A DNA stretch of 64,000 nt from Asparagopsis taxiformis (taxonomy: Eukaryota > Rhodophyta > Florideophyceae > Bonnemaisoniales > Bonnemaisoniaceae), in NCBI GenBank assembly GCA_030407315.1, contig JALQPE010002653.1, positions 1 to 64,000 of the forward strand, written 5' to 3'. The translations under genes and the position numbers were made by a program. Below the pieces are notes generated by a model. The model made no database searches, was not told the origin of the DNA, and was given only the letters and a program-made list of their open reading frames with translations. Positions 1 to 64,000 of the stretch are shown here, in pieces. Each line of letters begins with the position of its first letter. The first letter of the stretch is position 1.

Positions 1-600
1 TGTTTTCGGAGTGGACGCGGACGTCCCAGTCTCTCTCAGTACGGGTCCTAGTCGGGCCCCCGAGATTTACTAGAACAAATGACGTCCGCGTCCAAAAAAA
101 AATAAAATTTTTGGAGCGGACGTCCAGTTTCCTCTAGTACATAAGGCGGAATACTAGGCCCGACATCCACTTTCTCTAGTACATATGGCGGAATACTAGG
201 GACCGGACGTCCACTTTCTCTAGTACTATGGCGGAATACTAGGACCCGACGTCCACTTTCTCTAGTACATATGGCGGAATACTAGGACCCGACATCCACT
301 TCTCTAGTACATATGGCGGAATACTAGGACCCGACATCCACTTTCTCTAGTACATATGGCGGAATACTAGGACCCGACATCCACTTTCTCTAGTACATAT
401 GGCGGAATACTAGGACCCGACATCCACTTTCTCTAGTACATATGGCGGAATACTAGGACCCGACATCCACTTTCTCTAGTACATATGGCGGAATACTAGG
501 ACCCGACATCCACTTTCTCTAGTACATATGGCGGAATACTAGGACCCGACATCCACTTTCTCTAGTACATATGGCGGAATACTAGGACCCGACATCCAGT
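1..600. repeat. 43-bp satellite array with a mobile-repeat end
   Basis: From about 121 to 600 a unit of 43 bp (ctagtacatatggcggaata plus a tccactttct stretch) is repeated about 11 times head to tail, with only small differences (one unit lacks a base near 300, one lacks ca near 215). The first 120 bases are related but not tandem. They open with TGTTTTCGGA followed by GGACGCGGACGTCC, which matches the inner ends of the two inverted arms near 38.6 and 51.2 kb. The ctagta/tactag and ggacgtcc words are shared with those arms, so the satellite probably grew inside a copy of that repeat family. No coding potential. Confidence 0.9.
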
Positions 601-644
601 ATACAATATATCAGCGAAAACCGGGAGGGAAGAAATTACAGCGG

Positions 645-1029
645 ATGGTAAATTCAGGGCCCATATCGGACCGTATTTTATTCTCTCATTTAGGAAACTG
701 CTCGTATACAATACGTCTCTCTAGAATAGGGAATACATATCTGGTCAGAATAGGAAATAAATACCCGGTTAGAATAGGAAATAGAATAGAAATACGTATC
801 CAGCCAGAATACAAAATACCTGTCAGCATATCGTCGATCACCCATCTCCCTCACTATCGCGTTCTCCCTACCATCCGAACGCCATGCACCACCATCCGCA
901 CATACTGCAAGAACCCTCACGACCTAGATTACAAAAAATACGCTCCTTCCCAATACCATCCCCGCTTTCCTCGACACCACCCCAGCCCATTAAATCATCA
1001 AGACATCAAACACGAACATGGTCAGCAAA
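645..1029. repeat. AT-rich degenerate repeat, no gene
   Basis: Between about 715 and 815 a ~25-bp word (agaataggaaata with variants) recurs three or four times. The rest is A/C-rich spacer. Reading frames here are open only because the sequence is low in T/G combinations that make stops, and they have no recognisable domain. Confidence 0.5.
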
Positions 1030-2210
1030 ATCTTACACCACTTGAAACGCACTCTCACTTCTATCGTATGCCCCAAAATATACACATACCAGAAACACCT
1101 CACAGCTTCATTCCCCATCTTCCTACATCCCTTCTTCACTCTCCTTCAGTCCTGCCGTTCCTGCTTCACCACTCCTGCATCACATACAAAACATCAACCC
1201 CAACAGTCAGATTCAAAAGCAACGCTTACCACGACAGATATCCTAGAAACTCCCTTACTTACCTCTCCGAGAGGATGACTGAATCATCCATCCTACACAA
1301 AATACAAACCATGATCCAAAAACCTTGCAATGAATAATCAAAGTCAGCAGTCCATATCTTCGCAAAACAAGTCTTGGTGCTCAGTGAAACTTACCTTCTG
1401 TCATCAACATTCCTGCATCATCTACACAACATCGGAATCAACCACAACAGTCAGACTCAAAACCAACCTTCCCTCACAGCATACTTTCAAAACTCGCACA
1501 CTTACCTTCGCTCCACACAATACACACCATGACTCAATAGGCTTCCAATGAAAAATATCGCATCAACGGAAATAGTCAGACTCAAAACCAACCTTCCCTC
1601 GCTGCTTACTTTCAAAACTCGCACACTTACTTTACCTGTTCCATCCTGCACACAATAAAAACCATAAATCACGTAATCGTGTAGCCAAGAAAAGTAGTCA
1701 GCATTCCGCATCTTCGCACAACCGGTCTGGGCGCCCAATGTGACTTACCTTCCGTCATCACTATTCCTCCATCACCTACGCAACATCGGATTCAATCGCA
1801 ACAGTCAGATTGAAAACCAACGTTTCCCTCGCTACATACCCTGAGAACTCGCAAATGTACCTCTCATCCATCCTACACACAATACAAACCATGATCCAAA
1901 AACCTTGCAATGAATAATAATCATAGTCAGCAGTCCATATCTTCGCAAAGCACATCTTGGCACTCAATGAAACTTACCTTCCGTCATCAACATTCCTGCA
2001 TCATCTACACAACATCGGAATCAACCACAACAGTCAGACTCAAAACCAACCTTCCCTCACAGCATACTTTCAAAACTTCACGTACCTCTCTTCCATCCTC
2101 CGCTCAATACACACCATCAGTCAACAGGCTTCCCATGAAAAATATCGCATCAACGGAAATAGTCAGACTCAAAACCCACGCTTCCCTCAACGCATACCCT
2201 CGAGGGTAGA
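1030..2210. repeat. Degenerate ~290-bp tandem repeat, A/C-rich
   Basis: Blocks such as aacagtcagactcaaaacca recur at about 1204, 1447, 1570, 1800, 2029 and 2160. Segment 1311-1500 returns at 1891-2090 with an offset of 580 bp, two units of about 290 bp. Units are diverged, so this is an old array. The open frames inside it are repeat-driven and are not called as genes. Confidence 0.7.
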
Positions 2211-2223
2211 GGATGGAACGAAG

Positions 2224-2261
2224 GTACGTGCGCGAATCTTGATCAAGATTCGCGCACGTAC
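2224..2261. repeat. Perfect 38-bp palindrome
   Basis: Two 19-base arms (gtacgtgcgcgaatcttga and its complement) meet without a spacer. It sits at the edge of the 290-bp repeat, just before a more ordinary composition. The same length and architecture recur at 27484-27521 with a different sequence. Confidence 0.9.
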
Positions 2262-2857
2262 AAAGCAAAGTCGGTCAAAGAATATCAGTCGGTGATGAGG
2301 GCGGAGTGGAGCCTGCGGCGTCGACCGGACAGCTTTCTGCGTCCGCTTAAGTCTTGCTGTGCATACTCGAAATCATCGCCGGCAGTGAGATTGAGTATGG
2401 CCCAAGCCATGGTCTCTGATTCCCCGAACAATGAGATCCGGATCGAGAACAACGAATATAAACATATAATCATATATATGAGAATCCATTTGCTTTCCTT
2501 ACATGATCCGTGGCATATCCGCTGTAAAGCACATTCAGATTCCACGAAGTTTGGAAATAAAAAAGTTTATTATTACAAATGAATTAATTGAAAATTCATC
2601 TCCCAGGGCAGTCGTTCGTCCTTCCATGCACACGTTGCCAGCACGCAATGTGATGTAACAGTTGGAAATGATTGAACTCTCGGTTAAATTCCACCGTTGG
2701 GATGTCAGCTGGAGTGAGCACAAAACTACTACCCAAAAACTACGAACACGTTACATTCCAAGTCTCGAAAGCACCACAAAAATAAAATTGGTCGCATCTG
2801 GACGGCACAGTCTCCCCTGTTCAGCTCGCAATCCTCCCTTTTGCGTCAAAACTCGAC
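2262..2857. other. Upstream region of transposase-like gene A
   Basis: Mixed-composition non-coding DNA before the ATG at 2858. I see no repeat, RNA gene or convincing open frame. It probably holds the promoter and 5' untranslated region of the gene that follows. Confidence 0.4.
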
Positions 2858-5800
2858 ATGGAATGCAAGTATGAAGGGTGCTTCTACTACTGCGTAGATG
2901 CTTATGCGCTCGCGCTGCATGAGCGAACGTGTCGCTACCGTTTCAACCCCTCTCCCCAACATTTCAACAACGCTCGTGTCCCTGCCGTCACCCATGAGCC
3001 TGCTCGAAACGGCGACCATGATTCCCCGCAACCCAGCTCCCCAGACCCAGAATCTGGTCGTGCTTCCTCCAGCGACTCACCCTGTGACGCTTCACTGCCA
3101 CCAACCTCAACCCCCTCCCGCGCAGACCTCCTCGTGCAATCCCTCGCCGCCAGTCTCACAACCCTCGAGTACAAGGCCGGCGCTGGCCGCGTGAGCGAAG
3201 TCATCACCATCCTACAAGACCCCGCATTCTCCCTAGAAAAGTTCAACAGCGCCGTTCGCACCGTAGAAGAATGTCGCCACGTTACCGCTTCCATGGTCGA
3301 AACACATTTCCGCACCGAAGGTTACAAGAGCCACATCATTCCAGACAAAACTGGTAAGTACTCGGCACAGCTGTACCTCCGCGACCCAGTCGACATGCTC
3401 CGCAGGCAGTTAGCACTGGCTAACGACCAAAATACTCTCTTCCACCCCTCCCCACAGACCGCCCCAGACGGCACCGCAATATTTTCTCATCCCCTACACA
3501 CAGAATTCGCGAAAACGCTGCACCAGGTTACTAGACAGCGCGTGCAGCTCTCGGAAGATCCACAGGTCGTATGGGCAGAGGAAAATGATCCCACCGCTTC
3601 CTCCTTTGCCGGCCTCCTCCAAGTGTACTCCGACAAGAGCAGCACAAGCCTCAAGAGCTCCGCAATCGTCGCATACCCCATACACGTCACACTGCTCAAC
3701 TTCTCCGCCCCCCTCCGTCGCCACTGCATCCGTACCGGCCTCACCATCGTCGGGTATCTTCCGTACATTGTTAACCCTTCGTCCAACGCCTTGTTCGGTG
3801 ATGAAATGCCGACAACCTCTAGTTCTGCTAGTCGCGCTCGCAAAATTGATATTCTTCATAAAGCACTCGAAAAAGTGTTTTCGTCCCTATCCACCGCGTT
3901 CTCTTCCGGGTTCCCCTGCACAGACTCCACTGCAACTGCCCGCCAATGCTTTCCCATCCTAGCCAATTATTGCTGCGACTTTCCAGAGGCCAAAGAGCTG
4001 TCATGCACTCGCAACAGCACTACCACCACACATCCCTGCCACCGCTGCTACATCCCCGCCACTCAACTTGAATCCAGCGCGCCACACCAGCCCCGCTCCC
4101 TCGATGATACACGCTCTGCACGCCAAGAGAGCGCTCAGGAGCATACAACTGCTCCGCTCGAAGCTCTCTCCCTCCTCGAACAACACTCTGTCCTCGAATC
4201 GACCGCTCTTTTACCCACCAACAGTCCCCTAGACCCCTACAACATTTTCTCCTTCGAGCCTCTGCACAATCTCCACCTCGGCATCTCAAAGCTCATCAAA
4301 CAGTGCATTGTCCACCGCCTCAGCTCCCCAGACCTCACCACCACTGCCTCCCATTCCGGGACACCTCGCACCTTCAAGAAGGTGAAAAAATCCATCCTCG
4401 CCGGCTCAAACAGCATTCTGTCCGCTATCGAACGCGACTACTACATCACCGGTCTTCATGTCGACTTCTCCAAGGGTGAGAAGGGCACCAATTTGAACGG
4501 CCTCTTCACGGAGGACGGCATACGCGGCATGCTCGCAGCCAAAGACTATCACCATGTCGACATGGTGTTCCCTTTCATCGCAGCATTCATTGACACATGC
4601 TGTGACGAAGTAGATACAGCCCCCCTCACTTCCATCTGCACGCAATACTCTGACCTCGTCGCATGGGTCATGAAACGCGGTCGCATCAAGCACTGGACTG
4701 CCGCCGAACTAGAAAGCCTCCAGAACTCCATTTCCTATTTCAAACAATCAATGCTCTCCACCCTCGGCCCATTCCACACCACAGGTCTCAAAACTTTCAA
4801 GTTCCATCTTCTAGACCATCTTCCCGGTGACTTGCAGAGATATGGCGCCCTGGAACACATTGATGCAGGCCCCTACGAACACTCGCATCTTCTGTTCAAA
4901 CAGAGTTATAGGAAAACCTCTCGAAGGCGCTCCACAGCCATGGAAGAGACTATTCGCCACATGGAATTCTCCTTGGCCACTCCAACTGGTCACACCCCAT
5001 CGAACACATTGGGAAACGCACGCATGATATCGCCCACAGACGGTGCAGTACTCGTTCGCGACGGATTCACCGTTGCACTGCACGACTTTGCCTCCCTGCT
5101 GCCCGATGCAACCCTCCTCGTTGCAGATATCGACGGACAGCCCGATCCTGCCACTCTTTTGCCTCTGCACAACTCCTCGTTCCCGTCTGGCACCATAACG
5201 CTATTCCAGCAACTCGGTGACACAGCTGCACAAGCGTTCCTCACCCTCGCTAGACTGCGCGCCACGGCAGAAGGCCCTCCAATACATGACATGGACATTT
5301 CCGTCACCGTGGTAAAGTCCGCCTACGTCATGGGAGGGTACGTCCCAGATGCCGACGACTTTGACCCGCACAGTGGCATGCTTCGCCCCACAAACGTGTC
5401 GAGGCACAAGCAGCAGCGCGTCTTTGCAACTTCATCGTTCGGCCCCGCAAAGAGATCGCAGTACTCCTTTGTCGTCATCTCCGGAACTGCCGATGACTAC
5501 AGAACCATATGGGTAGGGCGCGTCCTGGCACTGGTACGCCTGCAGTCTCCAAACCTGTTTCAACCTGTAGAACTCGCTTTCGTTCAGTATATGACCTGCT
5601 TTGCCCCAAAAACCGCTGTGGAAAAATCACTTGGGTGCATTTGTTTAAAGTGGTCCACATGGGACCCGGACAACGGATCCGTTGACAGCAATGACACTGC
5701 ATCCCACAGTGCAGGTGGTCCTTGGTTTGACCTCATTCCTGCATCTACTATATCTGGCACCGTGCACATCGTACGAAGTAACTTTCCAGTCAAGCCATTT

Positions 5801-5896
5801 ACGAAACAAATGCACTGGTCGGACCACCGTTTCTATCTCAACCGCTTCTACACCAACACTGATTACCAGTTCACAGATGATAATGAAGAAGAATAA
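2858..5896 (+). CDS. TNP2/KDZ-like transposase (element A)
   Basis: Single open frame of 1012 residues, ATG at 2858. The N-terminus has a zinc-finger-like spacing (C3, C8, H21, C25). A Ser/Pro-rich stretch follows, then a core with three features of TNP2/Plavaka/KDZ-type cut-and-paste transposases: DFPEAKELS followed by PCHRC (cysteine pair after an acidic strand), FEPLHNLHLGISK, and EHSHLLFKQSYRKTSRR. The second transposase-like gene in this window (28795-32816) has the equivalent DYPACSHVLDVMGHNADCPC block, which supports the assignment. The last ~250 residues (WVGRVLALVRLQSP, then WSTWDPDN) form a separate module of unknown fold, possibly BAH-like. The gene converges with the coiled-coil gene that ends at 5974. 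Catalytic acids were not assigned. Family membership is inferred from motifs. Confidence 0.65.
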   Translation: MECKYEGCFYYCVDAYALALHERTCRYRFNPSPQHFNNARVPAVTHEPARNGDHDSPQPSSPDPESGRASSSDSPCDASLPPTSTPSRADLLVQSLAASLTTLEYKAGAGRVSEVITILQDPAFSLEKFNSAVRTVEECRHVTASMVETHFRTEGYKSHIIPDKTGKYSAQLYLRDPVDMLRRQLALANDQNTLFHPSPQTAPDGTAIFSHPLHTEFAKTLHQVTRQRVQLSEDPQVVWAEENDPTASSFAGLLQVYSDKSSTSLKSSAIVAYPIHVTLLNFSAPLRRHCIRTGLTIVGYLPYIVNPSSNALFGDEMPTTSSSASRARKIDILHKALEKVFSSLSTAFSSGFPCTDSTATARQCFPILANYCCDFPEAKELSCTRNSTTTTHPCHRCYIPATQLESSAPHQPRSLDDTRSARQESAQEHTTAPLEALSLLEQHSVLESTALLPTNSPLDPYNIFSFEPLHNLHLGISKLIKQCIVHRLSSPDLTTTASHSGTPRTFKKVKKSILAGSNSILSAIERDYYITGLHVDFSKGEKGTNLNGLFTEDGIRGMLAAKDYHHVDMVFPFIAAFIDTCCDEVDTAPLTSICTQYSDLVAWVMKRGRIKHWTAAELESLQNSISYFKQSMLSTLGPFHTTGLKTFKFHLLDHLPGDLQRYGALEHIDAGPYEHSHLLFKQSYRKTSRRRSTAMEETIRHMEFSLATPTGHTPSNTLGNARMISPTDGAVLVRDGFTVALHDFASLLPDATLLVADIDGQPDPATLLPLHNSSFPSGTITLFQQLGDTAAQAFLTLARLRATAEGPPIHDMDISVTVVKSAYVMGGYVPDADDFDPHSGMLRPTNVSRHKQQRVFATSSFGPAKRSQYSFVVISGTADDYRTIWVGRVLALVRLQSPNLFQPVELAFVQYMTCFAPKTAVEKSLGCICLKWSTWDPDNGSVDSNDTASHSAGGPWFDLIPASTISGTVHIVRSNFPVKPFTKQMHWSDHRFYLNRFYTNTDYQFTDDNEEE

Positions 5897-5973
5897 ATCT
5901 AAATCGCAGCACTCTATTGATAATGTACTACATGATAAACCTTCTAGTCAACGTCACATTTACTGCACTAATT

Positions 5974-7836
5974 TCAACCATCCTCCATTACGCCAAAACC
6001 GTTATCAGCAGTGGCTGCATGGCGCCGCTCCATGCCCCCATACTGTGGGGCATTGATTTCGACATTCAGGTTTGCACTCAGGTGTCCAGCATATGGGTCA
6101 ACGACGAAAAGTTCTGCGCCAATTAGTCCTTGCGCAATCACACAATCCATTACAGCACCGAGGTTTGACGTAATATGCGATTGAATCCAATCCTCGGACA
6201 CTAGAACAAGTGATGAGCAGCGGTTTACATCATCAACGACATGAACAATTCCAGACCCCTCTCCGCTTTGCCACACTTCAACAGCCTCTCTCGTCACAGT
6301 ACGGCTTGCAAACACATGCCGTGACTGTGCACTAGTCCGCTGTTCGCTCTCGACAACGTCCGTTTCTTCCCTTGCTTGCGAGCCTTGGAGACAAGACATG
6401 CAGTACACCACCATACCAACTAATTGCTGAAAAGCTACCCCCACATATTGACTGTACCGCCTTGTAAACTCCTTCTGCCGTGCACCTCCTTTCCCCTTCG
6501 GTTCATCCAAACACTCCACAGTAGTCACTAGCCAAGCATCCAGGCGCGCCAGCGTTAGTATGCTCGTCTCTATGTCCATTACTTGTTCTGGTCGTATCGA
6601 ATAACCCCTGAAGATGTCCAGCACATTCACAGCTACTCGGTTGTTAAACCATGCATCACCATTCACTTCCATTTCGAAGCTGTCAGGAACCAAGCCTTTG
6701 CTGTATCGCAGCTCTGAGAACGGTGCCGTTCGCCACCTCCCCATATCCAAATCACCGTTGCTTTCCCGTTTCAAAAGCTTCTCAGACGCTTCGCGCTTTT
6801 GATCCTCTCGCTCGTCCATCTCAGCTCGCGTCGTCAGCATCGTGCATCTAGACATTAATTTCGTGTACCCCAGCGAACCGAACAATCTGTCCCTCGCATT
6901 ACGCTTCCGTGCACTCATCACGTCGGACAGTTTCTGCGTCACCTTCACTTTCAATTCCTTGCTCCCCGCCACAGCCTCTTGACAGCACACACGCTGCTCC
7001 TCATCGGAAAACACATCACACCACGGACTTTGACGCAGTACGTGTCGCACCAAGTCATTCAGCAGATCACTCTCGTCCCTGTACGAAGGTGTATACCACT
7101 GCAGATTCTTGATGATATAGCCCGGAGGGGTAGCAATATATCCTACACCGTTTTCGCTCCAAAGTGCCCCTTCTACCGGCTCTACCTCGATGGTACGTCC
7201 AGTCCAACGTCTCTGCGTTTGTTCCGCTATAGGGTCCAGCTCCATAGTCTCGTTCTTGCACCACTTTGTCAGGTTTTCCTCAACCGCCCTAAGAACTCCA
7301 AGGTATTTCACAGGAATGGCTTTCTGTATTTTCGACTTACCGCCACCGTGATCACTGATTCTACCTGTTCTCGCAATTGCAGTAAGGCTGGCATTTTCCG
7401 CCTGCAGAGTCTTCACCTTAGCCTCCAACGCAACTATCTCCGTGGTGAGCGCCTTGTTTGCTATGTCCTGGCTAAACACTTTTTTTTCCAGCTCCGCGAT
7501 CTTCTTCTTCTGCGCATTGATGCGACTCGCCATTAAATCGATGGATTCCGGCGGATGCAACCTCTCTGCCCTCACCGTCCCCCCATCTCCCACGCTATCG
7601 GGAATATGATGTCCTCCATCGCCAATAGCCTGACGTCGCGGGGGCGTTACGCGCATATTTGGCACCAATGACAGTCTGTTGTGACGAGGCCCGCACTCCG
7701 GCTGCTCTCTCCCCTCAGTACCACCTGACCGCCGATGATAGTTGGCATCCTGTGAACGTTGCTCAGAAACAACATCCCTTGCCGCTATCCTCGGGTCCCT
7801 GACTGCATTACCTGCTGGGGCTGATGTACTCGGCAT
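5974..7836 (-). CDS. Coiled-coil protein, unknown function (element A)
   Basis: Open frame reading leftward. The first in-frame ATG is at 7836 (620 residues); the frame stays open to about residue -40. A heptad-rich segment (QKKKIAELEKKVFSQDIANK and on) predicts a coiled coil near residues 100-145. A mixed alpha/beta region follows with conserved-looking stretches (TPPGYIIKNLQWYTP, FEMEVNGDAWFNNRVAVNVL). The gene is convergent with the transposase-like gene, 77 bp apart. Position and architecture match the coiled-coil genes at 21343 and 42965, but sequence similarity is weak by eye, so homology is only suspected. It overlaps the short basic frame at 7854-8258 in another frame, and a short intron or frameshift may join the two. 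I do not recognise the family. Confidence 0.6.
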   Translation of the reverse strand: MPSTSAPAGNAVRDPRIAARDVVSEQRSQDANYHRRSGGTEGREQPECGPRHNRLSLVPNMRVTPPRRQAIGDGGHHIPDSVGDGGTVRAERLHPPESIDLMASRINAQKKKIAELEKKVFSQDIANKALTTEIVALEAKVKTLQAENASLTAIARTGRISDHGGGKSKIQKAIPVKYLGVLRAVEENLTKWCKNETMELDPIAEQTQRRWTGRTIEVEPVEGALWSENGVGYIATPPGYIIKNLQWYTPSYRDESDLLNDLVRHVLRQSPWCDVFSDEEQRVCCQEAVAGSKELKVKVTQKLSDVMSARKRNARDRLFGSLGYTKLMSRCTMLTTRAEMDEREDQKREASEKLLKRESNGDLDMGRWRTAPFSELRYSKGLVPDSFEMEVNGDAWFNNRVAVNVLDIFRGYSIRPEQVMDIETSILTLARLDAWLVTTVECLDEPKGKGGARQKEFTRRYSQYVGVAFQQLVGMVVYCMSCLQGSQAREETDVVESEQRTSAQSRHVFASRTVTREAVEVWQSGEGSGIVHVVDDVNRCSSLVLVSEDWIQSHITSNLGAVMDCVIAQGLIGAELFVVDPYAGHLSANLNVEINAPQYGGMERRHAATADNGFGVMEDG

Positions 7837-7853
7837 AGTTGGCGCAGTGGGGG

Positions 7854-8258
7854 TCACAGCCTCCAGTGTCTCGGAACCCCCGGCTGGGACTCCGTCTGCA
7901 GCACCTCCGCATCTGCCAACCCGGGAGGAACTACCTTTGCCATAGCACTCTGCCGCAATTCCAACATGTTTTGAGCCACTATCATGTCATCATCATGATG
8001 TTCACTGTCCCTGCGAGCACGCTTGCCTCGGTCAAGCCCCATCTCTCTCCGCGCCGTTCCTCCTTCCTCACTTTCTCGCTGCGGATCCCCAGTTCTGCGC
8101 CGGTCCGTCTTGCGACTACCGGACCGCGGTTCAATGCTGCCGGTAGGCCCAGACCGCTTCTTCGCACGGGATTGTCGGGCACTCGATACAGCAGCTGCTG
8201 ACCGGGTTTTCTGGAGGCCCGGAGGCTTTGGAGCTTTCTTCGCAATACGCGGCGGCAT
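7854..8258 (-). CDS. Short basic ORF, possible 5' exon of the coiled-coil gene
   Basis: 134 residues from an ATG at 8258, rich in Arg/Lys/Ser/Pro with several nuclear-localisation-like clusters (RKTDRRR, GKRARR). It ends at a TGA that overlaps the upstream open part of the coiled-coil frame, one frame apart. Because the downstream frame is already open before this stop, the two could be one protein joined by a short intron of length 3n+2 or by a -1 shift. On its own it matches nothing I know. Confidence 0.4.
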   Translation of the reverse strand: MPPRIAKKAPKPPGLQKTRSAAAVSSARQSRAKKRSGPTGSIEPRSGSRKTDRRRTGDPQRESEEGGTARREMGLDRGKRARRDSEHHDDDMIVAQNMLELRQSAMAKVVPPGLADAEVLQTESQPGVPRHWRL

Positions 8259-8491
8259 AATGAAGCTTTCCCGGAAGCGATGGAACGATTGAGTTGCACG
8301 AGATACAAAAAAGATTGCTGTATAGTGTCGGTAACCACAACGGTCTGCGATGAACGTTCAGGTCAGGTCAAGTACCGGATAATACGCCAACAGCCCAGAT
8401 TGTATACGGTAGGCAGTCATCAACAGTATTTAATGAGGTACAATTACAGCTGTCGAGCTAGGCCGCGAGCACCCCTATGTCCGGAAGACGT

Positions 8492-8700
8492 CCTGATTTG
8501 AATTAAAATTTGGGCTATTCTCAAAAACATGCACATGTGAACATGTTTTTGAGATGGGGGTGTGCCGTACGGCACAATCGACCGCTGAAATCGATGTTTT
8601 TTGCAATATTTTTTTCTGCCCTGAATTGTAGAATTTCTGGGCCGGACAGCAATGCAACTGAGCTGGACATCCACCGGGCGTCCATTTCAACTTGGTCGTG
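8492..8700 (-). repeat. R repeat 1, left end of MTase-SET cassette
   Basis: A ~205-bp repeat found about 15 times in this window. Parts, from the outer end: cctgatttgaattaaaattt; an imperfect inverted repeat (ctcaaaaacatg ... catgtttttgag); the 14-bp palindrome GTGCCGTACGGCAC at 8562-8575; a gaaatt/aatttc pair; and a tail containing ggacatccaccgg. Here it points left. About 60 bp of further homology to the R at 13.7 kb extends outward to 8440 (acagctgt, gcgagcaccc). Confidence 0.9.
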
Positions 8701-8917
8701 TATTTTGCATCTGCACGCATAACAGCATCCAAGCAGTCAGGTTCACTGCTCGGACGAAGTGCACCTAGAGTGTGAACGATTGGTTTTTGACAGGCGAGTA
8801 CTGCTCAATAGGTTTCACCCTGGACTAATGGTGGCTGGACATGCTGCATTATATGATATACTTCAACTCTGGAACGTAGCTTTATTTGTAGTCGAAATGA
8901 AAACATCTTTCGTGACC

Positions 8918-11900
8918 CTAATTCCATGCTCTAAACGCTGTCCCATAATGAACGTAGAGCTCCTGCCCCGGACGGATATCGCGGATTGCACGTACTACAA
9001 TGATCTTCGGATTTTCTAGGTCCTTCGCCTTGAGCTTCTTCCCCGTCGAACCGCTGCTGTAGTTCTCGACAAACTCGACGTTGGCCATCCGCCTGGTGTC
9101 TTCCGCCGGAGTGTCCTCACCTCGCAAATACCGCGGGTCGTTGATGAACTGCGCCGAACAGAACGGAGCCGGAACAATCCAAATTGGATGCTCGATGTTT
9201 TCGTCGTCCTCCGCTGTTGCATACAGCTTGATGGCATACATCAAGAATGTTTCCTTCGTTATCGCCATGTGACCCTCTCCGTACGCGAACCTCATCGACT
9301 CCTTGCTCATATCAGAGTACACAACAGTTCCGTAGTATGCACATACTTCGTCGCCAACATTAAATGTCTGTTCAGCGAAGAGCCCTCTTCCTGCATTTGG
9401 ATGCTTAATCAGCGATGGTCGAACGCTCAATTTTTTCGCAACACAATCGTGTGCCCGCATCACGCGAGGGTTTTCAGTTTGCAACCAGCGGCGCAGGGAA
9501 GGTGGCCAATAATGTACCGGTTTTTCCATGTGCTCGTGCGACGCAATCGACTCTGGGCACAGCTGCCAGAGGTACTGCCGAATATATTTCGGGAACCTCT
9601 GGTACAGGGGAAGGCCAGGTGGGGGTTCGATGATCCTGCGTTCCCTCTGCGTACGCATCGTGACAGAGGGGGACGCCAAGAACTTCTCAGCACTCTGTTT
9701 CGCTTCTGTCGTGACCCTCATGTCAGTGTTGTTTGAAAGAATTACACGTGACATGACTGCACACAGCTTTGGAAGCGATCGTGCCACACACAATTTGTCC
9801 ATGTCACTGCCGACGAAAACACGGTGCTCAGGCAAGCTCATAGCTGCTTTTCCCGTTGCGAAAGTGCCAGAGAATGGATCGACAACAATATCACCAGGCT
9901 GTGAATGCTGGCTGATCAACTCCATCATGAGAGCGACGCTCTTCTGCTCTGCACGAACTCTGACCGTAGCACCGGTTGTGCTCCTTGTTCGCCACACCAT
10001 CTCATTCGAATCGATGGCGGGCATATTGATGGTGACGTTGCACCACGCCGGGTACGTGCCGTCCATGTATCCGTGGTTCCTATAGGCCACCATCTCGCTT
10101 CCAGTCTTGAACGGAACACCTCGCTTCCAGAAGTGGATAGCGACCTCTGCCATGTTCATGCGTTGGTACCTCTTCCGCCCCGGCATTTGATAGAGGTGCC
10201 CAGGTAGTCGGACAAACAACAGAGGTACCTCGTCAACGAAGAAAACTGAATTCCGAACGACGTCCTCCTCCTCCTCGTCCTCCTCCTCCTCCTCATCCGC
10301 ACTTTCTTCGCCACTGTGCTGCGATGCTTCGGAGTCCGAATTCATGGACGTAACCTCTTCTTCATCCGACCCGTCATCACTGGCAGCAGCATCGGTTGGG
10401 CCTTCTGACTGCGGTCCTTTGTACGTTTCCAAGTAATGGAACCATTCGTAGAACTGCAAAACGGAGCAGAACACGATGCCGTGGCCACCGGGGCGCAACA
10501 GCTCGTCAAACACTTCGATGCTAGCCTGCATATCTTCTGCAGTTAGCCTGTCGTACGAAGAGTTGGAATCGTTCCTCTTACGACGAACATTGTAGGGCGG
10601 ATCAGTCAGAATGAGCTGAACGTTGCCCGTGATGGGCACGTGTTCTCGGCTCTCGTCGGCACTGACCAAATCTTCGAAAGGGACGTCGTACACCCGGCAA
10701 TACTGACTCATTTTCGAAAGAAAGTCCTTTGCGAGAGCCTGCCCTTCACTTTCCTGCTCTTCTGTCGCATGGGGTGACGGTGACGGGGGAGACGGCCCTT
10801 GGGCAGTAAGACTGGTCCTCCCAGGTCCAAGTTGAAGCCTGGTTGTGTGTCTTGTCGACGGAACCAAACCTCTCCCTCCTGTGTTGCGACGAGTGGGAGT
10901 GTCATCAACCGGCTTGGGGACCTTTTCTGCGTCCGCGGCTTGTGGTGCCGGGCGGAGGACAGCCATAACGTCTTCGTCGAGGGTGTCAAAGTACGCTGGC
11001 AGCTTGTCCGGATTTCCGCTTGACAAGTATATTTCCAGCGCCCCCCAGCGGTCGGACTCCGGCCAGGTGTACAGGTCCGGGTTGACGATAAGAAACTGCA
11101 ACCGGTCGAAGAACTTCCTCACAAGGTCCCTAAATGCACTGTGCTGCGCACTGGTTCTTGTCTCTACTTTTCCACCATATCCATCAGGATGAGATAGGGG
11201 AGCTTTGTCGTGGTAGAGATCTAGCTTCTGCTCCATCGGTGCGAATAGACCTTCATCGAGCACGTCAAACCAATGCTCACTGCTGTCGAAAATGATGTAC
11301 GGCGCCATCAACTCTTCGAAGCTGGAAAACTTTGCGGCGAAGGCCACATCGGTCCAAGCATGGTATAAAACTTGAACCACGTAACAAGCTCGATTAGTGC
11401 TTTTCCGATGGGCTGGGACGCGTGCGGCTTCGTTCCCCTCTTCGGCCGCGTCGCCTATTCGGCGACGCGGCAGGTTCTTGTTGTGATTTCGGATGATAGA
11501 CAACGCTTGGAAATACATCAATACCTCGAACGTTTCCGGTGGAGCAAGAACGAAGGCGCTTGGTTCCCCGCGCTGCGGCGCCTGTAGTGGCGAAGGAAGC
11601 ATGTTACATCCAATAAGGAAGGTCTGCGGCACGATCCCAGAAAGGATGCAGTGCTCAACCCATTGCCCGATACGCTCATCCTGTCTTGAAAACTCGGCAA
11701 TCGGTAATGCCAGACGAACAATCTGCTTGGCTCGCTCAACGTTCATCTCTGCCATGACGATTTCGGCAACATCCGCCTCGACTCCAGCATTCTTCGAACG
11801 ACCGCTGAAGGCCATGCTGAGTCGACCTTGCAGCGCCAGAAATTGTTCTTCCGTGCCCTGCGCAACCCAAGCGCCAAGGTCCGCGTATGTGAAACCTCCC

Positions 11901-12121
11901 GGCTTGTCCGTCAAGTCTGCGAAACTTGAGTGGGCGAACAAATCCAGCAAGAGGCGGAGGAAGTCTTTGCCAGCGAGAGTAGTTTCGCGGGCGGCGCGAC
12001 CTACGTTTCGACGTGTACCCATGTCACTAGAATCCTCCCAAGGGCTAGCGGGTTCGCGCAGAATTGGCACGGTTGCGTCGTCAACGATCGGATTGCTGTT
12101 GCGCCTGCGCTTATTCGTCAT
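8918..12121 (-). CDS. DNA N6-adenine/N4-cytosine methyltransferase fused to a SET domain (copy A)
   Basis: 1067 residues, ATG at 12121. Residues ~130-420 are helical and share a block (YVVQVLYHAWTDVAF ... LMAPYIIFDSSEHW) with the other ParB/methyltransferase proteins here. The methyltransferase has DPPYN at 507-511, then an acidic insert near 606-625 (DEEEEEDEEEE), MNMAEVAIHF, and DPFSGTF at 748-754. DPPY before the FxGxG-like motif is the order of the bacterial beta group (N6_N4_Mtase), unlike eukaryotic MT-A70 enzymes. The SET domain spans ~905-1065: GRGLFA 911-916, YYGTV 929-933, FINDP 992-996, N1014, and RPGQELYVHYG near 1050-1060. The usual NHS of SET is ND here. Likely role: methylate DNA and a histone (or bind one) together. 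The gene lies alone between inverted R repeats. Confidence 0.85.
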   Translation of the reverse strand: MTNKRRRNSNPIVDDATVPILREPASPWEDSSDMGTRRNVGRAARETTLAGKDFLRLLLDLFAHSSFADLTDKPGGFTYADLGAWVAQGTEEQFLALQGRLSMAFSGRSKNAGVEADVAEIVMAEMNVERAKQIVRLALPIAEFSRQDERIGQWVEHCILSGIVPQTFLIGCNMLPSPLQAPQRGEPSAFVLAPPETFEVLMYFQALSIIRNHNKNLPRRRIGDAAEEGNEAARVPAHRKSTNRACYVVQVLYHAWTDVAFAAKFSSFEELMAPYIIFDSSEHWFDVLDEGLFAPMEQKLDLYHDKAPLSHPDGYGGKVETRTSAQHSAFRDLVRKFFDRLQFLIVNPDLYTWPESDRWGALEIYLSSGNPDKLPAYFDTLDEDVMAVLRPAPQAADAEKVPKPVDDTPTRRNTGGRGLVPSTRHTTRLQLGPGRTSLTAQGPSPPSPSPHATEEQESEGQALAKDFLSKMSQYCRVYDVPFEDLVSADESREHVPITGNVQLILTDPPYNVRRKRNDSNSSYDRLTAEDMQASIEVFDELLRPGGHGIVFCSVLQFYEWFHYLETYKGPQSEGPTDAAASDDGSDEEEVTSMNSDSEASQHSGEESADEEEEEDEEEEDVVRNSVFFVDEVPLLFVRLPGHLYQMPGRKRYQRMNMAEVAIHFWKRGVPFKTGSEMVAYRNHGYMDGTYPAWCNVTINMPAIDSNEMVWRTRSTTGATVRVRAEQKSVALMMELISQHSQPGDIVVDPFSGTFATGKAAMSLPEHRVFVGSDMDKLCVARSLPKLCAVMSRVILSNNTDMRVTTEAKQSAEKFLASPSVTMRTQRERRIIEPPPGLPLYQRFPKYIRQYLWQLCPESIASHEHMEKPVHYWPPSLRRWLQTENPRVMRAHDCVAKKLSVRPSLIKHPNAGRGLFAEQTFNVGDEVCAYYGTVVYSDMSKESMRFAYGEGHMAITKETFLMYAIKLYATAEDDENIEHPIWIVPAPFCSAQFINDPRYLRGEDTPAEDTRRMANVEFVENYSSGSTGKKLKAKDLENPKIIVVRAIRDIRPGQELYVHYGTAFRAWN

Positions 12122-12461
12122 AATGGAATGAGTGGAAATTCGGTACAGGATGGCGACCGCTCGGCGAGACAGTCAAATTTGACGACGTATCTCGTGACGT
12201 TTGCACTCTTTCGTGAGGAACACTGGTTGATATCGAACGGAACAGAGTATACGGGTACACAGCACTGGAAAGGTCTTGAAACCCGTAACCGGTGTAGGTA
12301 ATAAGTTGTGACGGATACGTGGTAGACAAAAATTTTAAAAAGATTGTGATTCCCTGTCTTTGAGGGTTGTACTGCACGGCCGCCATGGCGGCTGTGACTG
12401 CAGTCACATAGGTTGTCACAGGTGCATCACGCTTACCAGGTGAGCGACATCCGGACGGCCA

Positions 12462-12652
12462 CTGGACATGGGGATGTCCAGCTCAGATGCATTGCTGGCC
12501 AGACCAGAAATTCTACAATTTCGGGCAGCAAAAATATTGCAAAAAAACATCGATTTGGGCGGTCGATTGTGCCGTACGGCACACCCCCATCTCAAAAACA
12601 TGTTCACATGTGCATGTTTTTGAGAATAGCCCAAATTTTAATTCAAATCAGG
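12462..12652 (+). repeat. R repeat 2, right end of MTase-SET cassette
   Basis: Mirror-image partner of R repeat 1. It contains the palindrome GTGCCGTACGGCAC at 12569-12582 and ends in attcaaatcagg. With R1 it makes inverted ends about 4.16 kb apart around one gene. The bases just outside the two ends (gaagacgt left, atgcagat right) do not form an obvious target-site duplication. Confidence 0.9.
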
Positions 12653-13679
12653 ATGCAGATATTCGTCTTCTAGCATTGTCAGAACACATTCGTATAACCA
12701 CATTTGGAGAACCTGAGCCCAGAGCTATCGGTTTTGGCGGGAGCTAAGCCATATCTCATATAATCAGTAACTACTTCCCGCCAGCTGAGTGGTGGAACCC
12801 CTGCTATTTCTACCAACGAGACATACGGGGTGTCAACTCGGCAATCGTATATGATTTGGGTGCTAAATTTATTCAAGAGACGAATGGGCTTCGAAAAGGA
12901 GCCCAACAACGTCTTCTTGTGATCCATGGGTATAGGACTACTCTATTCTTCTCCAGGCTTCCACCATAGCCTCCTCCACCACCTCCGTTAATGGATCGAA
13001 TATCCGAACCGCACCTCAACATGCTTTTCTTCTCATCCATGGGTACTGACATCTGCGAGATGTGAGTCACATGTTCTCCAGGCTTGCACCATAGCCTCCT
13101 CCACCACCTCCGTTAATGGCAACATGTGAGATGTCAGTACCGGACAAGTTCTCCAGGCTTCCTCCGTAGCCACCTCCTCCACCTCCGTCTGTGGGAATCA
13201 ACACAACATCACCACTGCGTCTTACCTCACATCCACATCTCTCCGGGATGAAAACGGACGGACGACATAGGGTTTGTAGACGTTTAGAATCTTGTTAGAA
13301 AAAAGTAAACGAAAGAGAAGTTCTCTTTCATGGAATGATATCTCGTCCCTGTCGCAATATGTTCCATTTTCATTTTCTCGGGTTGCACACCCATCATGGG
13401 TGATCAAGGCCTGGATCGAACCCTCCGAGGGTCTTCGATGGATAGGACAGATAGTGGAAGGCTTTTAAGCCTGTGACCAAGCGGCTATTGATTGGTTGGA
13501 GGAAGGAAATTACAGAGGAAATATAGCTGAGTACGGTGCTCGCGATAGCTGTTAGGTTAAAGTCAAATATGTTTTTCGATTATTTTTCGTACGGAAATGG
13601 CTTCGAAAAGACGATGGAGAGCATCGTCATGAAGGAGAGGATTCTTTCTGCTTGTTAGAATCGGTTTAGAGGAGATAGC
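12653..13679. other. Non-coding spacer with a glycine-rich coding relic
   Basis: No complete gene. At about 12949-12996, 13072-13118 and 13150-13195 a ~46-bp word recurs (ttctccaggcttccaccata, then a run of cctcc triplets). Read leftward it would encode GGGGGGYGGSLEN-like peptides, each soon followed by a stop or a break. This may be a decayed glycine-rich protein gene or simple repeat growth. The remainder shows nothing I can name. Confidence 0.45.
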
Positions 13680-13847
13680 TAATGCATTACTGGCCAGCCC
13701 AGAACTTGTAGAATTTCGGGCAGGAAAAAAATTGCAAAATTTTATCGATTTAGGCGGTCGAAAGTGCCGTACGGCACACCCCCATCTCAAAAACATGTTC
13801 ACATGTGCATGTTTTTGAGAATAGCCCAAATTTTAACTCAAATCAGG
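13680..13847 (+). repeat. R repeat 3, upstream of D copy 1
   Basis: Somewhat diverged R unit with the intact palindrome at 13764-13777. Homology continues rightward to about 13930 (gcgagcacccc/acagctgt block) and onward into the D promoter region, identical in layout to the sequence at 58560-58757. It points toward the gene, unlike the outward-pointing ends of the MTase-SET cassette. Confidence 0.85.
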
Positions 13848-14044
13848 GTGTTCCCCGGATAAAGGGGTGCTCGCAGCCGCCCCAAAAGCCGCCTAGCTTG
13901 ACAGCTGTAATTTTAACACATTACACATCAAGGACACTGCCTGCTTCACGCCACCTCGTCAGGTTTCGAGAGCCCGACTCGGGCCCGTTCCGAACGGACA
14001 CTCACATCTCGATTGCCTGTCTTGCATTCCAGCGGTCACGATAG

Positions 14045-14090
14045 GTGTGTACCTAACAAAATTTCGGTTGTATTGTGTTATTATTTCCAG
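14045..14090 (+). other. Possible 46-nt intron in the D 5' leader
   Basis: The sequence runs AG then GTGTGT at 14045, carries a branch-like cctaac near 14052, then a T-rich tract and TTTCCAG ending at 14090. It lies 105 bp upstream of the chosen ATG. The same sequence is kept in the other two D copies. This is motif evidence only. Confidence 0.35.
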
Positions 14091-14194
14091 CGATTGGCGT
14101 TCACGACCATTCTTCAAGCAACGTGAAACCTACCATCCACATCACTCGAATACGTCAACGTCAACCATCTCTTTTACTTTCCAACTCAACAATC

Positions 14195-17100
14195 ATGGCG
14201 GATACGCATTTCAGCAGTTTGTTTTCAACGGTTTGCGGCGATCAAGTGAGCGCGTCAGCGGAGTCGCGCGGACTCAAGCGCGGCGTCGATGTCAATTTGT
14301 TTGCGGACGTGGACGGTGCGGCTGTGCATATTGGGACGGCTTCGGTGAGCACTGCTGGTGGCGATGTTGGCCTTCCGCGCACGCTGCACAACCACAAGCT
14401 GCCGGAAACCGACGAGGCCGACTATATCGTCGTGCGCAACATTGCGACTAAGGACAAGTTCAAGGACCTCCCGTTCCCGTACATGTTTGATGGCGCCGAG
14501 GGACCGCCGGAGACGATGGGTGGAGCATACGCCGCGGCGTTTTACCCTTGGGATACTCGGATGATGCGCCCCGCTGCGGAGGATGGCCCTAGCGACATTC
14601 GTACCCCTGCTGCAGCGTCAAACTTCAACGCAGCGACGAACCAGGCCAGCTCGGGACGGATGCCCAGTACCGGTCCGGCAGGCGAAATCACTGGTTCGGG
14701 GGGTACGAAGCATCCAGCACGCTCCGTCCCGGTTTCGGGAGGCACGAAGCGCCCTGCTCGCTCTGCAAGACCCTCCAGTGGAGGCACGAAGCACCCTGCT
14801 CGCTCCAACGTCACCGAAGCTACTACGCAGGACGTAACCGAAGTGGACGACGAACCGGAGGTGGCGGAAAGCATTCGTGAGCAGCAGGGGACGCAAATTA
14901 CGGTGCCCAAGTTTGTGACGTCGGATTACGTCGGAGAAGGAGCGACTGTGCTGGTGAGGCAGCTAGTGGAACCGGCCGTGACCCTTCGGGATGTGAAAGA
15001 AGACCACGTGGAGGACCTGCGCAACAATATGTTGGCTGTGGGGTATGTGAGCTCTTCGCGTATCACTGTGACGGTGCTGAGGTCGCAGAACACGCATCTG
15101 CCCGCCGACACGCGTCTGTTCCAGAATGGCAAATTCCATGCCAATGCGAACGTGACCGTGATCGACGGACTGCATCGTCTCAATGCTATGCATAGCATTG
15201 CCGATGACTTCACGCGCCTCACCCGTATGCACAGAACCAAGCTGCCACAGGACGCAAACCGCTTGCGCTGGGTTACTCAGCCTCTGGATGTGTACTACCT
15301 TCGCCGCAAGGACGACAGTGATCTTCAGCCTCATGAGATCATCCACAAGAGTGCAGAGTCGAACCATACGACTGGGACGCAACTGACGGAGCGCTCCCTG
15401 GTTCGAATCTTGTCGTCCATCCAGCAGTTCATCCGTACGATTGCTGTTGCAAATAACGTGGAAAACGCTGGCGACTTGCGTGAGTCTGATGTCATCCGAA
15501 CATTGTTCGAGGCGCAGTTCATGGGGATGATGAATTCAACGAACACGGCCCGGCGGTGGACGCGTTTGGCTATAGCAACGCTGAAGCATCCTGTTCTCGA
15601 CGAAGTGTTGCGTGAGCTGAACAATTCCGAGCGCCGCAACGAGATTGGGATAACGCACCTGGACCACAAGATAGTGCGCGAGTTGCTGGAAGAAAACTTT
15701 GTCTTCGTCTTGCGTGGTCTTTCGGAGTACTTGAACCCTGCTCATGGTGGACGTCCGGATGGACGCTTTGACGTGAACGACTTCTATACATACGTCCGTC
15801 GCGTGACTGCAATAGCAAATTCTCTGTACGCTGCGTATGGGCGCCCAAAGAGTATTATGCGCAAGTCATTTCTGAGCACAGAGATGGCAATTGGGTCGGT
15901 TAAGCAGCCGAAGGAGTTGCAATGGCATCTCACCAATGCCATTGCAATGTATAGAGGGGACGACCGGAGCAGTGAGGTTCGAATGCGACGGAGAACCACG
16001 CGTTTACAGGATTTGGAAACGAACTTGAAAGAGTTTTTCAATCCGACATTGAAGAAGAAGACTAAGGCTCGACGCAAACGCCGCCCTTCTGCTGCCAATG
16101 TGAGACTCACTCACAAGAAGCAGCGGAATGTCGAACATGAGCCTGCTTCGCATGGCATCCGCCGCCGTTCACAGCGACTTCGCTCGACGGGGAGCACACG
16201 CCTCGAGGAAGAAGAGCCGGTTGTGGTACAACAATCCGCCGGGGAAGAAGAGCAGGCCGTTGTTGATAAACCCACCGATCAACAACAAGCCACTGCTTCC
16301 GGTGATGAGGTTGACGAAGACTCCGCCCGTTCCCCCGATTCTGCCGTTGAGATTGTCCCCCAAGATAACCAACGTGCTGGTGCGACTCCCTCCAACCAAG
16401 AATCTGTCCATACCGCTTCGGACGAGGAAGACAAACAGGGTGCAGACGTGGGCCAAGTCGAAAGCAAGGGGGTCCGCGAAGTGACAATTACATTCACTGT
16501 TCCGGAAGGAGTGGAAGTCGATGAAGACGGTTACATCGTTCGTGACTCTCCTTCTGAACACGACCTCCTGTTCGACGACCGGATGCCATCTCTTCCCGAC
16601 GATTTCGAAGTCAAAGACCGAGCTGAAGGGCATCATCTGGCGCAGCGTCCCGCGGACGTCATCGCATCGGTGAGGGTTGGCTGTCTGCCCCCGATTGAGC
16701 TCAGGTTGTTATTGGAGAGTGTGGAAATCGATGAGGAGGGCAGAGAGGTGAGGTATTTGAAGCAAGTGGCGATGGACCCTGTGTTTGAGGGGCTGCATAT
16801 TCCGGAACAACATCGGGCTCGTCATCTTGTTTTCGAGATCGACACCATCTATCCGATGTTTTTCGCAGCGTGGAAGATGGCTGCCAAGGCGATGTGTGAG
16901 CCTACATCGACGTTTCTACCCTCGAGGCTGGACTTCGCCCAGGTTGCGCGAATGTCTACAAGCTGGAAGGATTCGTATGAGGCCGGCACTGGTATGGCGT
17001 ACTTCCACAATTGCCGAACGGAAATCAACGAGCGAGGGTATACGGTGATGCACAATTTCGCGGATGTAAGCTACCTCGATGCGTCGGACAAGTTCCCATT

Positions 17101-18151
17101 TGACTTGGGTCTCATGGAAGAAATTCCTAACCAGGAATTGTTTCGGTACTTTTTGGGAACGTGGGAGGGGGAGGAGGTGCACAAGGACCCTGGGAACCGG
17201 CAGCTGTGGAGTCCCATTGTCAATACTGGGGACGATGAAACAGATGAGAAGAACCGGAATGAGGGGAGGGCTCGCTTCACGTCTACGCGCCACTGCCTGG
17301 TTGACTATGCCGAGAATGATGAGACGCATATCGACCGGTTCAAGTTTGTGACGCGGCGAGCCATGCTGGATGTGTGGTTGGGAATCCTTGTCCGGCTGAT
17401 AGGGCTGGAGGAGTGCGGTTTACCGGGAGAAAAACTTGTCATGCCGGCATCTGGGGGACGGTTTTTGATAACGGGAAAGGGGTGTCCTCGGCAGGTCCCA
17501 CACAATGATTTCCCTGTTCCTCCTCGCGACCGCAAAGATCAACTTCCGGGTTACTTTGTTATTGCCAACGGAGATGACCCATTCCCTATCTGGGTGTGTC
17601 CAGGGTCCCACAAGTACGTCTTTTCCAAAGCGCTGGAATTAGATATGTACGCCAAGACGATGAAGCTGAAGAAGGTAATCGTTCCGCCACGTTCAGTCTT
17701 CATCGGTCACGGCTATGTACAACATGCCGGGGCAGGGCATGTCGACAGAGTTGTGTCACACACGACAACGAGGTATCACACGTATTTCAGGAATGCGTCG
17801 TATCCGATTCCCGACAATGTTTCGTTTGGTTTCATCAGGCGGTTGGGATTCGAAGAAGAAGTAATCGCCAATGCTCCGCGCCGGTCTGCCAGGCAAAGTC
17901 AACCGGCACCTGTCAATGTTCGCCACAAGACAGTTGTTCCCATCCCGGTCAAGAAAGATCGTAGGCCGAAGACAGGGCAACTCGGAATCATGCGGATGAA
18001 GACGACAGAAGCTCCCAAGAAGAGAACCCTCACACCGGGTCAAAAATTCATCTTGAGCTATTCAACTCCACAGTTGCCGATAACGCCTATTCTGCCGGGA
18101 GATCCTGAATATAGTGAGGACGAAGAGGAAGAACAATTTTCCGACGGCTAG
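14195..18151 (+). CDS. ParB-like plus 2OG-Fe(II) dioxygenase protein, D copy 1
   Basis: Long open frame; the ATG at 14195 (context aatcATGGC) gives 1318 residues, although the frame is open 40 codons further up. Domains: an unrecognised N-terminus; three SGGTK(H/R)PARS repeats near 167-208, probably DNA- or chromatin-binding; a ParB/sulfiredoxin-like domain with VIDGLHRLNAM (D324, H327, R328); a helical region; a basic stretch (KKKTKARRKRR, ~620); an acidic Ser/Glu linker (~680-775); and a C-terminal double-stranded beta-helix dioxygenase with H1103-N-D1105, H1177 (QHAGAG) and R1193 (TTTRYH), the HxD...H...R pattern of 2-oxoglutarate/Fe(II) oxygenases. It could oxidise a DNA base or a histone; the substrate is not visible. 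Parallel ParB-methyltransferase proteins nearby favour DNA. Acidic C-terminal tail. Confidence 0.75.
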   Translation: MADTHFSSLFSTVCGDQVSASAESRGLKRGVDVNLFADVDGAAVHIGTASVSTAGGDVGLPRTLHNHKLPETDEADYIVVRNIATKDKFKDLPFPYMFDGAEGPPETMGGAYAAAFYPWDTRMMRPAAEDGPSDIRTPAAASNFNAATNQASSGRMPSTGPAGEITGSGGTKHPARSVPVSGGTKRPARSARPSSGGTKHPARSNVTEATTQDVTEVDDEPEVAESIREQQGTQITVPKFVTSDYVGEGATVLVRQLVEPAVTLRDVKEDHVEDLRNNMLAVGYVSSSRITVTVLRSQNTHLPADTRLFQNGKFHANANVTVIDGLHRLNAMHSIADDFTRLTRMHRTKLPQDANRLRWVTQPLDVYYLRRKDDSDLQPHEIIHKSAESNHTTGTQLTERSLVRILSSIQQFIRTIAVANNVENAGDLRESDVIRTLFEAQFMGMMNSTNTARRWTRLAIATLKHPVLDEVLRELNNSERRNEIGITHLDHKIVRELLEENFVFVLRGLSEYLNPAHGGRPDGRFDVNDFYTYVRRVTAIANSLYAAYGRPKSIMRKSFLSTEMAIGSVKQPKELQWHLTNAIAMYRGDDRSSEVRMRRRTTRLQDLETNLKEFFNPTLKKKTKARRKRRPSAANVRLTHKKQRNVEHEPASHGIRRRSQRLRSTGSTRLEEEEPVVVQQSAGEEEQAVVDKPTDQQQATASGDEVDEDSARSPDSAVEIVPQDNQRAGATPSNQESVHTASDEEDKQGADVGQVESKGVREVTITFTVPEGVEVDEDGYIVRDSPSEHDLLFDDRMPSLPDDFEVKDRAEGHHLAQRPADVIASVRVGCLPPIELRLLLESVEIDEEGREVRYLKQVAMDPVFEGLHIPEQHRARHLVFEIDTIYPMFFAAWKMAAKAMCEPTSTFLPSRLDFAQVARMSTSWKDSYEAGTGMAYFHNCRTEINERGYTVMHNFADVSYLDASDKFPFDLGLMEEIPNQELFRYFLGTWEGEEVHKDPGNRQLWSPIVNTGDDETDEKNRNEGRARFTSTRHCLVDYAENDETHIDRFKFVTRRAMLDVWLGILVRLIGLEECGLPGEKLVMPASGGRFLITGKGCPRQVPHNDFPVPPRDRKDQLPGYFVIANGDDPFPIWVCPGSHKYVFSKALELDMYAKTMKLKKVIVPPRSVFIGHGYVQHAGAGHVDRVVSHTTTRYHTYFRNASYPIPDNVSFGFIRRLGFEEEVIANAPRRSARQSQPAPVNVRHKTVVPIPVKKDRRPKTGQLGIMRMKTTEAPKKRTLTPGQKFILSYSTPQLPITPILPGDPEYSEDEEEEQFSDG

Positions 18152-18423
18152 ATAGCTTAACAACTACTACTTTGGTAAACAATTATCGAGAATATAATCA
18201 TCTCCTTTATCACTTCCAATCTATGAACCTAGTATAATGTACTTCCGTTCCATGCTTTCAAACTAGATTGTCCATTCCCTCGTGGGTTGGAGCATGATTT
18301 CCAGGACGATTCCCTCACATCTCTAGACTCGATGGTCTATGGTAGAAATAGCAGAACAATTGGGTTTGTACGTGCTTCATCGCCTACTTGCTTCCGGTAA
18401 TGGGTGGACGTGCACGATACACG
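18152..18423. other. 3' flank of D copy 1
   Basis: Non-coding. It is repeated almost unchanged, in reverse orientation, beside the other two D copies (54185-54453 and 59461-59727), so it belongs to the duplicated unit and probably holds the polyadenylation signals. Confidence 0.6.
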
Positions 18424-18583
18424 ATCAACCTGAAATGGACGTCCGGTGGATGTCTAGCTCAGATGCATTGCTGGCCAGCCCAGAAACTCTACAATTCAGG
18501 GCAGAAAAAAATATTGCAAAAAACATCGATTTGGGCGGTCGATTGTGCCGTACGGCACACCCCCATCTCAAAAACATGCACAG
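18424..18583 (+). repeat. R repeat 4, downstream of D copy 1 (truncated)
   Basis: Same orientation as R repeat 3, so D copy 1 is flanked by direct repeats about 4.7 kb apart. The palindrome is intact at 18545-18558. The unit stops inside the inverted repeat (aaaaacatgcac) and runs into unrelated sequence, so its outer end is missing. Confidence 0.85.
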
Positions 18584-19520
18584 CATAAGCAATTTTTTGA
18601 AAAACCAGTAAATTTTATGGTCTGGACCACTAGAAATTAGTGGAATGGCAAACCATCAAAAAAATCCCAGAAATTACCGGCGCCGTGCCATAGATAAGTA
18701 GTGGAAATACCGTAAAGAATGTAATGGAATGGAACTGCGCCGTGGGAGTGGGTGTAAGCACCGTGACAGTTGGAATTTTCCAGTACTGTACGGAAAAATA
18801 ACATTGGAAAGGACAAAGACACGTCGCGTTGGTCATGACGGTGACCAGAGGTGGCATATTCCATTATTTTTGGAAATTCTATGCTGGAATGATGGAACGG
18901 CCGAACCATATGTATGACAGTACCATGATGGACTGGAACCATGATCTTTGATGGTCACTCCAGTCTGTGCAATGGATGGCAGCCGTAGCGGTGGAAGGAC
19001 GGTAGAGAGATGGACTGGTACTGACTGTTCCCATGTGATATCCACGTAGATGAAGTCACATTTTGGATGTCCATGAGGAATATGATATCATATGGAAGAG
19101 GAGAAATGCAAAGTGTATGGCTTTAACTATCCTATCTCGATATGGTCATTGTTTTATCATAGATAGGGTATGGTCGAAAGAATGGAACCATCTACATTGA
19201 TTTTTAGCACAGATAATACGGCTTGGTTACTATTTTAGTCGCTAAAGTCTGTAATCAAGCCACTCCCCTATACACGGGATTGACCCGAATAGTGATTTTC
19301 GCCCTGGCTTTAAGCGTTAGTAGTAACATAAACGCAGTAGTAGTGTAGTTGACAACTTTTGTGGCAGTGGGGAACATTGTAGTGATTTCGTATCATACGG
19401 TAAAAATGCAAAATTGGACGTTACGGATATGGGTGAGTAGTATTGAAGAAGTCAACGAAGACTTTTCCTAAACAGAATTGCAAATTGTGGGCTCTAGTAT
19501 CTTTATTTGGTGGAGGAACT
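18584..19520. other. AT-rich spacer before the four-gene block
   Basis: No gene or RNA seen. The stretch is rich in ggaat/attcc words and likely contains the left boundary and promoter of the Tudor-like gene. I could not find a terminal repeat pairing it with the right side of the block near 33.2 kb. Confidence 0.4.
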
Positions 19521-21215
19521 ATGACCAGGCGGGAATCATTGCGAATTAAGCGCCAAAGCGAAAAAGCAATAGCGTGTCGGGAGCGTGAGCGAGCTGCAGC
19601 TGTTGATGCACTTCCGTCTGTCGGCACCCAAATAGAGGTATGGTTCCAGGTGGGGGACGACTCAATGTGGTGGAAGGCTGTGGTAGTGGAAATGAAACTT
19701 CCCGAGCAGTATCCTATTTGCTCGGGTAAACCATCAGTGGGTGACCGCATCGATGTGGACAGAGGAGATGGCGTGTACACGCCCGGAGTGGTGGAGCAGC
19801 AGGGTCAGGATTTGGATACTGCAATTGTGAAGTTGGCGACGGAGGAAAAGGATATTGCAGTAACGGAAGTGTCAAAGTGGCGGTATTCGGATTCTGTGAA
19901 GCCAAGGTATGATGAAATAGTGGTTGCAGAAGGCAGATTGTTATACGATGCAATTCCTGAAAGGAATTACCCTTGCGTCTCCTATGAACACGTAAAATTT
20001 GTGCTGGGAAGTAAGTTAATGTCCGGGGGTCAGCCACCAACACCGTGGCGAAGGAGCAACGGAGAGGTTGTGGACTACGAAGAGGCCGGAGTGGAACATC
20101 ATGTCGAATCGGATGGTGAATCTGAAGCGATGTCCCCGCAAAAGAAGAAGCCAAAAGTGGAATCGGTACTTGATTCCAACACATACAGTGGCATGGAGAA
20201 GAGGCTGAGAACACTAGAAAGTATTATTCTTTCTGGAAGTGGTGGCGATCATCGGATGGTTTACGATGGGAAAGTTCCAATAGAACCTGCACTCACGTCC
20301 ACTGGACCGGTTCTATTGATGCTTTTGCGCCGCTCAGTCGAGAAAGCTGTAGAACAGGCAAACAGAGTTACGTTGTCAAACTCCGGGACAGATTTTCCGC
20401 ATAGTGAGGTGGATGGCGCATGTACCAGTGGGACAGTTGTGAGTGGTCCAGTGCATATTCCTGCTTCATTGAGCACAACCGTATTCCGGGAAATGTTGAA
20501 GGGAACAACAGAGTTGTATGCAGGATGTTATTACAAAGTTTACCCTGGGCTTCATGAGGCAGTGAGCGGAACTGGTGCTGAAGCTGTGAACATTACATGT
20601 TCCAGTTTTGCAGCAGTATCGGACTTGTTAGGATTACCTCACCCGTGGCGAATGGAGTCATTGCTGCACAGACGAAAGCCTGGAGCGGCAGTGGAAGAGG
20701 AAGAAGGGGGAGTGATTAGCGGAAATCGGCCTAGGAGGCCATTGTTCTTGCGCTTGCTTGGTGCATTGTTGTGCACAGAAACGACGAACGGAGATCCATC
20801 ATCTGTTGCAATTGGCAGTAGCTCGTTCTGCGTATCCGGAGCAAAATCGAACACGTGGTGCCTAGTGCGCAAGAATAGTTCTGCGGTCCAAGGTCAATAT
20901 GTGCATGGCATGCAGCTGAAAAAATGCCCATCGATTTGTGCCGTACATAGGAGGCCTGACGGGGATGCGAGTCGGGAAGGGTGGAAAGGTGACGGGAAGA
21001 AGAGTTTTCGTATAGAATGGCAACCGATAACGCATAAGAAAAGGGGACAGACAGGGGATGTGTTGTGGGGAACATTTCGAATTCATATACCCTACGTCGT
21101 ATTCCGAGGTTTTGGCGAACCATGGCGAATAGACAAGTTGATATCGGAAGATCTAGTCAAAGATGTGGTGGGGTATAACTTTTCAGACAAAAGGGCAGAG
21201 GAGTACATAAAATGA
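19521..21215 (+). CDS. Tudor/agenet-like protein (block B)
   Basis: 564 residues from the ATG at 19521 (the frame is open slightly upstream but lacks an earlier ATG). Residues ~34-60 (VGTQIEVWFQVGDDSMWWKAVVVEM) look like a Tudor/agenet beta-barrel start, a fold that often reads methylated histone tails. The C-terminal half is clearly related to the 462-residue protein at 40971: RLLGALLC ... VAIGSSSF and SFRIEWQPI ... GTFRIHIPY pair with RVLGTLAD ... VLVGSSLY and SFSLTWKPV ... LGTAYLNLP there. The middle is basic and acidic in turn (PQKKKPKVES), as in nuclear proteins. It converges with the coiled-coil gene 127 bp away, the same arrangement as in block C. Reader function is inferred; the family was not recognised. 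Confidence 0.6.
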   Translation: MTRRESLRIKRQSEKAIACRERERAAAVDALPSVGTQIEVWFQVGDDSMWWKAVVVEMKLPEQYPICSGKPSVGDRIDVDRGDGVYTPGVVEQQGQDLDTAIVKLATEEKDIAVTEVSKWRYSDSVKPRYDEIVVAEGRLLYDAIPERNYPCVSYEHVKFVLGSKLMSGGQPPTPWRRSNGEVVDYEEAGVEHHVESDGESEAMSPQKKKPKVESVLDSNTYSGMEKRLRTLESIILSGSGGDHRMVYDGKVPIEPALTSTGPVLLMLLRRSVEKAVEQANRVTLSNSGTDFPHSEVDGACTSGTVVSGPVHIPASLSTTVFREMLKGTTELYAGCYYKVYPGLHEAVSGTGAEAVNITCSSFAAVSDLLGLPHPWRMESLLHRRKPGAAVEEEEGGVISGNRPRRPLFLRLLGALLCTETTNGDPSSVAIGSSSFCVSGAKSNTWCLVRKNSSAVQGQYVHGMQLKKCPSICAVHRRPDGDASREGWKGDGKKSFRIEWQPITHKKRGQTGDVLWGTFRIHIPYVVFRGFGEPWRIDKLISEDLVKDVVGYNFSDKRAEEYIK

Positions 21216-21342
21216 TACCAGTAGTGCGATGAATAAAGCAAAAACGGTTCTGCCAGGCTAATAGAGACACATGTATACTGAGAACTAGAGGCAAACAATG
21301 TCAGGTTACGTAGGCAAAGATAGCAGAACAGTAAACAGAAAT

Positions 21343-23016
21343 CTACACATCAATTAAAGAAATACCAAGTTCATCATCTTCCTCTAGAGGTACACAATGA
21401 ACATTAGATGCTACCCTGGCTGTTGGGTTTTCGTAGGATTGTTCCATCTGTGTGGCATTAGAATCGAACCGCACCGACATGTATTCCTCTGCAGTGATGT
21501 TTCTCTTCTTCCTAATAATACCTAGAAGGCAATCACCCCCCATGAGGTAGTCACGGAGGTCGATGTGACCCCATGTAACACGCAGAGGGAAACCATCATT
21601 CCCGAAATTACCGGTAGGCGCCATTGTAAGGGCTGTGGTGAATAACCCGTGCAGGCAAATTGCAATGCGATAACATGCCTCAATTGAATGGGGTTCGTGA
21701 CAGAGCATCTCGAGTTGTGTGCATTGGCAGAAACTACACAACAATATCATAGCTAATGTAAGAAAAGAAAAAGAACAGACGGCCAATCTCTCAACCGGGG
21801 CCTTTGTACCTGCATTGCAGGAGCCGTCTACGGCGCCGCTAACCTGAACTTTGTAAGTAACCTGAATGTGAAGCTCAGGTCGACTCAAAATAAAATCCGA
21901 GAAGATATCATCATTTTTGGAATAGACAGCTTGAGACTCATCCCCTGTGCCGTAAGCTTTCGAAGTTATCGGAATTTTTTCAGATGGACACATATCCAAT
22001 GCAGAAATGTCATTGTCAGGCGAAAGAGAAACTTTAGCCTGCATATCTCGATGGATGAGGAAGAATGCATGTTTGACTAATTCCATTTTCATCTGCTTCC
22101 GGGAAGTATTGAAAAACTGTGTGAGCTGCCGCAGTGCCGAAGTAACGATCGGAATGGACTGTAAGTCCGAAGGAGAAAGATTAGATACACAAGAAGACGA
22201 AGATGAGGAAGAACCAGTACGGCGCTGTTCTCCTTTAGAACCCGAGAGTCGGCGACGTTTCGAATAATTGATTGGTAGAGTTGTGGACTGTGGCGCAGGT
22301 CGATCTGTTTCCGTTGGCATCGAAATATCCATGGCATGGAAAAGAGCCCGCTGCGAAATCTGCAACCAAGCAGGCTTATTGATTGGCACGATGGTTGCAT
22401 TGCGAAGTGCGTAGTCACGAGAAATGGTATTGCTGTTCAGGTCATCCTCCTCCCCAGGGTCAAGGGTACCAGAATTCCTCGTCGCCGAATCCTTCCATCG
22501 CACAATTCTGTCATTTGCCATAGAAATAAACGCAGTTCCGACAATAGCACGTTTCAGGAACACATGCTTTTTCCCTACAGCTGTTCCAATTAGGGATTTC
22601 TTGGACTGCCTGACCTCAGAATTAGAACTGGATGTCTGAGAGAAGGAAAGGGAAGCCAGAAGCAAAGTAGTGCAGGAATCTTCATTTGAACACGGTACAG
22701 ATGTTGCACAGAACGAGTTTGGGGTAACAGAGGTTTTGATGAACTCTGCAATGGTTCGAAACGCGACGAACCTGGATGTCACAAGTCTGTTGTTGAAAAG
22801 AGAGGACACCAGAGTGGTAACTTGTGCTGATTTTCTTGAACGCTCTTCCAGAACCACAGGTGGAACAACGTTTGTACCAGCTGCAGCAGAGGCCATATAC
22901 CGAATGCAGGCTAGTTCCATTTGAACAGATGAAAGAGAATCGCGGAGGTACTGTTCAAGGTAGGCAAATCGTTCCTCGAACTGCGCAAACCTGGTTAAGG
23001 ATAGTTCGTCTCTCAT
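21343..23016 (-). CDS. Coiled-coil/membrane-like protein, unknown (block B)
   Basis: 557 residues from the first ATG at 23016; the frame continues 24 codons further up from a non-ATG. The N-terminus (RFAQFEERFAYLEQYLRDSL) should form a coiled coil. The C-terminal half matches the 507-residue protein at 42965-44488: FFNTSRKQMKMELVKHAFF with FLNKSREQVRHRFLVELGF, and LHIQVTYKVQVSG with MVVIIQYEVEISG. A hydrophobic stretch follows in both (FSFLTLAMILLCSFCQCT here). A long Ser-rich low-complexity segment (TGSSSSSSSC) lies in the middle. Function unknown. Its repeated partnership with a Tudor-like gene and a ParB/methyltransferase gene suggests a structural or accessory role in the same process. 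Confidence 0.65.
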   Translation of the reverse strand: MRDELSLTRFAQFEERFAYLEQYLRDSLSSVQMELACIRYMASAAAGTNVVPPVVLEERSRKSAQVTTLVSSLFNNRLVTSRFVAFRTIAEFIKTSVTPNSFCATSVPCSNEDSCTTLLLASLSFSQTSSSNSEVRQSKKSLIGTAVGKKHVFLKRAIVGTAFISMANDRIVRWKDSATRNSGTLDPGEEDDLNSNTISRDYALRNATIVPINKPAWLQISQRALFHAMDISMPTETDRPAPQSTTLPINYSKRRRLSGSKGEQRRTGSSSSSSSCVSNLSPSDLQSIPIVTSALRQLTQFFNTSRKQMKMELVKHAFFLIHRDMQAKVSLSPDNDISALDMCPSEKIPITSKAYGTGDESQAVYSKNDDIFSDFILSRPELHIQVTYKVQVSGAVDGSCNAGTKAPVERLAVCSFSFLTLAMILLCSFCQCTQLEMLCHEPHSIEACYRIAICLHGLFTTALTMAPTGNFGNDGFPLRVTWGHIDLRDYLMGGDCLLGIIRKKRNITAEEYMSVRFDSNATQMEQSYENPTARVASNVHCVPLEEDDELGISLIDV

Positions 23017-23555
23017 GTCAGCCTGGAATAAGGAGATCTTCACAGATATGTTTCGTAACGTCAGAGCTACTGGGATGAGGTATTCCAAGATGAAGAGTTA
23101 TCCAGTAGAATGGTGGTAAAGGTAATTTAAGTTCGGAACTTGTCCGTTTATTGTAGAAGGGAAGGAAAGGGGAGAGATCGAAACGTTACAAATGCTACGT
23201 GTTGTAACCGACCTATTCAATTTGTAGAAGTAGGAAGAGATAAAGGAAGCTGTGGAACCGTTACGAATGCACCGTGCCGTAACGGTCGTAGATCTAAATA
23301 AATGGTGTGGTACAATAACTGTTTAAATTATGCATAATTTCGGACGGGAAAATTACTCGAGTAAAAAGAGATCTAGACCTGAACATTAGGTAGATCAGGT
23401 CCTCGTCCTGTTCACGGGAAAGAAATGCACCTAATCATCGCGGATGTTAGAGGGAATGAGGAGATAGAACATACTTTGCCTATTTTACTATTTGCGGGGT
23501 AATGGGAAGCAGGGAGAACATGATGTAGGTGTGAAAAACGCCAATGCGTTCCTGT
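23017..23555. other. Spacer between coiled-coil and MTase-SET genes
   Basis: Non-coding, AT-rich. At about 23348-23376 it contains attactcgagtaaaaa followed by gatctag, the same word as the arms of the hairpins at 27.6 and 28.4 kb, but here without a full opposite arm. Confidence 0.5.
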
Positions 23556-26500
23556 TTAAACTGAGAAGTAGTCATTACCATATTCTATGAACAGCTCGGA
23601 GCCAGCAGAGATCGGCACGTTGGCAGTAACACAGACAACTTGATAGTTTGAGACAGTATTCTCGTCGAGGAGCTCTTGAACGGGAGACGAGAAACTAACG
23701 TTAGCTGCGCGTGAAGGACGTTCAGTTCCCTCAGCTGGATCCACAAAGTTGGGGTCATTGATTTTCGAAGCGACACAGTACTCGAAAGGGACGACAAATA
23801 TGGGGCTTCCAGAAGTAGAAGGAAGCAAACAAGATATATTCGAATCCTTGATTTGAAGAGCGTAGCTTCTGAAGCGCTCCACGGTAAATGCTGTGGGACC
23901 TGTTCCAAACGTCTTGCCTTTTGATTTATAGAGATCTCTGTAAACCAATGAACCGAAATAAAATCCAACAATGTCACCAGGGTCGATCTGGCCTCTGGCA
24001 AAAAGACCGTCACCAGCCCCCGGAATAGTTGAGGTCGCGACGTACACGTTGTGTGCCATGGCATCAATGGAAAGCAGAAGATTGTTGTCAATGGTGGACA
24101 GCATGCCGAGAAGTGATTGAGGCCATTTGTGAACTGGAAGGTCGCCCAGTTGTTTGTATTGGTCTGGGATACCCCACATGCTAGTGAGGAAACTGACGAG
24201 GTGGGGCGGAAGTCGCGTAGCAACTGGCAAACCTGAGGTAGGCTTTGAAACCGTACCCTCCTCGGAAACCGGTAGATGTGATGAGGCGAGTTGTTGTAGC
24301 GAAGGATTGGAGAGCTGAGCAAAATTACCAATTGCTACTTGACGCAGAAATGCAGTATGAACTCTCGGAAGAGATAATTCAAAGCAATCTTTGTACTTTT
24401 CACAACCGACAAACCGCCTATACTGACCGTGGCGCATGTTAAGGCAAGCGACTGCAGTGGAGAATGTTCCGGCGAACAAGTCGACAACCAAATCTCCCTG
24501 GTGTGAAAATCGCCCAATTAGTTCCTGCAACAAACCAACGAGCTTCTGCTCCGGGCGCAGTACCTTGTTCTTCTGTTCCGTTTGGTCGAAATATTTGACA
24601 GTCTCTGAAGGCGATATCCTTGGAATGTTGTCGATAATATTTGTCCATGCTCGGAATCTGGTTGGGATGTAACCGGCATTTTTATAGTTCACCATCGCCC
24701 ATCCTTTTCTTCCCTTTCCGAGCTTTGTAGCATGTACAACCAGCTCAGACATATTCATTAAACTGGTCGTAAATCTATATGGCGGAGAAGTGAAATGCGT
24801 TGGGCTCCGAATACAGAAGATAGGCTGTGAATCAACTGAAAACATGGGAGTGTTCGTAGAAGTCTTGACCTTTCGGAGTTCGTAAACCCAGTTGTAGAAA
24901 AGGGCAGCAGATGTGAAGATGAGAACATGACCACCCTGTCGTGTTACCTTTGCGATAGTTGCCACTGTGTCCACGATTTCTTGTTGGCGGAGAATGTCAT
25001 ACGCTGAATTCTCTCTCCCAGCTGTTCGTCTCGAATTATACGGTGGATCTGTGAGAACCAATTGGGCACCCTCTATAAGCTCCGGTTTTGCAGGAATATC
25101 AATGCGTTCATAGGTCTCAAGAAGATCTCTGAAACTGCAATTGAGTGTGTGTAGGCAAGAAGCCTTCATGTTTTGTAGGTTTGCTGGAATTGAAACAGGG
25201 TCTCCGAGACGCATAGATTCGATGTCTAAGGACTCGGCAGTACTTGTGTCTGATGGCCTTCTATCAGCGCTCACCGGCTCAGAAGTGCGAGCTGACTTTG
25301 CAGGAACATCAGTTTCATTACTGTTGTCCAGTCGCTTCCGTTTGACACCTGTATCCGTGTTTTGTTCTATGGATGGTGACGCAGGAACGGGAGCGAAAGA
25401 TGTATCAGCTTCTCCAAAAAGCTCCTCGTTTGGTTCAGGAGTCGATTGTGGTAGTTCAGAGTTTCTGAAGGCCGTGAGCTGCCTCTCGACGTTTTGAAGG
25501 CCAGGAATAGAAGTGAACCTCCCAGAATCAGTTTCTATAGAATCTTCCTGTGCTTCGAATGCGCAAAGAAACGCGTTTTGTTTCGGAGAAGAAACGGTCT
25601 GGTCAAATAGTTTTCGATCCTTAGTGATATCTGTAATGTGTGCCCAGAAGGAGGAGGCGCAGAGGCGCATCTGAGCGTCTTGGAGGACGGAGCGATGAAC
25701 TGCTCGATGGGATATACTTTTGGCATGCTGCAACTTTCGCACGGCCCCTCTGCCATGCAATAACGTCTTTAGCTCTCGAAGAGGAGAGAACCCCCTTTCC
25801 TCTGAGTCTAGCACATGGTACTTGAACATGCGCTGATCATAAAGAAGATAAGGTTGGAGAAGTTCCTCGGCCGTTGAAACATCCAGTGCACGAGCCAGTG
25901 TATCCCATGCCTTCACGACCACATGAATAGCGTAGCCGAGGCGCTGAGCGGAAGCAGGAGATTCCTTTCTGATCAATACAGTTCGATTAGACGAGGACCT
26001 TGTTCTCGGCCTCACCGGGGTGGCTTTTAAATCTCTTTCCATTTGTAGCATAGCCATGAGAAATATAATCTTCTCGAAAGCGGAAGAAACTCTTGGAGTA
26101 GCCCAGTTTCCATGGTCCGTAGTTCGTAGCTGGGTATGCGCAACAAAGAATTGGCAAGCCAGAGTCTGCCGCACGAATGATTCACGACCAATTGAAGACC
26201 GAGACGCCGTGTGCACTGAGTGGAAATACTGTGCAACGGGAAGAGGTTCCGAACCTTGGCTGTGGAGGCTTTGGCTGGATGGTAACTTTGTGGTTGTTCT
26301 GTGCTCTTCTACAACGAACACTGGCGTGAAGAGAGACATTGATAAGTCTTGTAAGGAACAACTGGTCAGGAACATATCCCAAACCCTCGTGTCTACGTCG
26401 TTAGACCCCTCATCGCATTCCGAAGACGAGAAAGTGCGGAGGGACTGGACGATATTGAAGGTATGACGATGGTAGGCCTTCCCAAACCAATCTTCCATGA

Positions 26501-27053
26501 CAGCGACTGCCGCAGGCGGAAGCTTTGATTGGAACATGGCCTTGACAGCAGCTCGAAATCCTGGGAGGGTGCGATGTGCAAGGGGAACGTTATCCTCATT
26601 CCTCTCCCGATCATGCCAGTAGTCACGAAGGTATGCAAGTATGGCAACTGATTCAGTGAAGGGAACCCGTCTTTCTCTCCTGAGGATGTGATAAACAATA
26701 GAGATCAGTGTGTGTGGCTCTGAAGAGATAGACTCGTAGCTCATGCGTACTAAAAACCGTGAAGTTTTCGTGCGGGGGCGCGACCAGATCTCCTCACAGA
26801 CGTCCATGCCTCCGACAAGGGTGACATCACCATTTTCAGTGATAGATCCGTAAAGATGGAGTGCATCAAAGTCCAGAGACACTCGGGAAGAAATGTCTGA
26901 AGCTGCAGTACCAAAACCTTCAATTGCTGGTATAGAAACAACACGAGCTGGATCTACCCATATGATAGTTCCGTCTCCATACAAGTCCCCTGGATTGGTG
27001 GGGCCACGCTCGCTTGCAGAGATAACAGCCCCATGTTTCATTGTATCAACCAT
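23556..27053 (-). CDS. ParB-derived DNA methyltransferase-SET fusion (copy B)
   Basis: 1165 residues, ATG at 27053. The N-terminus resembles a ParB domain (HLYGSITENGDVTLVGGMDV) in which the usual DGxHR is replaced by GGMDV, so the ParB activity is probably lost. A helical block (VVVKAWDTLARALDV ... LLQPYLLYDQRMFKYHVLD) is shared with the proteins at 8918 and 38575. The methyltransferase follows with DPPYN at 669-673, MNMSELVVHATK, a YKNAGY block, and DLFAGTF at 858-864, in beta-group order. The SET domain occupies ~1005-1160: GAGDGLFA, FYFGSLVY, KINDP, NVSF and SAGSELFIEYG. Compared with copy A it lacks the poly-acidic insert. It is divergent from the transposase-like gene at 28795 across 1.7 kb of hairpin-rich DNA. 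Expected products: methylated DNA plus a SET-dependent chromatin mark. Confidence 0.85.
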   Translation of the reverse strand: MVDTMKHGAVISASERGPTNPGDLYGDGTIIWVDPARVVSIPAIEGFGTAASDISSRVSLDFDALHLYGSITENGDVTLVGGMDVCEEIWSRPRTKTSRFLVRMSYESISSEPHTLISIVYHILRRERRVPFTESVAILAYLRDYWHDRERNEDNVPLAHRTLPGFRAAVKAMFQSKLPPAAVAVMEDWFGKAYHRHTFNIVQSLRTFSSSECDEGSNDVDTRVWDMFLTSCSLQDLSMSLFTPVFVVEEHRTTTKLPSSQSLHSQGSEPLPVAQYFHSVHTASRSSIGRESFVRQTLACQFFVAHTQLRTTDHGNWATPRVSSAFEKIIFLMAMLQMERDLKATPVRPRTRSSSNRTVLIRKESPASAQRLGYAIHVVVKAWDTLARALDVSTAEELLQPYLLYDQRMFKYHVLDSEERGFSPLRELKTLLHGRGAVRKLQHAKSISHRAVHRSVLQDAQMRLCASSFWAHITDITKDRKLFDQTVSSPKQNAFLCAFEAQEDSIETDSGRFTSIPGLQNVERQLTAFRNSELPQSTPEPNEELFGEADTSFAPVPASPSIEQNTDTGVKRKRLDNSNETDVPAKSARTSEPVSADRRPSDTSTAESLDIESMRLGDPVSIPANLQNMKASCLHTLNCSFRDLLETYERIDIPAKPELIEGAQLVLTDPPYNSRRTAGRENSAYDILRQQEIVDTVATIAKVTRQGGHVLIFTSAALFYNWVYELRKVKTSTNTPMFSVDSQPIFCIRSPTHFTSPPYRFTTSLMNMSELVVHATKLGKGRKGWAMVNYKNAGYIPTRFRAWTNIIDNIPRISPSETVKYFDQTEQKNKVLRPEQKLVGLLQELIGRFSHQGDLVVDLFAGTFSTAVACLNMRHGQYRRFVGCEKYKDCFELSLPRVHTAFLRQVAIGNFAQLSNPSLQQLASSHLPVSEEGTVSKPTSGLPVATRLPPHLVSFLTSMWGIPDQYKQLGDLPVHKWPQSLLGMLSTIDNNLLLSIDAMAHNVYVATSTIPGAGDGLFARGQIDPGDIVGFYFGSLVYRDLYKSKGKTFGTGPTAFTVERFRSYALQIKDSNISCLLPSTSGSPIFVVPFEYCVASKINDPNFVDPAEGTERPSRAANVSFSSPVQELLDENTVSNYQVVCVTANVPISAGSELFIEYGNDYFSV

Positions 27054-27483
27054 CGCGCCTTGAATATAGCAATAGAAGAGGAAAAGAAGGCAGAATCCGA
27101 AATGAGGTCGATGGGTCGGTGGCAGCGGAGGTGCTGGTAAGAAAAGGACCGCAAATTTGAAATCGTAATTTGTGCATTCCTCGGAACAATCTGTAAAGTG
27201 CTATGGAGAGGTCGCGAGGACATGCATGTCAGCACCTGACATTACAAGGGTTGTCCATGAAACTATGAGAATCCGAACTGAACGGTTGGAAGTATCGTAT
27301 TAGTGAAATCGGGGTCTACTGCGGAGGACTCTAAGCTGGCTAATACACTGCTTCCACCAGTTCACACCTCATTCACTGTCTATGCGAAATACAATTTCCG
27401 TGGAAGACATCCCACACCCGTTCTAGAACGGTTCTCATGATATTAATACCGGAGCGGATCGATGGAATTGAGCGTGAAGGGGC
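27054..27483. other. 5' flank of MTase-SET copy B
   Basis: Non-coding. It probably contains the promoter of the leftward gene. No repeat is seen until the palindromes that start at 27484. Confidence 0.4.
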
Positions 27484-27521
27484 GCACGTCTCGAATTATA
27501 GCGCTATAATTCGAGACGTGC
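27484..27521. repeat. Perfect 38-bp palindrome
   Basis: Two 19-base arms, gcacgtctcgaattatagc and its complement, with no spacer. It abuts the next palindrome. The length equals that of the palindrome at 2224-2261, but the sequence is unrelated. Confidence 0.9.
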
Positions 27522-27560
27522 CACTTGTGGTAAATTGCGCGCGCAATTTCCCACAAGTGG
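27521..27560. repeat. 40-bp palindrome with one mismatch
   Basis: The arms ccacttgtggtaaattgcgc and gcgcaatttcccacaagtgg pair except at 27531. It follows the preceding palindrome, sharing its last base. Confidence 0.9.
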
Positions 27561-27603
27561 CAATGGGTGGGACAGCAGCGAACGAACGCGAACAGGCGAT
27601 TTC

Positions 27604-27742
27604 GGAGATGATAAAATTTGGTAATTTTTTGGGCTCCAAAAATTACTCGAGTAAAAACTGATCTAGCTCCCGACAAAGACTAGATCAGTTTTTACTCGAG
27701 TAATTTTTGGAGCCCAAAAAATTACCAAATTTTATCATCTCC
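27604..27742. repeat. Perfect 63-bp inverted repeat with 13-nt loop (MITE-like)
   Basis: Arms 27604-27666 and 27680-27742 are exact complements separated by ctcccgacaaaga. The stem carries the word ACTCGAGTAAAAACTGATCTAG. Such a long uninterrupted stem would form a strong hairpin as RNA or single-stranded DNA. The right arm continues into a ~300-bp segment that is repeated from 28042. Confidence 0.95.
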
Positions 27743-28345
27743 CAAATCGTCCGTTCTGACCACCATGGCAGCCTTCCTGCTCGCCACCAAACCCACTCCA
27801 CCACTCTCTACGTCTTCATCTACCTATCTGAACCGACCTCAATACACCTCACTCCGCGTCTTTCTATGCCCGTCCGGCTATCATTTACTGTTATACCATT
27901 TTTTGAAAGCTGGGCCGAAGTGAGCTAGAACAAAGGTTGGGGACCTTCCATACCACTCCTTAGGTGTGCCTTGGCACTACTACCAACGACCAGAACACCT
28001 CCACAGCGCCTTTTCCGTCGATGATAAAATTTGGAGCCCAAAAAATTACCAAATTTTATCATCTCCCAAATCGCCTGTTCTGACCACCATGGCAGCCTTT
28101 CTGCTCGCCACCAAACCCACTCCACCACTCTCTACGTCTTCATCTACCTATCTGAACCGACCTCAATACACCTCACTCCGCGTCTTTGTGTGCCCGTCCG
28201 GCTATCATTTACTGTTATACCATTTTTTGAAAGCTGGGCCGAAGTGAGGTAGAACAACGATTTGGGACCTCCCATAATACTCCTCAGGTGTGCCTTGGCA
28301 CTGCTACCAACGACCAGAACACCTCCACAGCGCCTTTTCCGTGGA
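27719..28345 (+). repeat. Direct duplication of ~300 bp, offset 321 bp
   Basis: The segment after the first hairpin (for example accaccatggcagcc at 27760) recurs 321 bp later at 28081 with few differences. A shortened hairpin (28019-28075), in which most of the stem has been deleted, marks the junction. Non-coding. Confidence 0.85.
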
Positions 28346-28470
28346 TGATAAAATTTGGTAATTTTTCGGGCTCCAAAATTTACTCGAGTAAAAACTGATC
28401 TAGCTCCCGACAAAGACTAGATCAGTTTTTACTCGAGTAATTTTTAGAGCCCGAAAAATTACGTTCAATT
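28346..28470. repeat. Second long hairpin, ~46-bp arms
   Basis: Arms from about 28358-28403 and 28417-28462 with the same 13-nt loop as the first hairpin. Several mismatches have accumulated (cgggctccaaaatttact against agtaatttttagagcccg). The stem shares ACTCGAGTAAAAACTGATCTAG with the hairpin at 27604. Confidence 0.9.
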
Positions 28471-28794
28471 TTTTTTCCAGTAATTTTCGCACCTCAAAAG
28501 TTACGAAATTTCAGCATCTCGCAACATGTCTTTCTCAGTGCTCAGCGAATGTCGAATAGAGTACTATTAAAGGAATCCTATTCGACATTGAAATTTTACT
28601 GTTCGCTTCAGGTATTACGGAATCGTATTACGTAATATGAAAACCTCTTGTAACGGTATTGTGTGAGTGACTACTCAGTACCAGACTGCCCTCAACTTAT
28701 GGTTCACCAAACGATTTCGTCCTAATCGAAACCATCCACTGTCTCTGAATCCATTTCCATCTTAGAACACCCTCAGATTTCCAGTTGTCACTTC

Positions 28795-31700
28795 ATGGGA
28801 AGACCAAGGAAGCCCCGTTCCGGTCTGCGCCTTCGTTACAACACTGTTCCGCATCCCCATAACCGATCTAGACGTTCGACGTCCAGAACCGTATCTGATC
28901 CTTTTGCACTTCGGCAAGATGACTCGAGACCCTTTCAAGTCGATCGAGTTGCCTCATCCCTTGACTCACTCGCTACTGCACCAGGATCCGAGCCTAGTCA
29001 GCGATTACCCCTGGAAAGCCCCTCCGAAGTAGTTCCTACTTCGATGTCTCCCAAAGGCCTACTTCCGCAGGAAGGTAGCATTGCCTTCGCAGACAGCGAT
29101 GGTATCCAATATATCGTTCCCCCTGCTTTGGAAGGTCATCAAGTTTTAAGTACTGTTCAAGATGAAGTCGTTTCCGTGCCATGCAGCGAGAACGCGACCA
29201 GGGGGCCTACTCATGACATCGAAACTGATAGAAGAGGAGGTTCCGAACATTATCCTGGCCATATTGATGAAGATGATACACATCCAGAATTTAATCATGT
29301 GTGTGCTGAAGATGAAGACCTTCTTCTACAAGAAATGACACAATCGAAGCTTCTCCTCTCGTCCCCTTTCATCGAGGATACCTCGAATCCGCTCAAGGCA
29401 CGCCAATATATGACGCAATGGACAACTCTGTATGCAGTAGCGAAGTTGACCGGATCCACGAAATGCACTGCCGCAGATCTGAATGAAGATCGCGTTTTGT
29501 TCGATTTCACAAGGAAGGGTTCAACTGAAAAGCACGTTCAGAAAGGGCTACCTCATTATTCTACGATCACCCGAAAAGTTAGACCATGGCTATTCTTCAA
29601 CGCCTGGTTGCGTTCGGAAACGGTGTATTTCCCCGTGAATGTAGACCGCAGTGCAGCACGTATGGCATCTCAGGCCATTTTGCGAAGAAGCAAGATTGAA
29701 CAGAACACCGCTGGCCAAACTGCACCAGTACTAATCGTTCCACCAAGTGAATACGCCCGAGAAGACATATCTACTCCAGAACTGTTCGATCTTGCCTGGC
29801 GCCATAACGTAGCCTCCAAGTCATTCGAATCTGATGGGGTACCAACTATACATGGAAACATATATACGTCGAATCTGGGGAAATTCAGAGAGCGCTTCGT
29901 GAAAGGACAAAACTACTCTCTCAGTGCTGAGGAGATGGATGGTACACCCATCACTGCTTTCGGGGGTGGTACTGTCCAGGTCCGAGTTACCACTGGTCAA
30001 CAAGCCAACCATCTGGACCCTAGAGCCGCCTCCTGCTTTCAGAAGAAATCAATTTCCTCCAACTCAGATTCTTTCGTGGCTTTCACGTCCTCTTCATGGG
30101 TGAACAACAGTAAGGCCTCTGATCAGCAGCAGTCCGTTTCTCCCCACTCCTTCGGGCCTGGTTTGGTACTCCGCAAAAAGTCCTTTGAGCAATTCGCTCG
30201 ACCTGGAGATCATCTCACACTTTTATCTCCTGCTTCAGGATGTAACTTTACGTATACTACTGGGCAGCCTTTCATCGTCGGTCTTATAGTCAGCTCTCCG
30301 GGTCCCCCGTCTCCATTTCGCAAACTCATGTTCTTCATCAATTCTGAAGGACTTTACACTAATATCGGTGGCAGTCGTGCGATTAACAATGTCATTTTAT
30401 TGAGTCAGGGCACGAATACCCTTCCCTGCCATCCGACAAGTATCCGTGGTGTTCTCGACTGTGGCACCACATACTATGTCTACCCTTTTCTTTTGTACTG
30501 CGATGACTTCAATGAGGCCTCTGGTAAGAGTGGTAGTGCTGGAGGATGTTATATGATCCCCATGGGGCTGCCCCTGGACTGTCGCCGGAATAGTTCTGCA
30601 GTGCGTATTATCGGTGTCACTGGTCCCGGTGTAAGTACAAACCATATTCTTCGACATATCTCTCGCGACATAATCCAGGGATGTACGACTGGTTTCCATG
30701 ACGTAGATCCAGAGGGTAACGATTGCATCATTTTCCTGGACTTTGTCGGTTTTGTATCAGACTATCCCGCATGTTCCCATGTTCTCGATGTCATGGGACA
30801 CAATGCAGATTGTCCATGCCACTTGTGTTTCTTCGTCAGAGGAGGTAAACACGGGAAACATTCACAGTTCGGGTACGACACCAGTCTTCATTCTAATTCG
30901 ATTCTCTATTCCGTACTTCAGAGAGAACTCAGGCAGTTCAGTCATCACAAAGTACGGTGAGCATCATGAAATACCTGGGAATGAGGAAAGTGCAAAGCGC
31001 TACTGAAACTCCAATGCTTCTTATAGAGCAACTGCTTGATGAAACTAGGTCTAAAGGCCTCGTTCCATCTGGCACACCCCTTGGTATGGATTCTGTGAGC
31101 ATCCCTGTTGTTCCCGCTATTATTGATTCATACCGTTCCACATTTATTGGGATCGACCACCTCCTCCAAGGGCTTGCTAAGGATGCCCTGGACAATGCTT
31201 TTTCGTGCCTGCCTAGTGATGGTAGTAGAAGGATGGCAGAAAGTTTTATGGTAGATGCCCTTCACGTCCTAGGTCTCACTAACCAGAAGAGGATATATAA
31301 CTTCACCTCGGGTGAAACAAATACAATGGGAATCTCGGACAGATTTGCTTTACTTCTAGTCGCAGATCACTGTTTTGGGTTGGCTCTGAGCTTCCAGTCC
31401 GGGGAGTCTTCAGAAGGCTCTGGAGCAAGGTCTATCCGAGCTTCCGAGAAGCAAAGAGAACTTTCCCTAGAACTTGTTCGATTGCTATCCTCAATCGCCG
31501 CAGCTACTTATTTTCTACCTCGTGTCGATATTGACGGCATAGAGTCAGTACAGAGCGCGACCGGACTATCGGCAGCTAAGCGTTTTCGAAAACTGCAACA
31601 GCTTTCGAAAGATTATGCAAAACGTGTAGATGACCTGCTCGTAACCGTTCCTCCGAGAAAAAGGAGTACGGTACCATCAAAGAAAAGAAAACTGAAAGGA

Positions 31701-32816
31701 GACGGCTCTGTGGTAATTGACGCCGACCAAAATGAAGTTGAACAGAAGACTACGGGATTCAGGGCAAGGAAGCTTTTGGACAATAAGCCAAACTTGCATA
31801 GACTCATTGAAGCTTTCGAACACACGGTTCCTCTACTCAACCATGCTCGTCAGGTGGCTGAACTTTCCTTCGAAGCAACCCACCAACAGATGAAAAGAGG
31901 ACTTGAACGTTCGGGAGGTGCTGACAGGCAGTTGGATGCAATGATGGCTGCACTTGGAAACCACTGGAAGGGAAGGCTCAACCTGGCTCTCAACAATTTT
32001 TCAAATGCGCCACCAACTTCTGTTCAGCGAGATATCTCGAAACGATTCCTTCTCCGTGTCTTGTTCGGACGCGACCATTGTAAATCGATGGAGGATATCC
32101 CAGCAAGCACTCTACATGATCTTCGGCAGGACCCACTTCTCGAACATCTCAGGAAGTCTTCTCTCCCATGCTTCTCATCTCCTTTTTCATATTACTTTTG
32201 GTCTCCTGTGCGTTCCATATCAACCCAGCAGGACTTCACCTGTGGGCACAATTCAGATACTTTACACATTTCTGGAATACTTTGCAAAGGTGCTCGACTT
32301 ATTTCTATGCACCCTGCTTGCTCCACACCATTCTCTGGTACATCTAGAGAGTTTTTCAAGTGTCATGAAATAGCTTCCGGGTGTGTTGTACAAGCTTGCT
32401 ACTCGAATTTGCTAAATTCTAAGATCTTACAGAAGACTTCTTCACCCTCCTTCTGGGCTGTAGATACTGTCTTCGAACCGGCTTCGGGACAAGAACACGT
32501 CCTACCTCATCTCTCTACGAAGGACAGATCTTCCGGCGGAATTAATCCTCTGTCTTATGCAATTGTGCATTGTGTTTCCAAGAATAACTCCGATAATTCT
32601 AGTTTTACTGTGAATAGGGATTCAGGTTCCTGGTTCCTCCCTCTTACATCCGGGGTTCGAAAGGTTGGCTTGCTGCACAACTGCACTCCGTCACTTTGCA
32701 AAGTGGACAACAGGAGTGGAAGAGGAGGGATAATGCACGGTGGTCCTTCTTTCACAGAAGGAGGTTCTTTCTCTTTCATTACCAGAGCGGATGGTTATCC
32801 GCCAAGGACAGCGTAG
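28795..32816 (+). CDS. TNP2/KDZ-like transposase in two frames, probably spliced (block B)
   Basis: A 721-codon frame (ATG at 28795, stop at 30960) is followed at once by a 619-codon frame in another register. A 41-nt GT-AG segment, 30957-30997, would join them in frame to give about 1326 residues. Motifs of the TNP2/KDZ superfamily lie across the first part: FHDVDP, DYPACSHVLDVMGHNADCPC, HLCFFVRGG. The second part has DHLLQGLAKDALDNAF and a run of helices (HARQVAELSFEATHQQMKRGL). The equivalent gene in element A is intact in one frame. Divergent from the MTase-SET gene. The alternative is a frameshifted pseudogene, but the exact fit of the short intron favours a live gene. Catalytic acids were not assigned. 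Confidence 0.6.
30957..30997 (+). other. Candidate 41-nt GT-AG intron
   Basis: Begins GTGAGC after tacg and ends GTGCAAAG. Its length (3n+2) is exactly what is needed to pass from the upstream frame to the downstream one, and the junction keeps an Arg codon (CG|C). Confidence 0.5.
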
Positions 32817-33087
32817 AAATCTATGAAATTGTGTATTCGGTTTGGTTCGTCCTGTCAGAATGCTTTTTCTTGGATTCACTCATTCCTGTTCTACAGATAC
32901 TACTTTTTGTACTTCTCCAGCCGAATATATGACTTTATTCCTTTCCGCACTCGTAAACTTGCACCTGTTTGTCGCTAGACTACTTCGCTAGACTACTTCC
33001 CTATCCTTTTCCGACGTATTTATTCCCAAGTCTACCTTCAGCTTCCTTATCCATTCGTTGAACTACCGTCAACCTGAACCAGCTGTG
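32817..33087. other. 3' flank of the transposase-like gene
   Basis: AT-rich non-coding DNA leading to the paired hairpins at 33088. Nothing else seen. Confidence 0.4.
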
Positions 33088-33191
33088 CTGCAGTAAAAAG
33101 TGATCTACCAAATGCATCTTCCTAGATCACTTCTTACTGCAGTAAAAAATGATCTACCAAATGCATCTTCCTAGATCACTTTTTACTGCAG
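33088..33191. repeat. Two tandem hairpins, 49-bp unit
   Basis: CTGCAGTAAAAAGTGATCTA, a 15-nt loop (ccaaatgcatcttcc), then the complementary arm. The whole 49-bp unit is repeated once and closed by a third CTGCAG. The word GTAAAAAGTGATCTA is a near match to GTAAAAACTGATCTAG in the hairpins at 27.6 and 28.4 kb. It may mark the right edge of block B. Confidence 0.9.
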
Positions 33192-35207
33192 TAACTAGTC
33201 ATTTTTTTTCTAATTTTTCATCATTGGCTCCTTAGCCTGCAATACACGTTTCCGCTCAAAAGCGTGCAGCTATACGCCAGTGTTCTAGTTCATGACGTGT
33301 CCATGACGTGTCCATCTCGAGTCCATGCCGTGTCCGTGAATAATCGATGATTTGTCTCTGATTTGTCAGTACGAAAAGCGCGCGCTTTCTCACTACGCAA
33401 GTGAAATACGCGACCTCTGGGCTCACTCTGCAGCAGTATTTAAGCCTTGCGTCACGCTAAGCGCTATCGTCATCGCCTGTCGCATGGAGCACACCACCTA
33501 CGCAGGATGGGGTCGCGGTGTGCAATCGCATCCCTACGGATGTGGTTCCGCCCCGCGGCCTCATCCTTCGATAAGGTTTTCCTGCTCATTTAGTCTTTTA
33601 GCCATTCCTCCCATTCTCTTTTTCTGCGGTTCTTCGTTGTTCTTCTGCTAACATACTTTTTCTGCCTTTCCTACTTTCTGTTTCGTCTTTCTCCAGGGCT
33701 ACTGTCATTACTACGTTTTCTCACTTCTAATCGAGCTTTTGGCGTACCGTTTCCAGCACTAACCACTGTGTCATCCACTTCTTTCCATCTATGTGCCAGC
33801 AGAAGTTTCTGGGTTCTCTACAATCCGCTTACTCAAGCTCTGGCTCCACTATCAACGGTATGTTCTCTCGCTTCTAACCATGCTTCTAGCGTTGATGAAG
33901 TTACATTCCTAGCACTAACCATTGATTCATCTATTCTTTTCCTTCCAGGTGCCAACAGAAATTTCTGGCTTCCCCTCATCTCTCTTTTCATGCCTATATG
34001 TATTTGTAGTTACTTTATGTAGAGCTAGTGTTTTGCCGTTTAGTATCTGCCATGGTGGCATAGTTCATAGTTCCGTAGTGCAGTGTACAGATGATCTTCA
34101 TGTCGTTAAACTTTTGGCGTTAGCTGCCCATTTACCTATTCCATATCCACTACACTATATCGTAAATCTTGCGTACCCGCTACTGGCTGCAACCTAGTCT
34201 AATTCATTTTCCCTATGCCGATTTCCATTCTACCTAGATATCGTTTCAGTCAGACCTATCCGTCCTGCAGTTTCTCCGCAAAAGTGCGATGTGCCGCCCG
34301 TTCTACCTTTCAGTTTCTACCCAGAGCGCCCACCGGTACAACCACTCTACCCAGTGGACATGGTCCACGCCCACTCGACGGTACAACTACTCTACCCAGT
34401 GGACATGGACCACGCCCACCCGACGGTACAACCACTACATCCAGTGGAAGTGAACCGTACCCATTACAGTGCTCCACGGTGGAATAATACCAGTGTCACG
34501 AGCAGGTGTTATAATAGAATATATCCGGGCTTTACACAGTACTGTAGTTTGGAAACTAACCGCGCTTTGCCTTGGGCCGTACATGCCCAGTCAATGGTCC
34601 CTTTCCAGATTATCGTTTGACCAGTTCCACAAGTCAGCTTGGTCACGTCCCATGAGCAACAAGTCACCTACTCTGGAATTATTCCAATGATTACAAGAAT
34701 CATACTTTGGTCACCGTCCATTCAGCGAGTGCTGCTTACGCCTGGTTTCAGACACCGGACCGTCACGGTGTGTCCATTATAGTTTATAGTTTATTTCTAC
34801 GAATCTCTCTGCACCTTCCACCACATATCGCAGTCACGGTGCACCCCATATCTAACTATACCCATATACAGTACTGGTTCCATTCCAACAGTCCGTGCCT
34901 GCGTGACTTGGCCCGTTCTAGTCAACCCGCCGTCCTACTCATATGTGGACGTGGTTCATTTCCATCCCTACGTGTCCTTCCGTACATGGTTCAGCCATCA
35001 CCTCACGGCCACACCATAGTTCTGCTTGGTTCCTGCCTACTGTAAAACAAAATCGCCGTGCTGGTCTCAGCCCATGATTTTTTACATTTTTTTCGATGGG
35101 CCTTATCCAAACGTTGGGGATGGGCGTTCCGCTAAAATATGGTGACTAGTTCTACTGTACGATACGGCATTTTCCATGGAATATTCTCTATTTTTGCTTA
35201 TCCTGTG
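33192..35207. other. Non-coding region with a 45-bp tandem repeat
   Basis: No convincing gene. Two segments near 33780 and 33910 share the word (c)cagcagaa/ccaacagaaatttctgg. At 34335-34460 a 45-bp unit (ggtacaaccactctacccag and on) is repeated 2.6 times; in one frame it would read as 15-residue repeats (GTTTLPSGHGPRPLD), inside an open frame of only 90 codons. No tRNA or rRNA recognised. Confidence 0.5.
34335..34460 (+). repeat. 45-bp tandem repeat, ~2.6 units
   Basis: Starts at 34335, 34380 and 34425. The period is a multiple of three and the substitutions leave the 15-residue frame open, but the enclosing frame is short and has no known domain. Confidence 0.75.
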
Positions 35208-35259
35208 TGTTCACATGTGCATGTTTTTGAGAATAGCCCAAATTTTAATTCAAATCAGG
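35208..35259 (+). repeat. R repeat 5 (partial, outer end only)
   Basis: Only the distal inverted-repeat half and the attcaaatcagg end are present; the palindrome half is missing. It marks the left border of the array. Confidence 0.8.
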
Positions 35260-35552
35260 GTGTCTAATTTGGCCACAACGGCCCCAGGAACCGGCCGCCG
35301 CCCCGAGCGGGGTCATCACTGGCTTCTGTAAGCACTAACTGTGAGGCTAAATGGCGCCGAAAGATGGGTCGATTCCAGGCTTCAAGCCTAAGTTATGCTT
35401 GGGTGACATCTTTTTCCCTGTTTCATCATGGTCCCGCCTTACTCCCTCAACACAAACACTACTCACCCATCACGTTACTCATATTCCGTGTACTTTGTAT
35501 TAGTAGTGAACCCGCTGGCTTAGTTTCTGCAATGCGTGGATGTAGGCAGCAC

Positions 35553-35761
35553 ACGACCAACCTGAAATGGACGTCCGGTGGATGTCCAGCTCAGATGCAT
35601 TGCTGGCCAGCCCAGAAATTCTACAATTTCGGGCACAAAAAAATATTGCAAAAAACATCGATTTCAGCGGGTGGATTGTGCCGTACGGCACACCCCCATC
35701 TCAAAAACATGTTCACATGTGCATGTTTTTGAGAATAGCCCAAATTTTAATTCAAATCAGG
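35553..35761 (+). repeat. R repeat 6
   Basis: Complete R unit. Palindrome at 35678-35691. The spacer before the palindrome reads cagcgggtgg instead of gggcggtcg. Confidence 0.9.
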
Positions 35762-35941
35762 GTGTCTAATTTGGCCACAACGGCCCCAGGAACCGGCCGC
35801 CGCCCCGAGTGGGGTTGTCACTGGCTTCTGTAAGCACTAACTGTAAGGCTAAATGGCGTCTCACGACGGGTCGATTTCAGGCTCAACACGTCAGGGACAG
35901 GTCTTGGTCCTTGTTCCATCATGGTCCCGCCTCACTCTCTC

Positions 35942-36148
35942 ACGACCAACCTGAAATGGACGTCCGGTGGATGTCCAGCTCGATTGCACTGCTGGCCAGC
36001 CCAGAAATTCTAAAATTTCGGGCACAAAAAATTGTAAAAAATCAACGATTTGGGCAGGTCGATTGTGCCGTACGGCACACCCCCATCTCAAAAACATGTT
36101 CACATCTGCATGTTTTTGAGAATAGCCCAAATTTTAATTCAAATCAGG
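35942..36148 (+). repeat. R repeat 7
   Basis: Complete unit with the palindrome at 36065-36078. The inverted repeat has one change (cacatctgcatg), so the hairpin is slightly weakened. Confidence 0.9.
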
Positions 36149-36443
36149 GCGTCTAATTTGGCCACAACGGCCCCAGGAACCGGAGCCGCCGCCCCGAGCG
36201 GGGTCATCACTGGCTTCTGTAAGCACTAACTGTGAGGCTAAATGGCGCCGAAAGATGGGTCGATTCCAGGCTTCAAGCCTAAGTTATGCTTGGGTGACAT
36301 CTTTTTCCCTGTTTCATCATGGTCCCGCCTTACTCCCTCAACACAAACACTACTCACCCATCACGTTACTCATATTCCGTGTACTTTGTATTAGTAGTGA
36401 ACCCGCTGGCTTAGTTTCTGCAATGCGTGGATGTAGGCAGCAC

Positions 36444-36652
36444 ACGACCAACCTGAAATGGACGTCCGGTGGATGTCCAGCTCAGATGCATTGCTGGCCA
36501 GCCCAGAAATTCTACAATTTCGGGCACAAAAAAATATTGCAAAAAACATCGATTTCAGCGGGTGGATTGTGCCGTACGGCACACCCCCATCTCAAAAACA
36601 TGTTCACATGTGCATGTTTTTGAGAATAGCCCAAATTTTAATTCAAATCAAG
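36444..36652 (+). repeat. R repeat 8
   Basis: Near-identical to R repeat 6, 891 bp away, apart from the end caaatcaagg. Confidence 0.9.
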
Positions 36653-36654
36653 GT

Positions 36655-38618
36655 GTCTAATTTGGCCACAACGGCCCCAGGAACCGGCCGCCGCCCCGAG
36701 TGGGGCCATCACTGGCTTCTGTAAGCACCAACTGTAAGCCGGAGCCGGCTGCCGCCCCGATCGGGGCTATCACTGGCTTCTACAAGCACCAACTGTAAGC
36801 CAAAATCGCGTCTCACGAAGGGTCGATTTCAGGCTCAACACGTCAGGGAAAGGTCTTGGTCCTTGTTTCATCATGGTCCCGCCCCACCCTCTCGCGACCA
36901 ACCTGAAATGGACGTCCGGTGGATGTCCAGCTCGATTGCATTGCTGGCCAGCCCAGAAATTCTAAAATTTCCGAAAAATCAATTTGGTGGCCCAGCATCT
37001 CCTGTGCCGAAAATTCCCGCACTCAGTTCTGATATACGTCTAGACGTGTTTCCCACTTGTACGCATCAGGGAAGGCGTCACGGAAGGTTGACACTACGCT
37101 ACTTGTGTACCGCGTCGTCTGAAATAGCGAGTAGTGTTTGTTGTATAGTTGTGGAGTATGCGTCTAGTGGTTTGTAAAGCTTGCAGAACGGGATAGGGAT
37201 GTGGGTGGCCCTATTTTATGAATACATGAGTACCAATATTCAGGGTTGACAAAGCGGAAAGGCATAGGCTCATACATGTTTGAGATTGCATAGTAGAGAA
37301 AATATTTTCATCGAAATTTACATGGAGCTGATGGAGGTTTTAAGGATGAGGTATGAGAGGAAGAAAATTCTTCTGTGGTATGAGGATGTGTTCTGTGGGG
37401 GGATGGAATCTTGGGATGGTACAGGGGGAGGTGGAAATGTACGGAGTGCGGGTTTAGAATGGATTGTGATTCGGAGAGGAGTGCCGACAAGCATATTATG
37501 GGGATTGGGGAGACGCTGCGGGGTGTTGGGGTAGTGAGGGCGGAGGAGGTGTTTAGGTGGGACCGTAGGAGGGTGCGGTTGAAGGCACCGAGAGGAGGGG
37601 TTTTTAGGAAAGTGAGGAGAAAGAAGGGGAGGGGGTGGCGTCTGTTCTGGCTGTGGTGAGTGGGGATGTGATGGAGAAGAAGGGGTTTATTGTATTTGGG
37701 GAGGGAGGGGAGTGGGAGGAAGGGTGCGAAGTGGGGGGTTGATATGTGTTTCAGAGCGGGGAGGTTTCTGGGGATACGGCGGGGGAGCCACCCCGCAGTG
37801 CGGGAGCGTGGGCCGGTGGTGGTGGTGTATACGGTATCGAAGATGCGGATGGCGTGGGGGCATGGAGCAGCTGAGGGAGGGAGGGGTGGAGCAGGTCGGG
37901 TACGGGATGGGGAGTGAGAGGTTTTGGAAGAGTAAGCTGCAGGGGAAGTTTGTGTAGAGGGCGAAGGAGAGGGGTTGAGGGTAGAGGAGAGAGGGTACTG
38001 AAGAACAATACGTTTCAAAGGTGATGGGGGAGAGCATGGTCGAGGAGATAGGGGGTGTTTTGCCCTATTCTGAGGTAGTATGAGGACTGGTTATACGAAA
38101 TCTGTACGGTAGAGCAGAAAAGTAGGTATGGAATGGAGGTGTGCACCGTGGAAGCGGGGATAGGTATCTGAAAATGCGTGCTAGAGTGGTATTGGGGGTG
38201 TTTGAGGTACAGTACGGGGGAGGTGAGCACCAACAGGAAGGGGGTGTGAGCGAGAGGATGAAAAAATTAAAGACGAAATTGGAGTCGACCGACAAGGAAA
38301 AATAGAGTGGTCGCCGTGATGGATGCGGACATCCATGTCGAGCACGGCGGCAGAAATTTCTGGGGTCGAAATTTTTGAATTTCTGAACCGGCGCCCGTCC
38401 TAGGTGGACATAGACATGGCGGAAGTCCATCCCGAGGGGGACATCCGTGGTACTAGAAACATTGAATGTCGCCCTAGTAATACTAGACGTACTAGACCGC
38501 ATGGACGTCCAGTTCTAGGCGGACATCCAAAAATACTGGAGAACATGGACGTCCGCCTAGTAATACTAGGTGTACTAGAGGTTGTGGACGTCCGCGTCCA
38601 TTTCCGAGAACACAGACG
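36655..38618 (+). repeat. Long inverted repeat, left arm
   Basis: Matches 51181-53197 in reverse complement, with scattered differences and small indels. From outside inward: part of the R array, truncated R9, a unique segment (37000-37300), a G-rich purine strand (37320-38040), then ctagta/tactag and ggacgtccgcgtcc words ending at ccgagaacacagacg (38618). A small frame (37411-37659) reads WKCTECGFRMDCDSERSADKHI, weakly like a C2H2 finger, and is present in both arms. The inner end cuts the ParB gene at 38575. Confidence 0.9.
36895..36977 (+). repeat. R repeat 9 (partial)
   Basis: Only the proximal third (acctgaaatgg to aaaatttccg) remains before unrelated DNA begins. The same truncation appears in mirror image at 52871-52958, so it belongs to the inverted arms. 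Confidence 0.85.
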
Positions 38619-40239
38619 ATGCTGCGTTGCGCTGTTCAGTCTCGTAGAGAATTTTCAAGTCGCAGACATCAACTGGCTTCACACGCATTTCACGGTTCCA
38701 GTTCTTCCATACCTTGAGTCTTTCGTGACCATCCAATGCGATGGATTGTTCTATTCTTGCTTCGATGAAGGCGTTCAATCCGAACCGGTCAGGCTGATGG
38801 AAAAATTTAGTGCGCAGCCCTTCCATCTGGTTCGTACTTGATCCGAATACATCAATGCCTATCATACAGTCATACACAGACACTAGTACGGCTTCTGTCA
38901 AAGACCTCAACCTTGCATCAACAGAGATATCCAAAGTGCCTGAATAACCTGCATTCTCGCGGAGTTTCACTACCGGGCACGGAAGCAGAAGATATGAGTA
39001 GTGGTCAGGATGTGCCCACCCGTCAGTACGATTAGCAAGACAGATGAATTGGAATTTCTCAGAGTCGAAAACCATGTATGGGCGACACATCATGTAGGAG
39101 CTTTCGAAGCCCAGAATCATCGCTGTTGTATCCCAGGCAGACATGACCCTTTCCAAAACGACACCCACAGACTCTCCGTTTGCTCTTGTGCGCTGGAAAG
39201 GGGCGAATGTAGAAGTCTCTGTATCCCTCCCAGTTCTACGACGCTTCCTACCCCGGCGAATGGGTGCATTTCTGCGTCTAGTGAGGGCAATTTGCACAAA
39301 TGAAATCATAAACATCAGCCTTCCAAATACTTTGTCTTCTTCTGTTAATGTTCTACCCTGTGCACTTCTTCCAGAACGAAAATACTCACAGGTGAGGACT
39401 TCGCGACACAATGGAGAAGCAATTTCACCACTTGTAGACATCCCAAACAACTGCTCGCCGACTGATGCTCTTTTCTCGAGAGATGTGGGAAACTCCTTCA
39501 TCGCAAAATTGTTCTGAACTTCCACCGGCCTTCCCCATACAATACAGAACAACTGCCACAGACAGCGAACCATTTTGGGATTGGGTTCTTCTATGCGACT
39601 GTAGGGGCGAAGCACACGAAGAATTGACAAGCAACTCTCGTACTGTGGCTGCCTCAGCACAGTTTCTGCCAAATCTTCGCGCTGAGATCCCACGGCGAGC
39701 CATCGCCTAATAGATGGCATATTCACATCGCGAATTGTAACCATGCTTGAGCTTCCTTGTTTTTCATCTGCGTTTCGCTCCCAGTACCCATCTCTAAGAT
39801 CCAAAGTAAGATTCAGGTACTCAATGAAAGTCATCCTCTTCTGCCTGGATGCCATATCGTTCGCGTTTGATGCTTTCACACTATCTAGAAGGAAAGCAGC
39901 ACTTGTAATCGGAGATATGTCGACTTCTTCAATCATAGGAACAGTGAAATCACGCGGAAGCTCACCGTTCTCTATGAGCTTGATTACAGCTTTCGAACGA
40001 TGCGCACCATCCAGCACCTCTACATCACCGGCAATGATCCGACCGGTAATTGGGTTGTTGTCATTGTAGCCGTAAACCTGAATGCTCTCGGCAATAACAT
40101 CGACGTGCCTGTAGTCGATTTCTCGAATCTCGACATATCTTTTGATCTTGAATGGGTCGATGTGCAATAGCCCATTGCGCCGCTCACCATGAAGGGGACG
40201 CCCAGAGGTGCTCGCTGGATTTCTCTTCTCAGAGGCCAT
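38575..40239 (-). pseudogene. ParB-like protein, truncated ParB-methyltransferase-SET (block C)
   Basis: 554 codons, ATG at 40239. An intact ParB/sulfiredoxin-like domain: GRIIAGDVEVLDGAHRSKAV with D77, H80 and R81. A helical region follows that is clearly related to the methyltransferase-SET proteins (VVLERVMSAWDTTAMILGF ... CRPYMVFDSEKFQFI). About the last 14 residues are encoded by the inverted arm, which begins at 38618, so the original 3' end is missing. By homology the lost part was a methyltransferase-SET region. It could still make a stable ParB-like protein. Divergent from the Tudor-like gene at 40971. Confidence 0.7.
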
Positions 40240-40481
40240 CGAGAAATAGATTCTTCACCTCAATCAGCCACCAGCAGAAAACAATCTTCTCTCCTACCTG
40301 CCGTTAAAAACCTTCGGCAACAATCTTGATAAACCTTAAATGCACAGTTAAAGAGTTAACCTGAATATTTTCAGGTATACTTTGGCTAGGTAGGGTACGT
40401 AATGAGGAATAATTAGGTTCTTCGGCGGCCTTTCAATACAATTATTTCGCCAACGGACATTTCCATTTTTGTTTTGAATTT

Positions 40482-40553
40482 GAAGTCCCCTCGAGAGATT
40501 GAGTTTGAAATCTGCCATCGGAGATTTCAAAACCAATCTCTTGAGAGGACTTC
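40482..40553. repeat. 32-bp inverted repeat, 8-nt loop
   Basis: Arms 40482-40513 and 40522-40553 match at 28 of 32 positions around gccatcgg. It lies in the divergent promoter region, so it could be a regulatory element or a small non-autonomous insertion. Confidence 0.85.
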
Positions 40554-40592
40554 ATCTTCTGTTCGAACTTGTAGACTCGTTCTTACAACCAG

Positions 40593-40602
40593 TATATAAA
40601 TA
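40593..40602 (+). promoter_or_regulatory. TATA-like box for the block C Tudor-like gene
   Basis: TATATAAATA about 370 bp before the ATG at 40971. The distance would imply a long leader. Evidence is the motif alone. Confidence 0.25.
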
Positions 40603-40970
40603 TACACATTGATTTCACTGCATCATTCTCGATCCCTGCGTCTGTTTATACATACACGTCTAGGTTCCGTTATATTGCCATAGCGAAAAATACACCCAAT
40701 CTACTGGTAATGGCTTCGAGCAGCTCGGAATAAGATCTTTATTATATGGTGATGAATGTTCAAGAGAGATGATCATCACGATGTTGGTCTCCCATGTCGC
40801 TTGGGACAGGTGTTAGTAATTTATAACCGTTACGAGTTATGCAAGTATAAAAATAGTAACCTACCAATTTTCTCTCTATCATTCCACACGGATACAAGCT
40901 GTACAGTTTCGTCATCTTTCCTGTTTCCTCAGTCGATACCTCTTCCATTCTTTTCCTGGGAATACCCATT

Positions 40971-42359
40971 ATGCAAGACCCAACAGACTTTGTCTCCGAA
41001 GGATCAGTCATTGAAGTAGAATGGAGTTTACGAACGAGAGGAAGGAAACAGAAAAAGGTTTGGTGGGGCGCCAAAGTTTTGAGTACTGCCAAGCCGGACG
41101 CGTCCGGAGAACATCGTTTGACTGGAAACTTGTTTGTTACGCTGCAATATCAATCTGAACACGGTTTCGACCAGTCAGTCTCTACAGCAAAATTATTCAA
41201 GAACAATTCGCTGCTGGACATTGACTCTGGAAACATGCTACGTTGGAGGTTTGGAGAGCAACTAGCACTAGAGCAGACGATCTCGTCTGCGGGTGAAGAC
41301 AGTTTCCATAAAAAAGACTGCAAAGAAAACATGTTGAGTCGATCTAAGTCCGAGCCGCGCTTAGTTTGCGATGAGAGTCCTCCTGGTCCTAACATCAATG
41401 AGGACATATCCAAGCTGTTTCAAAAGGTATCCTACCTCGAAAGGCAGATTTTCAACTGTCGCGGTTCATCAAGCGCTACTGGACCCATCTTCGGAAACAT
41501 TGTGTGCGACTACCTGTTCCAGAGAGTTGGCTTAAAACTGGACAAACCCCTGTCCTCCAAAATCACGAAGTCTGAAACAGGCCGGGAAGTGAGCTCCTTG
41601 GTGCAAGACTATGTGACGGCAAGAGCAGATTGCTCGCTTGAACAGTTTTTACAACTTTCCAGGCTATGCGAAGAGAAGAACAACCCAAACACAATTTTCC
41701 TGCCGAGCGTCGAGGCGGTTCGAATTTCAACTGGGAGAGATAAAGAGCTATCGATCCACTTTGGAACATACTATGACCTCTGCAATACTTTAGCTCCTTC
41801 CATGTCTACATGCACGAACTCTACTATCCTCAAGTGGAAGAAAACACGACACGATTCTGGGTCTTCTGTCATTAGAGTTTTGGGAACTCTAGCAGACAGT
41901 GCTTCAGAAGATTCTATTCCATCTACAAAGGCTGTTCTTGTTGGTTCCTCTTTATACAGGAGATCTGAAAACATGAGTAGTACTGTCGTTCTTACTCGAG
42001 AATCTGATGAATACGACTATGTCAATTGCAGCTATTCGTATCCTTTGGAAGCTCGCTTCCTCTCAAGTCGAGAAATGCAGGAGAACTTTGAGCTGCCGGA
42101 CAGCAAAAATTTCAAACTGGCCAACTCGTTCTCACTGACCTGGAAACCTGTTCAAGGCCCTCGTCCATATGGAACCTTCGAGCGCGTTCTCAAGAATGTT
42201 GTGTTGGGAACTGCATACTTGAACCTCCCAGCATGCATTTTCAGTGGACACACCATCTGCAGCGAGCTAGACACAATTGGACATGACGTTATCGTTGGAC
42301 AGAATAGTTCCCCTGTCGATGCACCTCATCCTACCGTACACGATGTCGCCTCCGAGTAA
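40971..42359 (+). CDS. Tudor/agenet-like protein (block C)
   Basis: 462 residues, ATG at 40971. Residues ~10-35 (GSVIEVEWSLRTRGRKQKKV then WWGAKVLS) align with the Tudor-like start of the block B protein, with WW followed by A-x-V at the same place. The C-terminal domain is shared too (RVLGTLAD, AVLVGSSLY, SFSLTWKPV, YLNLPACIF). It is shorter than its relative because the middle linker is reduced. It converges with the coiled-coil gene whose stop is at 42965. Possibly a reader of histone or DNA marks made by the methyltransferase-SET partner; this is inference from fold and neighbours. Confidence 0.6.
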   Translation: MQDPTDFVSEGSVIEVEWSLRTRGRKQKKVWWGAKVLSTAKPDASGEHRLTGNLFVTLQYQSEHGFDQSVSTAKLFKNNSLLDIDSGNMLRWRFGEQLALEQTISSAGEDSFHKKDCKENMLSRSKSEPRLVCDESPPGPNINEDISKLFQKVSYLERQIFNCRGSSSATGPIFGNIVCDYLFQRVGLKLDKPLSSKITKSETGREVSSLVQDYVTARADCSLEQFLQLSRLCEEKNNPNTIFLPSVEAVRISTGRDKELSIHFGTYYDLCNTLAPSMSTCTNSTILKWKKTRHDSGSSVIRVLGTLADSASEDSIPSTKAVLVGSSLYRRSENMSSTVVLTRESDEYDYVNCSYSYPLEARFLSSREMQENFELPDSKNFKLANSFSLTWKPVQGPRPYGTFERVLKNVVLGTAYLNLPACIFSGHTICSELDTIGHDVIVGQNSSPVDAPHPTVHDVASE

Positions 42360-42964
42360 AACGTTTTCTATCTTTTCTAGATGGGTCTACAAGACTGTTC
42401 AGAGTTAGTCAACATCGATTAAGTCGATGGTATCCATCGATACATGCTCCGTATCTTTCTGGCCTGTTCCTTCGTCCAGGGACTGTCTGCATTCTGTAAC
42501 AATGATTGCCCTCCACTTGGCAAAATATCCCTGAAAATAATACCGGGTATTATTCTTTGGTTTCGTCCAGGGATCGCCTGTAGTCGGTACGAATGATTGC
42601 CCTCCACTTGGCAAAATATTCCTCAAAATAATACCCGGTATTATTTTCCGCACTACTCTGCCAGGTGGAGCTACGGCATTGGATGGGACTGCACAGGCCC
42701 CGAAGGTACTAGAGGCGTGCTCAATGACAGGGTAAAACTCTTAACCGTAGTAGACATGACGCTTTCTAGTCGCAGAGTGAGCTGAAAAATAAGAACGATA
42801 GCTATTGTTTCCAGTACACCATGTAGTACGTAGCATGCTGCGGTGCACCTTTTCCACGCACATCCTAGACAGTTTCACATCTAAAGGTTTTTATTTCTCT
42901 TAAGTCTCTCGTAGTAGTCGGTTCCCTTCAAAGGCTATGAAACTTTACTTCTACGCTTCCATTA
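42360..42964. other. Spacer with duplicated palindromic segment
   Basis: Non-coding, lying between convergent genes. Segment 42470-42552 is repeated at about 42570-42650 (gattgccctccacttggcaa). Each copy ends in a 19-bp palindrome, AATAATACC-N-GGTATTATT. Confidence 0.7.
42470..42655 (+). repeat. ~100-bp direct repeat ending in AATAATACC/GGTATTATT palindromes
   Basis: Two units, diverged in the first 30 bp and nearly identical in the last 50. The palindromes centre near 42547 and 42646 and differ only in the central base (g or c). Confidence 0.85.
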
Positions 42965-44488
42965 TCAATCTTCCTCATCAAGGAAAACTTCAACGTAGCT
43001 TTCACTCCCATCTTCTTCATTTCCATGTCCGCTATCCTCCTCAAACGCGGTACTACGCTGTTTCAAGTGTTGTTCATCGAATTTTTCGTTAGTAATTGTC
43101 AGTACATCTTCGCAGAGATGCCTCTTACAGATTCGGTCACTCGGCAACATCGCCTTTCCTAATTGTTTGAGCTCGTCTTGTACACTTTCTTCGAAGGTCT
43201 GACCTGATTGTACCTTGAAAATTCCTAGAATCCCGGAAGCGATTGCATAGACAAATCTGAGTGAATTGCAGGAACGTCGCAGGAAAACCATTCTACTCGT
43301 GCATTGAAGGAAAGCAATTGCAGTGTTCAGGGCTACCTCCAGGATATTGATTCTCCTTCGAATCATCCTTTTGGCCACACATCCCGATATCTCGACTTCG
43401 TACTGAATGATGACAACCATCTCTTTCCGCTCAGCGATGAATTGTATCAAGATCTCGGAATTCTTGTCATCCACAACTTTCCGTTCCTCAGGCCTTAGAT
43501 TTCCGTTGGTCACACGGGTATCGGGGATAACATCCATATCTCGAATGAGATCGTGAGTTGGAAACTCGAAAGTGATAGAGGCGTCCGTTTCCAACACTAG
43601 AGCGAACCCCAGTTCGACAAGGAATCGATGGCGCACCTGCTCTCTAGACTTGTTCAGGAAACCGAGCACCTTTGTCAGCGCAACTTTCGTAACAGCCAAA
43701 GATATTTCACGCTTGCTCAACTGTCCACCATTTCCATCTGTTTTCCTCCGCTTCCTAGCCCCTCCGTCAATGCTTCCTGCAGGCTGGTTTCGGCCATCGC
43801 CAGTGGCACCATAAACAACTTCTTCGATTATTTTGTCCGGAATGTACTTGTTCTCCTTCCAGACGTTGAACGCATTCGAATCGCGTCCAGAGCTCGAGCC
43901 TTCCACTGTACGGCCTGTACCCGACTTTTCCTTCTGAATGTTCCGCAGGAGAGACATCACCACTTGGAATCGAAGCTCGATGTTGTTCTTCCCGGTGTTG
44001 GATTGGAACACATCCCTCTTGTCATTGCTCTGCTTCGCAAACATCATTGCAGAGAGCAACCTGCACCCACGGAGGTCGTAGATTCCTTGGTTGGTGTAAA
44101 TTGTCGCCCCAGCATCAATCTTGTCGACCAGCAAAGGTACAACAGTTCCAAATACTGCACACAGAAAATTGTAAGAAAACGATAGTTCTGCTGACTGCGA
44201 GATGCGCAAACGGTCCCTGTCCTTGTCAGTCATCCCCTTCTTCGAAGTGCCCTGACTCTGCTGTAATAAACCATCACAGATGTCTTTCACACCCTGTAGT
44301 TCCGTTACAATAAACTCGACGCGACTCATCAGCTTTTCGATTTGCTGGCGTTGGGACGTTCGATCATCGTCGATTTCATCCATCCTCTCCCCAATACGAC
44401 GAACTTCCCCAGTCACTGTCCTGAATCCCTCTCGAATAATCCCTGCTAGGCAGTCATTTGGATTTTCCTCACGACGCTGAGATTCCAT
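42965..44488 (-). CDS. Coiled-coil/membrane-like protein, unknown (block C)
   Basis: 507 residues, ATG at 44488. The N-terminal 90 residues (IGERMDEIDDDRTSQRQQIE and on) form a coiled coil. A basic patch (GGARKRRKTDG) precedes the domain shared with the block B protein: VLGFLNKSREQVRHRFLVELGF, MVVIIQYEVEISG, then a hydrophobic helix pair (VALNTAIAFLQCTSRMVFL, VYAIASGILGIF). The C-terminus is acidic. Function unknown. Gene order and orientation relative to the Tudor-like gene are the same as in block B. Confidence 0.65.
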   Translation of the reverse strand: MESQRREENPNDCLAGIIREGFRTVTGEVRRIGERMDEIDDDRTSQRQQIEKLMSRVEFIVTELQGVKDICDGLLQQSQGTSKKGMTDKDRDRLRISQSAELSFSYNFLCAVFGTVVPLLVDKIDAGATIYTNQGIYDLRGCRLLSAMMFAKQSNDKRDVFQSNTGKNNIELRFQVVMSLLRNIQKEKSGTGRTVEGSSSGRDSNAFNVWKENKYIPDKIIEEVVYGATGDGRNQPAGSIDGGARKRRKTDGNGGQLSKREISLAVTKVALTKVLGFLNKSREQVRHRFLVELGFALVLETDASITFEFPTHDLIRDMDVIPDTRVTNGNLRPEERKVVDDKNSEILIQFIAERKEMVVIIQYEVEISGCVAKRMIRRRINILEVALNTAIAFLQCTSRMVFLRRSCNSLRFVYAIASGILGIFKVQSGQTFEESVQDELKQLGKAMLPSDRICKRHLCEDVLTITNEKFDEQHLKQRSTAFEEDSGHGNEEDGSESYVEVFLDEED

Positions 44489-44814
44489 CTTCCGTCAAAC
44501 TTCGCCTTCGCCTCTCGTTCCAATCGCAGAGTGTCACTCCAAACGCTTTTCCTGCAACGAGAATGCTAGCAATAGTAACAAATAATGCCAACTACTCTAC
44601 TCATATCCCCGGAAAACGACCGATTTTCTCCTACCTTTTTTGTAACGGTCATTTCCATGTGACCATGCATCCTCTACACTTCTCACTACTAGTAGCTTCA
44701 GAATAGTTTCCTCTCTTCTCTACTTGAACTCACATGCGAACACATTGTACAACCCTATCCTGGACAACTATTGCAACATTGAATCTCAGAAAATACCAAT
44801 CACCAATTACTAAC
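44489..44814. other. 5' flank of the block C coiled-coil gene
   Basis: AT-rich, non-coding; likely promoter DNA. No repeat recognised before the GCAGTA cluster that starts at 44815. Confidence 0.4.
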
Positions 44815-45165
44815 AAGGCAGTACTTGCAGGCAGTACAATTCACTGCCGGAGACAGTATATTTTACTGCCTGATTCTAATGCCAGGTCATTTGCCAGGGC
44901 AGTACTGTATGGCAGTACATTCCATTGCAAAAATCATCAAAAATCACTGCATTGCACTACTGCCCTGTGGTACCAGCAAAAGTTACTAGAATTTGCTATC
45001 GTACAGTACTGAATTCTGCTACATACCGTACTGCCAGGAAATTTTGTATTTTACTGCCTGCGGCACTAGAACTGAAAAAATTAAAATAGTAATTTTACTG
45101 CCTCAGGCACTACATTGCTCAGGCAGTGATTTTTACTGCCTCAGGCAGTAAATTTACTACATTTT
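44815..45165. repeat. Cluster of GCAGTA/TACTGC motifs
   Basis: About 14 copies of ggcagta or its complement in ~350 bp, in both orientations and at irregular spacing. The last pair forms a 21-bp palindrome (tttactgcct-c-aggcagtaaa). It ends where GC-rich coding-like sequence begins. Confidence 0.8.
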
Positions 45166-45170
45166 TTTAT

Positions 45171-46181
45171 CTCAAACTCAGTAGTGGGCCGAACCGGGCT
45201 CGCGCACACGAACGGAGTCGTAAGGAGGTGGAGTTCCTCGCGGACTTGATCGACTTGGACATTCGGGAGTTGGGGATTGACTCGGTCTTGCAAAAGACTA
45301 GCACGGAGCTTGCTCTGCGGCGAATGGAGGCGATTCACAAGCGTGAGAGCGGTTCGGACCCCGACGTTGCTGTAACCCTGGAGCGTTCTGTGCTCTCACT
45401 ACTGGACGAGAATCGGCGAGCTGAATTGGTCAGGCGAGCACGCAATGGTCGAAGTGGCCGGCGCGACGGAACCGATGACTCTGGAGATGACCATTCGCCG
45501 GTGCCTCGGCCAGCACAGAAACTCAAGCCTCGTAAGACTCTGTTAAAAAGACGGAACAGGGCCGGGCTAGGGGGACAGTAGCGTTTTAAGAACAGGATGG
45601 GTCCTGTAGGTGGATGTGCTGATCGGAGGGACGTACTCCCGGTGATTCCGAAGCGTTGTAGTGACGGTAGGGCTCGTTCGCGCAAGCGAAAGCGAGAAGC
45701 TTTGGAAACCGTCTTCCACGGCCTTACTCAGGGATGCAATGCGTTGTCGGAAGGAGTCGTCTGTATCGGGTCTGATAGGCCCGTGGCGGGGGAAATTGAT
45801 CCACCCCCGCCCAACTCCGTTCGTGCTTCGGCGGCACAATACCTGCGGGGAGAAGCGCACGCAGCGATTTGCCGTAATTTATTCCGTGCGGACGATGCGG
45901 TGTGCAACGATGGTGAGGGGTACTCCAACACGACTGCAGATAAGCGTGTATGGCTGGACCCGGAGCTTCTTTCGCTGCCCTCTGAAGGGGTGGCGGGGAC
46001 TACGGATTTCTTGCCGTATCTTGCCGATGGTGTCAGAGAAATGTATTCGCATCCGGAAGGTGGTCTTTTAAGGGAGGGCGTGAGCCCGATCGTCAAGCCG
46101 CATCTGGGGGTGAATAGCAGTCGTTATGGGGACCTGATCCTGAAGCTTGAGAAAGTGGGGTTGGTTGTGGAACAACGTTAG
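45171..46181 (+). pseudogene. Unknown ORF with one in-frame stop
   Basis: Two open frames lie in the same register and are separated by a single TAG at 45579-45581, so about 335 codons are otherwise continuous. The first part is helical and charged (SRKEVEFLADLIDLDIRELG). The second begins in a basic stretch (RARSRKRKREAL) and ends RYGDLILKLEKVGLVVEQR. The GC content rises sharply at the start, and the left edge abuts the GCAGTA cluster, which suggests a truncated insertion. No family recognised. It may be the 5' part of a retroelement, with CAG-TAG as a readthrough stop, or a dead gene. Confidence 0.45.
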
Positions 46182-49100
46182 TTCTAGAAGTAGCTGGTAC
46201 GAGCCGGTGGACACGCTGTCCTTAACGAAACGAAACGAGCAGTCCACCCGCTGGTGTTTTGACTGTATTGTTAGGTAGGAAGGTAGAGTGGTTAGCGAGT
46301 AGACACGAGCGTCACGACGCAACAATCCACGCGAGGATTACGTTAGCACACGAGGTGGTACGTCACCGGAGGCGCTCTCGACCAAGCCCGGAGGCACTAC
46401 ACGCAATCAGCCTTACGTGCGGCGATGGGTAGGGAGTACGCAGCTCGACGGAGACGAAGCCTCGTTAGGCAAAACGTAAACGTAAACGTAGAAGTCAGTC
46501 GTAGACTAGAGCCGTTGCTCGATCGTTGTCTTGTCCCCTTTCCCTCCCGGCACGATGCCAATACCTATATGGCCACGATGGCATCGCTTTACAGTGTAAA
46601 CACTGCTCGTAACGTCCCCGAATGGGAAAGGACCTTGTGGGTCACACGTAGGGACCCGTTGGTCCGTTGGCCGTTGCCAATACGTTCGTTGCACACGTGT
46701 GCCGACTGCGCGCGCGCATGCGCCAGCAATGTTCGTGCATTGCTGTCATCGCTCGGGTCCGCGGAAATTCGTAATTCCGCGGAAATCGTAATTATTCGCA
46801 ATTTCAGAATTGCCACGTATACTACACAGCCCCACCCCCACACGTGGACGTCCCGGCCACGCGAGGCCCGTTAGGACGCGCCTGAGACACGGGGCCGTGG
46901 CGCCTTTTCGGGTACAACTGCGGACGTGGCAGTTGTCCCGAAAAATCTCGTTTAAACGTACGCGGCCCGGTTGGCTGATCGGTTCGCCACGGCGCCGGAG
47001 TGCGCGCGCGCGCTCCGACTCTTCGTAATCATCGCGGCCCGCCCGTTGGCGTCGTTCCGTGGTTAGTCGTAGGCCTCGTAGGCTTTTAGCATCGAGCTGC
47101 TTCGTAAACTTTCGTTTGTTTCTTTGCGTAATCGCATGGCTCCGTTGAGCTTCGTAATACGTGTTGGCAGGTCGTCTGCAGCGGGGGAGGGGTTAGCGTT
47201 AAGCCCCTCCCCACAATTTTTTTGTTGTGGCGTCTACCCCGTCGGGTGTCGTACGGCTTACGTAGCCCGTGCTTCAAGTTCGCGGCGATGCGTGCCCGTT
47301 GGCAAGTTCGTAACACACGCAATTATTCGGCAAAGCGGCGGCGCGTAGCGGCGGCTTTTCACTGCGAATGGTACGTTAACCTCGATCTTAGAGCCCGTTG
47401 GCGTGCGTATCATTTAGTAACTAACTCAGGAATCGTTTCCGCCGTCGTTCCTCGTCCGGATAACCCCGTCGGGTGTCGAATTTCGTTGAGCATTCGAGCT
47501 CCTTAGCGCGTAGCACGTCGGTGCCAATTTTAATTTGCTCCGATGAGCTGGGCGAAAATTTCGTCGAACGTCAGACCGACGCGCGTGTGAGTCGGTTTGA
47601 CGTTCTACGCCGTGGCGTGTACGCAGTAATTCGTCGCAGTACGTTGCGGTTTCGTTGACGACGTGGTGGCCGGCGGGCTTGGCTTTTCGTATAGCCGTTG
47701 ACGTTATTAGCGCCGTCGCGCTTCGCGTTTGCCGCGGCTTCACGTTGGCCAGTGGCGTTATCATTTTGTAACTATCTCGGAATTCGTTTCCGCCGTCGTC
47801 CCTCGTGCGGATAACCCCGTCGGGTGTCGAATTCCGTTGAGCATTCGAGCTCTCTGGCACGTAGCACGTCGGTGCCAATTTAATTCGCTCCGGTGAGCCG
47901 GACGAAAAATTCGCTAAGCGTCAGGCCGACTCGCGCGTGAGTTGGCTTGACGTTTCACGCCGTTGCGTGTACGCGGCAGTGCGTCGTGGCGCGTCGCGGT
48001 TCCGTAGACAACGTCTTTGCCGGCGGGCTTGGCTTTTCGTATAGCCGTTAACACCGTTAGCGCCGTCGCGCTTCACGTTCCCGCGGCTTCACGTTAGCCG
48101 GTGGCGCAATCGTTGCGCTAGTCCGCTTCGTGTGGTGGCGTCGTTCGCCGCGGCGTCCGAGGAGCGTTTCGTTAGCTCATTCGTTATGTGGTGCGACGTG
48201 CACCTGGGCATACGTAATGCTCGCCCTCTACGCCGTTGCGTAATTCCGTTTATTCGACTTGCAAACCCGACGGGGACGCGATTAACGCAGTCGTTTCGCA
48301 TGCCCGCGGGCGTTTGAGGCTGTTACGTGAGCCAACTTTTCGTCGGCTTGTTGCCTTCAGCTGTGCCGTTTACGTTGGCTACCAGCTTGTACGCCGTTGC
48401 GTATTCGTGTTTCGTTACGTGCGTTCGGCCCGTTGGCGTACGTCTTTATCGTTAGCGACGTCCGCGTACGCGCTCGTATCCTGGCTGACGTGGCCGGTGG
48501 CGCGCGCGCCTTCGAATTCGAACGGGGTCTAAGCTCGTTAGCTTCTCGTTTTGCGACGCGGACGTGCGCGTCTTAGCCTTCGTGACCGTACGTGGTCTAC
48601 CCGCCTTTCGGGTTTGTTCGTGCGTTTCGACTAGCCGGCGGGCTTTTCGCTTTCGCGCGTCATTCGTTATGCCCGCGTGGCATGACACCGTTGTGTCGTT
48701 CCGTGGTTGCCGTACGTGGCTGCCGTGTTCGGCATCGTGCCACACGATGGCGATACGGTTCGCCGTCCGTTGTCGCGGCCTCGTTGGCTCGTCGTTCGCA
48801 CGCTTTATTCGCGCGCCTCGTGCGCTGAGACCCGTTGGTCTAATTCGTCGGCTAACGTATAGCTTCGTTCCGCTTCGTGCGGGGAGTTTCGTAATGAGGC
48901 CGTTGCCATCTTCGTTGGGGGCGCGTCCGTCCTACGTCGTTTCTCCGCCTTCCGGCGTCACGTTGCCGTTAGCTCGCGAGCTGTTTGGCGTTGACCTCGT
49001 TGGTCGATGCGACTCGTTGTCAGCGGCTGTCCACGGGGACGTACGATGGCTCACGTGACGTGCCGAAATTACGAAATTTTCGGGGCACGCGCGTCCCGAG

Positions 49101-49550
49101 ATTTGGCCGGATTAGCGCACTGTAATCGGCCCGATTTTTCGTACCGTGCGTCCATGGCCCGCTGGCCCACGTATAATTTTTCGCGCGAAAAGTCTGACGT
49201 GTTGTCCGTCCGTGGCCCGTGGTGTCGTCACCTTCTGCCCGTGGGACGGTCAACACTGTCGAGCCAGTCGTGGCTCTTCACGTCGTGTGAATCGTCCGCG
49301 CGTGGACTCGTCGTCCAATCTTTCGTTGGCGCTCGTGCCTCCACCAACGTATGGTGTCGAAAACGAAAAGAGCGACGGCTCTAGCACGCATCGCGCCCCC
49401 CCAACGCAAGGGTGGACGTCCCGGCCACTCGTTGTGCCTTCGCTTCTCGTTCGTGCGGCTCGTCGCCTTCGTTTGTTGCATCGTGCAACGTTGCGCACGC
49501 GTGCGCTTAACCCGACGCTCGTGTGCGTTTTCGGGGGCCGTCGTGGCCTT
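46182..49550. other. GC/CGT-rich non-coding tract left of the gypsy relic
   Basis: About 3.4 kb rich in cgtt, ttcgt and gcccgttggcgt words. No frame here has a recognisable domain. It contains an imperfect tandem duplication (47417-48115). The gypsy gene on the minus strand ends at 49551, so this tract is where its 3' untranslated region and LTR would be expected, but I could not delimit an LTR. gtggacgtcccggccac occurs at 46845 and 49413, possibly marking repeat ends. Confidence 0.5.
47417..48115 (+). repeat. 351-bp imperfect tandem duplication
   Basis: taactaactcagg at 47417 and taactatctcgg at 47768 begin two copies that stay alignable for about 340 bp (ccccgtcgggtgtcgaatt, gtagcacgtcggtgccaatt, ggcttttcgtatagccgtt). 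Most differences are transitions. Confidence 0.8.
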
Positions 49551-51180
49551 TCACGTTGTTGCTCGTCGCACGCGTGCGAAGTATCGAGAGACGCTCTCTT
49601 CAGATACGTTCCGGCGGGGTTCCCACGTAGGGTTACGATACCCGACCCACTTCACGAGGAAGTCTAACGTTCCGTCCTCGTTCACGCGGTGGTTGAGTAG
49701 GTCGTCTACTACATACGCCGGACCGTCGCGGTTCTTGTCGAGGTCTGCCTCGGTGGCATCGTATGGCTCCGGCGGGGGCGCGTTCGCCGGCGTTGGCGCG
49801 TACGCAACGCGGTCCGAGTTGACACGTTCAACTACGTCTCCTCGTTGGATGACGAACGTTCGTACGTCGTTACGTAGTACGCGGAACGGTCCCAACGCGT
49901 GGTTGCCGAGCTTCGTGCCCTTCGTGGTCCCGTCCGTCGGGTCGATGAATACGTATTCTCCCGCGCGGATGTTTCGATTCGAGACACGGACTCGCTTGTC
50001 GAAATTTCGTTTATAACGTGCCTGCGCGGCCTTCAGCGTTCGATACGCGTTGTCCATCGTTGTGGCGAGCTCACGAACGTAAGTGGCTCGCCCTCCCCCG
50101 TCGGGTAGTTCGCGGTTCGTTACCGACGTGTGTAGCGCCAACGGTGGCGGTGGATTCGTGAGAATCAAATCGAAGGGCGTCGTGCCCGTGCTCGAATGCA
50201 CATGCGTGTTGTACGCAAACGTTAACGCCGATGCGTATCGATCCCAGTCGTTCTGGTTTTCGTTCACGTAATTGCGCAGCATCGCCAGGATCGTCCTGTT
50301 GTAGCGCTCCACCTGCCCGTTCGTTTGGGGGTGGTACGTCGACGTAAAGACGTTCGTCACGCCGATTTCGTTGCAGACGCGCTGGAAAAACTTAGCAGCG
50401 AACTGCTTTCCGTTATCGCTTATGAGCGTCCGTGGGGGTCCATACGAGAAGACCCACGCGTTGACGAACGCGCTCGCCACGTTGGCGGAGTCGATATTTC
50501 GTAGAGGTACGACTCTAGTCAGCTTCGTGAAGCGGTCTGTTATCACGAGGATAAATCGGTTACCACGCGTGGTCTTCGTAAGCGGACCTAGTATGTCGAT
50601 ACATAGGTCTCGCAGCGGCTCCGTAGCCGGAAATAAACGTAACGGGTTCGTCCGTTTGCGAAGCTTCACGCGGTTCTTCGCACATCCAACGCAGTTTCGT
50701 ACCGTTGCGTGGATGTCGGCGGCCATCGCGGGCCAGTAGTACGTCCTCCGTAGGGTGTAGTACATACGCGTTTGCCCGGGATGTCCAGCGAGGACGTGGT
50801 GGTGCGTTAACTCCAGCAGCCGCGGCCGTAACGAAGCCGGCACAACGATTTGTGTACGTTCCTCATCGTGAGGGTTCCGGCGTCGGAGTAGGCCATCGTG
50901 GCCTTCGAAGAATGCAGCGTCCTGCGTCTCGGACTGTCGTGTCAGTATCGTTTGACAGAACGCGTCCTCGCGTTGAGCTTCGATAAGCTCGTCCCTCGTA
51001 ATGGGAAGCTGAACGTCAGCTGGTGGCACGCGTGCCGAATCGTCTTCAGCAGCGCGCTGTTCGTCGAGGAAATCCGGTTCCTCGTCAAGAACGTCATCGA
51101 GCGACGCGTCGCGGTTGAACTCGAGGCCGTCGTGGCCAGCCGTCGTGGCTGATGTTCGTTCATCACGAGTCTCGTTCGAC
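49551..51180 (-). pseudogene. Ty3/gypsy integrase with chromodomain, 5'-truncated
   Basis: The frame is open from the edge of the right inverted arm (~51180) to the stop at 49551. Numbering from the GTG at 51029: an HHCC zinc finger (H78, H83, C113, C116), the integrase core D145 (CIDILGP), D205 (SDNGKQF) and E241 (GQVERYN) with 35 residues between the last two, as in retroviral integrases, and a C-terminal chromodomain (~440-485, LVKWVGYRNPTWEPRRN). It is a chromovirus-type pol end. Gag, protease, reverse transcriptase and RNase H are absent because the arm cuts the gene. The remaining domains look intact, so the truncation is recent or the relic is conserved by chance. Confidence 0.9.
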
Positions 51181-53197
51181 GGCGTCTGTGTTCTCGGAAA
51201 TGGACGCGGACGTCCACAACCTCTAGTACACCTAGTATTACTAGGCGGACGTCCATGTTGTCCAGTATTTTTGGATGTCCGCCTAGAACCGGACGTCCAT
51301 GCGGTCTAGTACGTCTAGTATTACTAGGACGACATTCATTGTTTCTAGTACCACGGATGTCCTCCTCGGGATGGACTTCCACCATGTCTATGTCCGCCTA
51401 GGACGGGCGCCGGTTCAGAAATTCAAAAATTTCGACCCCAGAAATTTCTGCCGCCGTGCTCGACATGGATGTCCGCATCCATCACGGCGACCACTCTAAT
51501 TTTCCTTGTCGGTCGACTCCAATTTCGTCTTTAATTTTTTCATCCTCTCGCTCACACCCCCTTCCTGTTGGTGCTCACCTCCCCCGTACTGTACCTCAAA
51601 CACCCCCAATACCACTCTAGCGCGCATTTTCAGCTACCTGTCCCCGCTTCCACGGTGCACACCTCCATTCCATACCTACTTTTCGGCTTTACCGTACAGA
51701 TTTCGTATAACCAGTCCTCATACTACCTCAGAATAAGGAAAAACACCCCTAACTCCTCGACCATGCTCTCCCCCATCACCTTTGCAACGTATTGTTCTTC
51801 AATACCTCTCTCCTCTACCTTCAACCCCTCTCCTTCGCCCTCTCCACAAACTTCCCCTGCAGCTTACTCTTCGAAAACCTCTCACTCCCCATCCCGTGCC
51901 CGACCTGCTCCATCCCCTCCCTCCCTCAGCTGCTCCATGCCCCCCACGCCATCCGCATCTTAGATACCGTATACAGCACCACCACCGGCCCACACTCCCG
52001 CTCCCCCGCCGTCTCCTCAGAAACATCCTCTCTCTGAGCCACATATCAACTTGATAAGGGTTGAACCCCCCACTTCGCACCCTTCCTCCCACTCCCCTCC
52101 CTCCCCAAATACAATAACCCCCTTCTTCTCCATCACATCCCCACTCACCACAGCCAGAACAGACGCCACCCCCCTCCCCCTCTTTCTCCTCACTTTCCTA
52201 AAACCCCCTCCTCTCGGCGCCTTCAACCACAGCCTCCTACGGTCCCACCTAAACACCTCCTCCGCCCTCACTACCCCCAACACCCCGCAGCGTCTCCCCA
52301 ATCCCCATAATATGCTTGTCGGCACTCCTCTCCGAATCACAATCCATTCTAAACCCGCACTCCGTACATTTCCACCTCCTCCTGTACCATCCCAAGATTC
52401 CATCCAACCCCCCCCCTACAGAACACATCCTCATACCAAAGAAGAATTTTCTTCCTCCCATACATCATCCTTAAAACCTCCATCAGCTCCATGTAAATTT
52501 CGATGTAAATATTTTCTCCACTATGCAATCTCAAACATGTATGAGCCTATGCCTTTCCGCTTTGTCAACCCTGAATATTTGTATTCATGTATTCATAAAA
52601 TAGGGCCACCCACATCCCTATCCCGTTCTGCAAGCTTTACAAACCACCAGACGCATACTCCACAACTATACAACAAACACTACTCGCTATTTCAGACGAC
52701 GCGGTACACAAGTAGCATAGGCTATGCTACTTGTGTACCGCGTTGTCTGAGACTGAGTCTCAACCTTCCGTGACGCCTTCCCTGATGCGTACAAGTGCGA
52801 AACACGTCTAGACGTATATCAGAAGTGAGTGCGGGAATTTTCGGCACAGGAGATGCTGGGCCACCAAATTGATTTTTCGGAAATTTTAGAATTTCTGGGC
52901 TGGCCAGCAACGCAATCGAGCTGGACATCCACCGGACGTCCATTTCAGGTTGGTCGTGAGAGAGTGGGGCGGGACCATGATGAAACAAGGACCAAGACCT
53001 GTCCCTGGCGTATTGAGCCTGAAATCGACCCTTCGTGAGACGCCATTTAGCCATACAGTTGGTGCTTGTAGAAGCCAGTGATAGCCCCGATCGGGGCGGT
53101 GACCGGTTCCGGCTTACAGTTGGTGCTTACAGACGCCAGTGATAGCCCCGATCGGGGCCGACGGTCGGTTCCTGGGGCCGTTGTGGCCAAATTAGAC
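51181..53197 (-). repeat. Long inverted repeat, right arm
   Basis: Reverse complement of 36655-38618. The inner end (cgtctgtgttctcgg at 51181) cuts the gypsy gene. The CT-rich strand (51780-52490) gives open frames of low-complexity Pro/Ser/Thr that are not called as genes. Outside, the truncated R repeat 10 and the GC-rich array spacer follow in mirror order. Confidence 0.9.
52871..52958 (-). repeat. R repeat 10 (partial)
   Basis: Mirror image of R repeat 9, truncated at the same internal point, which shows that the truncation predates the arm duplication. Confidence 0.85.
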
Positions 53198-53198
53198 A

Positions 53199-53407
53199 CC
53201 CTGATTTGAATTAAAATTTGGGCTATTCTCAAAAACATGCACATGTGAACATGTTTTTGAGATGGGGGTGTGCCGTACGGCACAATCGACCGGCCCAAAT
53301 CGTTGATTTTTGCAAGATTTTTTTTGCCCGAAATTTTAAAATTTCTGGGCTGGCCAGCAATGCATCTGAGCTGGACATCCACCGGACGTCCATTTCAGGT
53401 TGGTCGT
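53199..53407 (-). repeat. R repeat 11
   Basis: Complete unit; palindrome at 53270-53283. The following arm reads caatcgaccggcccaaatcg. Confidence 0.9.
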
Positions 53408-53587
53408 GAGAGAGTGAGGCGGGACCATGATGGAACAAGGACCAAGACCTGTCCCTGGCGTATTGAGCCTGAAATCGACCCGTCGTGAGACGCCATTTAG
53501 CCTTACAGTTAGTGCTTACAGAAGCCAGTGACAACCCCACTCGGGGCGGCGGCCGGTTCCTGGGGCCGTTGTGGCCAAATTAGACAC

Positions 53588-53794
53588 CCTGATTTGAATT
53601 AAAATTTGGGCTATTCTCAAAAACATGCACATGTGAACATGTTTTTGAGATGGGGGTGTGCCGTACGGCACAATCGACCCGCCCAAATCGATGATTTTTT
53701 ACAATTTTTTTGTGCCCGAAATTTTAGAATTTCTGGGCTGGCCAGCAGTGCAATCGAGCTGGACATCCACCGGACGTCCATTTCAGGTTGGTCG
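53588..53794 (-). repeat. R repeat 12
   Basis: Complete unit; palindrome at 53658-53671. Confidence 0.9.
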
Positions 53795-53975
53795 TGAGAG
53801 AGTGAGGCGGGACCATGATGGAACAAGGACCAAGACCTGTCCCTGGCGTATTGAGCCTGAAATCGACCCATCTTTCGGCGCCATTTAGCCTTACAGTTAG
53901 TGCTTACAGAAGCCAGTGACAACCCCACTCGGGGCGGCGGCCGGTTCCTGGGGCCGTTGTGGCCAAATTAGACAC

Positions 53976-54184
53976 CCTGATTTGAATTAAAATTTGGGCT
54001 ATTCTCAAAAACATGCACATGTGAACATGTTTTTGAGATGGGGGTGTGCCGTACGGCACAATCCACCCGCTGAAATCGATGTTTTTTGCAATATTTTTTT
54101 GTGCCCGAAATTGTAGAATTTCTGGGCTGGCCAGCAATGCATCTGAGCTGGACATCCACCGGACGTCCATTTCAGGTTGATCGT
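53976..54184 (-). repeat. R repeat 13, downstream of D copy 2
   Basis: Complete unit; palindrome at 54046-54059. It continues without a break into the 3' flank shared by all D copies, so it corresponds to R repeat 4 beside D copy 1. Confidence 0.9.
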
Positions 54185-54453
54185 GTATCGTGCACGTCCA
54201 CACATTACCGGAAGCAAGTAGGCGATGAAGCACGTACATACCCAATTGTTCTGCTATTTCTAGCATAGACCATCGAGTCTAGAGATGTGACGGAATCGTC
54301 CTGGAAATCATGCTCCAACCCACGAGGGAATGGACAATCTAGTTTGAAAGCATGGAACGGAAGTACATTATACTAGGTTCATAGATTGGAAGTGATAAAG
54401 GAGATGATTATATTCTCGATAATTGTTTACCAAAGTAGTAGTTGTTAAGCTAT

Positions 54454-57400
54454 CTAGCCGTCGGAAAATTCTTCTTCCTCTTCGTCCTCACTATATTCAG
54501 GATCTCCCGGCAGAATAGGCGTTATCGGCAACTGTGGAGTTGAATAGCTCAAGATGAATTTTTGACCCGGTGTGAGGGTTCTCTTCTTGGGAGCTTCTGT
54601 CGTCTTCATCCGCATGATTCCGAGTTGCCCTGTCTTCGGCCTACGATCTTTCTTGACCGGGATGGGAACAACTGTCTTGTGGCGAACATTGACAGGTGCC
54701 GGTTGACTTTGCCTGGCAGACCGGCGCGGAGCATTGGCGATTACTTCTTCTTCGAATCCCAACCGCCTGATGAAACCAAACGAAACATTGTCGGGAATCG
54801 GATACGACGCATTCCTGAAATACGTGTGATACCTCGTTGTCGTGTGTGACACAACTCTGTCGACATGCCCTGCCCCGGCATGTTGTACATGGCCGTGACC
54901 GATGAAGACTGAACGTGGCGGAACGATTACCTTCTTCAGCTTCATCGTCTTGGCGTACATATCTAATTCCAGCGCTTTGGAAAAGACGTACTTGTGGGAC
55001 CCTGGACACACCCAGATAGGGAATGGGTCATCTCCGTTGGCAATAACAAAGTAACCCGGAAGTTGATCTTTGCGGTCGCGAGGAGGAACAGGGAAATCAT
55101 TGTGTGGGACCTGCCGAGGACACCCCTTTCCCGTTATCAAAAACCGTCCCCCAGATGCCGGCATGACAAGTTTTTCTCCCGGTAAACCGCACTCCTCCAG
55201 CCCTATCAGCCGGACAAGGATTCCCAACCACACATCCAGCAGGGCTCGCCGCGTCACAAACTTGAACCGGTCGATATGCGTCTCATCGTTCTCGGCATAG
55301 TCAACCAGGCAGTGGCGCGTAGACGTGAAGCGAGCCCTCCCCTCATTCCGGTTCTTCTCATCTGTTTCATCGTCCCCCGTATTGACAATGGGACTCCACA
55401 GCTGCCGGTTCCCAGGGTCCTTGTGCACCTCCTCCCCCTCCCATGTTCCCAAGAAGTACCGAAACAATTCCTGGTTAGGAATTTCTTCCATGAGACCCAA
55501 GTCAAATGGGAACTTGTCCGACGCATCGAGGTAGCTTACATCCGCGAAATTGTGCATCACCGTATACCCTCGCTCGTTGATTTCCGTTCGGCAATTGTGG
55601 AAGTACGCCATACCAGTGCCGGCCTCATACGAATCCTTCCAGCTTGTAGACATTCGCGCAACCTGGGCGAAGTCCAGCCTCGAGGGTAGAAACGTCGATG
55701 TAGGCTCACACATCGCCTTGGCAGCCATCTTCCACGCTGCGAAAAACATCGGATAGATGGTGTCGATCTCGAAAACAAGATGACGAGCCCGATGTTGTTC
55801 CGGAATATGCAGCCCCTCAAACACAGGGTCCATCGCCACTTGCTTCAAATACCTCACCTCTCTGCCCTCCTCATCGATTTCCACACTCTCCAATAACAAC
55901 CTGAGCTCAATCGGGGGCAGACAACCAACCCTCACCGATGCGATGACGTCCGCGGGACGCTGCGCCAGATGATGCCCTTCAGCTCGGTCTTTGACTTCGA
56001 AATCGTCGGGAAGAGATGGCATCCGGTCGTCGAACAGGAGGTCGTGTTCAGAAGGAGAGTCACGAACGATGTAACCGTCTTCATCGACTTCGACTCCTTC
56101 CGGAACAGTGAGTGTAATTGTCACTTCGCGGACCCCCTTGCTTTCGACTTGGCCCTCGTCTGCACTGTTGTTTTCTTCCTCGTCCGAAACGTTATGGACA
56201 GATTCTTGGTTGGAGGGAGTCGCACCAGCACGTTGGTTATCTTGGGGGACAATCTCAACGGCAGAATCGGGGGAACGGGCGGAGTCTTCGTCAACCTCAT
56301 CACCGGAAGCAGTGGCTTGTTGTTGATCGGTGGGTTTATCAACAACGGCCTGTTCTTCTTCCCCGGCGGATTGTTGTACCACAACCGGCTCTTCTTCCTC
56401 GAGGCGTGTGCTCCCCGTCGAGCGAAGTCGCTGTGAACGGCGGCGGATGCCATGCGAAGCAGGCTCATGTTCGACATTCCGCTGCTTCTTGTGAGTGAGT
56501 CTCACATTGGCAGCAGAAGGGCGGCGTTTGCGTCGAGCCTTAGTCTTCTTCTTCAATGTCGGATTGAAAAACTCTTTCAAGTTCGTTTCCAAATCCTGTA
56601 AACGCGTGGCTCTCCGTCGCATTCGAACCTCACTGCTCCGGTCGTCCCCTCTATACATTGCAATGGCATTGGTGAGATGCCATTGCAACTCCTTCGGCTG
56701 CTTAACCGACCCAATTGCCATCTCTGTGCTCAGAAATGACTTGCGCATAATACTCTTTGGGCGCCCAAACGCAGCGTACAGAGAATTTGCTATTGCAGTC
56801 ACGCGACGGACGTATGTATAGAAGTCGTTCACGTCAAAGCGTCCATCCGGACGTCCACCATGAGCAGGGTTCAAGTACTCCGAAAGACCACGCAAGACGA
56901 AGACAAAGTTTTCTTCCAGCAACTCGCGCACTATCTTGTGGTCCAGGTGCGTTATCCCAATCTCGTTGCGGCGCTCGGAATTGTTCAGCTCACGCAACAC
57001 TTCGTCGAGAACAGGATGCTTCAGCGTTGCTATAGCCAAACGCGTCCACCGCCGGGCCGTGTTCGTTGAATTCATCATCCCCATGAACTGCGCCTCGAAC
57101 AATGTTCGGATGACATCAGACTCACGCAAGTCGCCAGCGTTTTCCACGTTATTTGCAACAGCAATCGTACGGATGAACTGCTGGATGGACGACAAGATTC
57201 GAACCAGGGAGCGCTCCGTCAGTTGCGTCCCAGTCGTATGGTTCGACTCTGCACTCTTGTGGATGATCTCATGAGGCTGAAGATCACTGTCGTCCTTGCG
57301 GCGAAGGTAGTACACATCCAGAGGCTGAGTAACCCAGCGCAAGCGGTTTGCGTCCTGTGGCAGCTTGGTTCTGTGCATACGGGTGAGGCGCGTGAAGTCA

Positions 57401-58410
57401 TCGGCAATGCTATGCATAGCATTGAGACGATGCAGTCCGTCGATCACGGTCACGTTCGCATTGGCATGGAATTTGCCATTCTGGAACAGACGCGTGTCGG
57501 CGGGCAGATGCGTGTTCTGCGACCTCAGCACCGTCACAGTGATACGCGAAGAGCTCACATACCCCACAGCCAACATATTGTTGCGCAGGTCCTCCACGTG
57601 GTCTTCTTTCACATCCCGAAGGGTCACGGCCGGTTCCACTAGCTGCCTCACCAGCACAGTCGCTCCTTCTCCGACGTAATCCGACGTCACAAACTTGGGC
57701 ACCGTAATTTGCGTCCCCTGCTGCTCACGAATGCTTTCCGCCACCTCCGGTTCGTCGTCCACTTCGGTTACGTCCTGCGTAGTAGCTTCGGTGACGTTGG
57801 AGCGAGCAGGGTGCTTCGTGCCTCCACTGGAGGGTCTTGCAGAGCGAGCAGGGCGCTTCGTGCCTCCCGAAACCGGAGTGGAGCGTGCTGGATGCTTCGT
57901 ACCCCCCGAACCAGTGATTTCGCCTGCCGGACCGGTACTGGGCATCCGTCCCGAGCTGGCCTGGTTCGTCGCTGCGTTGAAGTTTGACGCTGCAGCAGGG
58001 GTACGAATGTCGCTAGGGCCATCCTCCGCAGCGGGGCGCATCATCCGAGTATCCCAAGGGTAAAACGCCGCGGCGTATGCTCCACCCATCGTCTCCGGCG
58101 GTCCCTCGGCGCCATCAAACATGTACGGGAACGGGAGGTCCTTGAACTTGTCCTTAGTCGCAATGTTGCGCACGACGATATAGTCGGCCTCGTCGGTTTC
58201 CGGCAGCTTGTGGTTGTGCAGCGTGCGCGGAAGGCCAACATCGCCACCAGCAGTGCTCACCGAAGCCGTCCCAATATGCACAGCCGCACCGTCCACGTCC
58301 GCAAACAAATTGACATCGACGCCGCGCTTGAGTCCGCGCGACTCCGCTGACGCGCTCACTTGATCGCCGCAAACCGTTGAAAACAAACTGCTGAAATGCG
58401 TATCCGCCAT
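54454..58410 (-). CDS. ParB-like plus 2OG-Fe(II) dioxygenase protein, D copy 2
   Basis: 1318 residues from the ATG at 58410, uninterrupted and almost identical to copy 1. All motif residues are kept (ParB DGLHR, dioxygenase HND, QHAGAG, TTTRYH). Differences include Tyr to His in the IGHGYVQH segment next to the metal-binding His, V to T in the PARS repeats, and a cluster in the acidic linker (HTASDEEDKQGADVGQ becomes HNVSDEEENNSADEGQ). Its upstream 190 bp, including the candidate leader intron, match copy 1. It is the downstream half of a ~5.27-kb tandem duplication with copy 3. An intact frame with conservative changes suggests function, or a very recent copy. Confidence 0.75.
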   Translation of the reverse strand: MADTHFSSLFSTVCGDQVSASAESRGLKRGVDVNLFADVDGAAVHIGTASVSTAGGDVGLPRTLHNHKLPETDEADYIVVRNIATKDKFKDLPFPYMFDGAEGPPETMGGAYAAAFYPWDTRMMRPAAEDGPSDIRTPAAASNFNAATNQASSGRMPSTGPAGEITGSGGTKHPARSTPVSGGTKRPARSARPSSGGTKHPARSNVTEATTQDVTEVDDEPEVAESIREQQGTQITVPKFVTSDYVGEGATVLVRQLVEPAVTLRDVKEDHVEDLRNNMLAVGYVSSSRITVTVLRSQNTHLPADTRLFQNGKFHANANVTVIDGLHRLNAMHSIADDFTRLTRMHRTKLPQDANRLRWVTQPLDVYYLRRKDDSDLQPHEIIHKSAESNHTTGTQLTERSLVRILSSIQQFIRTIAVANNVENAGDLRESDVIRTLFEAQFMGMMNSTNTARRWTRLAIATLKHPVLDEVLRELNNSERRNEIGITHLDHKIVRELLEENFVFVLRGLSEYLNPAHGGRPDGRFDVNDFYTYVRRVTAIANSLYAAFGRPKSIMRKSFLSTEMAIGSVKQPKELQWHLTNAIAMYRGDDRSSEVRMRRRATRLQDLETNLKEFFNPTLKKKTKARRKRRPSAANVRLTHKKQRNVEHEPASHGIRRRSQRLRSTGSTRLEEEEPVVVQQSAGEEEQAVVDKPTDQQQATASGDEVDEDSARSPDSAVEIVPQDNQRAGATPSNQESVHNVSDEEENNSADEGQVESKGVREVTITLTVPEGVEVDEDGYIVRDSPSEHDLLFDDRMPSLPDDFEVKDRAEGHHLAQRPADVIASVRVGCLPPIELRLLLESVEIDEEGREVRYLKQVAMDPVFEGLHIPEQHRARHLVFEIDTIYPMFFAAWKMAAKAMCEPTSTFLPSRLDFAQVARMSTSWKDSYEAGTGMAYFHNCRTEINERGYTVMHNFADVSYLDASDKFPFDLGLMEEIPNQELFRYFLGTWEGEEVHKDPGNRQLWSPIVNTGDDETDEKNRNEGRARFTSTRHCLVDYAENDETHIDRFKFVTRRALLDVWLGILVRLIGLEECGLPGEKLVMPASGGRFLITGKGCPRQVPHNDFPVPPRDRKDQLPGYFVIANGDDPFPIWVCPGSHKYVFSKALELDMYAKTMKLKKVIVPPRSVFIGHGHVQHAGAGHVDRVVSHTTTRYHTYFRNASYPIPDNVSFGFIRRLGFEEEVIANAPRRSARQSQPAPVNVRHKTVVPIPVKKDRRPKTGQLGIMRMKTTEAPKKRTLTPGQKFILSYSTPQLPITPILPGDPEYSEDEEEEEFSDG

Positions 58411-58756
58411 GATTGTTGAGTTGGAAAGTAAAAGAGATGGTTGACGTTGACGTATTCGAGTGATGTGGATGGTAGGTTTCACGTTGCTTGAAGAATGGTC
58501 GTGAACGCCAATCGCTGGAAATAATAACACAATACAACCGAAATTTTGTTAGGTACACACCTATCGTGACCGCTGGAATGCAAGACAGGCAATCGAGATG
58601 TGAGTGTCCGTTCGGAACGGGCCCGAGTCGGGCTCTCGAAACCTGACGAGGTGGCGTGAAGCAGGCAGTGTCCTTGATGTGTAATGTGTTAAAATTACAG
58701 CTGTCAAGCTAGGCGGCTTTTGGGCGGCTGCGAGCACCCCTTTATCCGGGGAACAC
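58411..58756. other. Promoter region of D copy 2
   Basis: Same as 13850-14194 in reverse: candidate 46-nt leader intron, then the gcgagcaccc/acagctgt block that extends R. No other feature. Confidence 0.6.
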
Positions 58757-58963
58757 CCTGATTTGAGTTAAAATTTGGGCTATTCTCAAAAACATGCACA
58801 TGTGAACATGTTTTTGAGATGGGGGTGTGCCGTACGGCACAATCGACCGCCCAAATCGTTGATTTTTGCAAGATTTTTTGTGCCCGAAATTTTAGAATTT
58901 CTGGGCTGGCCAGCAGTGCAATCGAGCTGGACATCCACCGGACGTCCATTTCAGGTTGGTCGT
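58757..58963 (-). repeat. R repeat 14, upstream of D copy 2
   Basis: Complete unit; palindrome at 58827-58840. It shares atttgagtt at its end with R repeat 3, the matching unit upstream of D copy 1, whereas other R copies have atttgaatt. Confidence 0.9.
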
Positions 58964-59251
58964 GTGCTGCCTACATCCACGCATTGCAGAAACTAAGCAG
59001 GCGGTTCACTACTAATATAAAGTACACGGAATATGAGTAACGTGATGGGTGAGTAGTGTTTGTGTTGAGGGAGTAAGGCGGGACCATGATGAAACAGGGA
59101 AAAGATGTCACCCAAGCATAACTTAGGCTGAGCCTGAAATCGACCTTCTTGAGACGCCATTTAGCCTTACAGTTAGTGCTTACAGAAGCCAGTGACAACC
59201 CCACTCGGGGCGGCGGCCGGTTCCTGGGGCCGTTGTGGCCAAATTAGACAC
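58964..59251. repeat. Array spacer between D copies
   Basis: Matches the left-array spacer in reverse (gaaacagggaaaagatgtca, ctcggggcggcggccgg, ggccgttgtggccaaatt). It shows that the D tandem repeat is embedded in the R array rather than lying beside it. Confidence 0.8.
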
Positions 59252-59460
59252 CCTGATTTGAATTAAAATTTGGGCTATTCTCAAAAACATGCACATGTGA
59301 ACATGTTTTTGAGATGGGGGTGTGCCGTACGGCACAATCGACCGCCCAAATCGATGTTTTTTGCAATATTTTTTTGTGCCCTGAATTGTAGAGTTTCTGG
59401 GCTGGCCAGCAATGCATCTGAGCTGGACATCCACCGGACGTCCATTTCAGGTTGATCGTG
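59252..59460 (-). repeat. R repeat 15, downstream of D copy 3
   Basis: Complete unit; palindrome at 59322-59335. It runs into the D 3' flank at 59461, as R repeat 13 does for copy 2. Confidence 0.9.
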
Positions 59461-59727
59461 TATCGTGCACGTCCACCCATTACCGGAAGCAAGTAGGCGA
59501 TGAAGCACGTACAACCCAATTGTTCTGCTATTTCTACCATAGACCATCGAGTCTAGAGATGTGAGGGAATCGTCCTGGAAATCATGCTCCAACCCACGAG
59601 GGAATGGACAATCTAGTTTGAAAGCATGGAACGGAAGTACATTATACTAGGTTCATAGATTGGAAGTGATAAAGGAGATGATTATATTCTCGATAATTGT
59701 TTACCAAAGTAGTAGTTGTTAAGCTAT

Positions 59728-62700
59728 CTAGCCGTCGGAAAATTCTTCTTCCTCTTCGTCCTCACTATATTCAGGATCTCCCGGCAGAATAGGCGTTATC
59801 GGCAACTGTGGAGTTGAATAGCTCAAGATGAATTTTTGACCCGGTGTGAGGGTTCTCTTCTTGGGAGCTTCTGTCGTCTTCATCCGCATGATTCCGAGTT
59901 GCCCTGTCTTCGGCCTACGATCTTTCTTGACCGGGATGGGAACAACTGTCTTGTGGCGAACATTGACAGGTGCCGGTTGACTTTGCCTGGCAGACCGGCG
60001 CGGAGCATTGGCGATTACTTCTTCTTCGAATCCCAACCGCCTGATGAAACCAAACGAAACATTGTCGGGAATCGGATACGACGCATTCCTGAAATACGTG
60101 TGATACCTCGTTGTCGTGTGTGACACAACTCTGTCGACATGCCCTGCCCCGGCATGTTGTACATGGCCGTGACCGATGAAGACTGAACGTGGCGGAACGA
60201 TTACCTTCTTCAGCTTCATCGTCTTGGCGTACATATCTAATTCCAGCGCTTTGGAAAAGACGTACTTGTGGGACCCTGGACACACCCAGATAGGGAATGG
60301 GTCATCTCCGTTGGCAATAACAAAGTAACCCGGAAGTTGATCTTTGCGGTCGCGAGGAGGAACAGGGAAATCATTGTGTGGGACCTGCCGAGGACACCCC
60401 TTTCCCGTTATCAAAAACCGTCCCCCAGATGCCGGCATGACAAGTTTTTCTCCCGGTAAACCGCACTCCTCCAGCCCTATCAGCCGGACAAGGATTCCCA
60501 ACCACACATCCAGCAGGGCTCGCCGCGTCACAAACTTGAACCGGTCGATATGCGTCTCATCGTTCTCGGCATAGTCAACCAGGCAGTGGCGCGTAGACGT
60601 GAAGCGAGCCCTCCCCTCATTCCGGTTCTTCTCATCTGTTTCATCGTCCCCAGTATTGACAATGGGACTCCACAGCTGCCGGTTCCCAGGGTCCTTGTGC
60701 ACCTCCTCCCCCTCCCACGTTCCCAAAAGTACCGAAACAATTCCTGGTTAGGAATTTCTTCCATGAGACCCAAGTCAAATGGGAACTTGTCCGACGCATC
60801 GAGGTAGCTTACATCCGCGAAATTGTGCATCACCGTATACCCTCGCTCGTTGATTTCCGTTCGGCAATTGTGGAAGTACGCCATACCAGTGCCGGCCTCA
60901 TACGAATCCTTCCAGCTTGTAGACATTCGCGCAACCTGGGCGAAGTCCAGCCTCGAGGGTAGAAACGTCGATGTAGGCTCACACATCGCCTTGGCAGCCA
61001 TCTTCCACGCTGCGAAAAACATCGGATAGATGGTGTCGATCTCGAAAACAAGATGACGAGCCCGATGTTGTTCCGGAATATGCAGCCCCTCAAACACAGG
61101 GTCCATCGCCACTTGCTTCAAATACCTCACCTCTCTGCCCTCCTCATCGATTTCCACACTCTCCAATAACAACCTGAGCTCAATCGGGGGCAGACAACCA
61201 ACCCTCACCGATGCGATGACGTCCGCGGGACGCTGCGCCAGATGATGCCCTTCAGCTCGGTCTTTGACTTCGAAATCGTCGGGAAGAGATGGCATCCGGT
61301 CGTCGAACAGGAGGTCGTGTTCAGAAGGAGAGTCACGAACGATGTAACCGTCTTCATCGACTTCGACTCCTTCCGGAACAGTGAGTGTAATTGTCACTTC
61401 GCGGACCCCCTTGCTTTCGACTTGGCCCTCGTCTGCACTGTGTTTTTCTTCCTCGTCCGAAACGTTATGGACAGATTCTTGGTTGGAGGGAGTCGCACCA
61501 GCACGTTGGTTATCTTGGGGGACAATCTCAACGGCAGAATCGGGGGAACGGGCGGAGTCTTCGTCAACCTCATCACCGGAAGCAGTGGCTTGTTGTTGAT
61601 CGGTGGGTTTATCAACAACGGCCTGTCTTCTTCCCCGGCGGATTGTTGTACCACAACCGGCTCTTCTTCCTCGAGGCGTGTGCTCCCCGTCGAGCGAAGT
61701 CGCTGTGAACGGCGGCGGATGCCATGCGAAGCAGGCTCATGTTCGACATTCCGCTGCTTCTTGTGAGTGAGTCTCACATTGGCAGCAGAAGGGCGGCGTT
61801 TGCGTCGAGCCTTAGTCTTCTTCTTCAATGTCGGATTGAAAAACTCTTTCAAGTTCGTTTCCAAATCCTGTAAACGCGTGGTCTCCGTCGCATTCGAACC
61901 TCACTGCTCCGGTCGTCCCCTCTATACATTGCAATGGCATTGGTGAGATGCCATTGCAACTCCTTCGGCTGCTTAACCGACCCAATTGCCATCTCTGTGC
62001 TCAGAAATGACTTGCGCATAATACTCTTTGGGCGCCCAAACGCAGCGTACAGAGAATTTGCTATTGCAGTCACGCGACGGACGTATGTATAGAAGTCGTT
62101 CACGTCAAAGCGTCCATCCGGACGTCCACCATGAGCAGGGTTCAAGTACTCCGAAAGACCACGCAAGACGAAGACAAAGTTTTCTTCCAGCAACTCGCGC
62201 ACTATCTTGTGGTCCAGGTGCGTTATCCCAATCTCGTTGCGGCGCTCGGAATTGTTCAGCTCACGCAACACTTCGTCGAGAACAGGATGCTTCAGCGTTG
62301 CTATAGCCAAACGCGTCCACCGCCGGGCCGTGTTCGTTGAATTCATCATCCCCATGAACTGCGCCTCGAACAATGTTCGGATGACATCAGACTCACGCAA
62401 GTCGCCAGCGTTTTCCACGTTATTTGCAACAGCAATCGTACGGATGAACTGCTGGATGGACGACAAGATTCGAACCAGGGAGCGCTCCGTCAGTTGCGTC
62501 CCAGTCGTATGGTTCGACTCTGCACTCTTGTGGATGATCTCATGAGGCTGAAGATCACTGTCGTCCTTGCGGCGAAGGTAGTACACATCCAGAGGCTGAG
62601 TAACCCAGCGCAAGCGGTTTGCGTCCTGTGGCAGCTTGGTTCTGTGCATACGGGTGAGGCGCGTGAAGTCATCGGCAATGCTATGCATAGCATTGAGACG

Positions 62701-63680
62701 ATGCAGTCCGTCGATCACGGTCACGTTCGCATTGGCATGGAATTTGCCATTCTGGAACAGACGCGTGTCGGCGGGCAGATGCGTGTTCTGCGACCTCAGC
62801 ACCGTCACAGTGATACGCGAAGAGCTCACATACCCCACAGCCAACATATTGTTGCGCAGGTCCTCCACGTGGTCTTCTTTCACATCCCGAAGGGTCACGG
62901 CCGGTTCCACTAGCTGCCTCACCAGCACAGTCGCTCCTTCTCCGACGTAATCCGACGTCACAAACTTGGGCACCGTAATTTGCGTCCCCTGCTGCTCACG
63001 AATGCTTTCCGCCACCTCCGGTTCGTCGTCCACTTCGGTTACGTCCTGCGTAGTAGCTTCGGTGACGTTGGAGCGAGCAGGGTGCTTCGTGCCTCCACTG
63101 GAGGGTCTTGCAGAGCGAGCAGGGCGCTTCGTGCCTCCCGAAACCGGGTGGAGCGTGCTGGATGCTTCGTACCCCCCGAACCAGTGATTTCGCCTGCCGG
63201 ACCGGTACTGGGCATCCGTCCCGAGCTGGCCTGGTTCGTCGCTGCGTTGAAGTTTGACGCTGCAGCAGGGGTACGAATGTCGCTAGGGCCATCCTCCGCA
63301 GCGGGGCGCATCATCCGAGTATCCCAAGGGTAAAACGCCGCGGCGTATGCTCCACCCATCGTCTCCGGCGGTCCCTCGGCGCCATCAAACATGTACGGGA
63401 ACGGGAGGTCCTTGAACTTGTCCTTAGTCGCAATGTTGCGCACGACGATATAGTCGGCCTCGTCGGTTTCCGGCAGCTTGTGGTTGTGCAGCGTGCGCGG
63501 AAGGCCAACATCGCCACCAGCAGTGCTCACCGAAGCCGTCCCAATATGCACAGCCGCACCGTCCACGTCCGCAAACAAATTGACATCGACGCCGCGCTTG
63601 AGTCCGCGCGACTCCGCTGACGCGCTCACTTGATCGCCGCAAACCGTTGAAAACAAACTGCTGAAATGCGTATCCGCCAT
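59728..63680 (-). pseudogene. ParB-like plus 2OG-Fe(II) dioxygenase, D copy 3, frameshifted
   Basis: ATG at 63680. Collinear with copies 1 and 2 but with four single-base losses: near 63147 (in the SGGTK repeats), 61881 (after the ParB/helical region), 61626 (acidic linker) and 60725 (a run of five A reduced to four). Each shifts the frame, so only pieces of ~253, 394, 156, 289 and 332 codons stay open. Between the breaks the sequence is almost unchanged, including the ParB and dioxygenase motifs. At some sites it follows copy 1 and at others copy 2 (for example accagtattgac near 60651 as in copy 1). Either a very young pseudogene or consensus errors in a collapsed long-read repeat. Confidence 0.8.
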
Positions 63681-64000
63681 GGTTGTTGAGTTGGAAAGGA
63701 AAAGAGATGGTTGACGTTGACGTATTCGAGTGATGTGGATGGTATGTTTCACGTTGCTTGAAGAATGGTCGTGAACGCCAATCGCTGGAAATAATAACAC
63801 AATACAACCGAAATTTTGTTAGGTACACACCTATCGTGACCGCTGGAATGCAAGAGAGGCAATCGAGATGTGAGTGTCCGTTCGGAACGGGCCCGAGTCG
63901 GGCTCTCGAAACCTGACGAGGTGGCGTGAAGCAGGCAGTGTCCTTGATGTGTAATGTGTTAAAATTACAGCTGTCAAGCTAGGCGGCTTTTGGGCGGCTG
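63681..64000. other. Promoter region of D copy 3, cut by window end
   Basis: Same as 58411-58730: leader intron candidate and the acagctgt/gcggctg block. The next R repeat should begin just beyond the window. Confidence 0.7.

Follow-up and report, generated by a model that had tools for sequence, protein, structure and literature searches.

Plavaka transposons, which have been placed with EnSpm/CACTA-type elements rather than with KDZ (Kojima 2025, PMC12730594), carry in the Agaricales a TET/JBP dioxygenase for which an anti-silencing role has been proposed; according to the same source PlavakaA has a target duplication of 2 bp and termini of the form TGT..ACA, and the TET-bearing PlavakaB a duplication of 2 or 3 bp and termini of the form CATCA..TGATG. 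An accessory protein combining ParB with a DNA methyltransferase has been described from Sola1-1_Ec32, a 21.5 kb DNA transposon of Ectocarpus (Dinatale 2025, PMC12477816), a source that also cites the Bostrychia moritziana genome (Petroll 2025) for the occurrence in red algae of giant EnSpm elements that carry accessory genes. Both ParB-methylases in algal transposons and TET/JBP enzymes on fungal Plavaka elements are therefore already published. The element-encoded proteins VANDAL VANC and Spm TnpA have been linked to methylation loss on their own families, VANC acting through tandem repeats in non-coding regions, and the relevant passages of that source describe them as binding or activating proteins and mention no fused catalytic oxygenase (PMC10398659).

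The window considered here, namely the whole stretch of 64,000 nucleotides that was analysed, contains the following features:

1–38618, forward strand: Element 1, a Plavaka-type DNA transposon interrupted at 18579–35207 by Element 2 (21,987 bases without Element 2)
119–598, no strand assigned: subterminal tandem array, 11 copies of a 43-bp unit
2858–5896, forward strand: Plavaka transposase, 1012 residues (Pfam PF18759, E = 1.6e-24; 87.2 bits against a cut-off of 26.3)
5974–7836, reverse strand: coiled-coil protein, 620 residues, with only weak coiled-coil matches under the curated cut-offs
8918–12121, reverse strand: fusion of a DNA methylase (DPPY motif) with SET, 1067 residues (Pfam N6_N4_Mtase 3e-15 and SET 9.8e-7, both above cut-off)
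14195–18151, forward strand: gene for a ParB-like part and a putative 2OG-Fe(II) dioxygenase, an ATG-started open frame of 1318 residues
14978–15190, forward strand: ParB-like segment, residues about 262–332, recognised by its motif
17447–17809, forward strand: putative dioxygenase core, residues 1085–1205, recognised by its motifs (H1103, D1105, PGSH at 1136–1139, H1177, R1193)
18579–35207, forward strand: Element 2, a nested CACTA-like transposon with termini CACAGCATAAGC / GCTTATCCTGTG and TSD TG
23556–27053, reverse strand: Element 2's own DNA methylase-SET gene
35208–36990, no strand assigned: non-coding array of ~388-bp repeats with GGACGTCC / GGATGTCC
about 8447–8746, 12472–12652, 13677–13851 and 18419–18578: further copies or parts of the ~388-bp repeat
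38586–38618, reverse strand: 3' terminal inverted repeat of Element 1, differing from the 5' end at 2 of 33 bases
38578–40239, reverse strand: partial ParB-DNA methylase-SET gene comprising the ParB-like and helical portions, the remainder being cut off where Element 1 has its 3' end
51183–64000, reverse strand: Element 3, a second and reversed copy of Element 1 extending beyond the window, with two tandem ParB-dioxygenase-like genes

Because the contig begins there, the 5' end of Element 1 is short of its initial 5 bases; this terminus is complete in copy C474, and the 3' terminus is common to copies C254, C474 and C581 and occurs twice in the window. The termini so defined, CGTCTGTG..CACAGACG, correspond to neither of the published Plavaka forms, and 2-bp target duplications were indicated by identical flanks at six of ten paired Element 1 ends, as against about 0.6 by chance. 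Genome searches located the 5' terminus at 678 + 696 = 1,374 sites and the 3' terminus at 659 + 656, with reversed-pattern controls giving 0 in each case, and 123 matches to the Plavaka transposase were scored out of 1208 candidates. The linkage of the genes was likewise evident elsewhere: the methylase-SET gene (first 1012 residues read) adjoins the ParB-dioxygenase-like gene in C254, the region between these two genes is 99.5–99.8% identical in C474 and C581, and a Plavaka match lies 11.7 kb upstream of the ParB-dioxygenase-like gene in both C254 and C474. The suggestion made initially from the window, that the gene is mobile and amplified, was thereby upheld, and the ParB-dioxygenase-like gene is shown to be carried as cargo by a DNA transposon of the Plavaka type that is highly amplified and the host of which is probably a red alga. 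The parallel initially drawn with TET/JBP enzymes on fungal KDZ transposons did not hold, since the transposase is of the Plavaka type; on this ground, together with the presence in the genome of phycobiliprotein genes and an organelle-type L3 (contig C469), a fungal KDZ/TET origin was rejected.

Element 1 resembles the Agaricales Plavaka elements, as far as the published account describes them (PMC12730594), in its transposase, short target duplication, putative oxidising cargo and proposed anti-silencing role, but differs in that its cargo has PhyH-like motifs and no TET/JBP profile match, carries a ParB-like part ahead of these motifs and lies beside a methylase-SET gene, in addition to the different termini and the probable red algal host. 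Sola1-1_Ec32, as described, is likewise a large algal DNA transposon that links a ParB-like domain with an enzyme modifying DNA (putatively so in Element 1); its partner enzyme is a methyltransferase, whereas Element 1 has the ParB-like part ahead of a putative dioxygenase and encodes the methylase-SET protein in a separate gene. Going by the citing paper's description, the giant EnSpm elements of Petroll 2025 agree with Element 1 in their large size, their accessory genes and the probable host group. No published ParB-dioxygenase was found in a literature search conducted mostly outside subscription journals.

The 1318-residue frame is open from its ATG and contains all of the motifs first noticed in it: VIDGLHRLNAM at residues 322–332, HND at 1103–1105, QHAGAG at 1176–1181 and TTTRYH at 1190–1195. 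Three copies are indeed present in the window, but only two are intact: that at 54454–58410 (reverse strand) encodes a protein 98.9% identical to the product of 14195–18151, whereas that at 59728–63680 (reverse strand) is frameshifted and falls into four frames, and is consequently broken. Across the genome 34 of 35 scored copies lacked an internal stop, a sample of best-scoring copies that favours intact genes, and the putative catalytic segment (residues 1085–1205) was recovered in at least 150 copies with 99–100% identity. A genome pattern search for diverged paralogues with CPGSHK, using a glycine codon other than that of the main family, returned a single site, at which this gene itself was present in slightly diverged form, the pattern covering only those paralogues that have the motif. 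No relatives were detected among viral contigs, bacterial and archaeal genomes and phages by scans sensitive to close relatives only, and PDB searches with the protein or parts of it gave either no match or matches that looked like chance.

The ParB-like motif noticed originally is credible. The pattern [IV]DG.HR, represented by IDGLHR at residues 323–328, occurred in 0.17% of shuffles of the protein, although it was chosen after the sequence had been seen. Its credibility derives from a sibling element in which a ParB-like part, a DNA methylase and SET are united in one chain, and from the match at 1e-4 of a fragment of this sibling family (38578–40239) to the PHROG 1033 model 'ParB-like partition protein'; the fragment also matched the unnamed PHROG 4272 at 1.7e-6, and among relatives matching its residues 1–545 was a chain of 1169 residues. 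Against this, the 1318-residue protein itself matched no ParB profile (Pfam with E up to 10; PHROGs and NCBIfam with E up to 1), DUF1583 at 0.099 being the sole profile match of its ParB-like segment, and no known site of the gene was among the matches of a ParB_N search of the genome. Smith-Waterman comparison of the ParB-like segments of the two families gave a score reached by 4 of 1000 shuffles; when residues 1–640 were compared with the sibling, the score was reached by 20 of 300 shuffles and the DGxHR motifs were not aligned together, and hhalign placed DGLHR opposite DGAHR with a probability of 2%. Comparisons with L060, a Pfam-positive ParB, were not significant (score reached by 31 of 300 shuffles for the 1318-residue protein and 56 of 300 for the sibling).

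The C-terminal part is a putative 2OG dioxygenase, the label deriving from motifs only. The HxD, distal H and R occur in the appropriate order (H1103, D1105, H1177, R1193), but the bare layout H.D.{30,120}H.{8,18}R was present in 91% of 40,000 shuffles of the protein, is consequently no evidence by itself, and was rejected as such. The fuller signature H.D ... [PAG]GSH ... H.[GA] ... R, again selected after the sequence had been seen, was by contrast recorded in only 14 of the 40,000 shuffles (0.035%). PGSH is a hallmark of phytanoyl-CoA-dioxygenase-like (PhyH) enzymes, and TET/JBP proteins do not typically have PhyH-like motifs of this kind; the motif in this protein resembles PhyH at least as much as TET/JBP. 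Profile comparison, suggested at the outset as a check, matched neither family: no 2OG-family profile was recovered (Pfam with E up to 10; PHROGs and NCBIfam with E up to 1), including TET/JBP PF12851 by hmmscan at E up to 10 with HMMER filters on, and PhyH PF05721. A search of the genome with PF12851 gave 0 matches, a zero that carries no information because its control likewise gave no signal, and of 7 genome matches to PhyH none was at a known site of the gene. AlphaFold models made without relatives had pLDDT values of 31.0 and 30.5, too low to read a fold either way. When aligned by hhalign with L058, a PhyH protein of the alga itself, HxD, PGSH and the distal H were in register and R1193 was not opposite the PhyH arginine; the score was not significant, since 27 of 400 shuffles scored at least as high and at least 6 of 72 control pieces cut from other window proteins scored higher.

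These results bear directly on a somewhat doubtful alternative, in which the layout would be fortuitous and the protein a second transposition factor, a TnpA-like repeat binder with a ParB-like domain. CACTA-type elements usually require a repeat-binding helper, and both the frequency of the bare layout and the lack of profile matches or significant pairwise scores are consistent with such a role; the rarity of the fuller ordered signature and the register of the L058 alignment argue against it.

The account that we favour tentatively, as possible rather than probable, is that the gene is anti-silencing cargo encoding a ParB-guided 2OG oxygenase that would act on the element's own repeats. The best supported of its three steps is that the N-terminal half would hold a ParB-like DNA-docking module; less supported is the second, that the C-terminal 150–200 residues would form a 2OG/Fe(II) oxygenase with H1103, D1105 and H1177 as ligands and R1193 binding 2OG; and least supported is the third, that the ParB-like part would lead the protein to the ~388-bp repeats, where a methyl mark would be oxidised, more likely on DNA bases than on histones, and silencing thereby prevented or undone both in cis and in trans, with gene-less derivatives that retain the repeats also affected. 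The palindrome GGACGTCC is abundant in these repeats, and sites for GGACGTCC, GGATGTCC or GGACATCC numbered 21 in Element 1 as against 1.4 expected, 20 of them outside the four genes. The gene-less derivative L051 retains the ~388-bp repeats and contained 13 such sites (0.5 expected) in the 10 kb read, while Element 2 contained 1 (0.8 expected). The protein would be a functional counterpart of Spm TnpA and VANDAL VANC. The methylase-SET protein, encoded by the divergent neighbouring gene, would deposit permissive marks of the element's own; in this protein DPPY precedes the SAM motif, as judged by eye, an order that we take to mark a beta-class DNA N6/N4 methylase.

The initial proposal of an enzyme editing DNA or histone marks accords with the neighbouring transposase and methylase-SET genes, either substrate being conjectural. 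Methylcytosine is a possible substrate since DNMT3 has been reported in two red algae (PMC9998398). An unlikely alternative is that the oxygenase would act on protein, whether a histone or a transposase residue (cf. JmjC and other protein hydroxylases), and counter or complement the neighbour's SET rather than its DNA methylase: the SET domain encoded in the same element and motifs and profile results atypical of TET/JBP would accommodate this, but the ParB-like docking part and the sibling chain with its DNA methylase point to DNA. Very improbable is that, instead of erasing a host mark, the enzyme would follow the methylase in making a protective hypermodified base in the DNA of the element itself, for example by hydroxylating a methylated base; the element does bring a writer and a putative oxidase together as divergent neighbours, but no glycosyltransferase or other third enzyme was recognised among the scanned Element 1 frames.

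Extending the anti-silencing account, a single DNA transposon may combine a writer (the DNA methylase fused to SET, a histone-methylase domain) with a ParB-guided eraser (the 2OG dioxygenase), each capable of acting on the repeat arrays of the transposon, as a sequence-addressed epigenetic on/off kit complete in itself with ends at >1,000 sites in one alga, a proposition that we regard as doubtful. Were the C-terminus an oxygenase, the protein would be a demethylase or base oxidase guided by ParB, encoded by a eukaryotic transposon alongside a methylase-SET fusion and different from the TET/JBP enzymes that fungal elements have captured. It would also offer a direct means of asking whether marks of its own are both written and erased by a transposon, in red algae whose DNA-mark biology is little known, and a possible source of a sequence-directed base-oxidising enzyme.

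Among 21 best-scoring gene copies, 17 of the substitutions were synonymous and 16 non-synonymous, which is about 0.38 times the neutral ratio, with 5 synonymous and 2 non-synonymous changes in residues 880–1230; the copies being near-identical, selection on the catalytic residues lies beyond the resolution of this comparison. Close to the proposed iron ligand H1177, the window copy has Tyr at residue 1174, a position occupied by His in 20 of the 21 copies compared.

The open reading frame at 14195-18151 on the forward strand codes for a protein of 1318 residues, in which the motifs quoted in the original prediction were confirmed to be present. The three near-identical copies claimed for the window were likewise all located, the claim requiring amendment only in that two are intact and one is frameshifted. 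The gene lies among the following features:

18579-35207: Element 2, nested and CACTA-like, with its own termini, a TG duplication and other large open reading frames
23556-27053: DNA methylase-SET gene of Element 2, 28% identical over 875 residues to that of Element 1
27706-28358: tandem unit of 324 bp in two copies, inside Element 2
38578-44488: remnant of another element family, its ParB-methylase-SET gene cut at 38618 by Element 1
49551-51029: integrase bearing a chromodomain, of the kind found in Gypsy-type retrotransposons
54454-63680: tandem duplication of the ParB-dioxygenase-like gene in Element 3 (the reverse second copy), period about 5.27 kb, one copy broken

The tandem duplication may have arisen by unequal exchange between 388-bp repeats, or may be an assembly effect.

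Searches of the 141 Mb assembly (3,156 contigs, the window being C2525) bore out the description of an amplified mobile gene: a 121-residue catalytic segment gave at least 150 matches at 99-100% identity (150 scored of 2,938 candidates), and both flanks of the gene were common to its copies. Downstream, the shared sequence stopped at the identical base in all three copies compared and gave way to unrelated DNA, and upstream it extended to a matching inverted end, complete in contig C474. With one mismatch allowed, the 5' end of Element 1, CGTCTGTGTTTTCGGAAGTGGACGCGGACGTCC, occurred at 678+696 genome sites and the 3' end at 659+656, the reversed control giving none in either case. Ten facing end pairs, each pair on a single contig, chosen by eye among the first 100 places listed per end, were flanked by an identical 2 bp in six cases and not in four (C11, C12b, C88 and C164). 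Five of the pairs spanned 11-16 kb and the other five 20-21 kb.

The window copy of Element 1, split by the second transposon at 18579-35207, codes for a Plavaka transposase (profile match 1.6e-24), a protein that fuses a DNA methylase (3e-15) to SET (9.8e-7), a coiled-coil protein and the ParB-dioxygenase-like protein. The methylase-SET gene also adjoins the latter gene in contig C254, and both C254 and C474 have Plavaka matches 11.7 kb upstream of that gene. Among full-length copies (the best 35 of 4,370 first-look candidates), 34 contained no internal stop and the remaining one a TGA. The 33 variable sites in 21 intact copies comprised 17 synonymous and 16 non-synonymous changes, about 0.38 of neutral expectation, a descriptive figure from a sample leaning to intact copies because it was drawn from best-scoring matches.

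The protein presents HxD, PGSH (1136-1139), HxG and R in the order characteristic of PhyH-like enzymes; this fuller order arose in 14 of 40,000 shuffles, the bare layout being not rare among them. Alignment with the alga's PhyH protein placed HxD, PGSH and the distal histidine in register and the arginine out of register. Of 400 shuffles, 27 scored at least as high as this alignment, and at least 6 of 72 control pieces taken from other window proteins scored higher. Two AlphaFold models built without relatives gave no confident fold for the protein. Assignment of the C-terminal part as an oxygenase is modestly favoured.

A ParB-like fold is rather more probable. The protein gave no ParB profile match, though its ParB motif is clear, whilst the sibling fragment matched two PHROG models, 1033 for a ParB-like partition protein at 1e-4 and 4272, which has no name, at 1.7e-6. 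Hand-chosen ParB-like segments of protein and sibling gave a pairwise score reached by 4 of 1000 shuffles; with residues 1-640 the score was reached by 20 of 300 and the two DGxHR motifs were left unpaired, and hhalign paired them at a probability of 2%. Comparison with a Pfam-positive bacterial ParB gave no significance (31 of 300 shuffles), and no clear ParB motif was seen by eye in the two window methylase-SET proteins. A sibling elsewhere in the genome was read as a 1169-residue chain in which a ParB-like part is followed by a helical part, an N6_N4 methylase (1.2e-13) and a SET domain (2.2e-5), and the family design is therefore ParB plus DNA methylase plus SET, to which ParB plus a putative oxygenase is a parallel.

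The non-coding parts of Element 1 hold repeats of ~388 bp. Sites matching GGACGTCC, GGATGTCC or GGACATCC numbered 21 in Element 1 (1.4 expected), 20 of them outside the four genes, as against one in Element 2, where 0.8 would be expected, and three between elements, where 0.7 would be. The short copy L051, of which the first 10 kb was read, retained terminus and repeats (13 sites, 0.5 expected) and none of the four genes; because they are kept in this gene-less derivative, the repeats are suggested to act in cis, and are perhaps candidate docking sites. A putative ParB-guided oxidising enzyme would counter silencing by acting on repeats of its own element. Such a role is considered the likeliest on the published background: the proposal that TET/JBP enzymes aid the escape of fungal transposons from methylation-based silencing (Kojima 2025; PMC12730594), VANC proteins, cited alongside Spm TnpA, which bind their own element's tandem repeats and induce loss of silent marks (PMC10398659), and DNMT3, noted in two red algae (PMC9998398). 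ParB-methylases on algal transposons (Dinatale 2025; PMC12477816) and dioxygenases on Plavaka (PMC12730594) are already known. In the literature searched, neither the ParB-dioxygenase combination nor its co-occurrence with a methylase-SET gene on a single element was found; Petroll 2025, on a red alga and beyond that coverage, may describe such a combination.

The Element 2 frames at 28795-32816 gave no transposase profile match. In the remnant at 38578-44488, frames at 40971-42359 and 42965-44488 were weakly similar to Element 2 frames at 19521-21215 and 21343-23016; by eye, the N-termini at 19521-19940 and 40971-41300 have the look of a small beta-barrel (Tudor-like) reader, with no Pfam match.

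Contig C469, 224 kb long, contains 11 of the genome's 13 phycobilisome-family matches and also an organelle-type L3 gene; the PDB entries closest to cytosolic ribosomal protein L3 we take to be plant ribosomes, with fission yeast ranked fourth. The host is probably a red alga. Because two equal-scoring matches lie 177 kb apart, C469 is suggested to be a plastid genome whose assembly ran on beyond its starting point. Contig C1526, source of the bacterial ParB, has 62% GC over the 3.3 kb examined and contains frames resembling ParA and ParB; it and C1317, where a PhyH-like gene lies in two frames, are probably bacterial contigs within the assembly.
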